A stretch of 64,000 nt of DNA from Isoetes taiwanensis (taxonomy: Eukaryota > Streptophyta > Lycopodiopsida > Isoetales > Isoetaceae). Position 1 is the stretch's first letter; the number at the start of each line of letters is the position of its first letter. Under the pieces are notes generated by a model, which did not search any database, was not told where the DNA came from, and worked only from the letters and a program-made list of their open reading frames with translations. Of the stretch, positions 1 through 64,000 are shown piece after piece. Location of the stretch: positions 9,834,292 through 9,898,291 of the forward strand of contig JAJEKV010000049.1 in assembly GCA_021234155.1 (NCBI GenBank), written 5' to 3'. Position numbers and translations under genes: made by a program.

Positions 1-1602
1 AAGATAGAGCGCATCTCCTGCATATTGCCTTACCTTGTGTTGATTCTTCACACTCTTTCCATTTTCACATCCAGACATGCTCTCTGTAGTTTTTAACAAA
101 AATAAGTTGCCCAAAGTTGGAATAATATAACCAGTGCTTCCTATTTCGTCTCTTACATTTCCATCCATGGCCAAGCTTATCAATATGCAAATTGCTAGCT
201 TTTTGAGAGAAAAATCTGCCTCTTTTCTTACCATGCTACAAAGGTTTTCCACACCATAATTTGGGATCTGTTTCCTGTGCTCTGTTTGGGCCAGTTTGTT
301 GAGCAACTGCAATGCCTTTTTCTTTTTCGCAGACCATTCGCCTGAGTTTTCTCCACTGCATATTAGATATTCAGAAAGTCTGCTCATCAGATTATGAACG
401 AAGCCTATGTTCAATATATTTTTTGGATTCTTGGCCATGTCATTTAATATCCTTAAGCCCTGTAAAGGAAGTTCCTTGTTTGAACCCCCATGTTTTTCAC
501 AGGTATGTGCACTAAACAATGTGAATATTGCTTCAAATGCTCCAGGAATAGAAGCAAGTGTATAGCAGGAGGTTGGGCACCACTTCACAACCCGACATAG
601 TATTTCTGCAGCAACGTGCCTTGCTTCACATATGTTCTCTGGTGGGAGTATAACCCTGCAGTTATCCCATGAAACAATTTGCAACAGCACTGGGAAAACT
701 TTTACAACCTTCAAGCTATGTTTGTTCCTTAAGATCCTCTCCATGATCACGGCACTGCTATGCTTCTCCTTATTCATATCTGATGAGATTTTCATGATTG
801 TAAAATCTAGGAGGCTGAAATGGGTGCCTTCAAAGATGCTGGAACCCATACATTTGCAGTAGACATAGTAGGCATACTGATTAAAAAAGTATGTATGCTC
901 TTTTTGCAGTCCAAATTTAACCCTAGTAGCATTTGAAAAGTGTTTCCTTCGTTGCCAGCAAGCTCGTCCACTTATGAATATTAGTGATTCAAACAAGACA
1001 ACCAAGTAAAATATAACTAGCACTGGGACAGACTGATTGCCTACTTCCAGCCCATAATCTTTCACCATTATAATTCCAGCAACAGAAAGGGAAACACATA
1101 ACACAGCAGCCATAATCTGCATGACATGAAGAATAGCAGTCAAGTTGATACCTTTGGTCCTCCGCGGCTGTGGGAGATACTCGCCTCTGATCTTGCATTC
1201 CTCGATCTCACAACCAAAATCTCTCTCTGTTCCAAGGCTTCTGCTGCGCCAGTAGGAGTCAGATTGAACAACTTTGGTACGAAGATGCAATTCATGTTGG
1301 CTTGTGAGAAGTCTGGCAGCCTTGATGACCAACAGGTCTGCTACAATCCAGAAGTGGGATGTTTTAAGATGGCCATAGTAACCACTGAGAAGCACTACGG
1401 TAGCACATACAAATCCAACTTTTCCAAGTGCTATAGAAAAGAGCTCGGAGACTGCAGCATGGAAAGCCACCGAGTTAAGATCATCTTCTGAGTTTCCCTT
1501 TAGCGGAATGTTCTCAACAATTTCGTCAACGGGTGGGACTGTAATAGCATATGATCCATTTTGCGAATGCTGGGAATGGGCGCCAGATTCTTCTGGATGC
1601 AT
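1..1602 (-). CDS. BLE2-like membrane protein with armadillo-type C-terminal region (partial)
   Basis: An uninterrupted minus-strand frame of 534 codons runs off the left edge. The ATG at 1602-1600 is the first Met after an in-frame TAA near 1655; a splice acceptor (CTTCAG, ending at 1622) could instead bring in an upstream exon. Four hydrophobic segments lie at about residues 59-76, 83-93, 155-180 and 192-211. The first reads KVGFVCATVVLLSG and is followed by SHFWIVADLLVI and a SQHEL motif, the hallmark N-terminus of the plant BLE2 / ARM-repeat transmembrane family as I know it (Arabidopsis At4g14280 type). Residues from about 260 on are helical and leucine-rich, as expected of armadillo repeats. 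The family's molecular role is poorly defined; rice BLE2 was named as brassinolide-enhanced. No frameshift is visible, so this is the best candidate for a functional gene here. The 3' end is outside the window. Confidence 0.8.
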   Translation of the reverse strand, partial: MHPEESGAHSQHSQNGSYAITVPPVDEIVENIPLKGNSEDDLNSVAFHAAVSELFSIALGKVGFVCATVVLLSGYYGHLKTSHFWIVADLLVIKAARLLTSQHELHLRTKVVQSDSYWRSRSLGTERDFGCEIEECKIRGEYLPQPRRTKGINLTAILHVMQIMAAVLCVSLSVAGIIMVKDYGLEVGNQSVPVLVIFYLVVLFESLIFISGRACWQRRKHFSNATRVKFGLQKEHTYFFNQYAYYVYCKCMGSSIFEGTHFSLLDFTIMKISSDMNKEKHSSAVIMERILRNKHSLKVVKVFPVLLQIVSWDNCRVILPPENICEARHVAAEILCRVVKWCPTSCYTLASIPGAFEAIFTLFSAHTCEKHGGSNKELPLQGLRILNDMAKNPKNILNIGFVHNLMSRLSEYLICSGENSGEWSAKKKKALQLLNKLAQTEHRKQIPNYGVENLCSMVRKEADFSLKKLAICILISLAMDGNVRDEIGSTGYIIPTLGNLFLLKTTESMSGCENGKSVKNQHKVRQYAGDALYL

Positions 1603-1681
1603 GTCCAGCAAATGCTTGAATCTGAAGCGATTGAAAAATATGTAATTGTTCCCGCATTATGTAGACTTTGGAAGTCTCAGA

Positions 1682-1743
1682 TCCTACGACTTGGAAACTT
1701 CTGCTTGACTTGATTAGGTCCTACGACTTGGAAACTTCTGCTT
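1682..1743. repeat. Two-copy direct repeat, period 37 bp
   Basis: A 25-bp block starting TCCTACGACTTGG occurs at 1682-1706 and again, identical, at 1719-1743. It lies between the BLE2-like gene and the Mutator-like element. No function is visible. Confidence 0.85.
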
Positions 1744-2029
1744 TAACTAACTCTTTGACCAACTTGGTCATCGGGAAACTAGAGTCTTTCCTTCCTTATT
1801 GGGCAATGCTTACCCCAGGTTCTGATCCTTATTTCGGAGGGGCTTTTCACGCGATGCTAGTGTCTTATTTTTTAAGGTGTTCCATTCGGAACAAAATATT
1901 TTTACCCCGGTTATTGTGATTCCATCGCAAAAAATTCCATCCCGCGGGAATCACCGGTAGGAGACCCGTTATTCGCACCCGAGCCCTGGATTATCCGAAA
2001 TTTTTGAGGGTCGCTTTCAGGTCAATTAT

Positions 2030-2440
2030 ACCTTCCGGCGGAATCACAACTTTGCTATTCCGCCAGATGGAATCACCAATTTACGATTCTTCGAGATGGA
2101 ATCACCGCTCATGTATTCCACCAGATGGAATCACAACCGTATTATTTATTCCGCGAGACGGAATCACAATCGTGTTATTCCGCCAGACGGAATCACAACC
2201 TTGCTATTCAGCGGATGGAATCGCGAACGCCCGGATTCCGTGAGATGGAATCACCACTTATGTATCCCCGCAAAGACGTAATCACAACATTGCTATTAGC
2301 CCGGATGGAATCACAACTATGCGATTACGCGGTGGAATCACCCCTTCCACTTCGGCGGGCGGAATCACCATACCGATTCTGGGTCCAATGGAATCACCCG
2401 GATGGGATTCCTCCCGACGAATCACTGGAGAAGCCCAATG
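2030..2440. repeat. GGAATCAC minisatellite inside the left arm of the Mutator-like element
   Basis: About a dozen degenerate units of roughly 28-32 bp share the core GATGGAATCAC followed by a tract ending TATTCCGC. The same motif in inverted orientation fills the right subterminal region (3810-4060). Predicted MESQ-type peptides here come from the repeat and are not a real protein. Subterminal repeats of this sort can be transposase-binding sites in DNA transposons; that role is inferred. Confidence 0.8.
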
Positions 2441-2611
2441 TTTGCCATTTTCAATTTCGCGGATGAGCGGGTGATTCTCAAAGTATAACTTACATTTGCT
2501 TGCTACATTTGCTTGCAAAAGCAAGCAGGGTGGATTGAATTGGAAGAAAATATAAACTTGTGCTACTCCATTTTTTGTGTGCCTGTCCATTGTTATTCTA
2601 TGCACTGCCCA

Positions 2612-2682
2612 GAATTTTTATGGATGGGGATTTGAACCCCTTGCCAATATTGGCAATGCCATGGCCGAACTAAATCTTGCAT
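2612..2682 (-). repeat. tRNA-like / Pol III promoter-like segment, possible SINE fragment
   Basis: On the minus strand GGGGTTCAAATCCCC forms a perfect T-arm with a B-box, preceded at about 40 bp by TTTAGTTCGGCCATGG, which is similar to an A-box. I could not fold a convincing acceptor stem or anticodon arm, so this is not called a tRNA gene. It may be a tRNA-derived SINE piece carried inside the Mutator-like element. Confidence 0.3.
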
Positions 2683-3284
2683 GGATTCTTCACATTTTTC
2701 TGTGCACAAAATTGTGCACAAAATTGCAGTTGATACTCCAACTTAAAATATAATTTCCATATAATCCAGTTGCAAATGCTCCAGGATGTCTTGGGGCACG
2801 ATGGTTGATAAATTCGAGAACAAGGCTAGGAAAGAAAGTAAATTCTATGGTTGAAAGATATGTTAGAGCGCTGTCGAGAGGTGGGTAAGCGAAAAAAAAG
2901 AAACGAGAGATTTGTTAGGACGTAGAAACCATGCCGGAGAGGCCCAATTCGTGGAGAGGCCTGAGCTAAAAGCGGGGATGAAGAGGGCAAAAAGAGTCTC
3001 AGTGATCTAGTCCACGGGGTGGAGTGCCCGGAGACGGGGCTGGAGGCGCCGAAGCTCAAAGGCGGCATGGCATTCAGATTTCGAAGGTAGTGGAGCAACA
3101 GCCAGGCTCTTTTGCGTAACCCGAAATCGGCTAAGCCAAGCATCATAGGATCTAAGCGTCCTTATTAGATGCCATAGTCAATGTGGCCATGGATATGAGA
3201 GCAGATCTGGGCCAAAGAAGGGAAGAATCAATTGATGCCCCTATGTTTCCTGGTTAGGGACTTCCGGCCATTAAATCTTCGCCT

Positions 3285-3680
3285 CAATCTTAGGGTCGCA
3301 GAACCGCTCCATTTAGGCTTCGGGCCACTCTCCCAACGTTCAAGAATCCAAGTCCAAGGCCATGAATCCGACCTCTGGATCTCCCACAACGATGCCATAT
3401 CCGCCCTCGCCCTTTGCCCTCAGCGGATCCACCCTTTACTCGCTTCTTGGGACCGCAAAGATCAAGATATGGCCTCTCCAGGCCTCAAATGCCTCCATTA
3501 ATTCCATCGTTATTCCGCCTGCCGGATTCCTACACCGCCTTCTCCGATTCGTCCGAGTCAAGATCGGAGCAAAGATGGCCGTAAGCAGGAGCACTTCTTG
3601 GTCCGGACCGGATCGCAAGCATGGGCAGCCTATTTCCTTCCACCGGAGGATCCGCAAGCATTTAACCAAGATTGAAAACT
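3285..3680 (+). pseudogene. Captured JINGUBANG-type WD40 gene fragment, frameshifted
   Basis: Two overlapping plus-strand frames together give a recognisable WD40 stretch. One reads DLWISHNDAISALAL and SWDRK; the other reads TLYS then KIKIW then INSIV; a further shift gives a YTAFSDS piece. This order matches the plant JINGUBANG family (LWI-H-DA-S-L, LYS-SWDR-IK-W, A-N-V, YTGSAD), known as WD40 proteins acting in pollen. At least two frame changes and the absence of the other repeats mean it is not functional. It lies wholly inside the Mutator-like element, as expected of captured host DNA. The family assignment is from motif order remembered, not from a search. Confidence 0.55.
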
Positions 3681-4127
3681 GTAGAGATTTGCCACGATCC
3701 AGAGAAGCAAAAATAAAACAAGAACAAGAAAAGAAGGAAACCCCAAATGAACAAGCCGCCATAGCCGAAAAACCTCCCACAAGAAATTTTGAATTTTTAG
3801 TGAGATATTCCAGATGGTGATTCTGCGGCATGGAATAAAAGTGGGGTGATTCCGTCCCGCGGTATTTTGCGGACGTGATTCCGCCGGAAGGTATAAAATA
3901 GATGGTCAGGATGCACCCTTTAGATGGATGGCTGGGATCAATCAGAAGGTACACCTAACACTGTCAGGTACGGATAACGGGGCCTCCAGAACGGACCCCG
4001 TTCCCCCGGGCTCGTGATTCTGCGGCAAGGAATATCTTGCGATGGAATCACAATAACCGGGGTAAAAATATTTCGACGCGTTCCATTCGTTCAACACAGC
4101 AAATAACTAAAAATGGTTTTTACACGA

Positions 4128-4215
4128 GCCTAAATAGGACGTGTAATTTTAGGGTCCGTACAACTATGGTGTCTCTTTTTCTTTCGAGGAACCCCGCCAC
4201 ATAATAAGACAACAA
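4128..4215. repeat. Short TAAGAC-family repeat, copy 1
   Basis: About 88 bp containing GTCCGTACAACTATG, TTTTCTTTCGAGGAA and CCCCGCCACATAATAAGAC in that order. A second, related copy lies at about 4950-5035. It begins just past the right target duplication of the Mutator-like element. No coding potential. Confidence 0.65.
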
Positions 4216-4784
4216 TTTTATGCCCAAACACAACCCTTGCTGACCGGATTTCAAGCGGTCTTAAAATTTAGACTTTGATTTCGTTGTGTCGTTGCTTCGG
4301 CGGAGAACATAGAGCTGCAAAAGAGAATCAAGACTTCAAGGAATGCGGAGATTTCATCACAATTTTGTTGTTTTAGATTCAAAAATCCTCTTTGAGCAGA
4401 TTCTTATTCTGTATTGGCCCGTAAAGCAAAAGCAAGTCTCCTTCGACATTCCTGGCTATTTTTTGTGTTGTCTGTGCTCCTACATAGTTCTGGATTTGGG
4501 TCTGCATGTCTAATACATATACAAGGTATTTGCTTTAGATTGTTCAGCATGATCTACAAGTTGCAAAAATTACAGTGCATTTAGAATAGATTAAAACATT
4601 TCAGTGCAAAAATTATTGCGATTATACCCTTGAAGCGGATCGATTCAAAAATACTGTGGTTAAACCTTGAAGATAATTTATTGGAGAAGTGATTTGATAA
4701 TCCACAATTCTTTAGATCTTCAGAACGGAATTTTCTTATGTCAAAACAGAGTTTCTTGCTCACTTATTTGCCACAAAACAGAGT

Positions 4785-5930
4785 AGTGTGAACAGGAAAT
4801 ATAAGACATGTCCTATTCCATGAGACATGTCTTACTTTAAAGCAGTGTGAGGCCCTTTTTCCACGACACTCCTGTCTTATATTTATCAAGCTACTATTGG
4901 GCCACCTAAGAATATAAGACAAGGTAGCTTTTCCATTGCAACTTTTAAGACATGTCACATATAAGGACCGTACAACTTTGAAGTCTTATTTTCTTCCGGG
5001 GGAAAGCCCCCGCCAGAAAATAAGACAGGAAGACCTATCCAATCAGAGACATTCTTTACCTGAAACTTCGGATGTCGCAAAAAAAAGATTGGGCAGGAAG
5101 GAATCGTTGGGTCAGTATATCATAGATCCGAATCGCCGAACTCCCCGAAATCGGGTCAAATCGTTGAAGAGAGTCGGATTTGGAGAGTCGAAATCTGGAG
5201 CTACATGTCGAAATCGGGTGAACAGAGTCGGATTTGGCGTAAGGTCGAAATGGCCGAAGAGAGTCTGATTTGGCGTAAGCAAGACACAAAGATGCCGATT
5301 TTTTTAGCACGCGCCCCTTTTCCCCATCCAGACGCAGCACATTCACGTAAAAGAGTGATCGGAAGAAGGAGGCCGATTGAGGCGAGATTGAGTGAATGGA
5401 AGGAGGCCGATTGGAGGCGTAGGTTCAAATGTTGCGTATGGACCTGGCAATCCCAGCCGCCGCCGCCTGTGTCCCTCTCGATTTCTTCACACTAGATATC
5501 CGGAAAAGAATGCCTCTGATTATGGGTCCATTGCCAATGTCTCTGATTATGGGTCCATCGCCATAAAGGTGCAAGCAATCCCGGCTCTGCTCTGCTTCCA
5601 GTTCCTTAGTTTTTCACAGAGATTCGAGTTCTTGTTGTTTTTAGTTTTAGACGCAGCGCAGTGGAAAAGCAAAAAATATAAGAGGTGTCTTATATATTAA
5701 GGACATGTCGCATAAAAGTCAGTGGGAAAGGTTTTGATTTGAGACATGACGTGGAGATGACATGGAGTCTTATATACTGTCTTATTGCATTGCGACAGTC
5801 ATATTTTAGTCCTGCCGTGGAAAAAGGGCCTGAAACCATTTTTCTTAAGACGCGTCCTAAGTCTGACGTGGAGTTTAAAATGTTGTCTTATCACAATAAG
5901 ACAGTCATAAAATAAGAATGTCATGTGAAA
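4785..5930. mobile_element. Candidate TIR element of the TAAGACATGTC family
   Basis: The left region (about 4800-4930) and the reverse complement of the right region (about 5690-5920) share AGGCCCTTTTTCCACG and several spaced GACATGTC and GTCTTAT motifs, so the two sides are inverted and diverged. Exact ends and a target duplication were not found. The interior (5056-5430) has short degenerate repeats around GAGTCGGATTTGG, and 5513-5565 has a two-copy repeat of CTCTGATTATGGGTCCAT. No transposase is visible. Treat this as a probable old MITE or MULE-like remnant. Confidence 0.4.
4980..5032. repeat. Perfect foldback hairpin GTCTTATTTTCT / AGAAAATAAGAC
   Basis: A 12-bp perfect inverted repeat (GTCTTATTTTCT and AGAAAATAAGAC) encloses a second nested palindrome, CGGGGG-AAAG-CCCCCG. 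It is the better preserved copy of the short repeat seen at 4128. The region would form a strong single-strand hairpin. Confidence 0.8.
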
Positions 5931-7690
<1,760 letters not shown>

Positions 7691-8912
7691 TGGCTGTAAC
7701 AACAGCAGCAACTATTCGGAGTTGCATGGCTACCTCATTATATTCATATCTGCTACAAATTTACAAGAATGCAAACAGAGTTCATCTAGCCCTTTACTCC
7801 CAGTCAAGGGGATATTGCATAATTTCTTTTGAGACAATATGTTGCGGAAAAATCAAGCAATTTTTACATGCTTCTTTGTAACAAAACTTAAGAAAACACA
7901 AAAACAGATGAAGAAAGGAGTAAAGTTCGTCATCATATATTTGAGAATTTCAAGCATGGCTGCATGGGTGGTACTGGCTTTATATTTTGGCGCCATGGCC
8001 CCTTTCAGTAAACTTATGATGTTATTGTTGTTTTTGCCCATTTTAAGTGTGTTTGCGTATATTTGGGTGGCTCTTGGTATGTAATGTGTTTGCGTATATG
8101 TGGGCGGCTCTTGGTATGCAATGGAAATAATTTGTTTGTCATTGATGTTATTGTGCTTTTTAGTAATTAATGTTTAGACCCATAAAGTTTACCTATGTTT
8201 GCTTTAGTTAAGGCCCTTTATTCCAAGATCTGGACCGTACATAGCGATCCTCGTTTGTGGGGTATGCATGTACAAGTTTTTGTATACTGTATATTAAGGT
8301 TTACAAAATACTATAAGGTTTGAGAGAATGTACTTAATGGTGTTAATTTTGTACATGTATTGTAAATATATTTTTAGGGCTCTCGCTGCCCCACGTAACC
8401 CCCCGTGTGAATATGCACCAAAACCAAAGGGGGTTTAAGGGGGATTTTAATTTAAATGTGTTAACATCAGCATTTTAGTTAGTTAATTCCTTTTAAGCAC
8501 ATCATTCTGATCACTCTAGATCATTAGCTGGCTCATAGCTGACTGGAAAGGTGTGAGCTAATTGAGAATTGATTATAATGATGAGAAACATTCTAAGAAT
8601 TTATAGGCCTGATGATCCTTTTAAAATTGTAATTAATTAATAAATCAAAACATACACCATTAAGTATTCTTGCAATAAGCACACACATTCAATCTCATAA
8701 CATTCAATTCCACATCAATTTCTAAGACAATATATCTTCTAATAGCTATCTGTTGCAATCTATAACAATTTGATTGCTTACAAGGATGGGGCATCTGAGA
8801 CGAAGAGGCTCGTCATTGTCTTTCAAAATACACACAGACAAAATAGGAAACATCTCTTTCACAAGCCGATTGAATACACGACTTGTGGTATGTAACACAT
8901 TGGCCATAATAT
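7691..8912. other. No identifiable gene; one small tandem duplication
   Basis: AT-rich sequence. 8048-8121 is a two-copy tandem repeat of 37 bp, each starting GTGTTTGCGTATAT. A C/G-rich patch at 8388-8450 has no recognisable content. The last five bases (AATAT, 8908-8912) are the left target duplication of the copia element. Confidence 0.6.
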
Positions 8913-9207
8913 TGTTAATTCACACTTAATTAATCCTTCAATCTGTCTGCTGCACAACTTCCGATAGCCCAAGCTTTGCCAATAATGGCGCCTCCTTCCA
9001 TCAGCTTCAATCTCAGCCTTGAGCTTCGCTAAATGCTTCTTCGTTTGCAACTGCTCTAATCTGATCACTGCTAGAGAACCCAAAAGCCCACTTTGCTTCC
9101 GGATGTTCCACTTTTTATATCCTTCGGTTACACGTCTTCCAAAAGCGTGTTTTTTGCTTCAGCATGCCACGTATTTTGTAAAGGCTACATATGCCACGTA
9201 TTTCAAC
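8913..9207 (-). repeat. 3' LTR of the copia element
   Basis: On the minus strand it begins TGTTGAAATACGTGG at 9207 and ends AATTAACA at 8913, a TG...CA LTR. It aligns along its whole length with 20378-20673. A 74-residue frame within it is mirrored in the other LTR and is not a gene. Confidence 0.92.
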
Positions 9208-9218
9208 ACTCCCCCTTA
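9208..9218 (-). promoter_or_regulatory. Polypurine tract of the copia element
   Basis: CTAAGGGGGAG on the minus strand lies immediately upstream of the 3' LTR start TGTTGAAA. This is the expected plus-strand primer position. Confidence 0.9.
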
Positions 9219-9398
9219 GCCTTTACAATCCACGACTCCTACTTGACTTTTGGCACTCAACAGCTTGGGTCCAGAAAGGACTTTTGCAAACATATCAGCT
9301 TGTTGCAATTTTGTGGGAATATATGCCACATTTATTTCTCCTTTTTCTACCTCATCTCGTATGGAATGATGGTGTATCTCAATGTGCTTACTCCTAGA
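9216..9398 (-). pseudogene. Copia RNase H, C-terminal part
   Basis: The minus-strand frame encodes SRSKHIEIHHHSIRD, then YIPTKLQQADMFAK, the conserved end of copia RNase H (KHI-I-YHFIRE, T--Q-AD--TK). The upstream half of the domain is at 10501-10979, separated by a 1.1-kb insertion. Confidence 0.88.
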
Positions 9399-10500
9399 TT
9401 CTAGAATGGGGCTCGCATGAAAACGACAAAAACCTCCCGGATAGATAGGCTTCTCATTCATCTCAGCAGATTTTCTACAATGGTGGATAGTGGATAGCCG
9501 CATACATGCGAACTACCCACGAAGAAAAATAAAGGGAATATCCAATTATACAACTTGGACCCCATGAAATACAATGCTAATAGATGTTTGGTCTGTGTAC
9601 CTGCCGAAAGCTTATCACCGGGATTAAAAAACCCCGCCTTCTCGGGTTTTCAAGGAAGAACCCTAGTGATAAGCCTTCGGCAAGGGGCTTGGACAGACGT
9701 AAGGCTGAGAATTCGCTCCCAAAAAACCCACGAATGGAGAAGTCGAAGCTGCTGCTGCTGCCGCTTGCTAACCTGTACCTGCACATCACCGACACTAGAA
9801 CAAATGTGACAAAACAAACCTCCCAAAGTGGAGGGGCTGATCACGCGTGCCATGCAACAACAAAACAAAAGCCTCTTCAAATAGAGGGGCTGGTCACGCG
9901 TGCCAGGCGACAAAAACATTAAACAATTAAGGGGGAGGGGTGGGTTTCAAAGAATAGAGAATTAGATACTGCTGAGAGAGAAGAGAAAGCGCCGAGACGT
10001 TGATGAAGAACCTCGCCTAATATAGCGATCTCCCAACCAGAGAAGGCATGCAATGCAATGCATGCATGCGAGACATGCATGCTCGCCCCCTCTAGAATCT
10101 CGATCCGAGGGCTCGGATCGATGGAATTCTAGAATGGGGCTCGCATGAAAACGACAAAAACCTCCCGAATAGAAGAGAACTTCCTTATCAAAACGGGATC
10201 GAGGATGAAGGTCAAAGGATTATGGCTAAAGAAGAGGCAAGGCCGAGAAAGGACATGCCACAGCATGAAAGAAACACCAAATTGGTCAATCCAAGCAGGG
10301 AGAAGCCCCTCCCCTGCATGGTTTCAAAGAATAGAGAATTAGGTACTGCTGAGAGAGAAGAGGAAGCGCCGATGAGACGTTGATGAAGAACCTCGCCTAA
10401 TATAGCGATCTCCCAACCAGAAAAGGCATGCAATGCATGCATGCGAGACATGCACGCTCGCCCCCTCTAGAATCTCGATCTGAGGGCTCGGATCGATGGA
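9399..10500. mobile_element. Tandem pair of small TIR elements inserted in RNase H
   Basis: Two head-to-tail units (about 9399-10125 and 10126-10500) share the same first ~40 bp (TTCTAGAATGGGGCTCGCATG) and the same last ~170 bp, ending GGATCGATGGAA. Near the far end TTCTAGAGGGGGCGAGC appears inverted relative to the start, giving short imperfect TIRs. Unit 1 carries about 350 bp of extra internal sequence. No transposase is encoded and I found no clear target duplication. The host RNase H codons resume on both sides (KNSVHH and SRSKHI). Confidence 0.65.
9603..9681. repeat. Long hairpin inside small TIR element unit 1
   Basis: GCCGAAAGCTTATCAC (9603-9618) pairs with GTGATAAGCCTTCGGC (9666-9681) with one mismatch, and CCCG/CGGG pairs occur inside. 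It resembles a tiny foldback insertion. Confidence 0.75.
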
Positions 10501-10979
10501 AATGATGGACTGAATTCTTGGTCATTGCCACTCCACTATTATTATCACAATATAGAATGGTAGCGCTTGTTAGCTGACATCCCAACTCCTTGAGCCTTCT
10601 ACGCAGCCAAATTATTTCAGAGGCTGCCTGTGATACCCGCCACATATTCTGCTTCAGCGCTAGATTTGGCTACAAATTCCTGTTTTTTACAGCCCCAAGA
10701 TATAGCAGCATCACCTAGCTTGCACACAAAACCCGAAGTTGAGTTTCTGTCTTCCAAATCTCCTCCCCAGTCTGTATCACCATATCCTATTAAATTCTTC
10801 TCTACACTCTTGGTAAAGCAAATACCATGATGCGAAGTGCCCTTCAAATATCTTAGCACCCTTTTCGCTGCTACCCAATGTTCTTTTCCTGGATTATTGC
10901 AAAACCGACTGAGCAAGTTAACTACATAGGAGATATCCGACCTTGTACTATTTGCAATATGTAAAAGTGTGCCTATCAA
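10501..10979 (-). pseudogene. Copia RNase H, N-terminal part and end of RT
   Basis: Minus-strand frames encode IGTLLHIANSTRSDISYVVN, then RVLRYLKGT, then FVAKSSAEAEYVA, then WLRRRLKELG and YCDNNSGVAMTKN, the standard copia order from the RT thumb into RNase H. One frame change occurs near 10620-10645. The frame ends where the small TIR elements are inserted. Confidence 0.88.
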
Positions 10980-11699
10980 CGCACGATATGCACCTTTTCC
11001 ATTTCTCTTCGTTCATCCACAATTTTCGGGCACATCTTACTACAGATTTTCATACCTGGTGCAATGGGCGTTGTCGATATATTGCAATCCATCATCCTAA
11101 ATCGAAGCGAAGCTTTCTTAATATTTTGCTCTTGTGTCAAGAAAAGCTCCCCTTTTGTCCTATCTCTCCTAACCTCCATACCCAACAATTTCTTAAGCTC
11201 CCCCAGTTCAGACATTTGAAATCGTCCTTTCAAAGATGCTTTACATCTTTCCAGATACAATTTGTCATTATTAGCCATTACACAATCATCAACATAAAGT
11301 GCCATGATTAAGCACTTGTCTCCTTCTTTCCAGATGTATAAATTGCCTTCAGTCTTCAATTTTCTAAACCCAATAGAGAGTCTCCATTCAAGAACGATGT
11401 CTTCACATCTATGTGCTCTATTTCCATATCATTTTGATCTGCTAATGCTATCAAGGTTCTCAGACTAGTCACCTTGACTATAGGTGAGAATGTATCTGTA
11501 TAGTCTACTCCTGCTTCCTGCGTATACCCTTTTGCCACTAGACGGGCTTTATACCTTTCTATCGGACCATCAGCATTCCTCTTTATTTTAAATAGCCATT
11601 TACTCCCTACCACATTCTTGCACTTAGGACGTGGTACTAGCTCATACGCTCCTGTTTCTTTAGAGGACTTTAACTCGTTTTCCATAGCGTCCTTCCATT
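10976..11699 (-). pseudogene. Copia reverse transcriptase with internal deletion
   Basis: The first part reads WKDAMENELKSS, then YELVPRPKCKNVVGSKWLFK, RYKARLVAKGYTQ and DVKTSFLNGD. The sequence then jumps to NLYIWKEGDK and the active-site box LYVDDCVMANND. The block that normally lies between (LYGLKQAPR-W and neighbours, roughly 60-80 residues) is missing, near 11355-11390, together with a frame change. The YVDD catalytic motif is intact but the enzyme cannot be functional. The upstream end is cut at the TTA target duplication of the large TIR insert. Confidence 0.9.
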
Positions 11700-12204
11700 T
11701 TACACAAGGCGCCCAAAAATGAATCAGTATGAATTTTTAACCATGGTTTGTTGGCAAAAGCCAAGCATTTAAACTGGTACCGGTTTGTGGGCCAAAAAGT
11801 TTACAAACCATATCTGTTTCTACAACATAGTTCGTTAATATGGTCTGATAGAGTGGTAAACAAATATTATTTTTTTACACGGTAAGTGTGCAGTTATGCA
11901 ACATGGTTTATTAATACAATTTAGTAGTATGATAAACGAACTTAGCTTCCTAACATAGCTTTCTAACATGGTAAGCGTCGTTGATCCCTATTCCTACTTA
12001 AAGTATATGATGTATAATACTACCTAGTGCAACAAGTTTTGTGACAACATGTTTATCTTCTTTTCTTTACCATGGTGGTAATACAACATGATAATATACA
12101 CTATAGTGTTTTGTAGGCATGGTTTGCACATATGATACATGGTATACAATGTAGTGTTTTCTAAGTATGGTGTAATGTAGTCTTATAGGTATTGTTTGTG
12201 CATA

Positions 12205-12249
12205 TGACATATAGAAGAAGAAGAAGAAGAAGAAGAAGAAGAAGAAGAG
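12205..12249. repeat. (GAA)n microsatellite
   Basis: A run of about 13 GAA/AGA triplets within the large TIR element. Confidence 0.95.
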
Positions 12250-14225
12250 TACGTAAATATTTATGGTCTAGGGCATTTTAATTATTAGCACATTGAATAT
12301 GTATGATCCAGGGCAGTTAATTTAATTACATCTATGGGACCAAGGAGTCGAACCTTGGGAAATCCAAATCCCTTAAATGATATAGAAAGGGAGTCTTTGA
12401 ATTCATTTTATCCAGAACCATTCCAATCCCGGTAATAGAATTCATTTAGGTGAAATCATTCTGAAACTTTGTTTCTGCAAGCTAATTCATCCCTGCATTT
12501 GAGTTTGAGCATTATTTGGTTTTTTCTAAAGGGGTGATAGATGCTTAAAGTATATAACCCCATAACCCATCCTAAAACTGGCAAAGGCACGTCATACTAC
12601 TCTGATCAAATGAGAAAGCATTCACCATTCTTGCCTTCAAAATTTGTTTCACCTGAATCCACGACCAGCAGGCATAAAAGCGGAATGAAGAAGCAGCTTC
12701 ACTTCAACATGTATAAGCAAAGGATAAGAATGCAAAACATTCCCTAAGCATTTGTTACTTCAAGCATAATTGATTTGCTCCTGTCATCGTTTGCCTTCCT
12801 TTCTCTAGTCTAAATCAACTCTCCAGGAGAGGCATAGTTACTATATATAAGCAAGAATGATAAAGAAAATCAATATCATAAGATTCAAAACATAAAAGCA
12901 TTTGCATCCATTACCTGCTCCTCCAAGGAGAGATCACGATTTCGCTGATGCTTTGCCACTATGAAAGCTTCCAGCTCTTATGACTTCAGTCTCAGACTTT
13001 GGAAAGCCTACAAAATACTATCTAAGCTACAAGTGGATCAAATCAAAAGGAATAAAAAACTTCTAGTTCTTCATGCCGTAATATAGCTGAGCAAAGACTC
13101 GGAAGCTTATAGAGCAAAAACCCTATTGGAAGCTTAAGGCAATATTTAGACAAGAAAATCTATCACTGCAGATCGTGGCTGCAGCACACCAAGTGAGAGA
13201 TCATGACAGACTGATGGCTACTGCAAACCCGGAGCAATATGATTCTGCAAGTATATAGTCGGCAAGGTGAAAGAACAGATCTCTGCAAAATAGAAGGATC
13301 ACATTGCAAGTCCAACAAAGAAAGATTCATGCTTCTGAATATGACAAATCTGAGCACCAAAACATTTTGTTGGTAGCTATTCTACTGCAAGCAAAAATGG
13401 ACACCTAGACTAAAGATCCACTTAGAGGCTTACAAAAAGGTGGCGTACTGACAATGAAATTGGATAATACATACAAGGACATGAACAAAATAAATAGATA
13501 ATCCACAACCTGCAGAGCGTGTATCCATGAATAGGCAGCTTATGAAGATTGAAACTCAAGTACCCATCAGCTCAACTACGACAAAAATTTCCTGGCTTTT
13601 ATCTTCCCCTTGAGAAAAGTGGAGATTTTTATCTGGCATAAAACTAGACAGTTAATCTTCATCAAAGAACGCAAATAAGTATAACAATGATCGATGAAAA
13701 ACTGTCTATTGATAAAAAAAAATGCCAAAAATGGTTTGTTTACACAAACTGCTATTGCCGCCCCGCCTTTCGGATCAACACCATAGCCAGAAGAAAGAGA
13801 AGAAGAGGAGGGTGTATGGAAAAGAGAAGGTTTTGGATACAGGGACGTGCCGCAAGCGGCAAAGCAACATGAAAACAAAAATACAAACCCTAAAATGGAA
13901 CACTGAGAACAAAGAAACCCCTAAAATGATAGAGCTATAAATGCAATCACGCGGATAACACCCTGGAACAAGGGCATTATGCCCTACTATAATAGGAATA
14001 TGGCAAGTGTTATGCCTTGCAATAACAGATGCGGAAATCAGCTATAATAATCAGCTACAACAATTCAAGATGTGGAAATCTTAATCCCTATAAGCTAAAT
14101 CAAAGCAAATTTGAGTAACGATCTTGAGCAATCCTTCCTATATTATAATGTTATACGGTAATTCTTGGATTCGGATCCAGCCCTAGATCGGACGGTTTAG
14201 ATCTAGGGTTGCAGATCCAACGGCC

Positions 14226-14672
14226 ATGGCACCAATTAAGAATAGGTCAATTTCATCCGCCCTCCCTCCTCCTCATCGCTCATCCGTGTTCCCAGAATCC
14301 CATAGCCATCTCCATCATTCCTTCCCTGCCCTTGCCGTCGTGTTTTCATGGACGACCAGAGTTTTTAGTGCCTTAATCTCCAAGATTGTAGCACATAATG
14401 GTAACGTTGGAACAAGGGAAAAAGAGAAAGATATTGGCAGACAAAAGAAACTGGAGGAGAATAAATGGAATCATTCTTTTACTAGGGAGCTTCCACCATA
14501 TGTAAGATCAGAGCTTGCCAGGCTTTTGTTCCCGGATGGCTCTTGGATCGGACTTCGAGTATGGTTCAAAGCCTTAAAGAACATCTATTTTCCTTTCGAG
14601 CTTCACTGGATCAAAAGCCCTTCTGGAGCAGATAATATCTCAAAAGCTGGCATGGCAGACCTTTTCTTTTAG
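14226..14672 (+). CDS. Hypothetical ORF, possibly captured gene exon
   Basis: A 148-codon frame begins at an ATG preceded by sequence rich in GGATC/AGATC motifs that resembles a plant 5' leader. I do not recognise the protein. It has a serine/histidine-rich start, a hydrophobic stretch (FPALAVVFSW), a charged segment (REKEKD-GRQKK) and a tail with LPPYVRSELARLLFPDG. It lies alone within the CACTA-like element, so a transduplicated host exon is possible. It may equally be spurious. Confidence 0.25.
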   Translation: MAPIKNRSISSALPPPHRSSVFPESHSHLHHSFPALAVVFSWTTRVFSALISKIVAHNGNVGTREKEKDIGRQKKLEENKWNHSFTRELPPYVRSELARLLFPDGSWIGLRVWFKALKNIYFPFELHWIKSPSGADNISKAGMADLFF

Positions 14673-16859
14673 ATTCCAGAGCAAGCTACACAATAGGTAT
14701 GCTTCTCCATGATCTAAATGCTGCAACTTTTTTGGATCCAATTTTGCTAGATGGTCGTCCTGTAAATTGTAACCTAGCTTCTGTTGGTGTTATAACCTAG
14801 CTTCTGTTGGTGTTATGCATTGTTTTGAGGTTTGCCATGCAGTTCTAAAGGGGATTTACAAGTCACTACAAAATTCTCTACTGGTAAATATTCACAAGGT
14901 GTTGCACGCTGAAAGTTATTATAGGTGCATCTTATATCCTATCTAAATCTTCGAGACGTGTTGTCAATCTCTAGATTGTTAAATTGGTTCAAATAGCTAG
15001 CCCCTTCATAATATGATCTAGGGTTTTTTACTCAATCCCTTATATTCATATTCCTGAATCGTGCACTACAATGTTTGCAGAATGCAAATTTTATGGATTT
15101 GAATTTGCTTGTTCTGGTGATGCATTAATTGTTGATTGTGTATTTTTCTTCAATGCATGACTTGGGGCAATGGTCTTCTAGCTTGTCTTCTGCAATTGCA
15201 GCAGTTGCCATATATCCAAAGGTTCTTGCATCTAATATTGATGGAGATGAAAGTTTTATAATGAATGTGCAAGCAAAGAATAACATGAAGAATCACCAGT
15301 TTTTAAGTGCTACATGCTATCCATGCAACTATTTATGTTGAGAAATTGCCATTAAGAATAAAATCAACATCCACATATGGTTGTCCAATGGGAGAATCAT
15401 TTCTATATTTGAATAAAAACCACGACATCACTTTCTTTTGTTTAGATTTTATCCTTGAGTAATTGTTTATTTGATGTTAATACATGTAAGTTATGCAAAT
15501 ATAGATAAGATGTTATCTTTGAGTGGCTAGCTGGGGCAAAAAAGGGCATGAGCTAGTCATTGTTCGTATTGTTGTCCAGATAATCCTCTGTTGCTATAAT
15601 TGGGGTTGTGCAATGCATTTTGAACTAGCTGAGGTAACTGGATATTTGCTGCAGCTTTTAGCGTAGGTTCTCTATTTAGCTTATGGCACACAACTAATCT
15701 CTTTAGGACTTTGCACCTCCAGCTATGGCTGATATTTAGTGATATTAAGTGGCCAAATTACATTGTGATATCCAAGCTGAGCTACAGGTCTGCCCTTTGT
15801 AGGTTTTGTAACAACAAAAGCTTGGAGACAAATTGATGAAGAATGGCTGCACACATAGTGGGCTTTCATTTAGTGTTCACTTGATTCTAAGCCAATGCAT
15901 TGACCCAACAAAATTATCATTGCGTTTGCTACGTTTTTCGAGTTTGCTGCCTTTGGCTTCGATCTCTGAGTTTCCTTGCTCTAGCTTTTCTAGCTGCATT
16001 TGAATTCAGAAGGAGATTGAGAGAGGTCTTTGTTAAATGTATTATATGGTCTTTGTCTAACCATTGTATAGTGTGTATCTATTGTTGTATTGAAAGTGAG
16101 TGTCTCACGATTGAAAAAGAGCAAATGGCATTTACAAATGGTAAATCTAATTTGCATGTTGTTTTGAGAATCATTTTAAGCCTTCAATTGTGGGCATACT
16201 ACTTAGTCCTTTTCTATTTATAGAGTCCTATCCTTATAAGAACCAGCTATGCGTTTGTTGTTGGGCTAGCAGACTAGTAGCAGTGACACAAAAGTTCCAT
16301 TTTGATATGCCCCATTCTCTCATTTATGCTCCAATGTCCTTTTTCGACTAAACCCCAGCATTCTCTATTGCATGCTACAACGTCCTTTTTCGACTCAATG
16401 CCAGCTGGTTAGATTTTAAGCAAGGTAGGAAAGCTGGACCATTGTATATATTTGTAGTTGCATTAATATATGCTAATTCTTATAGTTGTCCACGCTTCCA
16501 TGCTTAGTAATAAAAATTCCACTAACATCCTTCTATGCCATGTCTCATGAGAACATAATTTAATGTTGAGATTCCATATACATTTAACATTAGCCACATG
16601 GGATACATATATTAAGAAAATCCATTAAGACCATCTTTCATATTTTGCAATGTTACATATTTGATTTGCAAAAGCCACCAACATATGTTTCATTATTTAT
16701 TTGCACACAATTAAAACATCATTATATTTTTAAAGGTAGCTCTAATTAAAGGTGCAAAGTACTTTTAGAGGTAGTTATAGATAAAATGTAACGCACAATG
16801 AACAAATTGTGTAAGGTCACATATAATAATGCAACGGCCTTCAAAAAGTTTAGGTGGTG

Positions 16860-16945
16860 GTGTTCACAACATATCCATAGCCACAACACACATCCACATA
16901 GCACAACACATCCATAGCCACAACACACTTCCACATTCATATACA
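16860..16945. repeat. CACAACACATCCATAGC short tandem repeat
   Basis: Several imperfect 15-20 bp units rich in CACAACAC and ATCCATAGC within the large TIR element. Confidence 0.7.
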
Positions 16946-18148
16946 AGCAACATTCATTCGGATACAAGAGAGCGACTTAATGAGATTTAGTACACAACAT
17001 CAACAACTCATAGACATGCCCACTCGCAATCTACAGGTTCCCAATGGCCCGGACTTGCAATCTACAAGTTCGCAAAATTATTCAATAGCCTAGATATTCT
17101 ACAAGTTAATATAATGTAATATATGCAATTAGGATCATGCTTTGAATTCAAGATTGCTTTTGCATTTCTCGTAACTCTTTATTGCATGAAAGTGAAGCAT
17201 GTTTTATTCTAAGTTGCCGCCTAGGTGAAGTTCAGTATCTGAACATCTATTGCCTTTTGCTAGATGGTACAATGGGTATGAATATTGTTTGAGTTTAAAA
17301 AAAAGATCTTATGTTGGTAGCAAAAGGGTTATTATCTACACCATACCTCTAGAGCTCCTCATCACTCCAATTATGCAAGGGAACCTCTAAATCATGCATG
17401 ATAAACACTTAAAATAATCCAAAATCCTCTTTCATACAAAATGTGCACTCTATGGATACTAAATACTATACCACAAAGAATGCATTGGCAACTATAAGTA
17501 CAAATATACACTTGGCCCAACATAAAACTATGCTACATATAATGGTAGAAAACATGGACCACACCATGCAACCAGTAGACAAGTCAATGTACATAACATA
17601 AGTTTTACGAATAAGGATCATGCTCTAAAAGGAGTGCAAAAATAGATATAATCGTTGGAATTACTAGTTAATATAAGAAATAATGCTCAAAGTTCGTAAT
17701 GACTTTAAGGATTGAAACAAGTGTATAAAAAAACAACATCATAAACCAACATAATAGCCTGCTAACATGCATAGTAATTAAGCATGTGCCAAAAACATAT
17801 AACACACTTCCAAAATCAAACATGGTTCTTGAACTAATAAAAAAAGCTTGGGAGGATTGAAACTAGGTTAAAACCATGTATCTGATCATGCTAACCAGTA
17901 TGTAAAATCATCATAGATTATAATATTAACAATGTAGGCTCAAAAATCGCCTCCTAAACTAGCAATAATTTTAAGAAACTAGTGTAAGACATAGAGTATA
18001 AGAACTATGATCAAACTAGTAGTGATATTACAAAACCATGAAAGTCATCTAGTTTTCATTGACATTATGAGTTGCATGTATTAAAAACCACCCTTATACT
18101 AGTTTTCATCATGATTATGAATGCTAGTTACTTTTTGGGGGCCTTGTG

Positions 18149-19493
18149 TTAGAGAATCTGGTCCCATCCTGGGCTCCACTATGCAAGATATTATCTTTGG
18201 CTTTGGAACTCTTTTTGTTTTACCATAAAGTTCTGTATCAAAGGGAAGTTCGGCTTTAAGGCGCTCTATCTCATTGCGACGTGCATATCTCCCCTTTGCT
18301 CCACTTTCAATATCTTCTTGCATTCTCTGACGTACATCTTCTTGCACTCCAACTGGCGCACTATCGGCTTCTGAAGCTTCATGTGTGTGCGGCGCACTAT
18401 TGACCTCTATGGTCTCATGCACCTCATCCGGTTCATCATCTGTGTCAACATCTATTACTACATCTGGTTTCTCTACTATCTTCTCATTTTCCTTCTCCCT
18501 ATCATCTTTAAAGTCTGTCGGTATCCATTCTGCTTCTTCTTGCTTCGTCAATGTCTTCCTGTCTTTATACCATAATTTCTCGTCAAATTCAACGTCTCTG
18601 CTAATGTAAATTTTGTGTGTCATCAGGTCATACAACCTATAGCCATTCATTTCCTCATCATATCCTACTAAGAAAGTGGGGATACTGTGATCATCCACCT
18701 TTCCTCGCAACTCCTCTGGCACCAACATATAGGCTAAACATCCATAAACCCTCAATCGATGGACAGACTGTCTTTTTCCATACCATATTTCCTCAGGAAC
18801 AGCTCCCTTTAATGCAGCTGTCGACAACCTATTCTGCACATAGCAAGCAGTGGCTACTGCTTCTCCTCACAAAAAATTGGGTAATCCTGCATGCTTCAGC
18901 ATGCATCTGGCCGCATCCATAATGGTGCGATTTTTACGCTCTGTCGCACCATTTTGTTGTGGTGTATAGCGTATGTGTACTGCCTCTTGACTCCATGCAT
19001 CTGACAAAATTTTATAAATTCTCCTGACCTGTATTCACCTCCAAGGTCTGTCCTTAAAGATTTTACTCGTGAAGACGTCTTATATACGTTCTACCTCCGG
19101 AACATAAAGTCGGAAAGCATCGAACACCTGATCTTTTGAGTGGAGATAATAACACTTGGTGCGCCTGCTAAAATCATCTATAAAAGTAGCAAAATAGAAT
19201 TTGCCCCCAAGACTTTGTACTTGCATGGGTCCACACACGTCAGAGTGCACCAATTCAAGCAACTCAGTCGCTCGTCGTCGTTTATTTTTAAAAGAAAGTC
19301 TAGTTTGCTTTCCTAGCATGCAAGCCTCACACACACCATGCTCTTCATCATCAAGCGTCAACCCATCTAACAATTTATGTTTTTTGGCAATTTTAGTCCT
19401 GTTATAATTTACATGTGCCATTCTAAGGTGCCAAGTATGCAGATTATTCATGACTGGAACTTTATTAATAGTGTCTACGTTCAATTCAAACAA
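18149..19493 (-). pseudogene. Copia integrase (with GAG-pre-integrase zinc region), broken frames
   Basis: The minus strand encodes the zinc-binding part (WHLRMAH ... VCEACMLGK), then the first catalytic aspartate in HSDVCGPM. At about 19025-19060 it gives RTDLGGEY, and at about 18905-18960 NGATERKNRTIMDAA, so the three DDE residues are all present. The C-terminal part (18152-18839) has the copia VYGCLAYM and FLVGYDEE-NGYRLYD motifs and an acidic linker. At least two frame breaks separate these pieces. The downstream end meets the TTA duplication of the CACTA-like insert. Confidence 0.92.
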
Positions 19494-19981
19494 ATTTCCG
19501 TTTCTTGAGCCTCAAAGGTTTTCGTACCATCTTTTATAAATTTGCATCTGGTCTTGTGAAATCTCAACTCAAAACCATCATCCACTAATTTGGCGACAGA
19601 AACGAGATTGAATGACATACTCGGCGCATAGAACGCATTTGGCACATTAAGAATTGCTTTACCTTCCTTTATCAATTCCAGAGTTCCGCGTCCATGAACT
19701 TCTTGAAGAACTCCATTTCCCATCTAAACTACTCCAGGGTTTTCATCATTTCTAACATGCCGCAACATCTCAGGTGTGCTTACCACAGAAACCTCGGCTC
19801 CAGAATCTATGGTTAATACACTATTGTTTCTCCGAGTATTGGCAATTGCTCCAATCGCCCCCAATTTCTCCTTCTCAATTACTAGTTTCTTTTTATTATA
19901 TTCAAACACCTGCCGTTCAGAATGACGGCTCCACCTATTCTCTCTCACACGCAATAGTAATGCACTTTGCATGCTTGCCAT
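19481..19981 (-). pseudogene. Copia protease and pre-integrase segment
   Basis: The aspartic protease active site is seen as TIDSGAEVSVV. It is followed, after a stop near 19724, by AFYAPSMSFNLVSVAKLVDDG, the usual copia linker to the integrase zinc region. The gag region that should precede it is mostly gone; no CCHC zinc knuckle is visible. Confidence 0.85.
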
Positions 19982-20364
19982 GGTAAATGCTTCTTGTATT
20001 GTGCCAATCGGCTATCTCCTGACTTCAGCAAATCCGACTGTATACTGCTTTCAAAGCTTTGATTCACAACTCTCAATCCAGTTCAAACAGACAACATCGC
20101 CTTCGACTGCAGCTCAAACCTGAACATCCAATTTCTATTATCCGGTGTGCCGAATACTGAATCATGTCCACCAATTCGTGCACTCCAATCTGCCTTTGCA
20201 AATACACTTCAGGCAATCGAATCTGGATACTCCAGCTTCTCCTGCTTCCGGAATGTCAAAAACCGACCAAAGCTTTTGTCTACTCCTCTCCACTAACATG
20301 CGCTTCCTTGCAGAATAAGTTCCCGACCTGAACAGATAAGTTGCACCAGCCCAGATCGATTTCA

Positions 20365-20376
20365 GCTCTGATACCA
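20365..20376 (-). promoter_or_regulatory. Primer-binding site for initiator tRNA-Met
   Basis: TGGTATCAGAGC on the minus strand, one base after the 5' LTR end, is the canonical plant LTR-retrotransposon PBS. Confidence 0.96.
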
Positions 20377-20377
20377 C

Positions 20378-20673
20378 TGTCAATTCACACTGGATTAATC
20401 CTCCAATCTGTCTACTGCACAACTTTCGACAGCCCAAACTTTGCCAATAATGGCGCCTCCTTCTGTCAGCTTCAATCTCAGCCTTGAGCTTCGCTGAATG
20501 ATTCTTCGTCTGTACCTGCTCTAATCCGATCACTGCCAGAGAACCCAAAAGCCCACTTTGCTTCCGAATGTTCCCCTTTTTATATCCTTCTGTTACGCGT
20601 CTTCCAGAAGCGCATTTTTTGCTTCAGCATGCCACGTATTTTGTAAAGGCTAGATATGCCATGTATTTCAACA
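20378..20673 (-). repeat. 5' LTR of the copia element
   Basis: It begins TGTTGAAATACATGG at 20673 and ends AATTGACA at 20378. It aligns to 8913-9207 with about 26 mismatches counted by eye. Confidence 0.93.
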
Positions 20674-20678
20674 AATAT

Positions 20679-21799
20679 TTGGTCCACATGTTGTTTCAAG
20701 TGTTGTTTTTAGCCAAAAAAAAAAAAACAATACCAAACCGGCATTAAAAGATCACATCGCTTGTTTATCCAAAATTGCTAGAAAAGACAAGTGGTTTTTC
20801 TCAGAAAAATCTATGCGTAGAAAAAAGTGACAGCTTTTTGGGAAACATGTATTTTTTCTTTGTTTTTAGCAGAGCCAGACGTTGTTTTTCTTCAAAATAA
20901 CACCCATATGTTTAGATGTTACTACACCTGAAAGACTAATTTATAGCATCAAAGTAGTAATGGTTATTTAAAAAAATTACATGTTATCTAACAAAGTACC
21001 ACATGTGCTATTGAAATGTAGCTATTGTTTTTAGTGCTAAGTATTGTTTTTCTAGAATAAGGACATGTCAAAAAGCATTATTATAAGGCATAGAAGCCAC
21101 GCATTGGTGTTTCTAAGGTGCCTTTTAACTAATGAAATCTTGATATATTGCATTCTTTTATATAAATAAAAGCTTTATTTAACTAATCAAATATCGACAC
21201 GTGGCATACTTTTAAACAGAAAGGCATTATTAGGATATGTAGAAAAAAAACAATATGTTGTTTCTTATATATCTTCTAACTAATCAAATGTTGACATAAG
21301 GCATACATTTTTCAAAAGAAAAAAAATAAAAAAAAATACAACACTCATCTACTTCATTCAATTCTGCTTTCACTTAGACCATTCAATTTTTGGTATTGTT
21401 CATATTTATAAAGAATAAGACACATTATATTAAAGTGGGTCACATTCCAATAGTTGGGACTCATGCAGTAAAGTGGGACTCATCCAAAAATAAGTAAGTT
21501 TTGTAATGAATCACTATTAGATTTCACATCATACAAGAGGAGTTGCTCATGATTTGTTCTAAAAAAAAAAAAGACCAAAAAAAAAAAAAACCATTGGCAA
21601 ATTCGTGAATAAGAAATAAGCCTTTATATGTAGCACAAACCGCACAACACACTAAAACAAAAAATTTCAAATTTTTTCTCCAATATAAAAAACTATTGGC
21701 AATAACCCAATTACACTTCTTTGCAAAAAAAAATGGAGCTTTCCATGATTCTTATATTCTAGATTCTCTAGCACATCTCTATCTCTTCGGAGAAGCCAG
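20679..21799. other. AT-rich, no identifiable gene
   Basis: Contains many A-runs (for example around 20715, 21305-21335 and 21560-21590) and no frame with recognisable motifs. Confidence 0.7.
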
Positions 21800-22084
21800 A
21801 AAAATTTTCCACCTTAGGAACTCATTCCCAGAAATTTCCAACAATAAACTTAATCATCTTGAGGCTTAGCTCGAAGGACTAGAAAGAATTGTTTATGCGA
21901 AAGGAATCTTTCGACTTGAAATACAAATGACACAAGGATATCCTTTTCGGCCTCCGATTGTGAGGTTTAAGACATCCATATACCATCCCAATATGGATAC
22001 TGTTGGAAGAATATGTCTCGATTTGAAGGCAAGGAGAAGAAGTTTCGTAAAGTGGCCGATATTCCTGAATAGACGACAATTATA
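21800..22084 (+). pseudogene. E2 ubiquitin-conjugating enzyme fragment (UBC/UBE2T-like)
   Basis: One frame reads NHLEA, a TAG stop (21867-21869), then [39 protein letters not shown]. This is the E2 core: the PFxPP motif, the HPN motif and the catalytic cysteine (codon 22014-22016) are all present. After CLDL the frame departs from the family (no LPPKGAW-type sequence) and ends at a TAA. The order of residues is closest to the plant UBC37 / UBE2T type from memory. The internal stop and lost C-terminal half mark it as a relic, probably a truncated retrocopy or a single exon. Confidence 0.75.
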
Positions 22085-22313
22085 ATGGGCTGCCCCGCTA
22101 ACCTGGCAATTTATGCTATGGTGTGGAATGCATATGTTTTTGCCCATAGGTCACGTCTACGTGCATGTGTTAAAGTTATTAGTTACAGTTATAGTTACTA
22201 GGATATTCAGTGTACTCATGTCTTTCAATTTTTCTTTTTCTAAACAATGCTAATTACCCAATCATTTTAAATGTGATAATTCTCATTTTTATGATTTCTT
22301 GTATATTTAGAGA

Positions 22314-22601
22314 ATGGTTCCAATTGAAATAGCGAGTTGCAAGGCTAGTATGAAGCAATGCCCTACACTAGAGTGGAGAAAGTTGGAATGCTTGTTGGTA
22401 CACCAGTGCACTATTGCAAAGAGTATCGTAACTGTAGTGGATCTATTAGATAATGTAAATGATCAAAGGCTTAGGGATGACCATCTAGATATTGGTATTG
22501 GAAGGCTGTTTATCTACATTGATATCATCATGTCCCAAGGGACCTCTAGTGATTGCATTGTATGCTCTGGGCTGCTCGAGTCTCAAGCCCAGTTAAGATG
22601 A
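22314..22601 (+). CDS. Unrecognised short ORF
   Basis: A 95-codon frame starting MVPIEIASCKASMKQ with no motif I recognise. It sits 230 bp after the UBC relic. It could be coding debris of the same region. No support beyond length. Confidence 0.15.
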   Translation: MVPIEIASCKASMKQCPTLEWRKLECLLVHQCTIAKSIVTVVDLLDNVNDQRLRDDHLDIGIGRLFIYIDIIMSQGTSSDCIVCSGLLESQAQLR

Positions 22602-23143
22602 CCAATTAAACACATCATTCACAAAAATGAAAAATACCTGAAAGCCCCACCAAAGCCATGTAGAAGACTCGGTGGTTCATGAGCATCCATTGATGACCAG
22701 GAAGATGTGATACATGTTTCATAAAAGGCAACCATAGAAAAGGATTAGAAGTGGGAGGTGCTTGCAAAGAGAAGAAAACAGGGCAGCAACCAAAGAACAC
22801 TTGGAAACTATTAGGGAACGGGATTGTTGCAATCTCAATTGCACAATTCCGTATAGTGTGGATGACCTAGCTGAAATAAGGTCCCAATACATTAAGCAAC
22901 TTCAAAAGGACAGGATCAACTTTATCTACTCAATGTTAGAAAATTCCTACTATGATGATTGAATTGAATTGATTATTGTCGTCCGCTGAAGACCAATTGG
23001 GCTACAAGACCCAAATAAAGAATACCTCAAACATATTACTACTCAAATGATGTGACAAGGATTTTGCAATATCAGGTGAAGGGCCAGAGGGTATGTATGA
23101 GAGCATTAAGATAGATTCTTGGCATGAGCAAAACTTCAATTTA

Positions 23144-25170
23144 CAGATACTAGGTGCAGGTTAGAAGAGGAGCTAAGGAGTTCACTCATGGGAATGCATT
23201 CACTTTGAAATCTAGAGCAAACACTTTGAGAGTCATTGAAGTCTTTGAAAGATTTGTGAGATACATTTTTCAATCTGTGCCCCATAAGTCCAAGGTGAAC
23301 GAGCATAGTGCCAGAGTATTCCAAAGAGAATTGCCACAACATTTTCTCTAGAAGGAGAAGTAAATGCAATTCTAAAAGCCACAAGGGATCGATCTCTTTC
23401 TCAATCATCCTTCAGCAGATTGAGAAAAGCTCACTTCTCTGATGTGTGTTTTGCAACAGATGTCATTCTCAAAATGCAACACATGTATTTCAACTAAAGG
23501 ATACACTTGCATCAACTGCAATTGGGACTATATTGGCAATGGAGAACATTGATATTTGTATTTGATTCATGACAAGATGGATCAACACAAAACTGTTTTT
23601 GTCAAAGCTAGATTCCTTGCCCAATCATTGTCAAAATGCTTATCAAATGAAAGTAAGTTTAGCTAACACATGGATATGGCACTGACACTTATCAGCATTT
23701 TGTGCTCGATCTTTGGAAGGATGATCTGAATTTTCATGTGAATTTGATTTCCAAGTGATTGAGAATGCTAGAGTGATGAACTTAAAAGATCGGACGAACT
23801 CTCATCAGCCCCGATTTTTAATGCTTTGATGAATGATGATCAACCTCTCATCTACTAAAGGAAGACAACATAGCTTACATCAAAAGTCTCAAAGCAAAAA
23901 GAAAAAAAAAATGTAGGATGAGCTTTCAATACATAAAAAACAATCGTTTGAGGAACTATGTGTTCGAATTGATCGTTATTGAAAAGAAAACAAGAATAGA
24001 TAGATGTTTCTTCAATGCCATACTTAATAGTGATCGGAGGCTTCAAGATTGTGAAGGTGGGGTTCATGAATGATGATATGGATGATCTTTCTAGTTCTTT
24101 TTTTGATAAGATTAGGTAAGAGAACGTGACAAGTCTCCCTAAACTAATGGATACATTTGAGAACCGTATTGACCCTAATCCCATGGCCTTCTTGGTTGAT
24201 AAGGTTGCAGATTGGAAATCATTTGTCAAGGAATACTTGTTGGATGATAAGGATCAGTTGACAGGGCATACTAAACCACTCCAGTTCAAGTTCTATATTA
24301 GAGATGGAATATCAATCATGCAATATTAATGGAGGCCATCTAATAAGTCGTGGATGCTTGTGCAAGCCATTGAAATGTGACAACGGGGCTTTTTGCCAGA
24401 GACTTAGTGGGAGATAGAAAGTTATATAGAATCCCAACAATAGCTCCAGGTGGTTTGTAAGAAGCAAGGCTTCAAAGTTAAAGAGTAAAAGCATGTTAGA
24501 GTGTGCCTTAAAAAGTACCATTTAGGAACCATAAAAGTACCCGAAAATGTAACCAACACTTGAGTACTGGATACCTGTATAATATCTCAATAAAAGATAC
24601 GTTTGAGAATTGATATGTTTATTTTGGCCTTCAATTGTATTATCTTTATTTTAACTTTGAATATTAACATGTCGTTGACTTTTATTTTGGATTTTTGAAT
24701 CAGTTCTGATAAAAAGCAATACCCAAATCTGAAGTGCCTAGTGTAGGTACTTTTGCAGGTTCCAAAAGTGATATTCCTAACATGCTTTCATCTCGAAGCG
24801 AGTTGACCTTCTTGAATTGGATCCTAAGAACATCAAGGAAGGCTACTTTGTGGTAGTAATATCTTATGATGATGATTGTCCAATAAGGGATGGCACTCAC
24901 TAAAGTTACCACCATCACGTCTGATGGGGAGGAGTTTATTTGCAAATTCCAAGTTCAATATTGGGAGCTGAAGGCATAAGAATAGTATTTCGACTGCTTG
25001 GAGAAGAAGTAAAAGAAAAATCTTGCTGATCCTGGGAGAAGAGAATTGGTGGAGTGTGTAGTATGGTCGTACCCTGCTTGTCACATTGCACAAGACAAGA
25101 CACGCAAGCTCTCCAAATGGGAAATGGACAAAGCCATGAGCAACCTCCATGCTATCGCATTGTAGGAGAA
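23144..25170 (+). pseudogene. Decayed coding region of an unidentified protein family
   Basis: Several short plus-strand frames look protein-like and follow one another. At 23154 is a piece with FTLKSRANTLRVIEVFERF; at 23380 one with SRLRKAHFSDVCFATDV. At 24126-24329 is the best one, containing MDTFENRIDPNPMAFLVDKV, DWKSFVKEYLLDD and PLQFKFYIRDG; it continues past a frame break to SWMLVQAIEM. Near 24800 another frame gives LLELDPKNIKEGYFVVV. I do not recognise the family. Stops and frame changes throughout mean it is not functional as read. A transposon-borne protein is possible. Confidence 0.35.
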
Positions 25171-26510
25171 GATCATATTATTTGTCCATATATCAAAGTA
25201 TTCCTTGTAAATTTTGTGGCCTTTCTCAATTAGTTGTTTGTGGCTTTTTATAAAATCATGGTTGAAGGAAAAAAGATTTAATAAAAAGAGTTTTTTTTAG
25301 CATGACTATTGGCAAAAATATCCCATTGAAATAGAGCCAAAAAAAAAGAAAAAGAAAAAGCCGATGTGTTCAAGCAAAAAGGGCTGAATTGTAAGCCATC
25401 TAGGGATTGAAGGTAGCTTGGTCATGAAGGAAGTCGGCTAAGGATCGGAGGACTTTGATCTTCAAGGCAGGAAACTGGGTGGGTGGTTCTAGGAGCTACT
25501 TCTTTGGATTCTAGTAGAAGGGGCTTTGCTGCAACATCGGGGGAGGGGGGGGCATCCCTCCATTAAGGGCATCCGCAAAGGAAAGTAGAAGATGCAGAGG
25601 ATCCTCCATTGATGAACAGCTCAAAATGGACGGTACCTAATGGATCCGCCATTGATGAGCAGATCAAAATGAAAGCTCGAATGTTGGCCTTTCTACTCTA
25701 CATGTTGCCAAAGCAAAGCCTACATTGTTTCGCCTTAATGGTGAAGCTAATTTTCAAGAATGTTCTCGCTCTTGAAAGTCAGTATATTGCATCCCTAGAT
25801 CGATTTTTATTCCTCTTTTGTTGTGTCGGAAATGGATATCTTGAAGCTGGGGGTAGTAAACAACTTTGTTTTATTCATTTTTTCTGGCAATACCAGTAAG
25901 AATAACAAATTTTAGAAGTATCACAAATGGAAATTTGATGCTTACCAGTTGATCATCGGTCGTGATATTTGTCTGCTGTCCGATTTCCTTTGTCTACTTT
26001 CACTTCGACTTCATTTCCACACAAATGGGCAATTTTGTTGGATGAATTTTTTAACGTCCTTTTATAGATATGGAAATATATTGCGATAGAGGTATGGCAG
26101 CTGAATTTTGGCAGCTGAGTTTAATATTCTCAAAGCTATTTTTACTTGAAAATCATTCATGTCATAACCCTATAACATTATAGCCTATCATATTTTCCTC
26201 GATACATGATGCGCTAGTGCTTGTTCCCTCAACCACATGCTGAGGAACATTTTTAGCAAAAGAGCCAGTCTCCAAAAGATTTCCAGATATGTCGCATTGA
26301 TCTTTTGAAGCATATCTTTGTGTCTAGCTGTGGGCTTTCGTGTCAAATGATGGCCGATGATGGCCAATAATGCTTATATTATGCGGTTATGTCATTCGTC
26401 AATCCATCATTTGAACTTGGTTCTGTCAATAGTAAACCAATGCTTGTCAACAAAGTTGAGATATTTAGGGATGGCTTCTATATCTTGCCTGACCTTTTCT
26501 TCATTGCCCG
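25171..26510. other. No identifiable gene
   Basis: A 96-codon frame at 25609-25899 contains no recognisable motif. The remainder has only short frames and a G-run at 25541-25552. Confidence 0.5.
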
Positions 26511-26511
26511 G

Positions 26512-26621
26512 CTTCTTCCTCTTCCTCTTCCTCTTCCTCTTCCTCTTCCTCTTCCTCTTCCTCTTCCTCTTCCTCTTCCTCTTCCTCTTCCTCTTCCTCT
26601 TCCTCTTCCTCTTCCTCTTCT
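26512..26621. repeat. (CTTCCT)n microsatellite
   Basis: About 18 uninterrupted copies of the hexamer CTTCCT. Long Leu/Phe, Leu/Pro or Arg/Lys frames through it are by-products of the repeat. Confidence 0.97.
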
Positions 26622-27239
26622 TTGGATTCTTCTTCTTCCTTGCCAGACTTCTGGACAATCCAAGCGATCCTTACTCTACTCCTTCTGAAACTTTGTACAT
26701 GACTATGGATTGGTCTGTGATTAGAGATGCTTCATCCGGCATGGCCGAAATCGAACTTCAGATCACTTCTAAAGGACGATATAACTTAAAAAGCAAGTAA
26801 ACATAGTTTAGTAAGTGTTTTGAGTCTATTTAGCTTTGTTTTAAGATTCTGGTCTCTATTCTTACTTGTTTTCTATTTTATAGTTTTTAAAGGATCTTAC
26901 TATCCCGTTATCCCATTTCCAATCCAACAAGCCTTTATTCTAGATTTGGAAGTGCCTGTTTGAAGATCAAACCAGATATGGATGAGGTTTCTTGTTTCAC
27001 ATATCTACCAGATGTGTTATTAAAGACTTTTATGGATATATACTCTGCTTAGGTTTACTATATTCAGATATTCTAGGTTCAAAAACTCTGTTTAAACGCA
27101 CTATGTACTTTTATTTTTCAGAACCGATAACTCTAAAGAAACGAAAGAAATTAACAATGGCAATTGAAGAAGGATATCTATAGAAGTATCAAATCCAGAT
27201 AATCTAAATGACATTATGCCTTACAAAAATGGCATCATG

Positions 27240-28485
27240 GCATGGAGAACTCTAGGCTTTTCCGACGGGCTAGTCGAGAAGGCATATTACCGACTCTCGA
27301 GTTGGGAATACGACATTATATCGTGGAGGCATTCTTGTCGGGAATGCCTCAACCCAGACTAGACATTCTAAGTTTCAACCCACACTAAACTCCTTAAACT
27401 ATCCCAATTGGAAAGCATATTCTCAACCCTTGAGTCAAGAATGCATCAGCTCGGACTAAATCCCTCTCTTCCAAATCTTTAGAGGGAGGGGCTTAGCCTG
27501 GATGGAGGCATCGAGAATGCCTCCACCCAAATGAGACACCGTAATCTTTAATCCACACTACATTAGGGTTTTTTTGAGATTAAAAAAGGGCCTTCAAAAC
27601 ATGCCAACTAAGCTAAATGAAGATAAATGAACTACCAATCAGAAATCAGAGCCTGACGGGTCCAGTCAGCAAAACTGTTATAACTAACTCACTGGATCAC
27701 ATTTTCTAGCATAACTATTGATAGAAAAGTCCAAATGAGCTCTCGTTTAGTGCAATAGATAGATCTCGTTGAGATCTTTCCAACCTTAGGTGCTTTGCAC
27801 ATATTCTAACCACTTATGATTGTCAAAACTCCAAAAAATATGGGTTTTACCATTTTTTACTATCCTACGGGGCTAAAAGATATGCAAACCACCCACGGTT
27901 GGAAAGATCTCAATGAGATCTATCTATTGCACTAAACAAGAGCTCATTTGGACTTTTCTATCAACACTTATGCTAGAAAATGTGATTCAGTGAGTTAGTT
28001 ATAACTGTTTTGCTGACTGGATTACCAGTTCTGTTTTCTGATTGGTAGTTCATATAGCTTAGTCAGCAGTTCTTAGAAGGCCCTTTTATGATCTCAAAAA
28101 ATCCCTAATGAATCCCTTAAGTTATGAGAAGGCATATTCTCAACTTGCGAGTCGAGAATATATATGCTCAGATTAAATCCATCTTCTCCAAATCTTTAGA
28201 GGGAAGGAGCTTAGTCTGGGTGGAGGCATTCTTGGCTTGCGAGTCGAGAATGCCTCCACCACTTAAGCTTCAACGCAGACTAAAGCACTAAGCTATCCCA
28301 GCTGGCTAGTTGAGAAGGCCTATTTTTGACCCGTGAATCGAGAATGCATCTGCTCAGACTAAATCCCTTTCCTCCAAATATTTAGAGGGGAGAGGCTTAG
28401 TCTAGATGGAGGCATTCTCGACTCATGCGTCGAGGTCCATTCAGACTAGACCCCTTAAGCTTCAACCCAGACTAAACCCCATGAA
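27240..28485. repeat. ~180-bp tandem repeat array with interrupting foldback
   Basis: Units contain, in order, CTATCCCA, GAGAAGGC(C)TATT, a palindrome-like GAGTCGAGAATGC, CAGACTAAATCC, TTTAGAGGG, GCTTAGTCT and GATGGAGGCATTC. The TTTAGAGGG motif recurs near 27479, 28196 and 28380; the last two are about 184 bp apart. The first gap is longer because the foldback at 27564-28110 sits between units. No coding potential. Confidence 0.75.
27564..28110. mobile_element. Foldback element with ~230-bp inverted arms
   Basis: 27564-27808 is the imperfect reverse complement of 27880-28110. For example TAGTGCAATAGATAGATCTC near 27750 pairs with the complement near 27915, and CCAATCAGAAA near 27637 with TTTCTGATTGG near 28036. 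The central spacer is about 71 bp. It encodes nothing and looks like a foldback or long-TIR MITE inserted in the ~180-bp array. A transcript would form a near-continuous double-stranded RNA. Confidence 0.85.
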
Positions 28486-31400
28486 GTTGCATCTTCTATT
28501 TCTAATTTTGTCAAATGACTTTTAGTTACTGCCATGGAAAGAAAATTCATTGATTTGCATCATCGAACACTCTCTATGGCTTTGGAGGCCTGTTTTAGGT
28601 AAAATATGGTATTTCTTAAACACTGCCGATTTCTTTGTGTTTTGTTTTCTTTTTACTTCAATAATATATTTCTCGAAATTGATTATTGTCCTTTCTTCTT
28701 TTTTTTTTGGAGTGGTAGTACTCTTCTTGAGACATATTCAATTGAAGCCCTTTGCAAAGTTACATCTGGCATTAAGTTGCGCAATGTTATGCTCCTCTTT
28801 CCAAGTCATTTTGGTGCATTTCAATGCATTCTCTGTCCCCATTTGTTTGGTGTTTGTCACTTTTTGCAGCGGCATTGTTTTTCTCAAAGTGGATCGTTTG
28901 CCATACTGGTTGCTTCTTTTTACTTCTTCAAATCAAAGTAGCAATTCACTTTCTCAGAGCAGATTCAAGAAATAATAAGAATCTTATAAGCAAATATCCA
29001 GTGCAAATATCTATCCAGTAGAGGCCATGTTTTGTTAGATCCATTAAGGATAAGATTATACTTCTGAAATTCTTCTCAAGTTGAACTTTTTTGGCTTGTT
29101 GAGTTAGCCCATTTAATTCTATATAATCATCTTATAGTCACAGTGTAAAAATAGCTATTATAACGAGCAAAAATTTTGCTTTTGCTTTTGCTTTGGCATG
29201 TAATCTATGTTCTGTTGATGCCATGAACTATGACCCTAAGGATTTACCTCTAGAAATTTTAAACTAAGAAGTTAGTGTTTGACCACCTGCCTATTGTGTT
29301 GGTTTGGGACAAAACATATGAATGTATTGAAATAAGATGGGGTAAATGAAAGTGGAAAAAAGCAAATTACAGATTGATGGTTTGATGAATGGACAAAGTT
29401 TTTTTTTTGAAGTATCAAACATAGGTTCTATCATATCAATTATCTCATTATATAGCATGCATTTTTCCAGTTACAAAAGTTCTTGTTGGAAGCCCTTACA
29501 TTCATGAAATAGCTTGACTGGAACATGAATGATTTGGAATGATAACTCTTTCTCTTATAATTTTTTGTGTATTGTAAAATCCTCAACATTGGTTTGCAGA
29601 TATGTATGAACATGTTTGGTGCAGGCTTTTGCAGGAAAAGCTTTGGAGATTCAAATTGGAAAACCGTTCTTACAGCTTGCTGCATCAGGGCATTGCTATA
29701 AACTTAAAGTATTTCCAGCTAATAATAGATTTGGTTAAAAGGTATTAAATGTTAAGTTGGCATCTTCACGCTTAAAATGAATACCTATCAAATTTAGTCC
29801 CTGCAGGATCCATGGTGATGTAGAATGAGACGACATCGAGATGGCAGATCCTTGCTACATTTGAAGGACACTCTATTTAATCAGAGCACAAAAATTGCAT
29901 AATCATGGTGGCATATAAGCATTTGGAATTATGCTGCTAGCTTTCCTGAATGCAAAGGCTCATCCTTTATTACTTTGTTTGCAGATTCACGACTACTTCT
30001 ATCGTTGAAATCTCTGCACCCTTAGAGCAGTGTGGATTTGCTCCTTGATTGTGTAAGTATTGCAAGACCTTGAGCTCTCTCATATTGATGTTATCATTTC
30101 TTGATTTCTAAGCGTGCTCTGTGCCAATCTCTTAGCTCTCTCTTAGCTTTCATTGTGTCGTTTACATTTCGACGGGGGGCAAAAATTGGTTTATTAAGAG
30201 TAAAAATTGATCTATTCTTTACCATTCAAGATTCAATAGATCAACTTTCTTCCCTTTCATTCAGCCAGCCACTTGTTGGATAACCATGCAACCAGTTTTG
30301 GGTTGAAGCTTTGAAGACTTTAAGGATATAACTATCCCATGGTAAATTTATCTTTTGTTTTTTCAGTGTATATTTATTCTTGAGGGCGCCCATTCCAAGT
30401 CCATATCGATTTTTACCATTGATGTTGTGCCCACGGTATGCTGTTCACTTTGAAGACACTGCTAAGTTTTTCGTGTCTATAGATTTGCAGCAACAAATGT
30501 ATTATCTCTTGCCACTCAATTTCAGTTTTCAATCTTTTACATTTCATCCACAGTGCAATGTCAATTGCAAAAGATGTAACTGCTTTCTATGTCAAAGGGG
30601 AGTTTTTTGGCACGTATTAATAATGTTTAAGTTGGAAAATCCTCCATATAATTATTGTTTCCTTTGGGAGACTGCCAGGATATTACGATAGAGGTGTGAT
30701 GCTTCAAATTATTACAAGTCCATTTAAAGGGCACACGAGCAAAATGCACGGGTAAGCCCATTGAAAGTGCACGTTTGAAAAGAATACAAGCACTTTGAAA
30801 GGGACGAGCTTGAAAAAAGCATCATTTGTCAGCTTAACTACATCTTGAAGAAATGCTTGAAAGAGACATTTATTAGCTTATCTAAGTTTGTGTTTTAATG
30901 TTTCTTCTATGTTTTAGGACAAAACGTGGTTACTGGGATATTCAAGGTATTTTAACTTTCCTTGAGACATGAAAGCTTACTACTCTCAAATATGTGGTTC
31001 TTTCCATGGTGATTCGATGGGGTTTGTCTTAACGCATGTATATGATACTGGATTAACTTATTGCCAGGTTGCTAAAAGAACAAAGTTGGACTTTGTAAAT
31101 ACAATAATTTGAAGGCATATAAGGAAAAACATGCTTTGTATGTAGATGGTATGTATGTAGAGCAATTCAACTCTATTAACAACGGAATTTTCCTCAACCA
31201 AATAATTTAATTGAATAAGTTGAAAATTTTCAACCTTTGAAGGATTACCCATTTATTTGTTACTCTATATCACTCCAGACCAACATAAATACCATGCTTA
31301 TCAACCACCATTGGATTATTTGGTTGTTTTGTTCTGTACGTGAGGACCATCCTTGAAACATGGATTTTTCATCTACACAATGGGCATTGATTATTTTCAC

Positions 31401-31759
31401 CTACACAATGGGCATTGATTATTTGCTGAAAGGAGTACTTTGCTTCTGAAGGATTGATATAAGATAGTGGTAAAGCAATAGAATCAAAGTGCGGTAATGC
31501 AAGGCACACGCTTACTAGCTAGGACTATATCCGGCCACACGTTTATTAGTTAAGACTATATCCAAAGGTATCATGGTGCACACTACATTTATACAAATGA
31601 AAATGAAAAACAAAAATAGTATTTTTTTGTTGCAAGTTTTTTTTAACAGGGTTGCCTAACCCGAGCTGCCCACTTTCCTGCATTTCTAGCTATGCCAAGT
31701 GTCGTGCCATGTCAGCTGTAAGCATTTTTGGCCGTCGGATTCTATATTTTCTGATCGTA
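28486..31759. other. No identifiable gene; AT-rich
   Basis: A 141-codon frame at 28550-28975 is phenylalanine/leucine-rich, typical of T-rich DNA, and is not credited. 31372-31430 and 31505-31570 hold two-copy imperfect direct repeats. Some of this may be intron of the condensin gene that follows. Confidence 0.5.
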
Positions 31760-32790
31760 GGGTCAGGGAAATTAGAAAAGCAAGTAATTGTCTTTCGGAG
31801 TTTTGGCGATATAGCCTCTTTGCCTCCGTCGGAGCAAGAGGTACCCCGTCCTCTTATTGAAAGTCTGTGCTCAAACTTTTCTGTGCTTATTCCAAGCATA
31901 GCATCTGTAGGAAGGTCTGTTACTGCAGAAGTCACGGATGACGCCACTTTTACACAACAGCAAGTCTATGCTCATCGAAATGCATTGAAAATATATTCGT
32001 ATTTTCTTTCCTGCATCCTTGTATTTTCTTTCATGCATCCTTGTGGCGGCGAAGTGAAACAGGGAGAAAGCTCCTGCTGCATCTCAGAAGGTGAGGCCTT
32101 GCCTGTCAATTTCTTACAATTCATTTGGTCTTCATTAACTATATTCTTATTAGCCATTCTTGATATTAGGGTAAGCAAGTAAGGAAGAAGCATTTGCCAG
32201 TGTGCCACCATCCTGGAACTGGAAAACACTCAGAACCAAAATTATAGTCCTAATGGAGACAACCCTGCAGTCTGATTTACAGCAGTTGTATGAATGTCAT
32301 TGTCCGAAGAAGGCCTCCTTGCTTCTTTTGCAAAGTAATAGTTCTTTCCATTGTTATAAATCAGTTGGCGGATTGATTGAACTTATGCCTGGGCCATCTG
32401 ATTGGTTTGCAGGTTTGGGTTAAAATTGCTGGAGATCCAAGCCCTTCTAAAGGATAAAGAAACCAAGGAGGCTTTATGTAGATACATTGCTGCATGTGCA
32501 ATGAAATATATTTACCTGGAACAACTAGTGCTATCACTTGTTGGTTTGTTGCACAAGTATGAACATTTGCCAGTTCATGTAGCAGACATTATAGCATTTG
32601 GCAACAACAACTATCATGACAATAAGTTGGTTGTTGCAGTTCTAAGAGAGATTGGTAGCAGGAATCTAAAGGATTATGTGCATGTTGCTTCCTCTGCAGA
32701 TAATGTAGGCTATTTCCTGTCTGAGCTCACTGACTGTCTTCCAAAACTTATGGTTACTAATCTCAACATCACTAGAGTTTTTTTGAGGTC
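31760..32790 (+). pseudogene. Condensin subunit CAP-D2 gene, N-terminal exons (fragment)
   Basis: Three segments match the order of plant CAP-D2, the HEAT-repeat regulatory subunit of condensin I. Segment 1 (to 32090) has VFRSFGDIASLPPS, LIESLCSNFSVLIPS and HRNALKIYSYFL. Segment 2 (32176-32334) has PPSWNWKTLRTK, then LQSDLQQLY. Segment 3 (32413-32790) has LKDKETKEALCRYIAA, HVADII, ADNVGYFLSELTDCLPKLM. The first intron (donor GTGAGG at 32091, acceptor ending 32175) joins in frame. The second junction (donor near 32335, acceptor CAG before 32413) is off by one base with the obvious sites. The similarity stops abruptly near 32770, where FGGESYKIRNA-type sequence is expected. CAP-D2 is about 1300-1400 residues; only about 300 are here. 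Either a truncated copy or the first exons of a gene with very long introns. Confidence 0.75.
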
Positions 32791-32799
32791 AATTAAGGG

Positions 32800-33230
32800 C
32801 CTTGTAATAGTATTTTGGGGGGGCTGCCACGTAGGATCCCGAACCTACCTTTTCCCCCTCCATACCTAACTTTCACTCTCCCCTTACCTAACTCCCCCAA
32901 AACCTAACCTCGTACCTAACTTTGCAATCATTATTTCCTAACGACCTCAAAATTTGATGATTACATCTAAGAATTTCATTTTCCCACCATCGAGTTTCAG
33001 CGCCATCGAGCTTGCTATCGAGCTCGCCATCGCGTCATCGAGCTTGCCATTGCGCCATCAAGCGCCAACGACCTTGCCATCGCACCCAAGCATTGTTTGA
33101 ATAGAGCGAAAGTTTTCAATTTCGCTCTGTTTGTTGGCAAGAATCTTCCTAATTCTAAGCTCCGCTCCGATTCTCGGTCTTTTGCAATGTCAATAGCAAA
33201 GGTATTTGGTTTCCAAGTTGGCATTGCATT
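32800..33230. other. Unrelated insert-like sequence with ATCGAGCT(T/C)GCCATCG repeats
   Basis: Begins with a G-run and C-rich CCTAAC-type tracts (32815-32930). 32990-33090 has short tandem units around CCATCGAGCTTG. No gene recognised. Confidence 0.5.
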
Positions 33231-33237
33231 CCTTTGA

Positions 33238-35813
33238 GTGTTTTTGGTTCTAATACTTCTGTTTCAGGATCAAACTAATTCCGAGGGTCAATTTAGAGTG
33301 CAAGTGCCAAAAGGATGCCTGTCTTATAGGAATAAGTTCACTTGGAAGCAACCAATAGATGAAGATGCATTGCGAGCTTCTGGAGCCATGAATATAAACC
33401 TCTGGGCTAAAGGGCAACTGTATCCTTATGATCCTTTCACTCGAGCCCATCCAAACTTTCACTCTGCATCCGGTCTTATTGAATTTGCTTGTAAGGGACA
33501 GCAAGGGTTACTGTAATAATTTGGTTAATAGTAATACTGATCCACATTTGCGTGCCATGTATAACCACTTGTATGGATTCAATTGCAAAGTTTTATCAGA
33601 TGTTAATCAGCTCCAACAGGCAAACTACTTGCTGTCTCAACAATGCCGCAAGCTCAATGAATTGGAGGTAGAAAATCAAAAATTGGTGACGGAGATAAAA
33701 TCATTGCAGCAAGGAATGAAGAGGGTTGCGCAAGAAAATGATTCCCTTCACAAGCGAGTCAAACGAATGAAAACAACTCCACTGGGGATCAGGGAAAGGG
33801 CAAGCAACCTGAAGACCATAAATATATTAGCCCCTGGGGGTGGAGGCTAAAAAAAAAAGGGTCATGGCTATTAAAAAGCTTGTTGATCCAAATCTTGCAG
33901 AAGAAAATAAGAGAAAACTTGCTAATATTACCTGTTTATTGAAGAAATTAGTTACTAAAGATGATGTATTGAGAATGTTAAAGCTTCCTGGCAGCATTCA
34001 ACTTAGAAAAGCTGTAGTACAGCAACTGCTGCAGGAGTTGGGGAACAGTCAAACCTCAGAATCAGTGCAAGAACTGTGTGACAATGTCGGAATAAGTAGG
34101 CAAGCTTATATTGCTTTGTTCAAATGCTTGCAGGATGGCCTTAAACAACAAGGCATTACCAAAACTATTCTACTACCAAGGATGACTAGTGTGAGGACTT
34201 GTAGGTTATCGAGAAACAGACAAGTGCAAGAGCTTCTTGGTGATATGTATCAGCTAACCAGCAGTGTCAATTTGGATACATTGCCAACTTATACCAAAGG
34301 TAAGAAGAAGTCAAAGTTTGGTGATACTTTCTGCCTTAATGAAAATAACAATTGCTGGATAGACTTAAGTAGAATGCTTCGGCTTTTGGTTCGATTTTAT
34401 GATATGAAGGTAGAAGAGTGCGCTGGCAAACTAAGAATTGTTTTGAAGCTGGATGAAATGGAATTGGTGAAAGGCGAGAAGTACGAGAGGGTTTCACTGA
34501 GTCTAATGAACAGAGCTTTGAATACAGGGAATGAAGAGTCAAATCTAGAGGGTAAGTTTTCCGTCCAGTCTGAAGATCACATTTGGTGGGTTGGTTTATT
34601 TCAGGTACCAGAGGAAAATCACAGTATACTGAAATGGGTTTTTGATCAAACACCTATCCCCACAATGATTGCCTCTCACGGAATCGGAGAAAAACTTGCA
34701 GTTCCTAGATATGGTGAGTAAGAGGTTGAATGGCATCTTGCTGCAGATTTGAAGACAATAAAATGCATGTACAGAATGAAGCATGGTGCTGGTAAGACTA
34801 CTCATGCTTGTCCTTACTGTCTCTATGCGAGAAGAGATTCAGCTGGGTTGGACAAGAGCACGTTAGACTGTTTCTGGGATGAGCCACCAAATAGAGAAGA
34901 GAAGGACACAACCTTGATGCCAATTCTGCCAATTCTGTTAAAAAGAGTACACATATGCACCCTTCATGCTTTCTTGAGAATCATAGACAAGATGGTTTAC
35001 ATGAGTATCCTGTTTGCTTGGAATAAATCACCCCAAAGCTCTAGGGAAGCTGCCATGCATGAAGTTGAAAAGGTGCTATTGTGGGACTTCATGGTGGGCA
35101 CTACAAAATACTTCAAGATCCAAAGGTATCCGGCAAGGTTCCCCTGAAACCCAGTATGGGTGGTCCAAAGGCTAAGAGGTTTTTGCCTCCCGCGAAAGAG
35201 AACTTATCTGGTGTTTGGGAAGCTTACAAGGATCTTATTGCAGTTGAGGATGATCGAAATGATCATGGTAGATCATGCCTGAAGAAAATCAAGGCATGGC
35301 AGGATTTCTCTGTACTGGTGAAGGAAATGCAGAAAAAGGTAGTGCAGGAAAATGATGTTGCCAAATTCCAGGAGGCCGTCACAAACTTCACTAAGTCTTT
35401 CCTGACGGCATGGGGTGAGGCCAATTTGACCCACTATGTCCATATTCTGTTTGCACATGGCATGTGGTTTGTCATAGAATATGGAAGCCTGGGAATTTGG
35501 AATACACAGGGAATGGAGAAGTCCCATAAGCAAGCAAATAATGCATTCTTCCGTTTCACTCAACACAGAGGTTCAGTTGGGAATTCCTTACAGCAGATGT
35601 GTCAATGGTTTTACAGGAGGATCGTGTCCAAATGGGTCAAGAAATCACGGAACCAGAGTGAGTCAACACTTGCTAAGTTGTTTAGACAAAAAACCCAGCG
35701 GGGAAAAAAAGAGGGAAGCTTGGTATAAGTCCGCAGCTGTTGAGCGATCAAGGGAGTGGAGATTTATGAGATGTAGGCAAGGCAAATGTTATGTCTGTAT
35801 TGAGAGCTCTTGA
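33238..35813 (+). pseudogene. Transposase-like protein of an unnamed family, broken by frameshifts
   Basis: Five collinear frame segments give one long protein. 33286-33520 has LSYRNKFTWKQPIDEDALRA. 33530-33845 has a leucine-zipper-like coiled coil (LNELEVENQKLVTEIKSLQQ). 33845-35085 has LRIVLKLDEMELV, SHGIGEKLAVPRYGE, a TAA at about 34720, EVEWHLAADLKTIKCMY and a CPYC knuckle. 35090-35700 has GLHGGHYKILQDPK, then THYVHILFAHG, TQGMEKSHKQAN and RFTQHRGS. 35705-35813 is the C-terminus. The spaced LKLDEM, AADLKTIK and GMEKSHKQ blocks could hold a D-D-E triad (inference). The layout recalls uncharacterised transposon-like proteins I remember from sponges and cnidarians. Three of the frame changes fall at homopolymers (G5/A10 near 33835-33858, A7 near 35703), so some may be sequence errors. 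Confidence 0.55.
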
Positions 35814-35858
35814 TAATGTCTCTACTGTAAAAAAGATGGTTTATTTATCAGTTTGATA

Positions 35859-36045
35859 GTGGTCACTGTGCGAAATGATGTATTGAAAGTAAACTGGATG
35901 TATATATTGCGCACCGTGGCCACGGTGCGAAATATGGGCTTGTAACTAAACTGGATCCACGTATTTTGCACCGTAGCCACGGTGCGAAATAGGCCCTTCA
36001 ATAATTTGTAACTGAGGCGATTTCGCATCGTGGCTATGGTGCCGA
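35859..36045. repeat. Palindromic minisatellite, core GCACCGTGGCCACGGTGC
   Basis: Four units about 58 bp apart. The core is a perfect 20-bp palindrome at 35910-35929, and near-palindromes at 35968-35985 (GCACCGTAGCCACGGTGC) and 36025-36042. Each is followed by GAAAT(A) and a spacer with GTAAACTGGAT or GTAACTAAACTGGAT. The first unit (35859) keeps only half the palindrome. Confidence 0.85.
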
Positions 36046-36286
36046 ATATGACCACAAATAGAACAATCACATGAGAAAATACATGGAAATGGGAGAAGAA
36101 ATCATTCACTTACACGAAAAGTTAAAAGGAAAATTATTCGCCAAGATAATACATGATAATATATAGAAGTTACTTAATTACACGGAAATCACATGCTTAT
36201 ATACTTAATTTCTTTGAAAATCGTAGGTTTATACCAGTTTATACATATAATTCTAATGGAGTATCTTTACCTGTGATATGTACGTA

Positions 36287-36859
36287 TTATGTGCTGTGTG
36301 CTATGTAGCCATAGCTCACGTGTATCCCAAGGAATTGTACTCCATATGGGGCCACAAGACAGATGTTGAAGTAAAGGGATCGGAATAGGAGCTGACCAAT
36401 ATCCACAAAAAATTTGTAATGGAAGTTGTAAAGTTCAATGAAGATATAAATCCTATTCTTTTCACAAGTAGGAATGACCAGAGGTACATAGTGATCCAGA
36501 GAGTAGGCCATGAAACCATGGAAAAGCATGTCCTTCAACTGTTCTAGCCTATCTTTCAAATCTGAGGGGGGTTCAAGAAGTCCCAAAGCACTTAGAGTGA
36601 TCCTTGCATGACTTAGACTGATCTCCTGCAGTGGAGAGAGATGACAAGTATAGCGATCGATAATGAAGTTGATCAGCTGCCTTGCAAGCTCTGTGGTTGG
36701 ACCGTGACGCCACTGATGCTTCCAAAAGTTGCTAATAAATTCATCAAAAGTGCACGTATTTATTCTGCCGCATGCTTGCAGGTATTCCGGATCAGCCCAG
36801 CGAGGATGTTCTTGCAAAGTTACCATTTGCAAGAAACTAGTGGAGTGGACAAGGAGCAA
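36287..36859 (-). CDS. Hypothetical protein, unrecognised
   Basis: A 190-codon minus-strand frame. The first ~120 residues look protein-like and helical (EHPRWADPEYLQACGR, FISNFWKHQWRHGP, LARQLINFIIDRY, ITLSALGLLEPPSDLKDRLE). The tail after about residue 125 is aromatic-rich and may be read-through past an exon end. I know no family for it. It lies 470 bp downstream of the transposase-like region on the opposite strand, so it could be a second gene of the same element, or an exon of a host gene. Confidence 0.35.
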   Translation of the reverse strand: MLLVHSTSFLQMVTLQEHPRWADPEYLQACGRINTCTFDEFISNFWKHQWRHGPTTELARQLINFIIDRYTCHLSPLQEISLSHARITLSALGLLEPPSDLKDRLEQLKDMLFHGFMAYSLDHYVPLVIPTCEKNRIYIFIELYNFHYKFFVDIGQLLFRSLYFNICLVAPYGVQFLGIHVSYGYIAHST

Positions 36860-37020
36860 AAAAGCTACTTAATAAGGAGCAAACAAGGAGCAGACAGGGA
36901 GGCAAGGAGCATGCAAACAAGGAGTGGACAGGGAGGCAAGGAGCATGCAAACAAGGAGCGGACAGGGAGGCAAGGAGCATACAAACAAGGAGCATGCAAA
37001 CAAGAAGCAGACAAGAGGGG
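36846..37020. repeat. ~36-bp minisatellite (GGACAGGGAGGCAAGGAGC)
   Basis: About four to five units built of ACAAGGAGC, GGACAGGGAGGCAAGGAGC and ATGCAAAC in rotation. Cysteine/leucine-rich frames on the opposite strand are by-products. Confidence 0.88.
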
Positions 37021-37069
37021 GAAAGAGGCAAAGACAATGAAGGCATAGATGGTTATTTAAAGAGAAACT

Positions 37070-37072
<3 letters not shown>

Positions 37073-37118
<46 letters not shown>

Positions 37119-37130
37119 TAAATATATATA
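37073..37130. repeat. (TA)n tract before unit A1
   Basis: About 40 bp of pure TA followed by TATAAATATAAATATATATA. The same interrupted tract recurs at the A1/A2 junction. Confidence 0.95.
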
Positions 37131-40100
37131 ACAGGTTGGAGACGGTTGCAACATAAGAGCTAGTTACGGCACTTGTGAAACTCATACCGTTGTAGGAGAT
37201 GTCAAGTACTCTCACAACACTGGCTCAAAATACTAAGAGCTGTGTTGTCTCCTTTATTGCATACGCTCAAAGTACTAGAGCTATGTTTTATCTGGAGCTT
37301 TTTGCATAGCGTCCAGACTTTATTTAAGGCAGACTTTCCTTGGATATTTATGGTCACCTAGACATTGGCCATTACATGCACATCTTGGCTAGGGTCAACA
37401 AAATTGATGATAGTAATTGACGGACTTGTCGAGGGCGGAATGCTCCCTTGCCTTGCATACTGCAATGAGTATGGCAAGAAAAATAATTTGGAGACCTTGG
37501 CTATATGCTTAGGCTTTGTTAAACAAAATTGACAAAAACATGAAAAATGGCTTAATGCCATACAAAATTAATAAGTATAATTTTGACCTTTAAATTTTTC
37601 ATGTCAATCATGTAAATTGGTTTAGGGCATGGGCGCCAAACGACCGCCTGGTTGCTACCAACCCAGCTGGTTGCTACCAACCCAGAAGATTCGGATATGG
37701 CAAACAAAGCTCCAGATCTCGGATTTTATGCTCATTGCTCATCTTTGATGAAGCTGGAAGATTCTATCACGACCGATACAAAGCCACACAAAGAACACAT
37801 ATCAGGTGTGTCTTACATTCTATTCTACTTCGTAAATCCTCTAGTTATGGAGTAGGAAATCCCAGAAAGAAACTTTGAAGAATAAAGCTTCATAAGAAAG
37901 CTGCAGATCACATTTAGGTCGGATTTCAGAAATCGTTTTCTGACATAGCTAATCTCGTCAAAACTTGACTGTTTTTTCATGAAAAGATAGAGCGTATTGT
38001 GCCGTTTCCGAAACATATAATTAATAAAAAAACAGAGCTCTGTGCTAAGAGCTATGCCTGTTTTTGTAGGGGCTGTCATTTTATGGCAGCAAGTACTTAT
38101 CTTCCATTTTTTACAAGCTTAGACTTAAAATTTGATGGAGATGCACCTAAGATGAAATATAGACTTAAGAAAGGGGCTTCTTTTGCTTCTATTCTCAAGA
38201 AGTTTGGTTGCTTATATCTCTTACTATCGTCAGTTAACTAACAAATCATGTAGCTTTACATATGATTTTCAATGCAAACGGTGCTAAGCTATGGGCTTGG
38301 AGCAAAAGCCAGCGCCTTTGGCACTCTTTATCAAGATTGAAACTATCTTACAGATCTGATTTTAAGATCAATGGTAGTTCTTAAAATAATGATCTAATTT
38401 GAGAACTTGGAAACTACCCAAATAAGACATAATGTAAATACATGCTGAAATAATGTTTCTTAGAATGCAAATGCATAACTGAGATAATTCATTGATAGGC
38501 TAAATTATTCTTGAACTAGTTATGTTCTACTTTGTATATCTCTGGGTTATGGAGTAGAAAATCCTAGAAAGAAACTTTGAAGCAAAAGTTTCATAATAAA
38601 GCTGCAGATTTCATTAGGTCGGATTTCAGAAATCGTTTTCTGACATAGCAAATCTCTTCAAAACTTGACTGTTTTTCCTTGAGAGGATAGAGCATATCAT
38701 GCCGTTTCCGAAACATATAATTAATAAAAAAACAGAGTCTTGTGCTAAGAGTTATGGCAGTTTTCGTGCGGGCTGTTATTTCATGGCAGCAAATACTTAT
38801 TCTTCATTTTTGACATGCTTAGACTTAAAATTTCAGAGAGATGCACCTAAGTCAAAATGTAGACTCAGAAAAGGAGCTTCTTTTGCTTCTATTCTTGAGA
38901 AGTTTGGTTGCTTATATCTCTTGCTATTGTCATTTAGATAACAAACTATGTAGCTCTCCGCCTACTTTTTGGAGGCTATCGGTAATTTTGATTATACTAT
39001 TATATTTTGAACTGCAATTTTTGGGATTTAAGAAAAATCTCAAGTTTTAATTCCATTTCTCTTTCTTGTTGCGTTTACTCAGGGGCAAAAAGGATACAAT
39101 TGGTGATCGGTGATAAACCGAGAGACCCAATGTACCTTTTGGCCCTTGCATCGTTCTGGGGATTACCGCTAACGTTTGCATGATTGGTGCAGTGTGGGCT
39201 CTCTCCTCCAATTGTCTCTATTTTGCAAACCGGGTTGGTGTTAGCGTGGAAGGTTATGGAATGACTTAAAAAATGTGACTGTATACTATGCACTTTGTAT
39301 GTTATTGTCTAAACTATTCAATTTCAATTCAATAATAGTGCATTTTTGCAATTTACTCGATATTACTTTATGTTTTCGCTTAAAATTTTGCTACAACAAC
39401 TTTGCATTAAGGTTACATGGTTTTGGGGCTTGAGAAATCAGCCTTCTACCAGGTTGCCTTGAATGTTAAGTGTTGAATTATGTTTATGAATATTTTGCAA
39501 CTACTTTTCATTGAGAATACATGGTTTTGGGGCTTGAGAAATCAGTCCTCTACCAGGTAGCCTTAATGGAAAGATATACTTTCAATAATGCTGCACGTTG
39601 AAAGGAAAAACTTGTTTATGTGAAAATAATGAACAGCTTCAGACAAGTATTGAGCTTATTTAGTATTCTTGTTGGACTCATTTGGTTTAGGGCCTGGGTA
39701 GTGCCAGGACAGAATTTCTCTAGCTTCGGTTAAGTGACCAAGTTAGGAGTATGGATTTGGCTAGATTAGACCCTAGGCAAAGGAAAGTATATATGCTGAA
39801 ACATCTGTTATCATATTCAAGGATATGAAACTCTATCCTTTTGAGTCCACCTGAATTAATTGAACACAGTACACCTCTCGTGATTTATTGAACATTATGT
39901 TTTCCATTAGCACTGCTCTACCATTACATTGGCTATTACTTATTTGCTACTTACTTACTGTTTGCTATTTACTTATGCATTGGGACATTTAAAAAATGAC
40001 AAGTACGAGCCACAGAATGATGACGGATTTCTATGGTTTATGAACATTAAAAAACTGGGCTTCTTGAAACCTGAGCATGACCATAAAGGTATGAATATCT

Positions 40101-40277
40101 GCTATGAGATTTATCTTTTATCTTTTAACATTGTAACTATTTACAGGTAACGTAGGGTCCTAGCAGAATGCTAGGTACCCTACGCTACCTAGCAATATAC
40201 TAAGTTTTCTTTTAGGACCCTACATCCTGCGGTAGGAGGTAGGTTGCTATATATATATATAAATATAAATATATATA
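37131..40277. repeat. Family A tandem unit 1 (3147 bp)
   Basis: Starts ACAGGTTGGAGACGG and ends in a hairpin, GGTAGGAGGTAGG and a TA run. The same start recurs at 40278, giving the period. Inside are two ~700-bp subrepeats (about 37840-38260 and 38540-38950). Each carries an 80-codon frame starting MPFPKHIINKKTE and containing KKGASFASILKKFG or RKGASFASILEKFG. 39411-39570 contains a second internal duplication (ACATGGTTTTGGGGCTTGAG twice). 39093-39260 has a frame with DKPRDPMYLLALASFWG. No family is recognised; these may be coding fossils. Confidence 0.9.
40146..40189. repeat. Family A end-module hairpin
   Basis: Arms GGTAACGTAGGGTCCTAGCA and TGCTAGGTACCCTACGCTACC pair over about 19-20 bp with one mismatch, one bulge and a GAA loop. 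GGTAGGAGGTAGG follows at 40231-40243, then the TA run. Confidence 0.9.
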
Positions 40278-42938
40278 ACAGGTTGGAGACGGTTGCAACA
40301 TAAGAGCTAGTTACGGCACTTGTGAAACTCATACCGTTGTAGGAGATGTCAGTACTCTCACAACAACGGCTCAAAATACTAAGAGTGTGTTGTCTCCTTT
40401 ATTGCATACGCTCAAAGTACTAGAGCTATGTTTTATCTGGAGCTTTTTGCATAGCGTCCAGACTTTATTTAAGGCAGACTTTCCTTGGATATTTATGGTC
40501 ACCTAGACATTGGCCATTACATGCACATCTTGGCTAGGGTCAACAAAATTGATGATAGTAATTGACCGGACTTGTCGAGGGAGGAATGCTCCCTTGCCTT
40601 GCATCTTGCAATGAGTATGGCAAGAAAAATAATTTGGAGACCTTGGCTATATGCTTAGGCTTTGTTAAACAAAATTGACAAAAACATGAAAAATGGCTTA
40701 ATGCCATACAAAATTAATAAGTATAATTTTGACCTTTAAATTTTTCATGTCAATCATGTAAATTGGTTTAGGGCATGGGCGCCAACGACCCTTTGGTTGC
40801 TACCAACCCGCCTGGTTGCTACCAACCCAGAAGATTCGGATATGGCAAACAAAGCTCCAGATCTCGGATTTTATGCTCATTGCTCATCTTTGATGAAGCT
40901 GGAAGATTCTATCACGACCGATACAAAGCCACACAAAGAACACATATCAGGTGTGTCTTACATTCTATTCTACTTCGTAAATCCTCTAGTTATGGAGTAG
41001 GAAATCCCGAAAAGAAACTTTGAAGAATAAAGCTTCATAAGAAAGTCTGCAGATCACATTTAGGTCGGATTTCAGAAATCGTTTTCTGACATAGCTAATC
41101 TCGTCAAAACTTGACTGTTTTTCATGAAAAGATAGAGCGTATTGTGCCGTTTTCCGAAACATATAATTAATAAAAAACAGAGCTCGTGCTAAGAGCTATG
41201 CCTGTTTTTGTAGGGGCTGTCATTTTATGGCAGCAAGTACTTATCTTCCATTTTTTACAAGCTTAGACTTAAAATTTGATGGAGATGCACCTAAGATGAA
41301 ATATAGACTTAAGAAAGGGGCTTCTTTTGCTTCTATTCTCAAGAAGTTTGGTTGCTTATATCTCTTACTATCGTCAGTTAACTAACAAATCATGTAGGTT
41401 TACATATGATTTTCAATGCAAACGGTGCTAAGCTATGGGCTTGGAGCAAAAGCCAGCGCCTTTGGCACTCTTTATCAAGATTGAAACTATCTTACAGATC
41501 TGATTTTAAGATCAATGGTAGTTCTTAAAATAATGATCTAATTTGAGAACTTGGAAACTACCCAAATAAGACGTAATGTAAATACATGCTGAAATAATGT
41601 TTCTTAGAATGCAAATGCATAACTGAGATAATTCATTGATAGGCTAAATTATTCTTGAACTAGTTATGTTCTACTTTGTATATCTCCGGGTTATGGAGTA
41701 GAAAATCCTAGAAAGAAACTTTGAAGCAAAAGTTTCATAATAAAGTTGCAGATTTCATTAGGTCGGATTTCAGAAATCGTTTTCTGACATAGCAAATCTC
41801 TTCAAAACTTGACTGTTTTTCCTTGAGAGGATAGAGCATATCATGCCGTTTCCGAAACATATAATTAATAAAAAAACAGAGTCTTGTGCTAAGAGTTATG
41901 GCAGTTTCTGTGCGGGCTGTTATTTCATGGCAGCAAATACTTATTCTTCATTTTTGACATGCTTAGACTTAAAATTTCAGAGAGATGCACCTAAGTCAAA
42001 ATGTAGACTCAGAAAAGGAGCTTCTTTTGCTTCTATTCTTGAGAAGTTTGGTTGCTTATATCTCTTGCTATTGTCATTTAGATAACAAACTATGTAGCTC
42101 TCCGTCTACTTTTTTGGAGGCTATCAGTAATTTTGATTATACTATTATATTTTGAACTGCAATTTTTGGGATTTAAGAAAAATCTCAAGTTTTAATTCCA
42201 TTTCTCTTTCTTGTTAACGTTTACGGGGGCAAAAGGATACAATTGGTGATCGGTGATAAACCGAGAGACCCAATGTACCTTTTGGCCCTTGCATCGTCCA
42301 GGGATTACCGCTAACGTTTGCATGATCGCAGTGCAGTGCGGGCTCTCTCCTCCAATTGTCTCTATTTTGCAAACCGGGTTGGTGTTAACGTGGAAGGTTA
42401 TGGAATGGCGCTTAAAAAAATGTAACTCAGATACTATGCACTTTGTATGTTATTGTCTAAACTATTCAATTTCAATTCAATAATAGTGCATTTTTGCAAT
42501 TTACTCGATATTACTTTATGTTTTAAGCTTTTTAAAATTTTGCTACAACAACTTTGCATTAAGGTTACATGGTTTTGGGGCTTGAGAAATCAGCCTTCTA
42601 CCAGGTTGCCTTGAATGTTAAGTGTTGAATTATGTTTATGAATATTTTGCAACTACTTTTCATTGAGAATACATGGTTTTGGGGCTTGAGAAATCAGTCC
42701 TCTACCAGGTAGCCTTAATGGAAAGATATACTTTCAATAATGCTGCACGTTGAAAGGAAAAACTTGTTTATGTGAAAATAATGAACAGCTTCAGACAAGT
42801 ATTGAGCTTATTTAGTATTCTTGTTGGACTCATTTGGTTTAGGGCCTGGGTAGTGCCAGGACAGAATTTCTCTAGCTTCGGTTAAGTGACCAAGTTAGGA
42901 GTATGGATTTGGCTAGATTAGACCCTAGGCAAAGGAAA

Positions 42939-42939
<1 letters not shown>
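40278..42939. repeat. Family A tandem unit 2, 3'-truncated
   Basis: Nearly identical to unit 1 up to GGAAAGTATATAT, where unit 1 continues GCTGAAAC but this copy enters a long TA run. The last ~470 bp including the end hairpin are missing. Both internal subrepeats are kept. Confidence 0.9.

Positions 42940-43031
<92 letters not shown>
42940..43031. repeat. (TA)n tract joining families A and B
   Basis: About 92 bp of uninterrupted TA dinucleotides at the exact junction of truncated A2 and the start of B1 (TCAAATTAACGG). Confidence 0.96.
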
Positions 43032-43034
<3 letters not shown>

Positions 43035-46000
43035 AATTAACGGATGGTTTTGCCCAGTACAAGGCTCAGAAGTTAATTTAAAAACCTATCTTTGATAGTG
43101 TCTCAAATTATCTGCATACTAACATTTGGGTAAGAATCGTGAGGCAGATCGGAAAAAATACAATACTGGCTGCATGACATCTCCAGATAGGGCACAAAGA
43201 CATGGCCCTTGGTAAGCAATAAGGATACACCACGTAACATTGTGGAAAAAATGGTACAGGTGCATTTCTGAGCATGGGCAGCATAGCCTAGTTGGTGGTC
43301 TACCCTACTCAGCACAAGCATAGCGGGCAAGATGGAATAACATGACGAGATGTGAAAATAAGGACATGACCCAGTAAGGTTTGTTTTTAGAAATAATTGA
43401 GCTTTGTTTTTAGAAACATTTGAGGAGTTAAGATGTTATACGGTATGTGGGTGGCATCTCTAGTCTTAATGATGGAGCCAAGTTCTGGGCTAAGGAGAAT
43501 TAAAATATCGTAAAGTCTTATCTAGACTAATCTGCACTTCCCCTATAAAGGAATATGGCTTCCTGTCAAAGTTAATGCCTAAGGGCATAAATACAATGCC
43601 TATGGGCATAAATACAAGGTTGAACAATTTGGACACCAAGAAGATGGAAATTAAACAAGCAAGGTTGGACATTATAAAAACGCAGAGGTGACCACAAGCA
43701 AGGTATAGATGGCAAAATATTTTCAGGATGGCAAAGGCATGGTCCTACATGAGTAATAGATTAAAGCATTTTCACATTAATGGCTATAGCTAGGAGACAT
43801 AAAAGAAGATGAACATACTGCGCGAGATGCATATGGGAAGGACTAACACATAGCATATGTTCAAGATACTGTTCTGGAATGTTATGCCCAGCAGGTTGCC
43901 TAGTCTACCAAACAGTAGCATGTTGGTAAAGCTTGAATAACATGAGCAGTTGCAACATAGGTGCATATGATCTACTGCATTTGAGTATATTCTGCATAAC
44001 ATCTCCAGATAGCACACAAGGACATGACCCTAAAGAAGTAATAAGAGCAAAGCATAGCATACAGTAAGCACCGACATGTAACTTAGGTTCGTGATATCGT
44101 TTTGCAATGTTAAGCCTAGATGGCGGTCTGCTCTACTCAGCACAAGCACAGGCGGCAAGAATGAACAACATGGGGAGATGTAAAAACAAGGGCAGTGCCC
44201 ATAAAATGTTATCTTTAGCAATAACTGATAAACCATGTAGCATTAAAATGTTTAAGTGTATAGGTTCAAAGATCTTTGGTTTTAAATCAATCGGTGGGCT
44301 TGCTTTTACGGGCTAAGGAGAATCACAATACTATAGGGTCTCCTCTAGACTAATATGCACTTTCCCCCATAAGGGAATATGGTTTTCCGTTAAAATTAAT
44401 GCTTATGGGCATAATTGCAAAGTTTGACACAAGTCATTGTAACCGAAGGATGGAAATTAAACAAGCAAAGGTGGACAATTTTTTTAAAAAATATGTAGAG
44501 GTGACTAGAAGCCAGATATAAGGGGCATAACATTTTCGGATTGCATAAACCATGAAAAATGCTGGTTTTTTTTACATACTAACATTTGGGTAACATTCAT
44601 TGAGATAGAACAGAAAAAAAATACAATCTTCGGCCGTTTAGGGTTCGTGGTATCTCTAGGGACGAATCTCCGAGAGGCCCTAAGTTCGATAATGGCGGCA
44701 AATGGTGCAAGTACTCATCCGATATGGTATCATGGTAAAGAATGCCGATCGTCATTGGGCATGGACAAGTCCGCCTAGCAGATGCCGCAGATCATGCAAA
44801 TCGGCTCCATCTTGAACTGGTACTTCTTCATCCCGCTAAATTTACATGGCTTTCTATTTTAGCTAAAGCAAATCATGGAGCCGACATGGCCACGATGCAT
44901 GAGACCACACGGTCAAAAGCGAGAGAGGCTGCTTTCACGGCAGCATTTTAATACCGTCAAACACATCCGAAACCGCCTTTGGTTCTTGAAGAGCGCCTTG
45001 GTTCTTGCCGTTCAAATGGCCAAGAGCAAATTAACAAGGCCCGAAATGATAGGTCTCGATCAAAGGGGCGGAATTGATCTACAAGCCCTTTGCAAGAAAG
45101 AGGAGGAAGCCTTTGCTCAACCGAGCAAAATGTTTCTAATGAGCATTGTAGAGAAGCATCGGTGGCAAAAAGCCCCAACACAAGGAAGGGTGGAGATGTC
45201 AGCTAATATATCACGGGCAACTAGCAAAGCAGAGTGGAGGATACAGTTATCAAGCACATGGAGCAAGAGCACGAAATACAACAAGTGAGAACAATGAGGG
45301 CTTAAATGGATTTGGAGCTTCAACCTGAATCAGGTTCTTTATGAATTAATAATGTTACTCGGATTTTTTTTCTGAGGCAACCGGTTATGCTTTGACTAAA
45401 TAACAATAAATTAACCCTTAAATCTAGGCTGGTCACATGGTGTATAATCTGTAATAGGGCAAAGCGGCAAAGTAAATTATATGTTGAACATGGAGTAAAT
45501 GCGTAAGAATAGATGTAAACTTATTTAATCTTGAATATCCGGGTTGTAGAAACGGTATGTCTAAATGGTAAGGTTTATCTGCATTTAGTATGCATAGGCT
45601 TGGCCCGAAAGGATAGCCATAGGTGGAGGCAACTCTATGCCATAAGACCAGCAATGGCACAAGAAAGCCGATGGGGCAATGCGCTTGTACCGCGGGGCTC
45701 ATATGAACCAGACCTTTGAGTTGACAGGTGAACTGATATGTCACAACAACCAAATAGCGTGTAATCTGCAAAAGAAGTTATGATTCTTCATTACAATAGA
45801 ATTACTGGGACTCCGATTTCCCCTTTGGAATTCGTGATCTGGTCCACGAGGGAGACCATAGGCCCTATGCTGAAATTTAACTGTTATTCTTATTATCTGG
45901 CGAATTCTTTTTTTTGAGCTATCTTAAATACTGAATTATTTGGATTATATTATGAAGTATATAATTTGGTGAAGGGCGTTAAGCCGTGCTTGACTATTGC

Positions 46001-47422
46001 TTACCTGCTAATCCTCTCTTGGTTACCCATTAGGCTAACACTTGACCGGGTTGGATTAGGTAACCAGGTCTAGCACCTCCAGATTCATGCATTTTTGATG
46101 TTTTGGATAATTGTGGAAGTTAAGGATACATTGAAGAAATATAATTACGAAGCATTGAGACAAGGCAAAGATTATCAATTTTCGTAAAATCGCCTTGTTT
46201 GTTACATTTGAGTAAGGTAATGCCTTTTAAATTACAAAATCCTTTCTAGTATATGACTCAATCTATTCAATAATGGGATGGACCACACTTATTGATGGAT
46301 GTTGAGGTGAAACTATGGCTTATGGAAGCCTTCTAGACAGTGACTAAACCAGGATTGTAAGTCTTTCTTTTTGAATCACGATGGAAAATGTTTATCCGCT
46401 TCTCTCGGGTCAGAAATGGAAAAAAGGCTTGCAAGGAATTAGCACAATCTATCTGAATTGAGGCATTGATCGATTTCTGATTTCTTTCGATTTACGTATT
46501 CATTTTAAAACAGGTCTACATATAATACTGAGCATGGCATATATGAATTTAATTAAAAAAAAAGCTTTTGCTTAAAGATATCCTCAGGGCGCACGTTGCT
46601 AGTGTATGGTATAATCCATGGAACAAGAATTTGTAAAACAGTGGAATATTTAAGATTACAACAAAGAATATGATGATGTATTAATGACATATGTCAATAA
46701 ATGTTGATCTCCATAGGCTATCTCAAACCTTATGGTCGAGAACCTGATAATTTCTAAAGCCCATGGTTTAGAAAGCCAAGTCTTTGGTCAAGGCTTTGGC
46801 AAGTTTATATATTAGTGACTTGACACCAGTTTAACTAGTGTGAGTCTTGGAGATCCAACTCTAGTAATGTCTGCACTGCTGAACATGTGGAATAGCATGA
46901 CTTGTAGTTGCGGATGTGATGCATGTGTTTGATAATATACTAAGCATTCTTTCTAGCAGGAAGCAAATATGGAGAACAACTATGATATGGTACATGAAGC
47001 TATAGATCAACAAGATACTCTTGGTCGAGTGTGGATGGATGGTATATGGCAAAGTGCAAAACAAGGACTAATGGCGCATTGCGGGAAAAGGATGGTCATT
47101 GAGGCATGCACATTCTAGGTAATGCCTACCTTAAAAAAGTGTTTTTTCAAAAAAGCATATGCTAAAATAAGTGAGCAATCTGTGTATGACTAGACTACAA
47201 AAGTACGGCCTTTGGCCAAACATAGCAAGCCCTCGGGCGTACCATTAAAAAGCAAATATGCCAACGATATGCGATATTGGCGGCTATGGTTTCTTAACAT
47301 TAGTATAGTCGGGTGGGGATCCCTATGAGTATAGGGTCCTCCCGTCCCTATACTCGCCAGGTATTTCAACGCCTTCCTAGGTTGGAGGTAGGGTTTAGCT
47401 TATATATATACATATATATATA
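43032..47422. repeat. Family B tandem unit 1 (4391 bp)
   Basis: Starts TCAAATTAACGGATGG after a TA run and ends with the hairpin GAGTATAGGG/CCCTATACTC, GGTTGGAGGTAGGG, TTTAGC and TA. The first 1.6 kb is a degenerate internal repeat: CATACTAACATTTGGGTAA occurs at about 43115 and 44575, and CATCTCCAGATAG at about 43178 and 44002. 44690-45290 contains frames that look like decayed coding sequence (FTWLSILAKANHGADMA, KKEEEAFAQPSKMF). Confidence 0.93.
47327..47393. repeat. Family B end module, unit 1
   Basis: GAGTATAGGG (47327-47336) and CCCTATACTC (47346-47355) form a perfect 10-bp stem with a 9-nt loop. GGTTGGAGGTAGGG follows at 47380-47393. Confidence 0.92.
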
Positions 47423-50400
47423 TCAAATTAACGGATGGTTTTGCCCAGTACAAGGCTCGGTTAATTTAAAAACCTATCTTTGATAGTGTCTCAAATTATC
47501 CGCATACTAACATTTGGGTAAGAATCGCGGGAGGCGATCGGAAAAATACAATACCTGGGCCGTGATGACATCTCGGATAGGGCACAAAGACATGGCCCTT
47601 TTTGGTAAGCAATAAGGATACACCACGAACATTGTGGAAAAAATGGTACAGTGCATTTTCGAAAGCATGGGCAAGATAGCCTAGTTGGTGGTCTACCCTA
47701 CCAAGCACAAGCATAGCGGCAAGATGGAATAACATGACGAGATGTGAAAATAAGGACATGACCCAAGAAGGTTTGTTTTAGAAATAATTGAGCTTTGTTT
47801 TTAGAAACATTTGAGGAGACACGTAGTATTAAGATGTTATCTTTTGGGGTATGTGGGTGGCATCTCTAGTCTTAATGATGGAGCCAAGTTCTGGGCTAAG
47901 GAGAATTAAAATATCGTAAAGTCTTATCTAGACTAATCTGCACTTCCCCTATAAAGGAATATGGCTTCCTGTCAAAGTTAATGCCTAAGGGCATAAATAC
48001 AATGCCTATGGGCATAAATACAAGGTTGAAACGTTTGGACACCAAGAAGATGGAAATTAAACAAGCAAGGTTGGACATTATAAAAACGCAGAGGTGACCA
48101 CAAGCAAGGTATAGATGGCAAAATATTTTCAGGATGGCAAAGGCATGGTCCTACATGAGTAATAGATTAAAGCATTTTCACATTAATGGCTATAGCTAGG
48201 AGACATAAAAAGAAGATGAACATCTTCTATGAGATGCATATGGGAAGGACTAACACATAGCATATGTTCAAGATAATTGCTCGAATGTTATGCCAAAGAA
48301 GGTTGCCTAGTCTACCAATTAGCATGTTGGTAAAGCTTGAATAACATGAGCGATTTGCAACATAGGTGCATATGATCTATCGCATTTGAGTATATTCGTG
48401 ATAACATCTCCGTGATAGCACACAAGGACATGACCCTAAAGAAGTAATAAGAGCATAGCATACGAGAAGCAGACATGTAACTTAGGTTCGTGATATCGTT
48501 TTGCAATGTTAAGCCTAGATGGCGGTCTGCTCTACTCAGCACAAGCACAGGCGGCAAGAATGAACAACATGGGGAGATGTAAAACAAGGGCGGTGCCCAT
48601 AAAATGTTATCTTTAGCAATAACCCGATAAACCATGTAGCATTAAAATGTTTAAGTGTATAGGTTCAAAGATCTCCGGTCTTTAAATCACTTGGTGGGCT
48701 TGCTTTCTCCGGGCTAAGGAGAATCACAATACTATAGGGTCTCCTCTAGACTAATATGCACTTTCCCCATAAGGGAATATGGTTTTCAGATTAAAATTAA
48801 TGCTTATGGGCATAATTGCAAAGTTTGACACAAGCCGCGGCAACCGAAGGATGGAAATTAAACAAGCAAAAGGTGGACAATTTTTTTAAAAAAATATGTA
48901 GAGGTGACTAGAAGCCGATATAAGGGGCATAACATTTTCGGATTGCATAAACCATGAAAAAAAATGCTGGTTTTTTTACATACTAACATTTGGGTAACAT
49001 TCGTGAGATAGAAAAAAAAATACAATACCGGGCATTTTAGGGTTCGTGGTATCTCTAGGACGAATCTCCCGTGAGGCCCTAAGTTCCGATAATGGCGGCA
49101 AATGGCTGCAAGTACTCATCCGATATGGTATCATGGTAAAGAATGCCGCGATCGCCATTGGGCATGGACAAGTCCGCCTAGCGATGCCGCGCAGATCATG
49201 CAAATCGGCTCCATCTTGAACTGGGTACTTCTTCATCCCGCTAAATTTACATGGCTTTCTATTTTAGCTAAAGCAAATCATGGAGCCGACATGGCCAACG
49301 ATGCATGAGACCACACGGTCAAAAGCGAGAGAGGTCGCTTACCTAAAGATTTTTAATAATCGGCCAAACACATCCGAAACCGCCTTTGGTTCTTGAAGAG
49401 CCTTGGTTCTTGCCGCTCAAATGGCCAAGAGCAAATTAACAAGGCCCAAATGATAGGTCTGATCAAAGGGGCCGGAATTGATCTACAAGCCCTTTGCAAG
49501 AAAGAGGAGGAAGCCTTTGCTCAACCGAGCAAAATGTTTCTAATGAGCATTGTAGAGAAGCATCTACCGGCAAAAAGCCCCAACACAAGGAAGGGTGGAG
49601 ATGTCGGCTAATATATCACGTGCAACTAGCGCCAGAGTGGAGGATACACGTTATCAAGCACATGGAGCAAGAGCACTAAATACAACAAGTGCGTAACAAT
49701 GAGGACGAAATGGATTTGGAGCTTCAACTGAATCGGGTTCTTTATGAATTAATAATGTTACTCGGATTTTACAGAGGCAACCGGTTATGCTTTGACTAAA
49801 TAACAATAAATTAACCCTTAAATCTAGGCTGGTCACATGGTGTATAATCCGTAATAGGGCAAAGCAGCAAGTAAATTATATGTGAACATGGAGTAAATGC
49901 GTAAGAATAGATGTAAACTTACTTAATCTTGAATATCCGGGTTGTAGAAACAGGTATGTCTAAATGGTAAGGTTTATCCGCATTTAGTATGCATAGGCTT
50001 GGCCCCGAAAGGATAGCCATAGGTGGAGGCAACTCTATGCCATAAGACCAGCAATGGCACAAGAAAGCTGATGGGGCAATGCGCTTGTACCGCGGGCTCA
50101 TATGAACCGACCTTGAGTTGACAGAACTGATATGTCACAACAACCAAATAGCGTGCAATCTGCAAATGAGTTATGATTCAGATTACAATAGAATTCTGGG
50201 ACTCGTTTCCCCTTTGGAATTCAGACTGGTCCACGAGGGAGACCATAGGCTCCTATGCTGAAATTTAACTGTTATTCTTATTATCCGCTGAATTCTTTTT
50301 TTTGAGCTATCTTAAATGATGAATTATTTGGATTATATTATGAAGTATATAATTTGGTGAAGGGCGTTAAAGCCTGCTTGACTATTGCTTACCTGCTAAT

Positions 50401-51810
50401 CCCTCTCTTGGTTACCCATTAGGCTAACACTTGACTGGTTGGATTGCAGGTAACCGGTCTAGCACCTCCAGATTCATGCATTTTTTGATGTTTTGGATAC
50501 TGTGGAAGTTAAGGATACGTGAAGAAATATAATTCTGAAGCATTGAGACAAGGCAGCATTATCAATTTCTGTAAAATCGTCTTGTTTGTTACATTTGAGT
50601 AAGGTAATGCCTTTTAAATTACAAAATCCTTTCTAGTATATGACTCAATCTATTCAATAATGGGATGGACCACACTTATTGATGGATGTTGAGGTGAAAC
50701 TATGGCTTATGGAAGCCTTCTAGACAGTGACTAAACCAGGATTGTAAGTCTTTCTTTTTGAATGCGATGGAAAATGTTTATCTGCTTCTCTGGGCTGTAA
50801 AATGGAAAAAAGGCTTGCAAGGAATTAGCACAATCTATAATTAATTGAGGCATTGATCGATTTGATTTCTTTTCGATTTCAGATTCATTTTAAAACAGGT
50901 CTACATATAATACTGAGCATGGCATATATGAATTTAATTAAAAAAAAAGCTTTTGCTTAAAGATATCCTCAGGGCGCACGTTGCTAGTGTATGGTATAAT
51001 CCATGGAACAAGAATTTGTAAAACAGTGGAATATTTAAGATTACAACAAAGAATATGATGATGTATTAATGACATATGTCAATAAATGTTGGATCTCCAA
51101 GGCTATCTCAATTTTTTATGGTCGAGAACTGATAATTTCTAAAGCCCATGGTTTAGAAAGCCAAGTCTTTGGTCAAGGCTTTGGCAAGTTTATATATTCC
51201 GTGACTTCAGTACACCAGTTTAACTAGTGTGAGTCTTGGAGATCCAACTCTAGTAATGTCTGCACTGCTGAACATGTGGAATAGCATGACTTGTAGTTGC
51301 GGATGTGATGCATGTGTTTGATAATATACTAAGCATTCTTTCTAGCAGGAAGCAAATATGGAGAACAACTATGATATGGTACATGAAGCTATAGATCAAC
51401 AAGATACTCTTGGTCGTAGCTGGATGGATGGTATATGGCAGTGCAAAACAAGGACTAATGGCGCATTGCAGAAAAGGATGGTCATTGGAGGCATGCACAT
51501 TCTAGGTAATGCCTACCTTAAAAAAGTTTTTTTTCAAAAAAGCATATGCTAAAATAAGTGAGCAATCTGTGTATGACTAGACTACAAAAGTACGGCCTTT
51601 GGCCAAACATAGCAAGCCCTCGGGCGTACCATTAAAAAGCAAATATGCCACTGATATGCAGTATTGGCGGCTATGGTTTCTTAACATTAGTATAGTAAGT
51701 GGGGATCCCTATGAGTATAGGGTCCTCCTGTCCCTATACTCAGCAGGTATTTCACTGCCTTCCGGTTGGAGGTAGGGTTTAGCTTATATATATACATATA
51801 TATATATATA
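47423..51810. repeat. Family B tandem unit 2 (4388 bp)
   Basis: Same content and order as unit 1. Many small differences from units 1 and 3 fall where those read CAG or CTG. Its end module is at 51713-51777. Confidence 0.93.
51088..51248. ncRNA. Family B conserved long-range stem, unit 2
   Basis: GTTGGATCTCCAAG (51088-51101) is the perfect complement of CTTGGAGATCCAAC (51235-51248) across a 133-nt loop. Inside, ACACCAGTT-T-AACTAGTGT (51212-51230) forms a second hairpin. The counterpart in family C (60639-60810) keeps both elements with different bases. Calling it an RNA structure is inference; no promoter or transcript is shown. Confidence 0.5.
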
Positions 51811-53484
51811 TCAAATTAACGGATGGTTTTGCCCAAAGACAAGGCTCGGTTAATTTAAAAACCTATCTTTGATAGTGTCTCAAATTATCTCGTGATACTA
51901 ACATTTGGGTAAGAATCGTGGAGGCGATCGAAAAATACAATACCGGGTTCGCATGACATCTCCGATAGGGCACAAAGACATGGCCCTTGGTAAGCAATAA
52001 GGATACACCACGTAACATTGTGGAAAAAATGGTACAGTGCATTTTCGGAAAGCAAAGCATAGCCTAGTTGGTGGTCTACCCTACTCAAAGACAAGCATAG
52101 CGGGCAAGATGGAATAACATGACGAGATGTGAAAATAAGGACATGACCCAGTAAGGTTTGTTTTTAGAAATAATTGAGCTTTGTTTTTAGAAACATTTGA
52201 GGAGACACGTAGTATTAAGATGTTATACGGTATGTGGGTGGCATCTCTAGTCTTAATGATGGAGCCAAGTTCTGGGCTAAGGAGAATTAAAATATCGTAA
52301 AGTCTTATCTAGACTAATCTGCACTTCCCCTATAAAGGAATATGGCTTCCTGTCAAAGTTAATGCCTAAGGGCATAAATACAATGCCTATGGGCATAAAT
52401 ACAAGGTTGAACACAGGCTGGACACCAAGAAGATGGAAATTAAACAAGCAAGGTTGGACATTATAAAAACGCAGAGGTGACCACAAGCAAGGTATAGATG
52501 GCAAAATATTTTCAGGATGGCAAAGGCATGGTCCTACATGAGTAATAGATTAAAGCATTTTCACATTAATGGCTATAGCTAGGAGACATAAAAGAAGATG
52601 AACATACTGCGCGAGATGCATATGGGAAGGACTAACACATAGCATATGTTCAAGATACTGTTCTGGAATGTTATGCCCAGCAGGTTGCCTAGTCTACCAA
52701 ACAGTAGCATGTTGGTAAAGCTTGAATAACATGAGCAGTTGCAACATAGGTGCATATGATCTCGCGATTTGAGTATATTCCCGTGATAACATCTCCGGAT
52801 AGCACACAAGGACATGACCCTAAAGAAGTAATAAGCTAAAGATAGCATACAAGAAGTAAAATATATGTAACTTAGGTTCGTGATATCGCGTTTTGCAATG
52901 TTAAGCCTAGATGGCGGTCTGCTCTACTCAGCACAAGCACAGGCGGCAAGAATGAACAACATGGGGAGATGTAAAAACAAGGGCAGTGCCCATAAAATGT
53001 TATCTTTAGCAATAACTGATAAACCATGTAGCATTAAAATGTTTAAGTGTATAGGTTCAAAGATCTCCAACCTTTAAATCATCGTGGTGGGTTTGCTTTC
53101 GGGCTAAGGAGAATCACAATACTATAGGGTCCCTCTAGACTAATATGCACTTTCCCCATAAGGGAATATGGTTTTAGTTAAAATTAATGCTTATGGGCAT
53201 AATTGCAAAGTTTGACACAAGTTGTGCACCAGAATGATGGAAATTAAACAAGCAAAGGTGGACAATTGAAAAAAAAAAATATGTAGAGGTGACTAGAAGC
53301 CAGATATAAGGGGCATAACATTTTCGGATTGCATAAACCATGAAAAATGCTGGTTTTTTTTACATACTAACATTTGGGTAACATTCGTGAGATAGAACAG
53401 AAAAAATACAATACTGGATGTTTAGGGTTCGTGTATCTCTAGGACGAATCTCCCAGAGGCCCTAAGTTCTGATAATGGCGGCAA

Positions 53485-54145
53485 ATGGCTGCAAGTACTC
53501 ATCTGATATGGTATCATGGTAAAGAATGCTGCATCGTCATTGGGCATGGACAAGTCTGGCCTAGCAGATGCCGCAGTCATGCAAATCGGCTCCATCTCGA
53601 ACTGGTACTTCTTCATCCTGCTAAATTTACATGGCTTTCTATTTTAGCTAAAGCAAATCATGGAGCCGACATGGCCACGATGCATGAGACCACATGGTCA
53701 AAAAGCAGAGAGGCTGCTTCACGGCAGCATTTTAATACTGTCAAACACATCTGGAAACCGCCTTGGTTCTTGGAGAGCGCCTTGGTTCTTGCCGTTCAAA
53801 TGGCCAAGAGCAAATTAACAAGGCCCGAAGTGATAGGTCTGATCAAAGGGGCCGGAATTGATCTACAAGCCCTTTGCAAGAAAGAGGAGGAAGCCTTTGC
53901 TCAACCTAGCAAAATGTTTCTAATGAGCATTGTAGAGAAGCATCGGCTGGCAAAAAGCCCCAACACAAGGAAGGGTGGAGATGTCAGCTAATATATCACA
54001 GGCAACTAGCAGCAGAGTGGAGGATACACAGTTATCAAGCACATGGAGCAAGAGCACGAAATACAACAAGTGCAGAACAATGAGGACGAAATGGATTTGG
54101 AGCTTCAACTGAATCAGGTTCTTTATGAATTAAAAATGTTATTCG
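53485..54145 (+). pseudogene. Possible coding remnant inside family B, unidentified
   Basis: Plus-strand frames show protein-like composition for about 200 codons, broken by a few stops: LVLLHPAKFTWLSILAKANH, VQMAKSKLTRPEVIGLIKGA, CKKEEEAFAQPSKMFLMSIV, then HEIQQVQNNEDEMDLELQ. Equivalent frames exist in units 1 (44742-45288) and 2 (49102-49680) with more breaks. I recognise no domain. The breaks in the other copies coincide with copy-to-copy indels, so part of the damage may be in the sequence rather than in the genome. Confidence 0.3.
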
Positions 54146-55475
54146 GATTTTACAGAGGCAACTGGTTATGCTTTGCCTAAATAACAATAAATTAACCCTT
54201 AAATCTAGGCTGGTCACATGGTGTATAATCTGTAATGGGGCAAAGCAGCAAGTAAATTATATACTGAACATGGAGTAAATGCAGAAGAATAGATGTAAAC
54301 TTACGAATCTTGAATATCTGGTTGTAGAACAGGTATATCTAAATGGTAAGGTTTATCTGCATTTAGTATGCATAGGCTTGGCCTGAAAGGATAGCCATAG
54401 GTGGAGGCAACTCTGTGCCATACGACCAGCAATGGCACAAGAAAGCTGATGGGGCAATGCGCTTGTACTGTGGCTCATATGAACCGACCTTGAGTTAACA
54501 GGAATCTGATATATCACAACAACCAAATAGCGTGCAATCTGCAACAGAGTTATGATTCGTATTACAATAGAATTACAGGACTCCGTTTCCCCTTTGGAAT
54601 TCAGATCTGGTCCACGTAGGAGACCATAGGCTCCTATGCTGAAATTTAACTGTTATTCTTATTATCTGCTGAATTCTTTTTTTGAGCTATCTTAAATACT
54701 GAATTATTTGGATTATATTATGAAGTATATAATTTGGTGAAGGGCGTTAAGCCGTGCTTGACTATTGCTTACCTGCTAATCCCTCTCTTGGTTACCCATT
54801 AGGCTAACACTTGACTGGTTGGATTGCAGGTAACCGGTCTAGCACCTCCAGATTCATGCATTTTTTGATGTTTTGGATACTGTGGAAGTTAAGGATACGT
54901 GAAGAAATATAATTATGAAGCATTGAGACAAGGCAGCATTATCAATTTCTGTAAAATCGTCTTGTTTGTTACATTTGAGTAAGGTAATGCCTTTTAAATT
55001 ACAAAATCCTTTCTAGTATATGACTCAATCTATTCAATAATGGGATGGACCACACTTATTGATGGATGTTGAGGTGAAACTATGGCTTATGGAAGCCTTC
55101 TAGACAGTGACTAAACCAGGATTGTAAGTCTTTCTTTTTGAATGCGATGGAAAATGTTTATCTGCTTCTCTGGGCTGTAAAATGGAAAAAAGGCTTGCAA
55201 GGAATTAGCACAATCTATACGAATTGAGGCATTGACTGATTTCTGATTTCTTTCTGATTTCTGTATTCATTTTAAAACAGGTCTACATATAATACTGAGC
55301 ATGGCATATATGAATTTAATTAAAAAAAAGCTTTTGCTTAAAAGATATCCTCGAGTATGCGTTACGTTGCTAGTGTATGGTATAATCCATGGAACAAGAA
55401 ATTTGTAAAAGCATTGGAATATTTAAGATTACAACAAAGAATATGATGATGTATTAATGACATATGTCAATAAAT

Positions 55476-55629
55476 GTTGGATCTCCAAGGCTATCTGACC
55501 TTATGGTCGAGCGATAATTTCTAAAGCCCATGGTTTAGAAAGCCAAGTCTTTTGGTCAAGGCTTTGGCAAGTTTATATATTAGTGACTTCTTGACACGGT
55601 TTAACTAGTGTGAGTCTTGGAGATCCAAC
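55476..55629. ncRNA. Family B conserved long-range stem, unit 3
   Basis: GTTGGATCTCCAAG at 55476-55489 pairs perfectly with CTTGGAGATCCAAC at 55616-55629. In unit 1 the left arm is damaged (GTTGATCTCCATAG near 46703) while the right arm (about 46845-46858) is intact. Confidence 0.5.
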
Positions 55630-56182
55630 TCTAGTAATGTCCGGTGACTTTTGAACATGTGGAATAGCATGACTTGTAGCGGATGTGATGCATGTGTTTG
55701 ATAATATACTAAGCATTCTTTTCTAGCAGGAAGCAAATATGGAGAACAACTATGATATGGTACATGAAGCTATAGATCAACAAGATACTCTTGGTCGTAT
55801 TTGGATGGATGGTATATGGCGAAGGCAAAACAAGGACTAATGGCATTGCATTAGAAAAGGATGGTCATTGGAGGCATGCACATTCTAGGTAATGCCTACC
55901 TTAAAAGTTTTTTTTTCAAAAAGCATATGCTAAAATAAGTGAGCAACTGTGGTATGACTAGACTACAAAAGTGCGACCTTTGGCCAAACATAGCAAACCC
56001 CTGGGCGTACCATTAAAAGCAAATATGCCTTGATATGCGGTATTGGGCTATGGTTTCTTAACATTAGTATAGTCGTGAGGGGATCCCTATGAGTATAGGG
56101 TCCTCTGTCCCTATACTCGGCGGTATTTCAAGCGCCTTCCGGTTGGAGTAGGGTTTAGCTTATATATATACATATATATATA

Positions 56183-57500
56183 TCAAATTAACGGATGGTT
56201 TTGCCCAATTACAAGGCTCGAAGTTAATTTAAAACCTATCTTTGATAGTGTCTCAAATTATCGCATACTAACATTTGGGTAAGAATCGTGAGGCCGGTCG
56301 GAAAAAATACAATCTTGGCTGCATGACATCTCGGATAGGGCACAAAGACATGGCCCTTGGTAAGCAATAAGGATACACCACATAACATTGTGGAAAAAAT
56401 GGTGCAGTGCATTTCACGAGCATGGGCGAAGCATAGCCTAGTTGGTGGTCTACCCTACCGGCACAAGCATAGCGGGCAAGATGGAATAACATGGCGAGAT
56501 GTGAAAATAAGGACATGACCCAGTGGGTTTGTTTTAGAAATAATTGAGCTTTGTTTTAGAAACATTTGAGGGAGACCGTAGTATTAAGATGTTATACGGT
56601 ATGTGGGTGGCATCTCTAGTCTTAATGATGGAGCCAAGTTAGGGCTAAGGAGAATTAAAATATCGTAAAAAGTCTTATCTAGACTAATGCACTTCCCCTA
56701 TAAAGGAATATGGCTTCTGTCCAAAGTTAATGCCTAAGGGCATAAATACAATGCCTATGGGCATAAATACAAAAAGGTTGAACACGTTTGGACACCAAGA
56801 AGATGGAAATTAAACAAGCAAGGTTGGACATTATAAAAGCAGAGAGGTGACCACAAGCAAGGTATAGATGGCAAAATATTTTGGGGATGGCAAAGGCATG
56901 GTCCTACATGAGTAATAGATTAAAGCATTTTTCACATTAATGGCTATAGCTAGGAGACATAAAAGAAGATGAACATACTGCTTGAGATGCATATGGGAAG
57001 GACTAACACATAGCATATGTTCAAGATCTTTGTTCGGAATGTTATCGGGTTGCCCTAGTCTGGTAGCATGTTGGTAAAGCTTGAATAACATGGCGGTTGC
57101 AACATAGGGTGCATATGATCTGCATTTGGTATATTCATAACATCTCCGGATAGCACACAAGGACATGACCCTAAAAAAAGTAATAAAGGCGCCATAGCAT
57201 ACGGTTAGCACCGCATGTAACTTACGTTCAGTGATATCGTTTTGCAATGTTAAGCCTAGATGGCGGTCTGCTCTACTCAGCACAAGCACAGGCGGCAAGA
57301 ATGAACAACATGGGGAGATGTAAAAACAAGGGCAGTGCCCATAAAATGTTATCTTTAGCAATAACTGATAAACCATGTAGCATTAAAATGTTTAAGTGTA
57401 TAGGTTCAGCATCTCCAGTCTTAAATCACTGGTGGGCTTGCTTTCTGGGCTAAGGAGAATCACAATACTATAGGGTCTCCTCTAGACTAATATGCACTTT
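56183..57500. repeat. Family B tandem unit 4, truncated
   Basis: Contains only the first ~1.3 kb of the unit. It stops after ATATGCACTTTC and switches into family C sequence. The two share only a few bases (CACTT-CT) at the join. Confidence 0.9.
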
Positions 57501-60500
57501 CTAAAAATTGGCAATGAAGCCACTTCTATAATGAGGTTGCTAAGGTTTAATGACCAATTACAGGCTTGTGCAAGCATACTGGGCCAAGGTGAAATTACAG
57601 CACTACCTTCGTGATTTCTGAAGGCTACGTCTACAGGAAGTTGGAATATGTGTGCCCTGATGTAAACGAACCAAATGTACAAGTTGGTGGAACCATATGA
57701 CTTGTGAGTGGTTTTTTTATTTATGGTATGCCTAGCTTTGTCGCCGCTGTCGGAGATATCATTATTCATGATGTATCTATTGCCACTGGATAATACCATT
57801 GGGAATCTGAATAATGCATGCACTTAGGCGGTCGCGGCGGACATGCAATTTGTAAGCAATTTGTGGATATTCCCATAAATGGTAAATGGAAGCACCAAAG
57901 CGAGTTCTCAAGGTAATGGCTCAAGGGTTGACCTTCATGTGCACATGAGCATCTTGGGGTAAGGTGAGATTTACAGCGGTGGCAAAGCATAAAAACCTTG
58001 TGGCACTAGATAAATTATCTACGAAATATGACCGGCATTGTGGAGTAAGCTTTGGCAATTTGGTAAGTGCCACAAAACATGGTAAGCGTTTTGGCAATCT
58101 AAAACCATGGAAATTGCTTTCGAACATTTGCAAAATAGAAATTGTGATTGATTTGGGCTTGTCAGCAGTGCGGTGGTGCAACATCTTAAATATGACCTTG
58201 AAATATCCTATGTGGATTGTCCGGTAGCACATGAAGTGTAAATTTGAAAAAATACTAACAAAGCGGGGCATTTTTTTTATTGTTATGACAAGGTATTGGA
58301 AAAGCAAGGGGCAAGCAATATGTGGCGTGTTCATTCAAGCTAAGGATTTGATTTATTCTACTTTTGCAAGGTCATTTATGGCGAGAAAATGTTAAGGTGA
58401 AAAATAAGAAGGGCCTCACTTTGATAAAGCACATGCAACCTTCGTAGTGCATGCTTGCCACTTGGCATTCAAATGATTTAATGAGTTTGCATGCCTTTCT
58501 TACTAACCTTTATTTTACATCTAGTAATGCACTTTCATGGGCATCATTAAGAAGGCATTGTGGGCTTTTGCTGACCACAAAAGGGCGCTGAAAGGCACAA
58601 AAAGCGAGGATATTTCGAGAGAAGTGGAGCTACAAGCGGACATGTCATGGTAATGGCTCAAGAGGCTAATATGGAGGCGTATGCAATTTTTTATCAAGGT
58701 AACAAAAATTGACAAGGTAATAAATAATGGTCAAAAATTATATGAGATTAGGGTAAACTAGTTCATTACGTGGCAATTACGACTAAGGGAAAGGCTGTCT
58801 TGGGATTGCTACCAAATGGGGTTACGGCATTTCACGCTTCGAAGACTGATCAGTCGCGATGTTGCAGACTTGGCGATCATGGCATTATGTGCACCATGAT
58901 CAAGGCTGTATAGCCGATCTAGGGTGGAAGATGCTCTTTCCATTAGAGCAAGGTCTAGCGAGAATCTTCCCGAACCCGGAGGAGCAAACCATGAACAATG
59001 GCGAGGAGATCAATGCTAGAATGGCTCCATCCTAACGGGGTTCTTTGCTTGGGATTCTCTTTGTGGCATTTTGAACTCATGGTTTTATAAGTTTATGACT
59101 TAGAGGCTTTGTCTACGATCTTTGCAACATAAATTAAATCTAGAAAGATCCTTAGCATGGCTTGTCTGCATAGTAATCGATAGAATCATCGTGCTTTTTA
59201 GTTTTACGGAGCTCTGCGTTTTCTTAGAAAAGCCCTACTCAAGAGTACATTTTAGGATCTAAGCGGCGATTAATACCCGGGATAAAAGAATGGAAGCGAC
59301 CTCAAGATCTTTGGATTTATCCTTATTTGCGAGGCACAGGGAATGTGTAACTTGCATCTTGCTCCCTATCCATTATTTTTTAGAATGGATTTAATAGTAG
59401 AATTGAATGAGTGATGTGAATACATGAGGGGGTATTAACATCACGAATGTAAAAAGTACGAGGAATAGTAGAATAATATGGTAGCCTTGATTGTGGAATT
59501 TAATATTTAACATCGATGTGAGTCCTATAGAACCGAGGCTAATCTTGAGACTTTATTATGGATATGTAATCTCACCTCCTATCTTGATGTATTTGAAGCG
59601 ACCTCTCACGAGGTTTATTCTTTGAGAGGAGATCTTCTTTACCACGATTACATAGGCTCCATAAGCATGGAACATAAAAAATCTGAGAATAATCTAATAT
59701 TGAATTCGGGTTTTGCACCCACTTTTATTACGAGCTTTTGCATATCTGATATTAATTTTGTGGCCTTGCCTATATGTTGCTTTATCATTTGACTCAACAT
59801 TTTGGAGAAAGCATTAGCATGTCATGGCAACCCTTTGCAAAAGCCAATGGTTTAACTTAGCATTTGAATTTAAGCTTCTTTGCATAATTATGGAGCGGTT
59901 TTGAAACCCGACACAATGTTTGTTATTTGAGCTCTTAAATAATGTTTGGTAAAAGGCGATAAGCGAGTAAAGTTATAGCTTACATGGGGTTCCTTTCTAG
60001 TTTACCCTTCTCGGGGCTAACTCTGACCCGATTTGTACCGAGGTAACCAACTTTACTCTTCAAATATCTTCGTATTTGGATTTGGATGAAGTCTTGAACA
60101 ATGAAGAAAATATTTCTACTACAAGATCGAGGAATTTAAGCCTATTATGGTTTGAATTATGCTTTCATTGATTCGGTAAGTGCATGCTTGAGCACATGGA
60201 TAAATATCTTGTAACATGTGTCAAATTTTGACGATTTCTAAAGCTGGATATGAACATCACGAGGTAATTCTATGGATTTGAAATAATGGCCGAGCTGTAT
60301 GTCGCTAGTTATGTTTAATGGAAAAAAGAATATTTGGAATTCATTTTGGCGGTTGTTTATGAGTGCGAGATTTAATAATCGAATATAGAACATCTGACTG
60401 GAGTTTTTCGAGAAAAATATATCGGTGTACAATTATGCTTACATTTGAGCACCTGGACCCGACATGCAAATATTTGAAGAGTTAAATGCTTAAGAATGTA

Positions 60501-60638
60501 TTCGGTCTATCTGCCGGTGTATTAGAAATTCAAGTTACGAATTGGTGAATATTTGCATGGGCATGCTTATGGATTATGATCATGAGCAGACATGAAATAG
60601 GTTTTGCATGTCTTAAAAGTAAGTAAAGATTTAAGATA

Positions 60639-60810
60639 TTGGTTCCTAAGGCTCCCCTAGTTTGACTAGGGGTGATAAGTTCTCTTTGGCTTTAAGCTTT
60701 ATGTTTTTAAGGCCAAGGGAATGAATGCATGCGTTAAGGAGCGGAAAGGCTTCGGATATATTCATTGACTTCAGTTTATTGGTTTAACCAATTTGAGCCT
60801 TAGGAACCAA
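60639..60810. ncRNA. Family C conserved long-range stem
   Basis: TTGGTTCCTAAGGCTC (60639-60654) is the perfect complement of GAGCCTTAGGAACCAA (60795-60810) across 140 nt. Inside are two further hairpins: CCCCTAGT-TTG-ACTAGGGG (60654-60672) and ATTGGTT-T-AACCAAT (60778-60792). The second stands next to the right arm, exactly as in family B. RNA function is inference. Confidence 0.5.
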
Positions 60811-62063
60811 GGTGGATTGTTTTTCTTGTCTTAAATAGCATTTTATATGCGTTTACACTTATCATTCTGATTCCAGAAGTTCTAACGTTTTCCTGAATTT
60901 TAGGAGGGAATACAAGCGTAAATGAAATCTCAAATTCCTGAAATGGAAATTACTCGGCTTGCAAATAAGGAATCTTCAGAGTGATACATAGACCTTGTTG
61001 CTTTGGGGCAAACCAACAAACGTCAATCATGGCAGATTAATGGAGCAGTACCCACCAGGGTGGTTTTTTACATACAAACAAGGTACTCTGGTTACATATT
61101 CAAGACACAAACTTGCTTTGCAAGCATTAGCCCCTTGGGCAAAACTGGCTATTATGCCTTTACTTCAGAACTTGCTTTGCAAGCAATAGCCCCTTGGGCA
61201 AAACTGGCTATTATGCCTTTACTTTAGGGCCTTGCCCCAATACTTGTCCCAACTGTAACAGGTTGATCGTGCATTTATTGGTCCATTTCATGGCATTGCT
61301 GCGAGAAATCTGCAACAGCTAATACATGGCACTTGAGGTGGCACAACGTACATGGCAATTGAGGAGGATACCTTTCGGGCACGAGCTTTGACACTACAAC
61401 CATCATTAGAATCATAAAACTTTCAAAACTCACGGGTAATCTCAAATTTTACTGCTATTAATGGAGCATTACCCATTAGCGTGATCATTTGAGAGACACA
61501 CAAATAAGGTATCCCTTACTATGGTTGTTATGCATCAACTTGCTTAATATTGGTGTCTTTTTAAAGTTCTTGCCTTGCAAAGAGATCGCTAATGTGGTAC
61601 ATAGTTATTCTTCTTCTGAATTAACTATGATTCGAAACCTCAACTTGCTTTGCAAGTGTTAGCCTGGGCAAAGCGGCTATTATGCCTTTACTTGAGGGCC
61701 TTTGCGATATTTTTTCCCAAGCGTAGCAGGGGTGATCATTTATTCTACTCATCAATTCCATGGCATCACTTGGAGATAACATTATGATAAAGGGATAAAC
61801 TACCGTTCATCTCAAATATGTGCTAGTTGATGCATCTTGACCCTAGCATTGGTCAAACAACTTCTTTTTATCCCGGATCCATGAGTAAAGACATTCATAA
61901 ACAAAGGCTTTGATGAGGACATTTAAGGCCGCGATTAATCTGAGAACCTTTTCACAAGATTGAGCTTGGGATAGCTATCACTATTAGGGCACTCAAATTA
62001 TACAGGTATGACTAAATTTCTGTTCTGTATTTGCAATAAATGATAGTGGGCAGGGGGGGTCCT

Positions 62064-62133
62064 TATGTAGAATAGGGACCCTCCCCTCCCCTTTCTACAT
62101 ATAGACAGCTCATGCCTTAGGTTGGAGGTAGGG
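62064..62133. repeat. Family C end module
   Basis: TATGTAGAA (62064-62072) pairs with TTCTACATA (62093-62101); GGGA/TCCC adds inner pairs. GGTTGGAGGTAGGG follows at 62120-62133, then T-rich sequence and the TA run. Confidence 0.88.
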
Positions 62134-62168
62134 CATTTTTTATATATATATATATAAATATATATATA

Positions 62169-64000
62169 TCAAAGCGAGTTTGTCAAGTCTTAAGGTTGAT
62201 GTGCTCACTTTTGGAAAAAGGGAACATAAAAATTGGGCAAGGGAACCACTTCTAAAAATTGGCGATGGAGCCGCTTCTAAAATTGGCAATGAAGCCACTT
62301 CTATAATGAGGTTGCTAAGGTTTAATGACCAATTGAGGGCTTGTGCAAGCATCTTGGGCCAAAGGTGAAATTAAGCCACTACCTACGCCATTGATTTACG
62401 AAGGCTAAATCTCTGAGGAAGTTGGAATATGTGTGCCACGATGTAAGCGAACCAAATGTACAAGTTGGTGGAACCATATGACTTGTGAGTGGTTTTATTT
62501 ATGGTATGCCTAGCTTTGTCGCCGCTGTCGGAGATATCGTATTCATGATGTATCTATTGCCACTGGATAATACCATTGGGAGTCTGAATAATGCATGCAC
62601 TTAGGCGGTCTTGGCGGACATGCAATTTGTAAGCAATTTGTGGATATTCCCATAAATGGTAAATGGAAGCACCAAGCGAGTTCTCAAGGTAATGGCTCAA
62701 GGGGTTGACCTTCATGTGCACATGAGCATCTTGGGGTAAGGTGAGATTACACTGGTGGCAAAGCATAAAAACCTTGTGGCACTAGATAAATTATCTACGA
62801 AATATGACCCGGCATTGTGGAGTAAGCTTTGGCAATTTGGTAAGTGCCACAAAACATGGTAAACGTTTTGGCAATCTAAAACCATGGAAATTGCTCGAAC
62901 ATTTGCAAAATAGAAATTGTGATTGATTTGGGCTTGTCAACGAATTGCAGGTGGTGCAACATCTTAAATATGACCTTGAAATATCCTATGTGGATTGTCC
63001 CAGTAGCACATGAAGTGTAAATTTGAAAAAAATACTAACAAGCGGGGCATTTTTTATTGTTATGACAAGGTATTGGAAAAGCAAAGGGGCAAGCAATATG
63101 TGGCGTGTTCATTCAAGCTAAGGATTTGATTTATTCTACTTTTGCAAGGTCATTTATGGCGAGAAAATGTTAAGGTGAAAAATAAGAAGGGCCTCACTTT
63201 GATAAAGCACATGCAACCTTTCGTAGTGCATGCTTGCCATGGCATTCAAATGATTTAATGAGTTTGCATGCCTTTCTTACTAACCTTTATTTTACATCTA
63301 GTAATGCACTTTCATGGGCATCGTAAGAAGGCATTAATGGGCTTTTTGCTTTGTCCTAAAAGGACATGAAAGGCACAAAAAGCGGGGATATTTCGAGGAA
63401 AGTGGAGCTACAAGCGGACATGTCATGGTAATGGCTCAAGAGGCTAATATGGAGGCATTATGCAATTTTTTTATCAAGGTAACAAAAATTGACAAGGTAA
63501 TAAATAATGGTCAAAAATTATATGAGATTAGGGTAAACTAGTTCATTCACGTGGCAATACGACTAAGGGAAAGGCTGTCTTGGGATTGCTACCAAATGGG
63601 GTTACGGCATTTCACGCTCACGAAGGCTGATCACAGTCCGCGATGTTGCTTGGCGATCATGGCATTATGTGCACCATGATCAAGAGGCGTATAGCCCGAT
63701 CTAGGGTGGAAGATGCTCTTTCCATTAGAGCAAGGTCTAGCGAGAATCTTCCCCGAACCCGGAGGAGCAAACCATGAACAATGACGAGGAGATCAATGCT
63801 AGAATGGCTCCATCCTAACCCGGGTTCTTTGCTTGGGATTCTCTTGTGGCATTTTGAACTCATGGTTTTATAAGTTTATGACTTAGAGGCTTTGTCTCGA
63901 TCTTTGCAACATAAATTAAATCTAGAAAGATCCTTAGCATGGCTTGTCTCGCATAGTAATCTGATAGAATCATCGTGCTTTTAGTTTTTACGGAGCTCTG
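62169..64000. repeat. Family C tandem unit 2, continues past the window
   Basis: Starts TCAAAGCGAG after the TA run, analogous to TCAAATTAACGG in family B. From 62275 it repeats 57501 onward closely. The first ~105 bp, absent from truncated C1, shows two extra short copies of CTTCTAAAAATTGGC. Confidence 0.92.

Follow-up and report, generated by a model that had tools for sequence, protein, structure and literature searches.

A covarying RNA domain at the body-linker junction of tandem mobile elements in the quillwort Isoetes taiwanensis

In a stretch of 64,000 nucleotides of the Isoetes taiwanensis assembly (the window), an earlier note had described a long-range stem shared by two repeat families, B and C, with matched changes in its arms, and had suggested selection for a folded RNA or for a cruciform. 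Two questions follow: does the stem belong to a conserved structure, and what are the repeats that carry it?

Tandem arrays and their closing stem

Three families (A, B and C) adjoin in the window in the same orientation and are mutually diverged. Each forms an array of the type body(-linker-body)n embedded in TA-rich DNA. Self-BLAST delimited the arrays as follows.

37073..42946, + strand: A-type array, body-linker-body, unit ~3.15 kb; linker ~39795-40250; (TA)n from 42940
43010..57501, + strand: B-type array, 3.3 units of ~4.39 kb, beginning directly after (TA)n
57499..64000, + strand: C-type array, 1.4 units of ~4.78 kb within the window

Four B-array frames (two + two) had no Pfam match, and BLAST against plasmids gave none either. 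The only Rfam match at E<=5 across 37-64 kb was mir-1277, which fell on a TA tract and scored far under its gathering score. A viral-contig pattern scan gave 34 short matches, which we took as chance.

The stem, denoted P1, was located in three copies.

51088-51104/51232-51248, + strand: P1 of B2, 17 bp including one G.U, loop 127 nt
55476-55492/55613-55629, + strand: P1 of B3, 17 bp including one G.U, loop 120 nt
60639-60654/60795-60810, + strand: P1 of C1, 16 bp, loop 140 nt

The pairing of the arms and their matched changes were borne out: the 17-bp stem of B and the 16-bp stem of C differ by two double-compensatory changes and one paired deletion. In the pair table, aligned by hand, A-U is replaced by U-A and C-G by U-A, one U-A is lost, G.U becomes G-C and 12 of the 16 pairs are unchanged. 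As to the loop lengths given earlier, 140 nt holds for C, and 133 nt applies to B2 only with 14-bp arms; the longer arms leave 127, 120 and 140 nt. The hairpin with a TTTAA-type loop before the right arm is real and is labeled P5 below. Chance is an unlikely origin of the paired changes, as the earlier note had argued: when two substitutions and one deletion were placed independently in each arm, with G.U counted as paired, the stem stayed fully paired in 4,046 of 2,000,000 simulations (0.2%). Because the best stem of the same spacing class in 20 dinucleotide-shuffled windows reached 12-18 matched bases, a lone 16-bp stem is just moderately unusual. Homologous stems in two diverged families, unlike one stem, are not explained in this way. 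The B-C pairwise alifold (200 columns) gave -38.2 kcal/mol (z -12.6) on the + strand and -25.7 kcal/mol (z -9.5) on the - strand, and none of the 60 column shuffles was as good on either strand. Taken with the stem-shuffle statistics, these values rule out chance pairing as the origin of the stem. The three copies of B cannot all be taken as clean evidence, since the left arm of B1 (46701-46861) is damaged, with CAG/CTG sites unlike those of the clean copies, and errors are clustered in window copies.

The E2 domain

The P1 arms close a conserved multi-helix RNA domain, which we call E2. It spans the body|linker junction, where copies of the element end.

51086..51250, + strand: E2 in B2, in the order P1, P2, P6, P3, P4, junction after 51197, P5, P1'
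55474..55631, + strand: E2 in B3, from fold and arms
46701..46861, + strand: E2 in B1, with altered left arm and CAG/CTG sites
60635..60814, + strand: E2 in C1, junction after 60761
39674..39848, + strand: E2 in A1, GGACTCA 39674-39680 / TGAGTCC 39842-39848, junction after 39794

E2 is present in seven diverged types. Besides B, six further types keep the helices with different letters, less clearly in A, the weakest. This comparison used one chosen representative per type, with arms taken by eye from folds and L113 left aside, and it therefore illustrates rather than tests conservation. In A1 the fold z-score is -3.0, and model R2 gave 6.8 bits (E 0.69), one of several weak matches; the E-values of R1 and R2, trained on window copies, are rough. 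P6 was not identified in the A-type E2, and its P5 loop is not TTTAA-like. Another A-type candidate at 39400-39573 (a 12-bp stem with a 148-nt loop in a local duplication) was dropped because the end of the A array placed the junction at 39794.

The test proper is a deeper B-type alignment of 18 copies (16 distinct), evaluated by pair-cell statistics rather than R-scape. Its structure comes from one row, its shuffles ignore relatedness and some copies carry assembly errors. Within these bounds, 95.8% of pair cells are paired, and both sides have changed in 25 pair cells, against 8.2 +/- 2.1 in shuffles (none of 500 as high) and at most 6 in slid controls. Pairs with a double change number 8, against 4.7 +/- 1.2 expected, a value reached by 8 of 500 shuffles. 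The alignment supports the proposed selection for a folded RNA. The recovery of E2 at 20/20 loci is circular, because the loci were chosen through E2 (L035-L054 were fetched by it, and regions L055-L074 come from the same E2 listing).

As to whether the selected form is RNA or a cruciform, our preference for RNA is modest. Best folds contain more G.U on the + than on the - strand in six of seven structured segments, with one tie; among E2 copies, B2, B3 and C1 have more on the + strand and B1 is the tie. The alifold energy is likewise lower for the + strand. The z-scores of single folds speak partly against this preference: the - strand is as good in C1 and better in B1. Conversion of one arm by the other, the counter-explanation named in the earlier note, could account for any single stem. 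It is a poor sole explanation of the whole E2 because G.U intermediates occur and the short inner helices also show double changes. By eye, no promoter or terminator pattern is common to B and C at E2, and a Pol III gene there was rejected.

Unpaired letters of E2 are also conserved in most types (GAUAA, AUAUAUUC and UGACUUC). They lend some weight to a reading in which E2 is a self-cleaved or enzyme-cleaved RNA that cuts tandem transcripts at UAUAUAU|UC into single bodies, the new 3' end of which then primes on (TA)n. E2 would then represent a new class of ribozyme, sited where monomers meet and comparable to the hammerheads of retrozymes and some Penelope elements. The position of E2 across the end point and a single body lacking its linker (L069, below) also fit. 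Against it, Rfam searches of the window and of nine loci brought no family up to its gathering score, and the hammerhead of PAc, a Penelope-like element of Anolis, is dispensable for insertion in vitro (PMC11167929). We consider such cleavage unlikely, if worth keeping in mind.

Genomic copies, coding relatives and a proposed mechanism

A-, B- and C-type copies are dispersed in the assembly, with at least 40 matches each (the best 40 of 91, 71 and 367 candidates scored). Three diverged families adjacent in one orientation might have suggested a host cluster of tandem lncRNA genes under birth-and-death evolution. Dispersal of all three types, together with insertions in (TA)n, refutes this as the main account, and we regard it as scarcely credible.

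Among the best 40 B-type matches listed, 11 stop at query 126-134, and 10 of these pass from ...AAGT(T/A)TATAT.. into (AT)n, which is short in L058, L062 and L063; the exception, L071, continues into other sequence without (AT)n. Among the best 40 C-type matches listed, 11 stop at query 133-142, all at the homologous place beside TA-rich DNA (nine at clean (AT)n, L103 at a short and L105 at an imperfect tract). The short matches thus stop within E2, at the body|linker junction ...TATATAT| (10/11 B, 11/11 C). The A array of the window ends with GGAAAGTATATAT followed by (TA)n, and A1 runs on beyond the same point. For the C-type array, the E2 end copy lies ~1.5 kb past the window (C1055:9899704-9899834; L105). 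Starts are equally regular: the four C-type array starts that were read all follow (TA)n at the identical base. After TA tracts, bodies begin with TC or AA, and they end with TATATAT, the exact ends being blurred by the tracts. L069 is a lone B body, linker-less, with (TA)n at either side. Among the matches listed, C-type arrays have 4+1, 3+1, 2+1, 1+1 and 1+1 full and end copies; five further end copies have no full copy listed alongside, which does not by itself prove them single. A, B and C are mobile elements, and P1 joins the end of the body to the start of the linker.

The same layout could be that of an LTR-type retroelement, with the body as a long LTR, the linker as the internal region and E2 as a U5/PBS leader structure; LTR-LTR recombination would yield the arrays, and solo bodies would be solo LTRs, as in LARD- or TRIM-like elements. 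The body-linker-body, solo and longer forms agree with this, as do a purine-rich GGTTGGAGGTAGGG close to the next body, TGG ~4 nt beyond the junction in the L064d and L065e types and the tandem arrays of Cassandra (PMC7215508). However, TG...CA termini are absent, A, B, C, L072d and L113 lack TGG at the junction, and the letters past the junction vary with their P6 partners (UCAG, UCGG, UCGA) instead of being fixed to one tRNA. A primer-binding site for iMet, the tRNA searched, is absent from the arrays within 2 mismatches. An LTR origin appears quite improbable.

The linkers of relatives code for ORF1 and a putative, divergent reverse transcriptase (RT), with E2 just upstream. The order in C963 is E2 (L113 2144-2012; 36.4 bits), ORF1 (1872-613), a 153-aa frame and a 724-aa ORF with RT-like motifs, followed by a hairpin, GGTTGGAGGTAG and TATA. 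E2 likewise precedes the ORFs in L072 and L064/L065, similar by eye. C963 carries two tandem RT-like frames, 94% identical, one of them gapped; the tandem pLTR-ORF layout of Penelope-like elements (PLEs) is present. GIAMGFACSP and YRYMDDL in the 724-aa ORF we take by eye to be RT motifs, accompanied by what is presumably a PLE-like thumb. Profile similarity is weak: in the 700 aa searched, RVT_1 matched at E 0.0096, under the Pfam cut-off, and group II RT at E 0.0035, far under its own. A 3-row profile had no RT match, and the single row of the PDB search (E 0.75) was a photosynthetic protein. GIY-YIG, the endonuclease of canonical PLEs, had no Pfam match in the 700-aa stretch or ORF1 at E<=10, a listing from which HMMER filters drop most weak matches, and the searches gave no other endonuclease match. 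The weak RT similarity and the absent endonuclease match count against a Penelope assignment; endonuclease-deficient PLEs exist. Near the pLTR-ORF junction, no hammerhead matched Rfam at gathering score (window and nine loci). Since linkers of relatives carry ORF1 and the RT-like frame downstream of E2, the A, B and C units resemble non-coding versions of a Penelope-like pLTR/ORF arrangement.

RT-like motifs in the coding version also bear on a Helitron-like rolling-circle DNA element whose subterminal inverted repeats would pair as DNA. Head-to-tail arrays, precise ends in TA-rich DNA and B and C bodies beginning with TC recall Helitrons. Besides the RT-like motifs, the lack of a CTRR 3' end at the A, B or C ends, the commoner G.U on the + strand and a stem linking body to a linker that is missing from the single insertion L069 all argue otherwise, making this highly improbable.

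E2 probably helps the element to copy itself into TA repeats. We give an even chance to a specific form of this reading, in which a Penelope-like retroelement lands in (TA)n because nicked (TA)n meets the UAUAUAU displayed by E2 and so primes reverse transcription internally. The unit would consist of a body (pseudo-LTR) and a linker (the ORF region, non-coding in A, B and C) in tandem. A transcript would run from near the TATA-rich linker end through one or more units, and the element's reverse transcriptase would bind E2. The multiloop would expose UAUAUAU at the junction for nicked (TA)n DNA to pair with and prime, and copying would proceed from this internal point back across the body. P5 and the right P1 arm, together the downstream half of E2, would be required for the fold and left uncopied, so that insertions would end within E2. 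The covarying fold, the endpoints, the TA-rich flanks and the position of E2 before the ORFs of coding relatives are observed; transcription, binding by the enzyme, priming, Penelope membership and the source of the enzyme for the non-coding copies are inferred.

Internal initiation was demonstrated biochemically for PAc, an animal Penelope element: reverse transcription begins at an internal RNA position, 111-118 nt past the start of the ORF, that lacks homology to the target. It needs the initial 172 nt of the ORF, and the enzyme cuts AT-rich DNA (PMC11167929). Like PAc, the quillwort element has pseudo-LTR units in tandem, an internal part that carries RT-like ORFs in coding relatives, and AT-rich targets; its insertions likewise end at what would be internal start sites near the pLTR-ORF junction, with a proposed need for RNA beyond the start (PMC11167929). 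It differs in that GIY-YIG was not detected, a large covarying domain replaces the hammerhead, and A, B and C are non-coding. Its end also coincides with the junction and matches the TA target, a departure from PAc that weighs against the model. Retrozymes (PMC4918200) are likewise non-coding plant retroelements with structured RNA in their repeats, with ~350-bp LTRs and a hammerhead; the quillwort bodies, in contrast, span several kb and have no Rfam match. The Cassandra TRIM (PMC7215508) shares non-coding status and long tandem arrays, occurs in plants including ferns and carries a 5S-derived Pol III promoter in its LTRs, unlike the window, which has no Rfam match. Comparative discovery of plant RNA structures has yielded 16 candidates with modest covariation, of which five probably regulate splicing in cis and some resemble snoRNAs (PMC12218528); E2, unlike these, sits in mobile elements.

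We found no earlier report of such a domain in the literature outside subscription papers and preprints, Isoetes and Penelope included, and a covarying RNA domain this large would, in our judgement, be unusual in plant mobile elements. That E2 is a new RNA domain of plant retroelements finding its target by RNA-DNA pairing, or else a ribozyme of a new class at that position, we put slightly below even. If true, (TA)n microsatellites would serve as landing sites through UAUAUAU-(TA)n pairing and an internal RT start, which would provide a mechanism for insertion into TA microsatellites. Because E2 marks the end point of new copies, internal initiation becomes testable in plants, and the structure provides a route to non-coding relatives after sequence loss.

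Other structured segments

A further covarying domain, E1, is situated 0.7 kb upstream of E2. It shows 6 double changes in 10 pairs, counted in a comparison limited to families B (three copies) and C (one copy).

45986..46083, + strand: E1 in B1, by model R1
50374..50472, + strand: E1 in B2, first of ten closing pairs C.C
54754..54852, + strand: E1 in B3, by pair comparison and model R1
59965..60065, + strand: E1 in C1, closing helix GAGTAAAGTT/AACTTTACTC

E1 was recovered at 20/20 loci, which were not selected on E1 (three are the window's own). Its alifold z-score is more extreme on the - strand (-5.3 vs -3.0 on the +), and the lone C-type fold is not better than shuffles (45/200 as good). 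A splice site at E1 was dropped by eye. Model R1 found no E1 in A-type; at the homologous place, a closing helix GAGAG(A)CCCA/TGGGCTCTC is seen by eye only.

A hairpin element marks the linker ends.

40150..40280, + strand: A linker end, palindromic hairpin (fold z -5.2) with GGAGGTAGG and (TA)n, promoter-like
47308..47425, + strand: hairpin element between B1 and B2, fold z -1.4 (18/200 shuffles as good)
51692..51812, + strand: hairpin element between B2 and B3, by sequence
56066..56183, + strand: hairpin element between B3 and B4, GGAGTAGGG, shorter by one letter
62045..62173, + strand: hairpin element between C1 and C2, fold z -3.7

The remaining unit parts were scanned pairwise against single-letter shuffles. 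For B-C, p was 0.066 at the boundary and 0.28-0.72 for other matches; for B-A, 0.016 for the main and 0.033 for the second match; for C-A, 0.033 for the main match, with one shuffle higher. The B-C alignment also contains a third, weaker fold signal at B 51540 (z -3.4 on the + strand).

Three tandem families and their unit boundary

Three tandem repeat families, all in the same orientation, are present in the window. Each unit consists of a body (pseudo-LTR, pLTR) and a linker.

Repeat families of the window and unit lengths
A: 3.15 kb
B: 4.39 kb
C: 4.78 kb

The families have a common unit boundary composed of a palindromic hairpin (fold z -5.2 in A, -1.4 in B and -3.7 in C), GGAGGTAGG and a TA tract. 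Upstream of the hairpin, B and C can be aligned over about 1.4 kb (score 417, where shuffled sequences average 151, sd 15) or, with stiffer gap costs, across 0.9 kb (200 versus 118, sd 12). Two islands within the aligned stretch, E2 and E1, preserve structure most clearly.

Other repeats in and near the bodies are as follows.
43285-43733 / 44113-44545 and copies: internal duplication of about 450 bp in the B body, about 66-69% identity
39390-39580 and 42540-42740: tandem pair of ~75-nt hairpins in the A body; first copy, fold z -4.1 and -4.8 on the + strand, -2.7 and -1.5 on the - strand
35840-36140: stretch of high self-complementarity that has a 57-bp tandem repeat, directly upstream of the A array

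Folded domains E2 and E1

The earlier note had described a long-range stem in B and C with compensatory changes. Both stem positions proved right, and the B-versus-C differences of each arm are matched on the opposite arm. This stem, P1 (17 bp in B, 16 bp in C; left arm damaged in the first B copy), closes E2, which contains inner helices P2-P6. If the arms had changed independently, full pairing would have been retained in ~0.2% of simulations. The joint B+C consensus fold has a z of -12.6 on the + strand, equalled by none of 60 column shuffles; the single sequences give -5.9 and -6.9.

A structural alignment of 18 B-type copies also supports the folded RNA suggested for the B repeats: over its 54 pairs, 95.8% of the cells are paired. 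Double changes occur in 8 pairs versus 4.7 +/- 1.2 in shuffles (8 of 500 reach 8) and in 25 cells versus 8.2 +/- 2.1, a number reached by none of the 500 shuffles; slid controls give at most 6 cells. In the best folds, G.U pairs are commoner on + than on - in six of seven segments, including three of four E2 copies, but the z-scores show no + preference for the single copies C1 or B1. We read this as moderately favouring RNA rather than a DNA cruciform.

The E2 model detected three more diverged types in loci fetched from the assembly. Counting also the one in the coding element of L113 and A, B and C, seven types were seen.

E2 types outside A, B and C
L072: 54 bits, fold z -11.8
L064/L065: 50/45 bits, fold z -10.3/-8.5
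L065, minus strand: 45 bits, fold z -6.9
L113, in a coding element: 36 bits

P1, P2, P5 with its TTTAA/TTCAA-like loop and the AUAUAUUC junction are kept in every type except A. For the A type, support is weaker: it has P1, P2, a P5 hairpin whose loop differs and a junction rich in TA. P3 and P4 are more variable, and the short P6 pairing differs by type (CUGA/UCAG, CCGA/UCGG or UUCGA/UCGAA).

The new island E1 lies ~0.7 kb upstream of E2. Its closing helix has double changes in 6 of 10 pairs (shuffles 1.5 +/- 1.0; slid versions at most 1), a count from a single contrast of two families. Two observations speak against E1: its z is more extreme on - (-5.3) than on + (-3.0), and C-type E1 folded alone is no better than shuffles.

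Dispersed copies and insertion ends

The searched assembly comprises 1,658,258,908 bases in 1,110 contigs; the published genome paper gives 1,658.30 Mb for an assembly of 1,113 pieces, of which 204 are scaffolds and 909 contigs (PMC8566536). E2 copies are distributed over many contigs, and therefore A, B and C are mobile elements. Matches were scored for the best 40 of 91 (B), 71 (C) and 367 (A) candidates. The best 40 A-type copies are 96-100% identical to the A of the window, and we infer recent movement of A.

Among the best 40 B-type matches, 11 end near query base 128. All were read, and in 10 of them (all but L071) ...CAAGT(T/A)TATAT.. leads over to an (AT)n tract, which is short in three. 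The 11 of the best 40 C-type matches that end near base 142 (one at 133) were likewise all read; each ends at the homologous place, adjoining TA-rich DNA (tract short in L103, imperfect in L105). The A array of the window has the same kind of end. All four C array starts read begin at the same base directly after (TA)n, and one B insertion consists of a lone body flanked on both sides by (TA)n. Thus, the insertion form is body(-linker-body)n within TA-rich DNA. E2 straddles the body-linker junction, with ~110-125 nt upstream and ~50 nt downstream of the end point.

A second B-then-C cluster lies 33 kb past the window (G000:C1055 9931571-9955259), with three B-type E2 followed by C-type E2, two full and one end.

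Coding relatives, proposed mechanism and other features

Contig C963 carries a tandem pair of units with ORFs downstream of E2, in the order ORF1 (420 aa), a 153-aa frame, a 724-aa ORF, hairpin, GGTTGGAGGTAG and TATA. The 724-aa ORF has RT-like motifs and matches Pfam RVT_1 at E 0.0096 and the NCBIfam model of group II RT at E 0.0035, each below its cut-off; Pfam and NCBIfam searches gave no endonuclease match. L072 and L064/L065 also have ORFs downstream of E2, homologous-looking by eye. We therefore read the linker as the probable site of the coding sequence, which A, B and C would have lost. The coding element of L113 also has a 314-aa ORF without a Pfam match (2983-3924, -) in its body, upstream of E2.

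Tandem copies, pseudo-LTRs and AT-rich targets resemble those of Penelope-like elements (PMC11167929), in which reverse transcription starts internally near the pLTR-ORF junction and requires RNA beyond the start (PMC11167929). We suggest that the element works like a Penelope element, without filing it as one, since the tandem pLTR-ORF layout is present but no GIY-YIG match was found in the searched coding ORFs, no hammerhead reached its Rfam gathering score in the window or nine loci, and RT matches are below cut-offs. E2 would hold the enzyme and expose UAUAUAU to nicked (TA)n. Such a role would explain the domain's position across the copies' end point, and the pairing would account for the TA-rich end point in every type seen. 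Alternatively, E2 might itself perform cleavage. E2 might also be the leader of an LTR-type element: TGG near the junction in two E2 types is a possible primer site, but TG...CA ends are missing.

By eye, many copies depart from clean ones (L036, L037, L039) chiefly at CAG/CTG trinucleotides, the differences clustering at 44000-57500 and in L040, L046, L051 and L053. These are probably nanopore errors caused by methylation of CHG sites; if they do mark CHG methylation, the arrays would be silenced. According to the genome paper, v9.4.1 nanopore flow cells were used for the published assembly (PMC8566536).

Further features of the window are listed below.
8913-20673: Copia-like LTR element with an SH3_retrovirus domain ORF; LTR pair 8913-9208/20378-20673, 91%
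20365 (-): what we take to be its iMet primer-binding site
31652-32866: frames resembling exons, with a weak match to condensin Cnd1_N that stays below cut-off
27300-28480: clustered long inverted repeats of up to 49 bp, MITE-like
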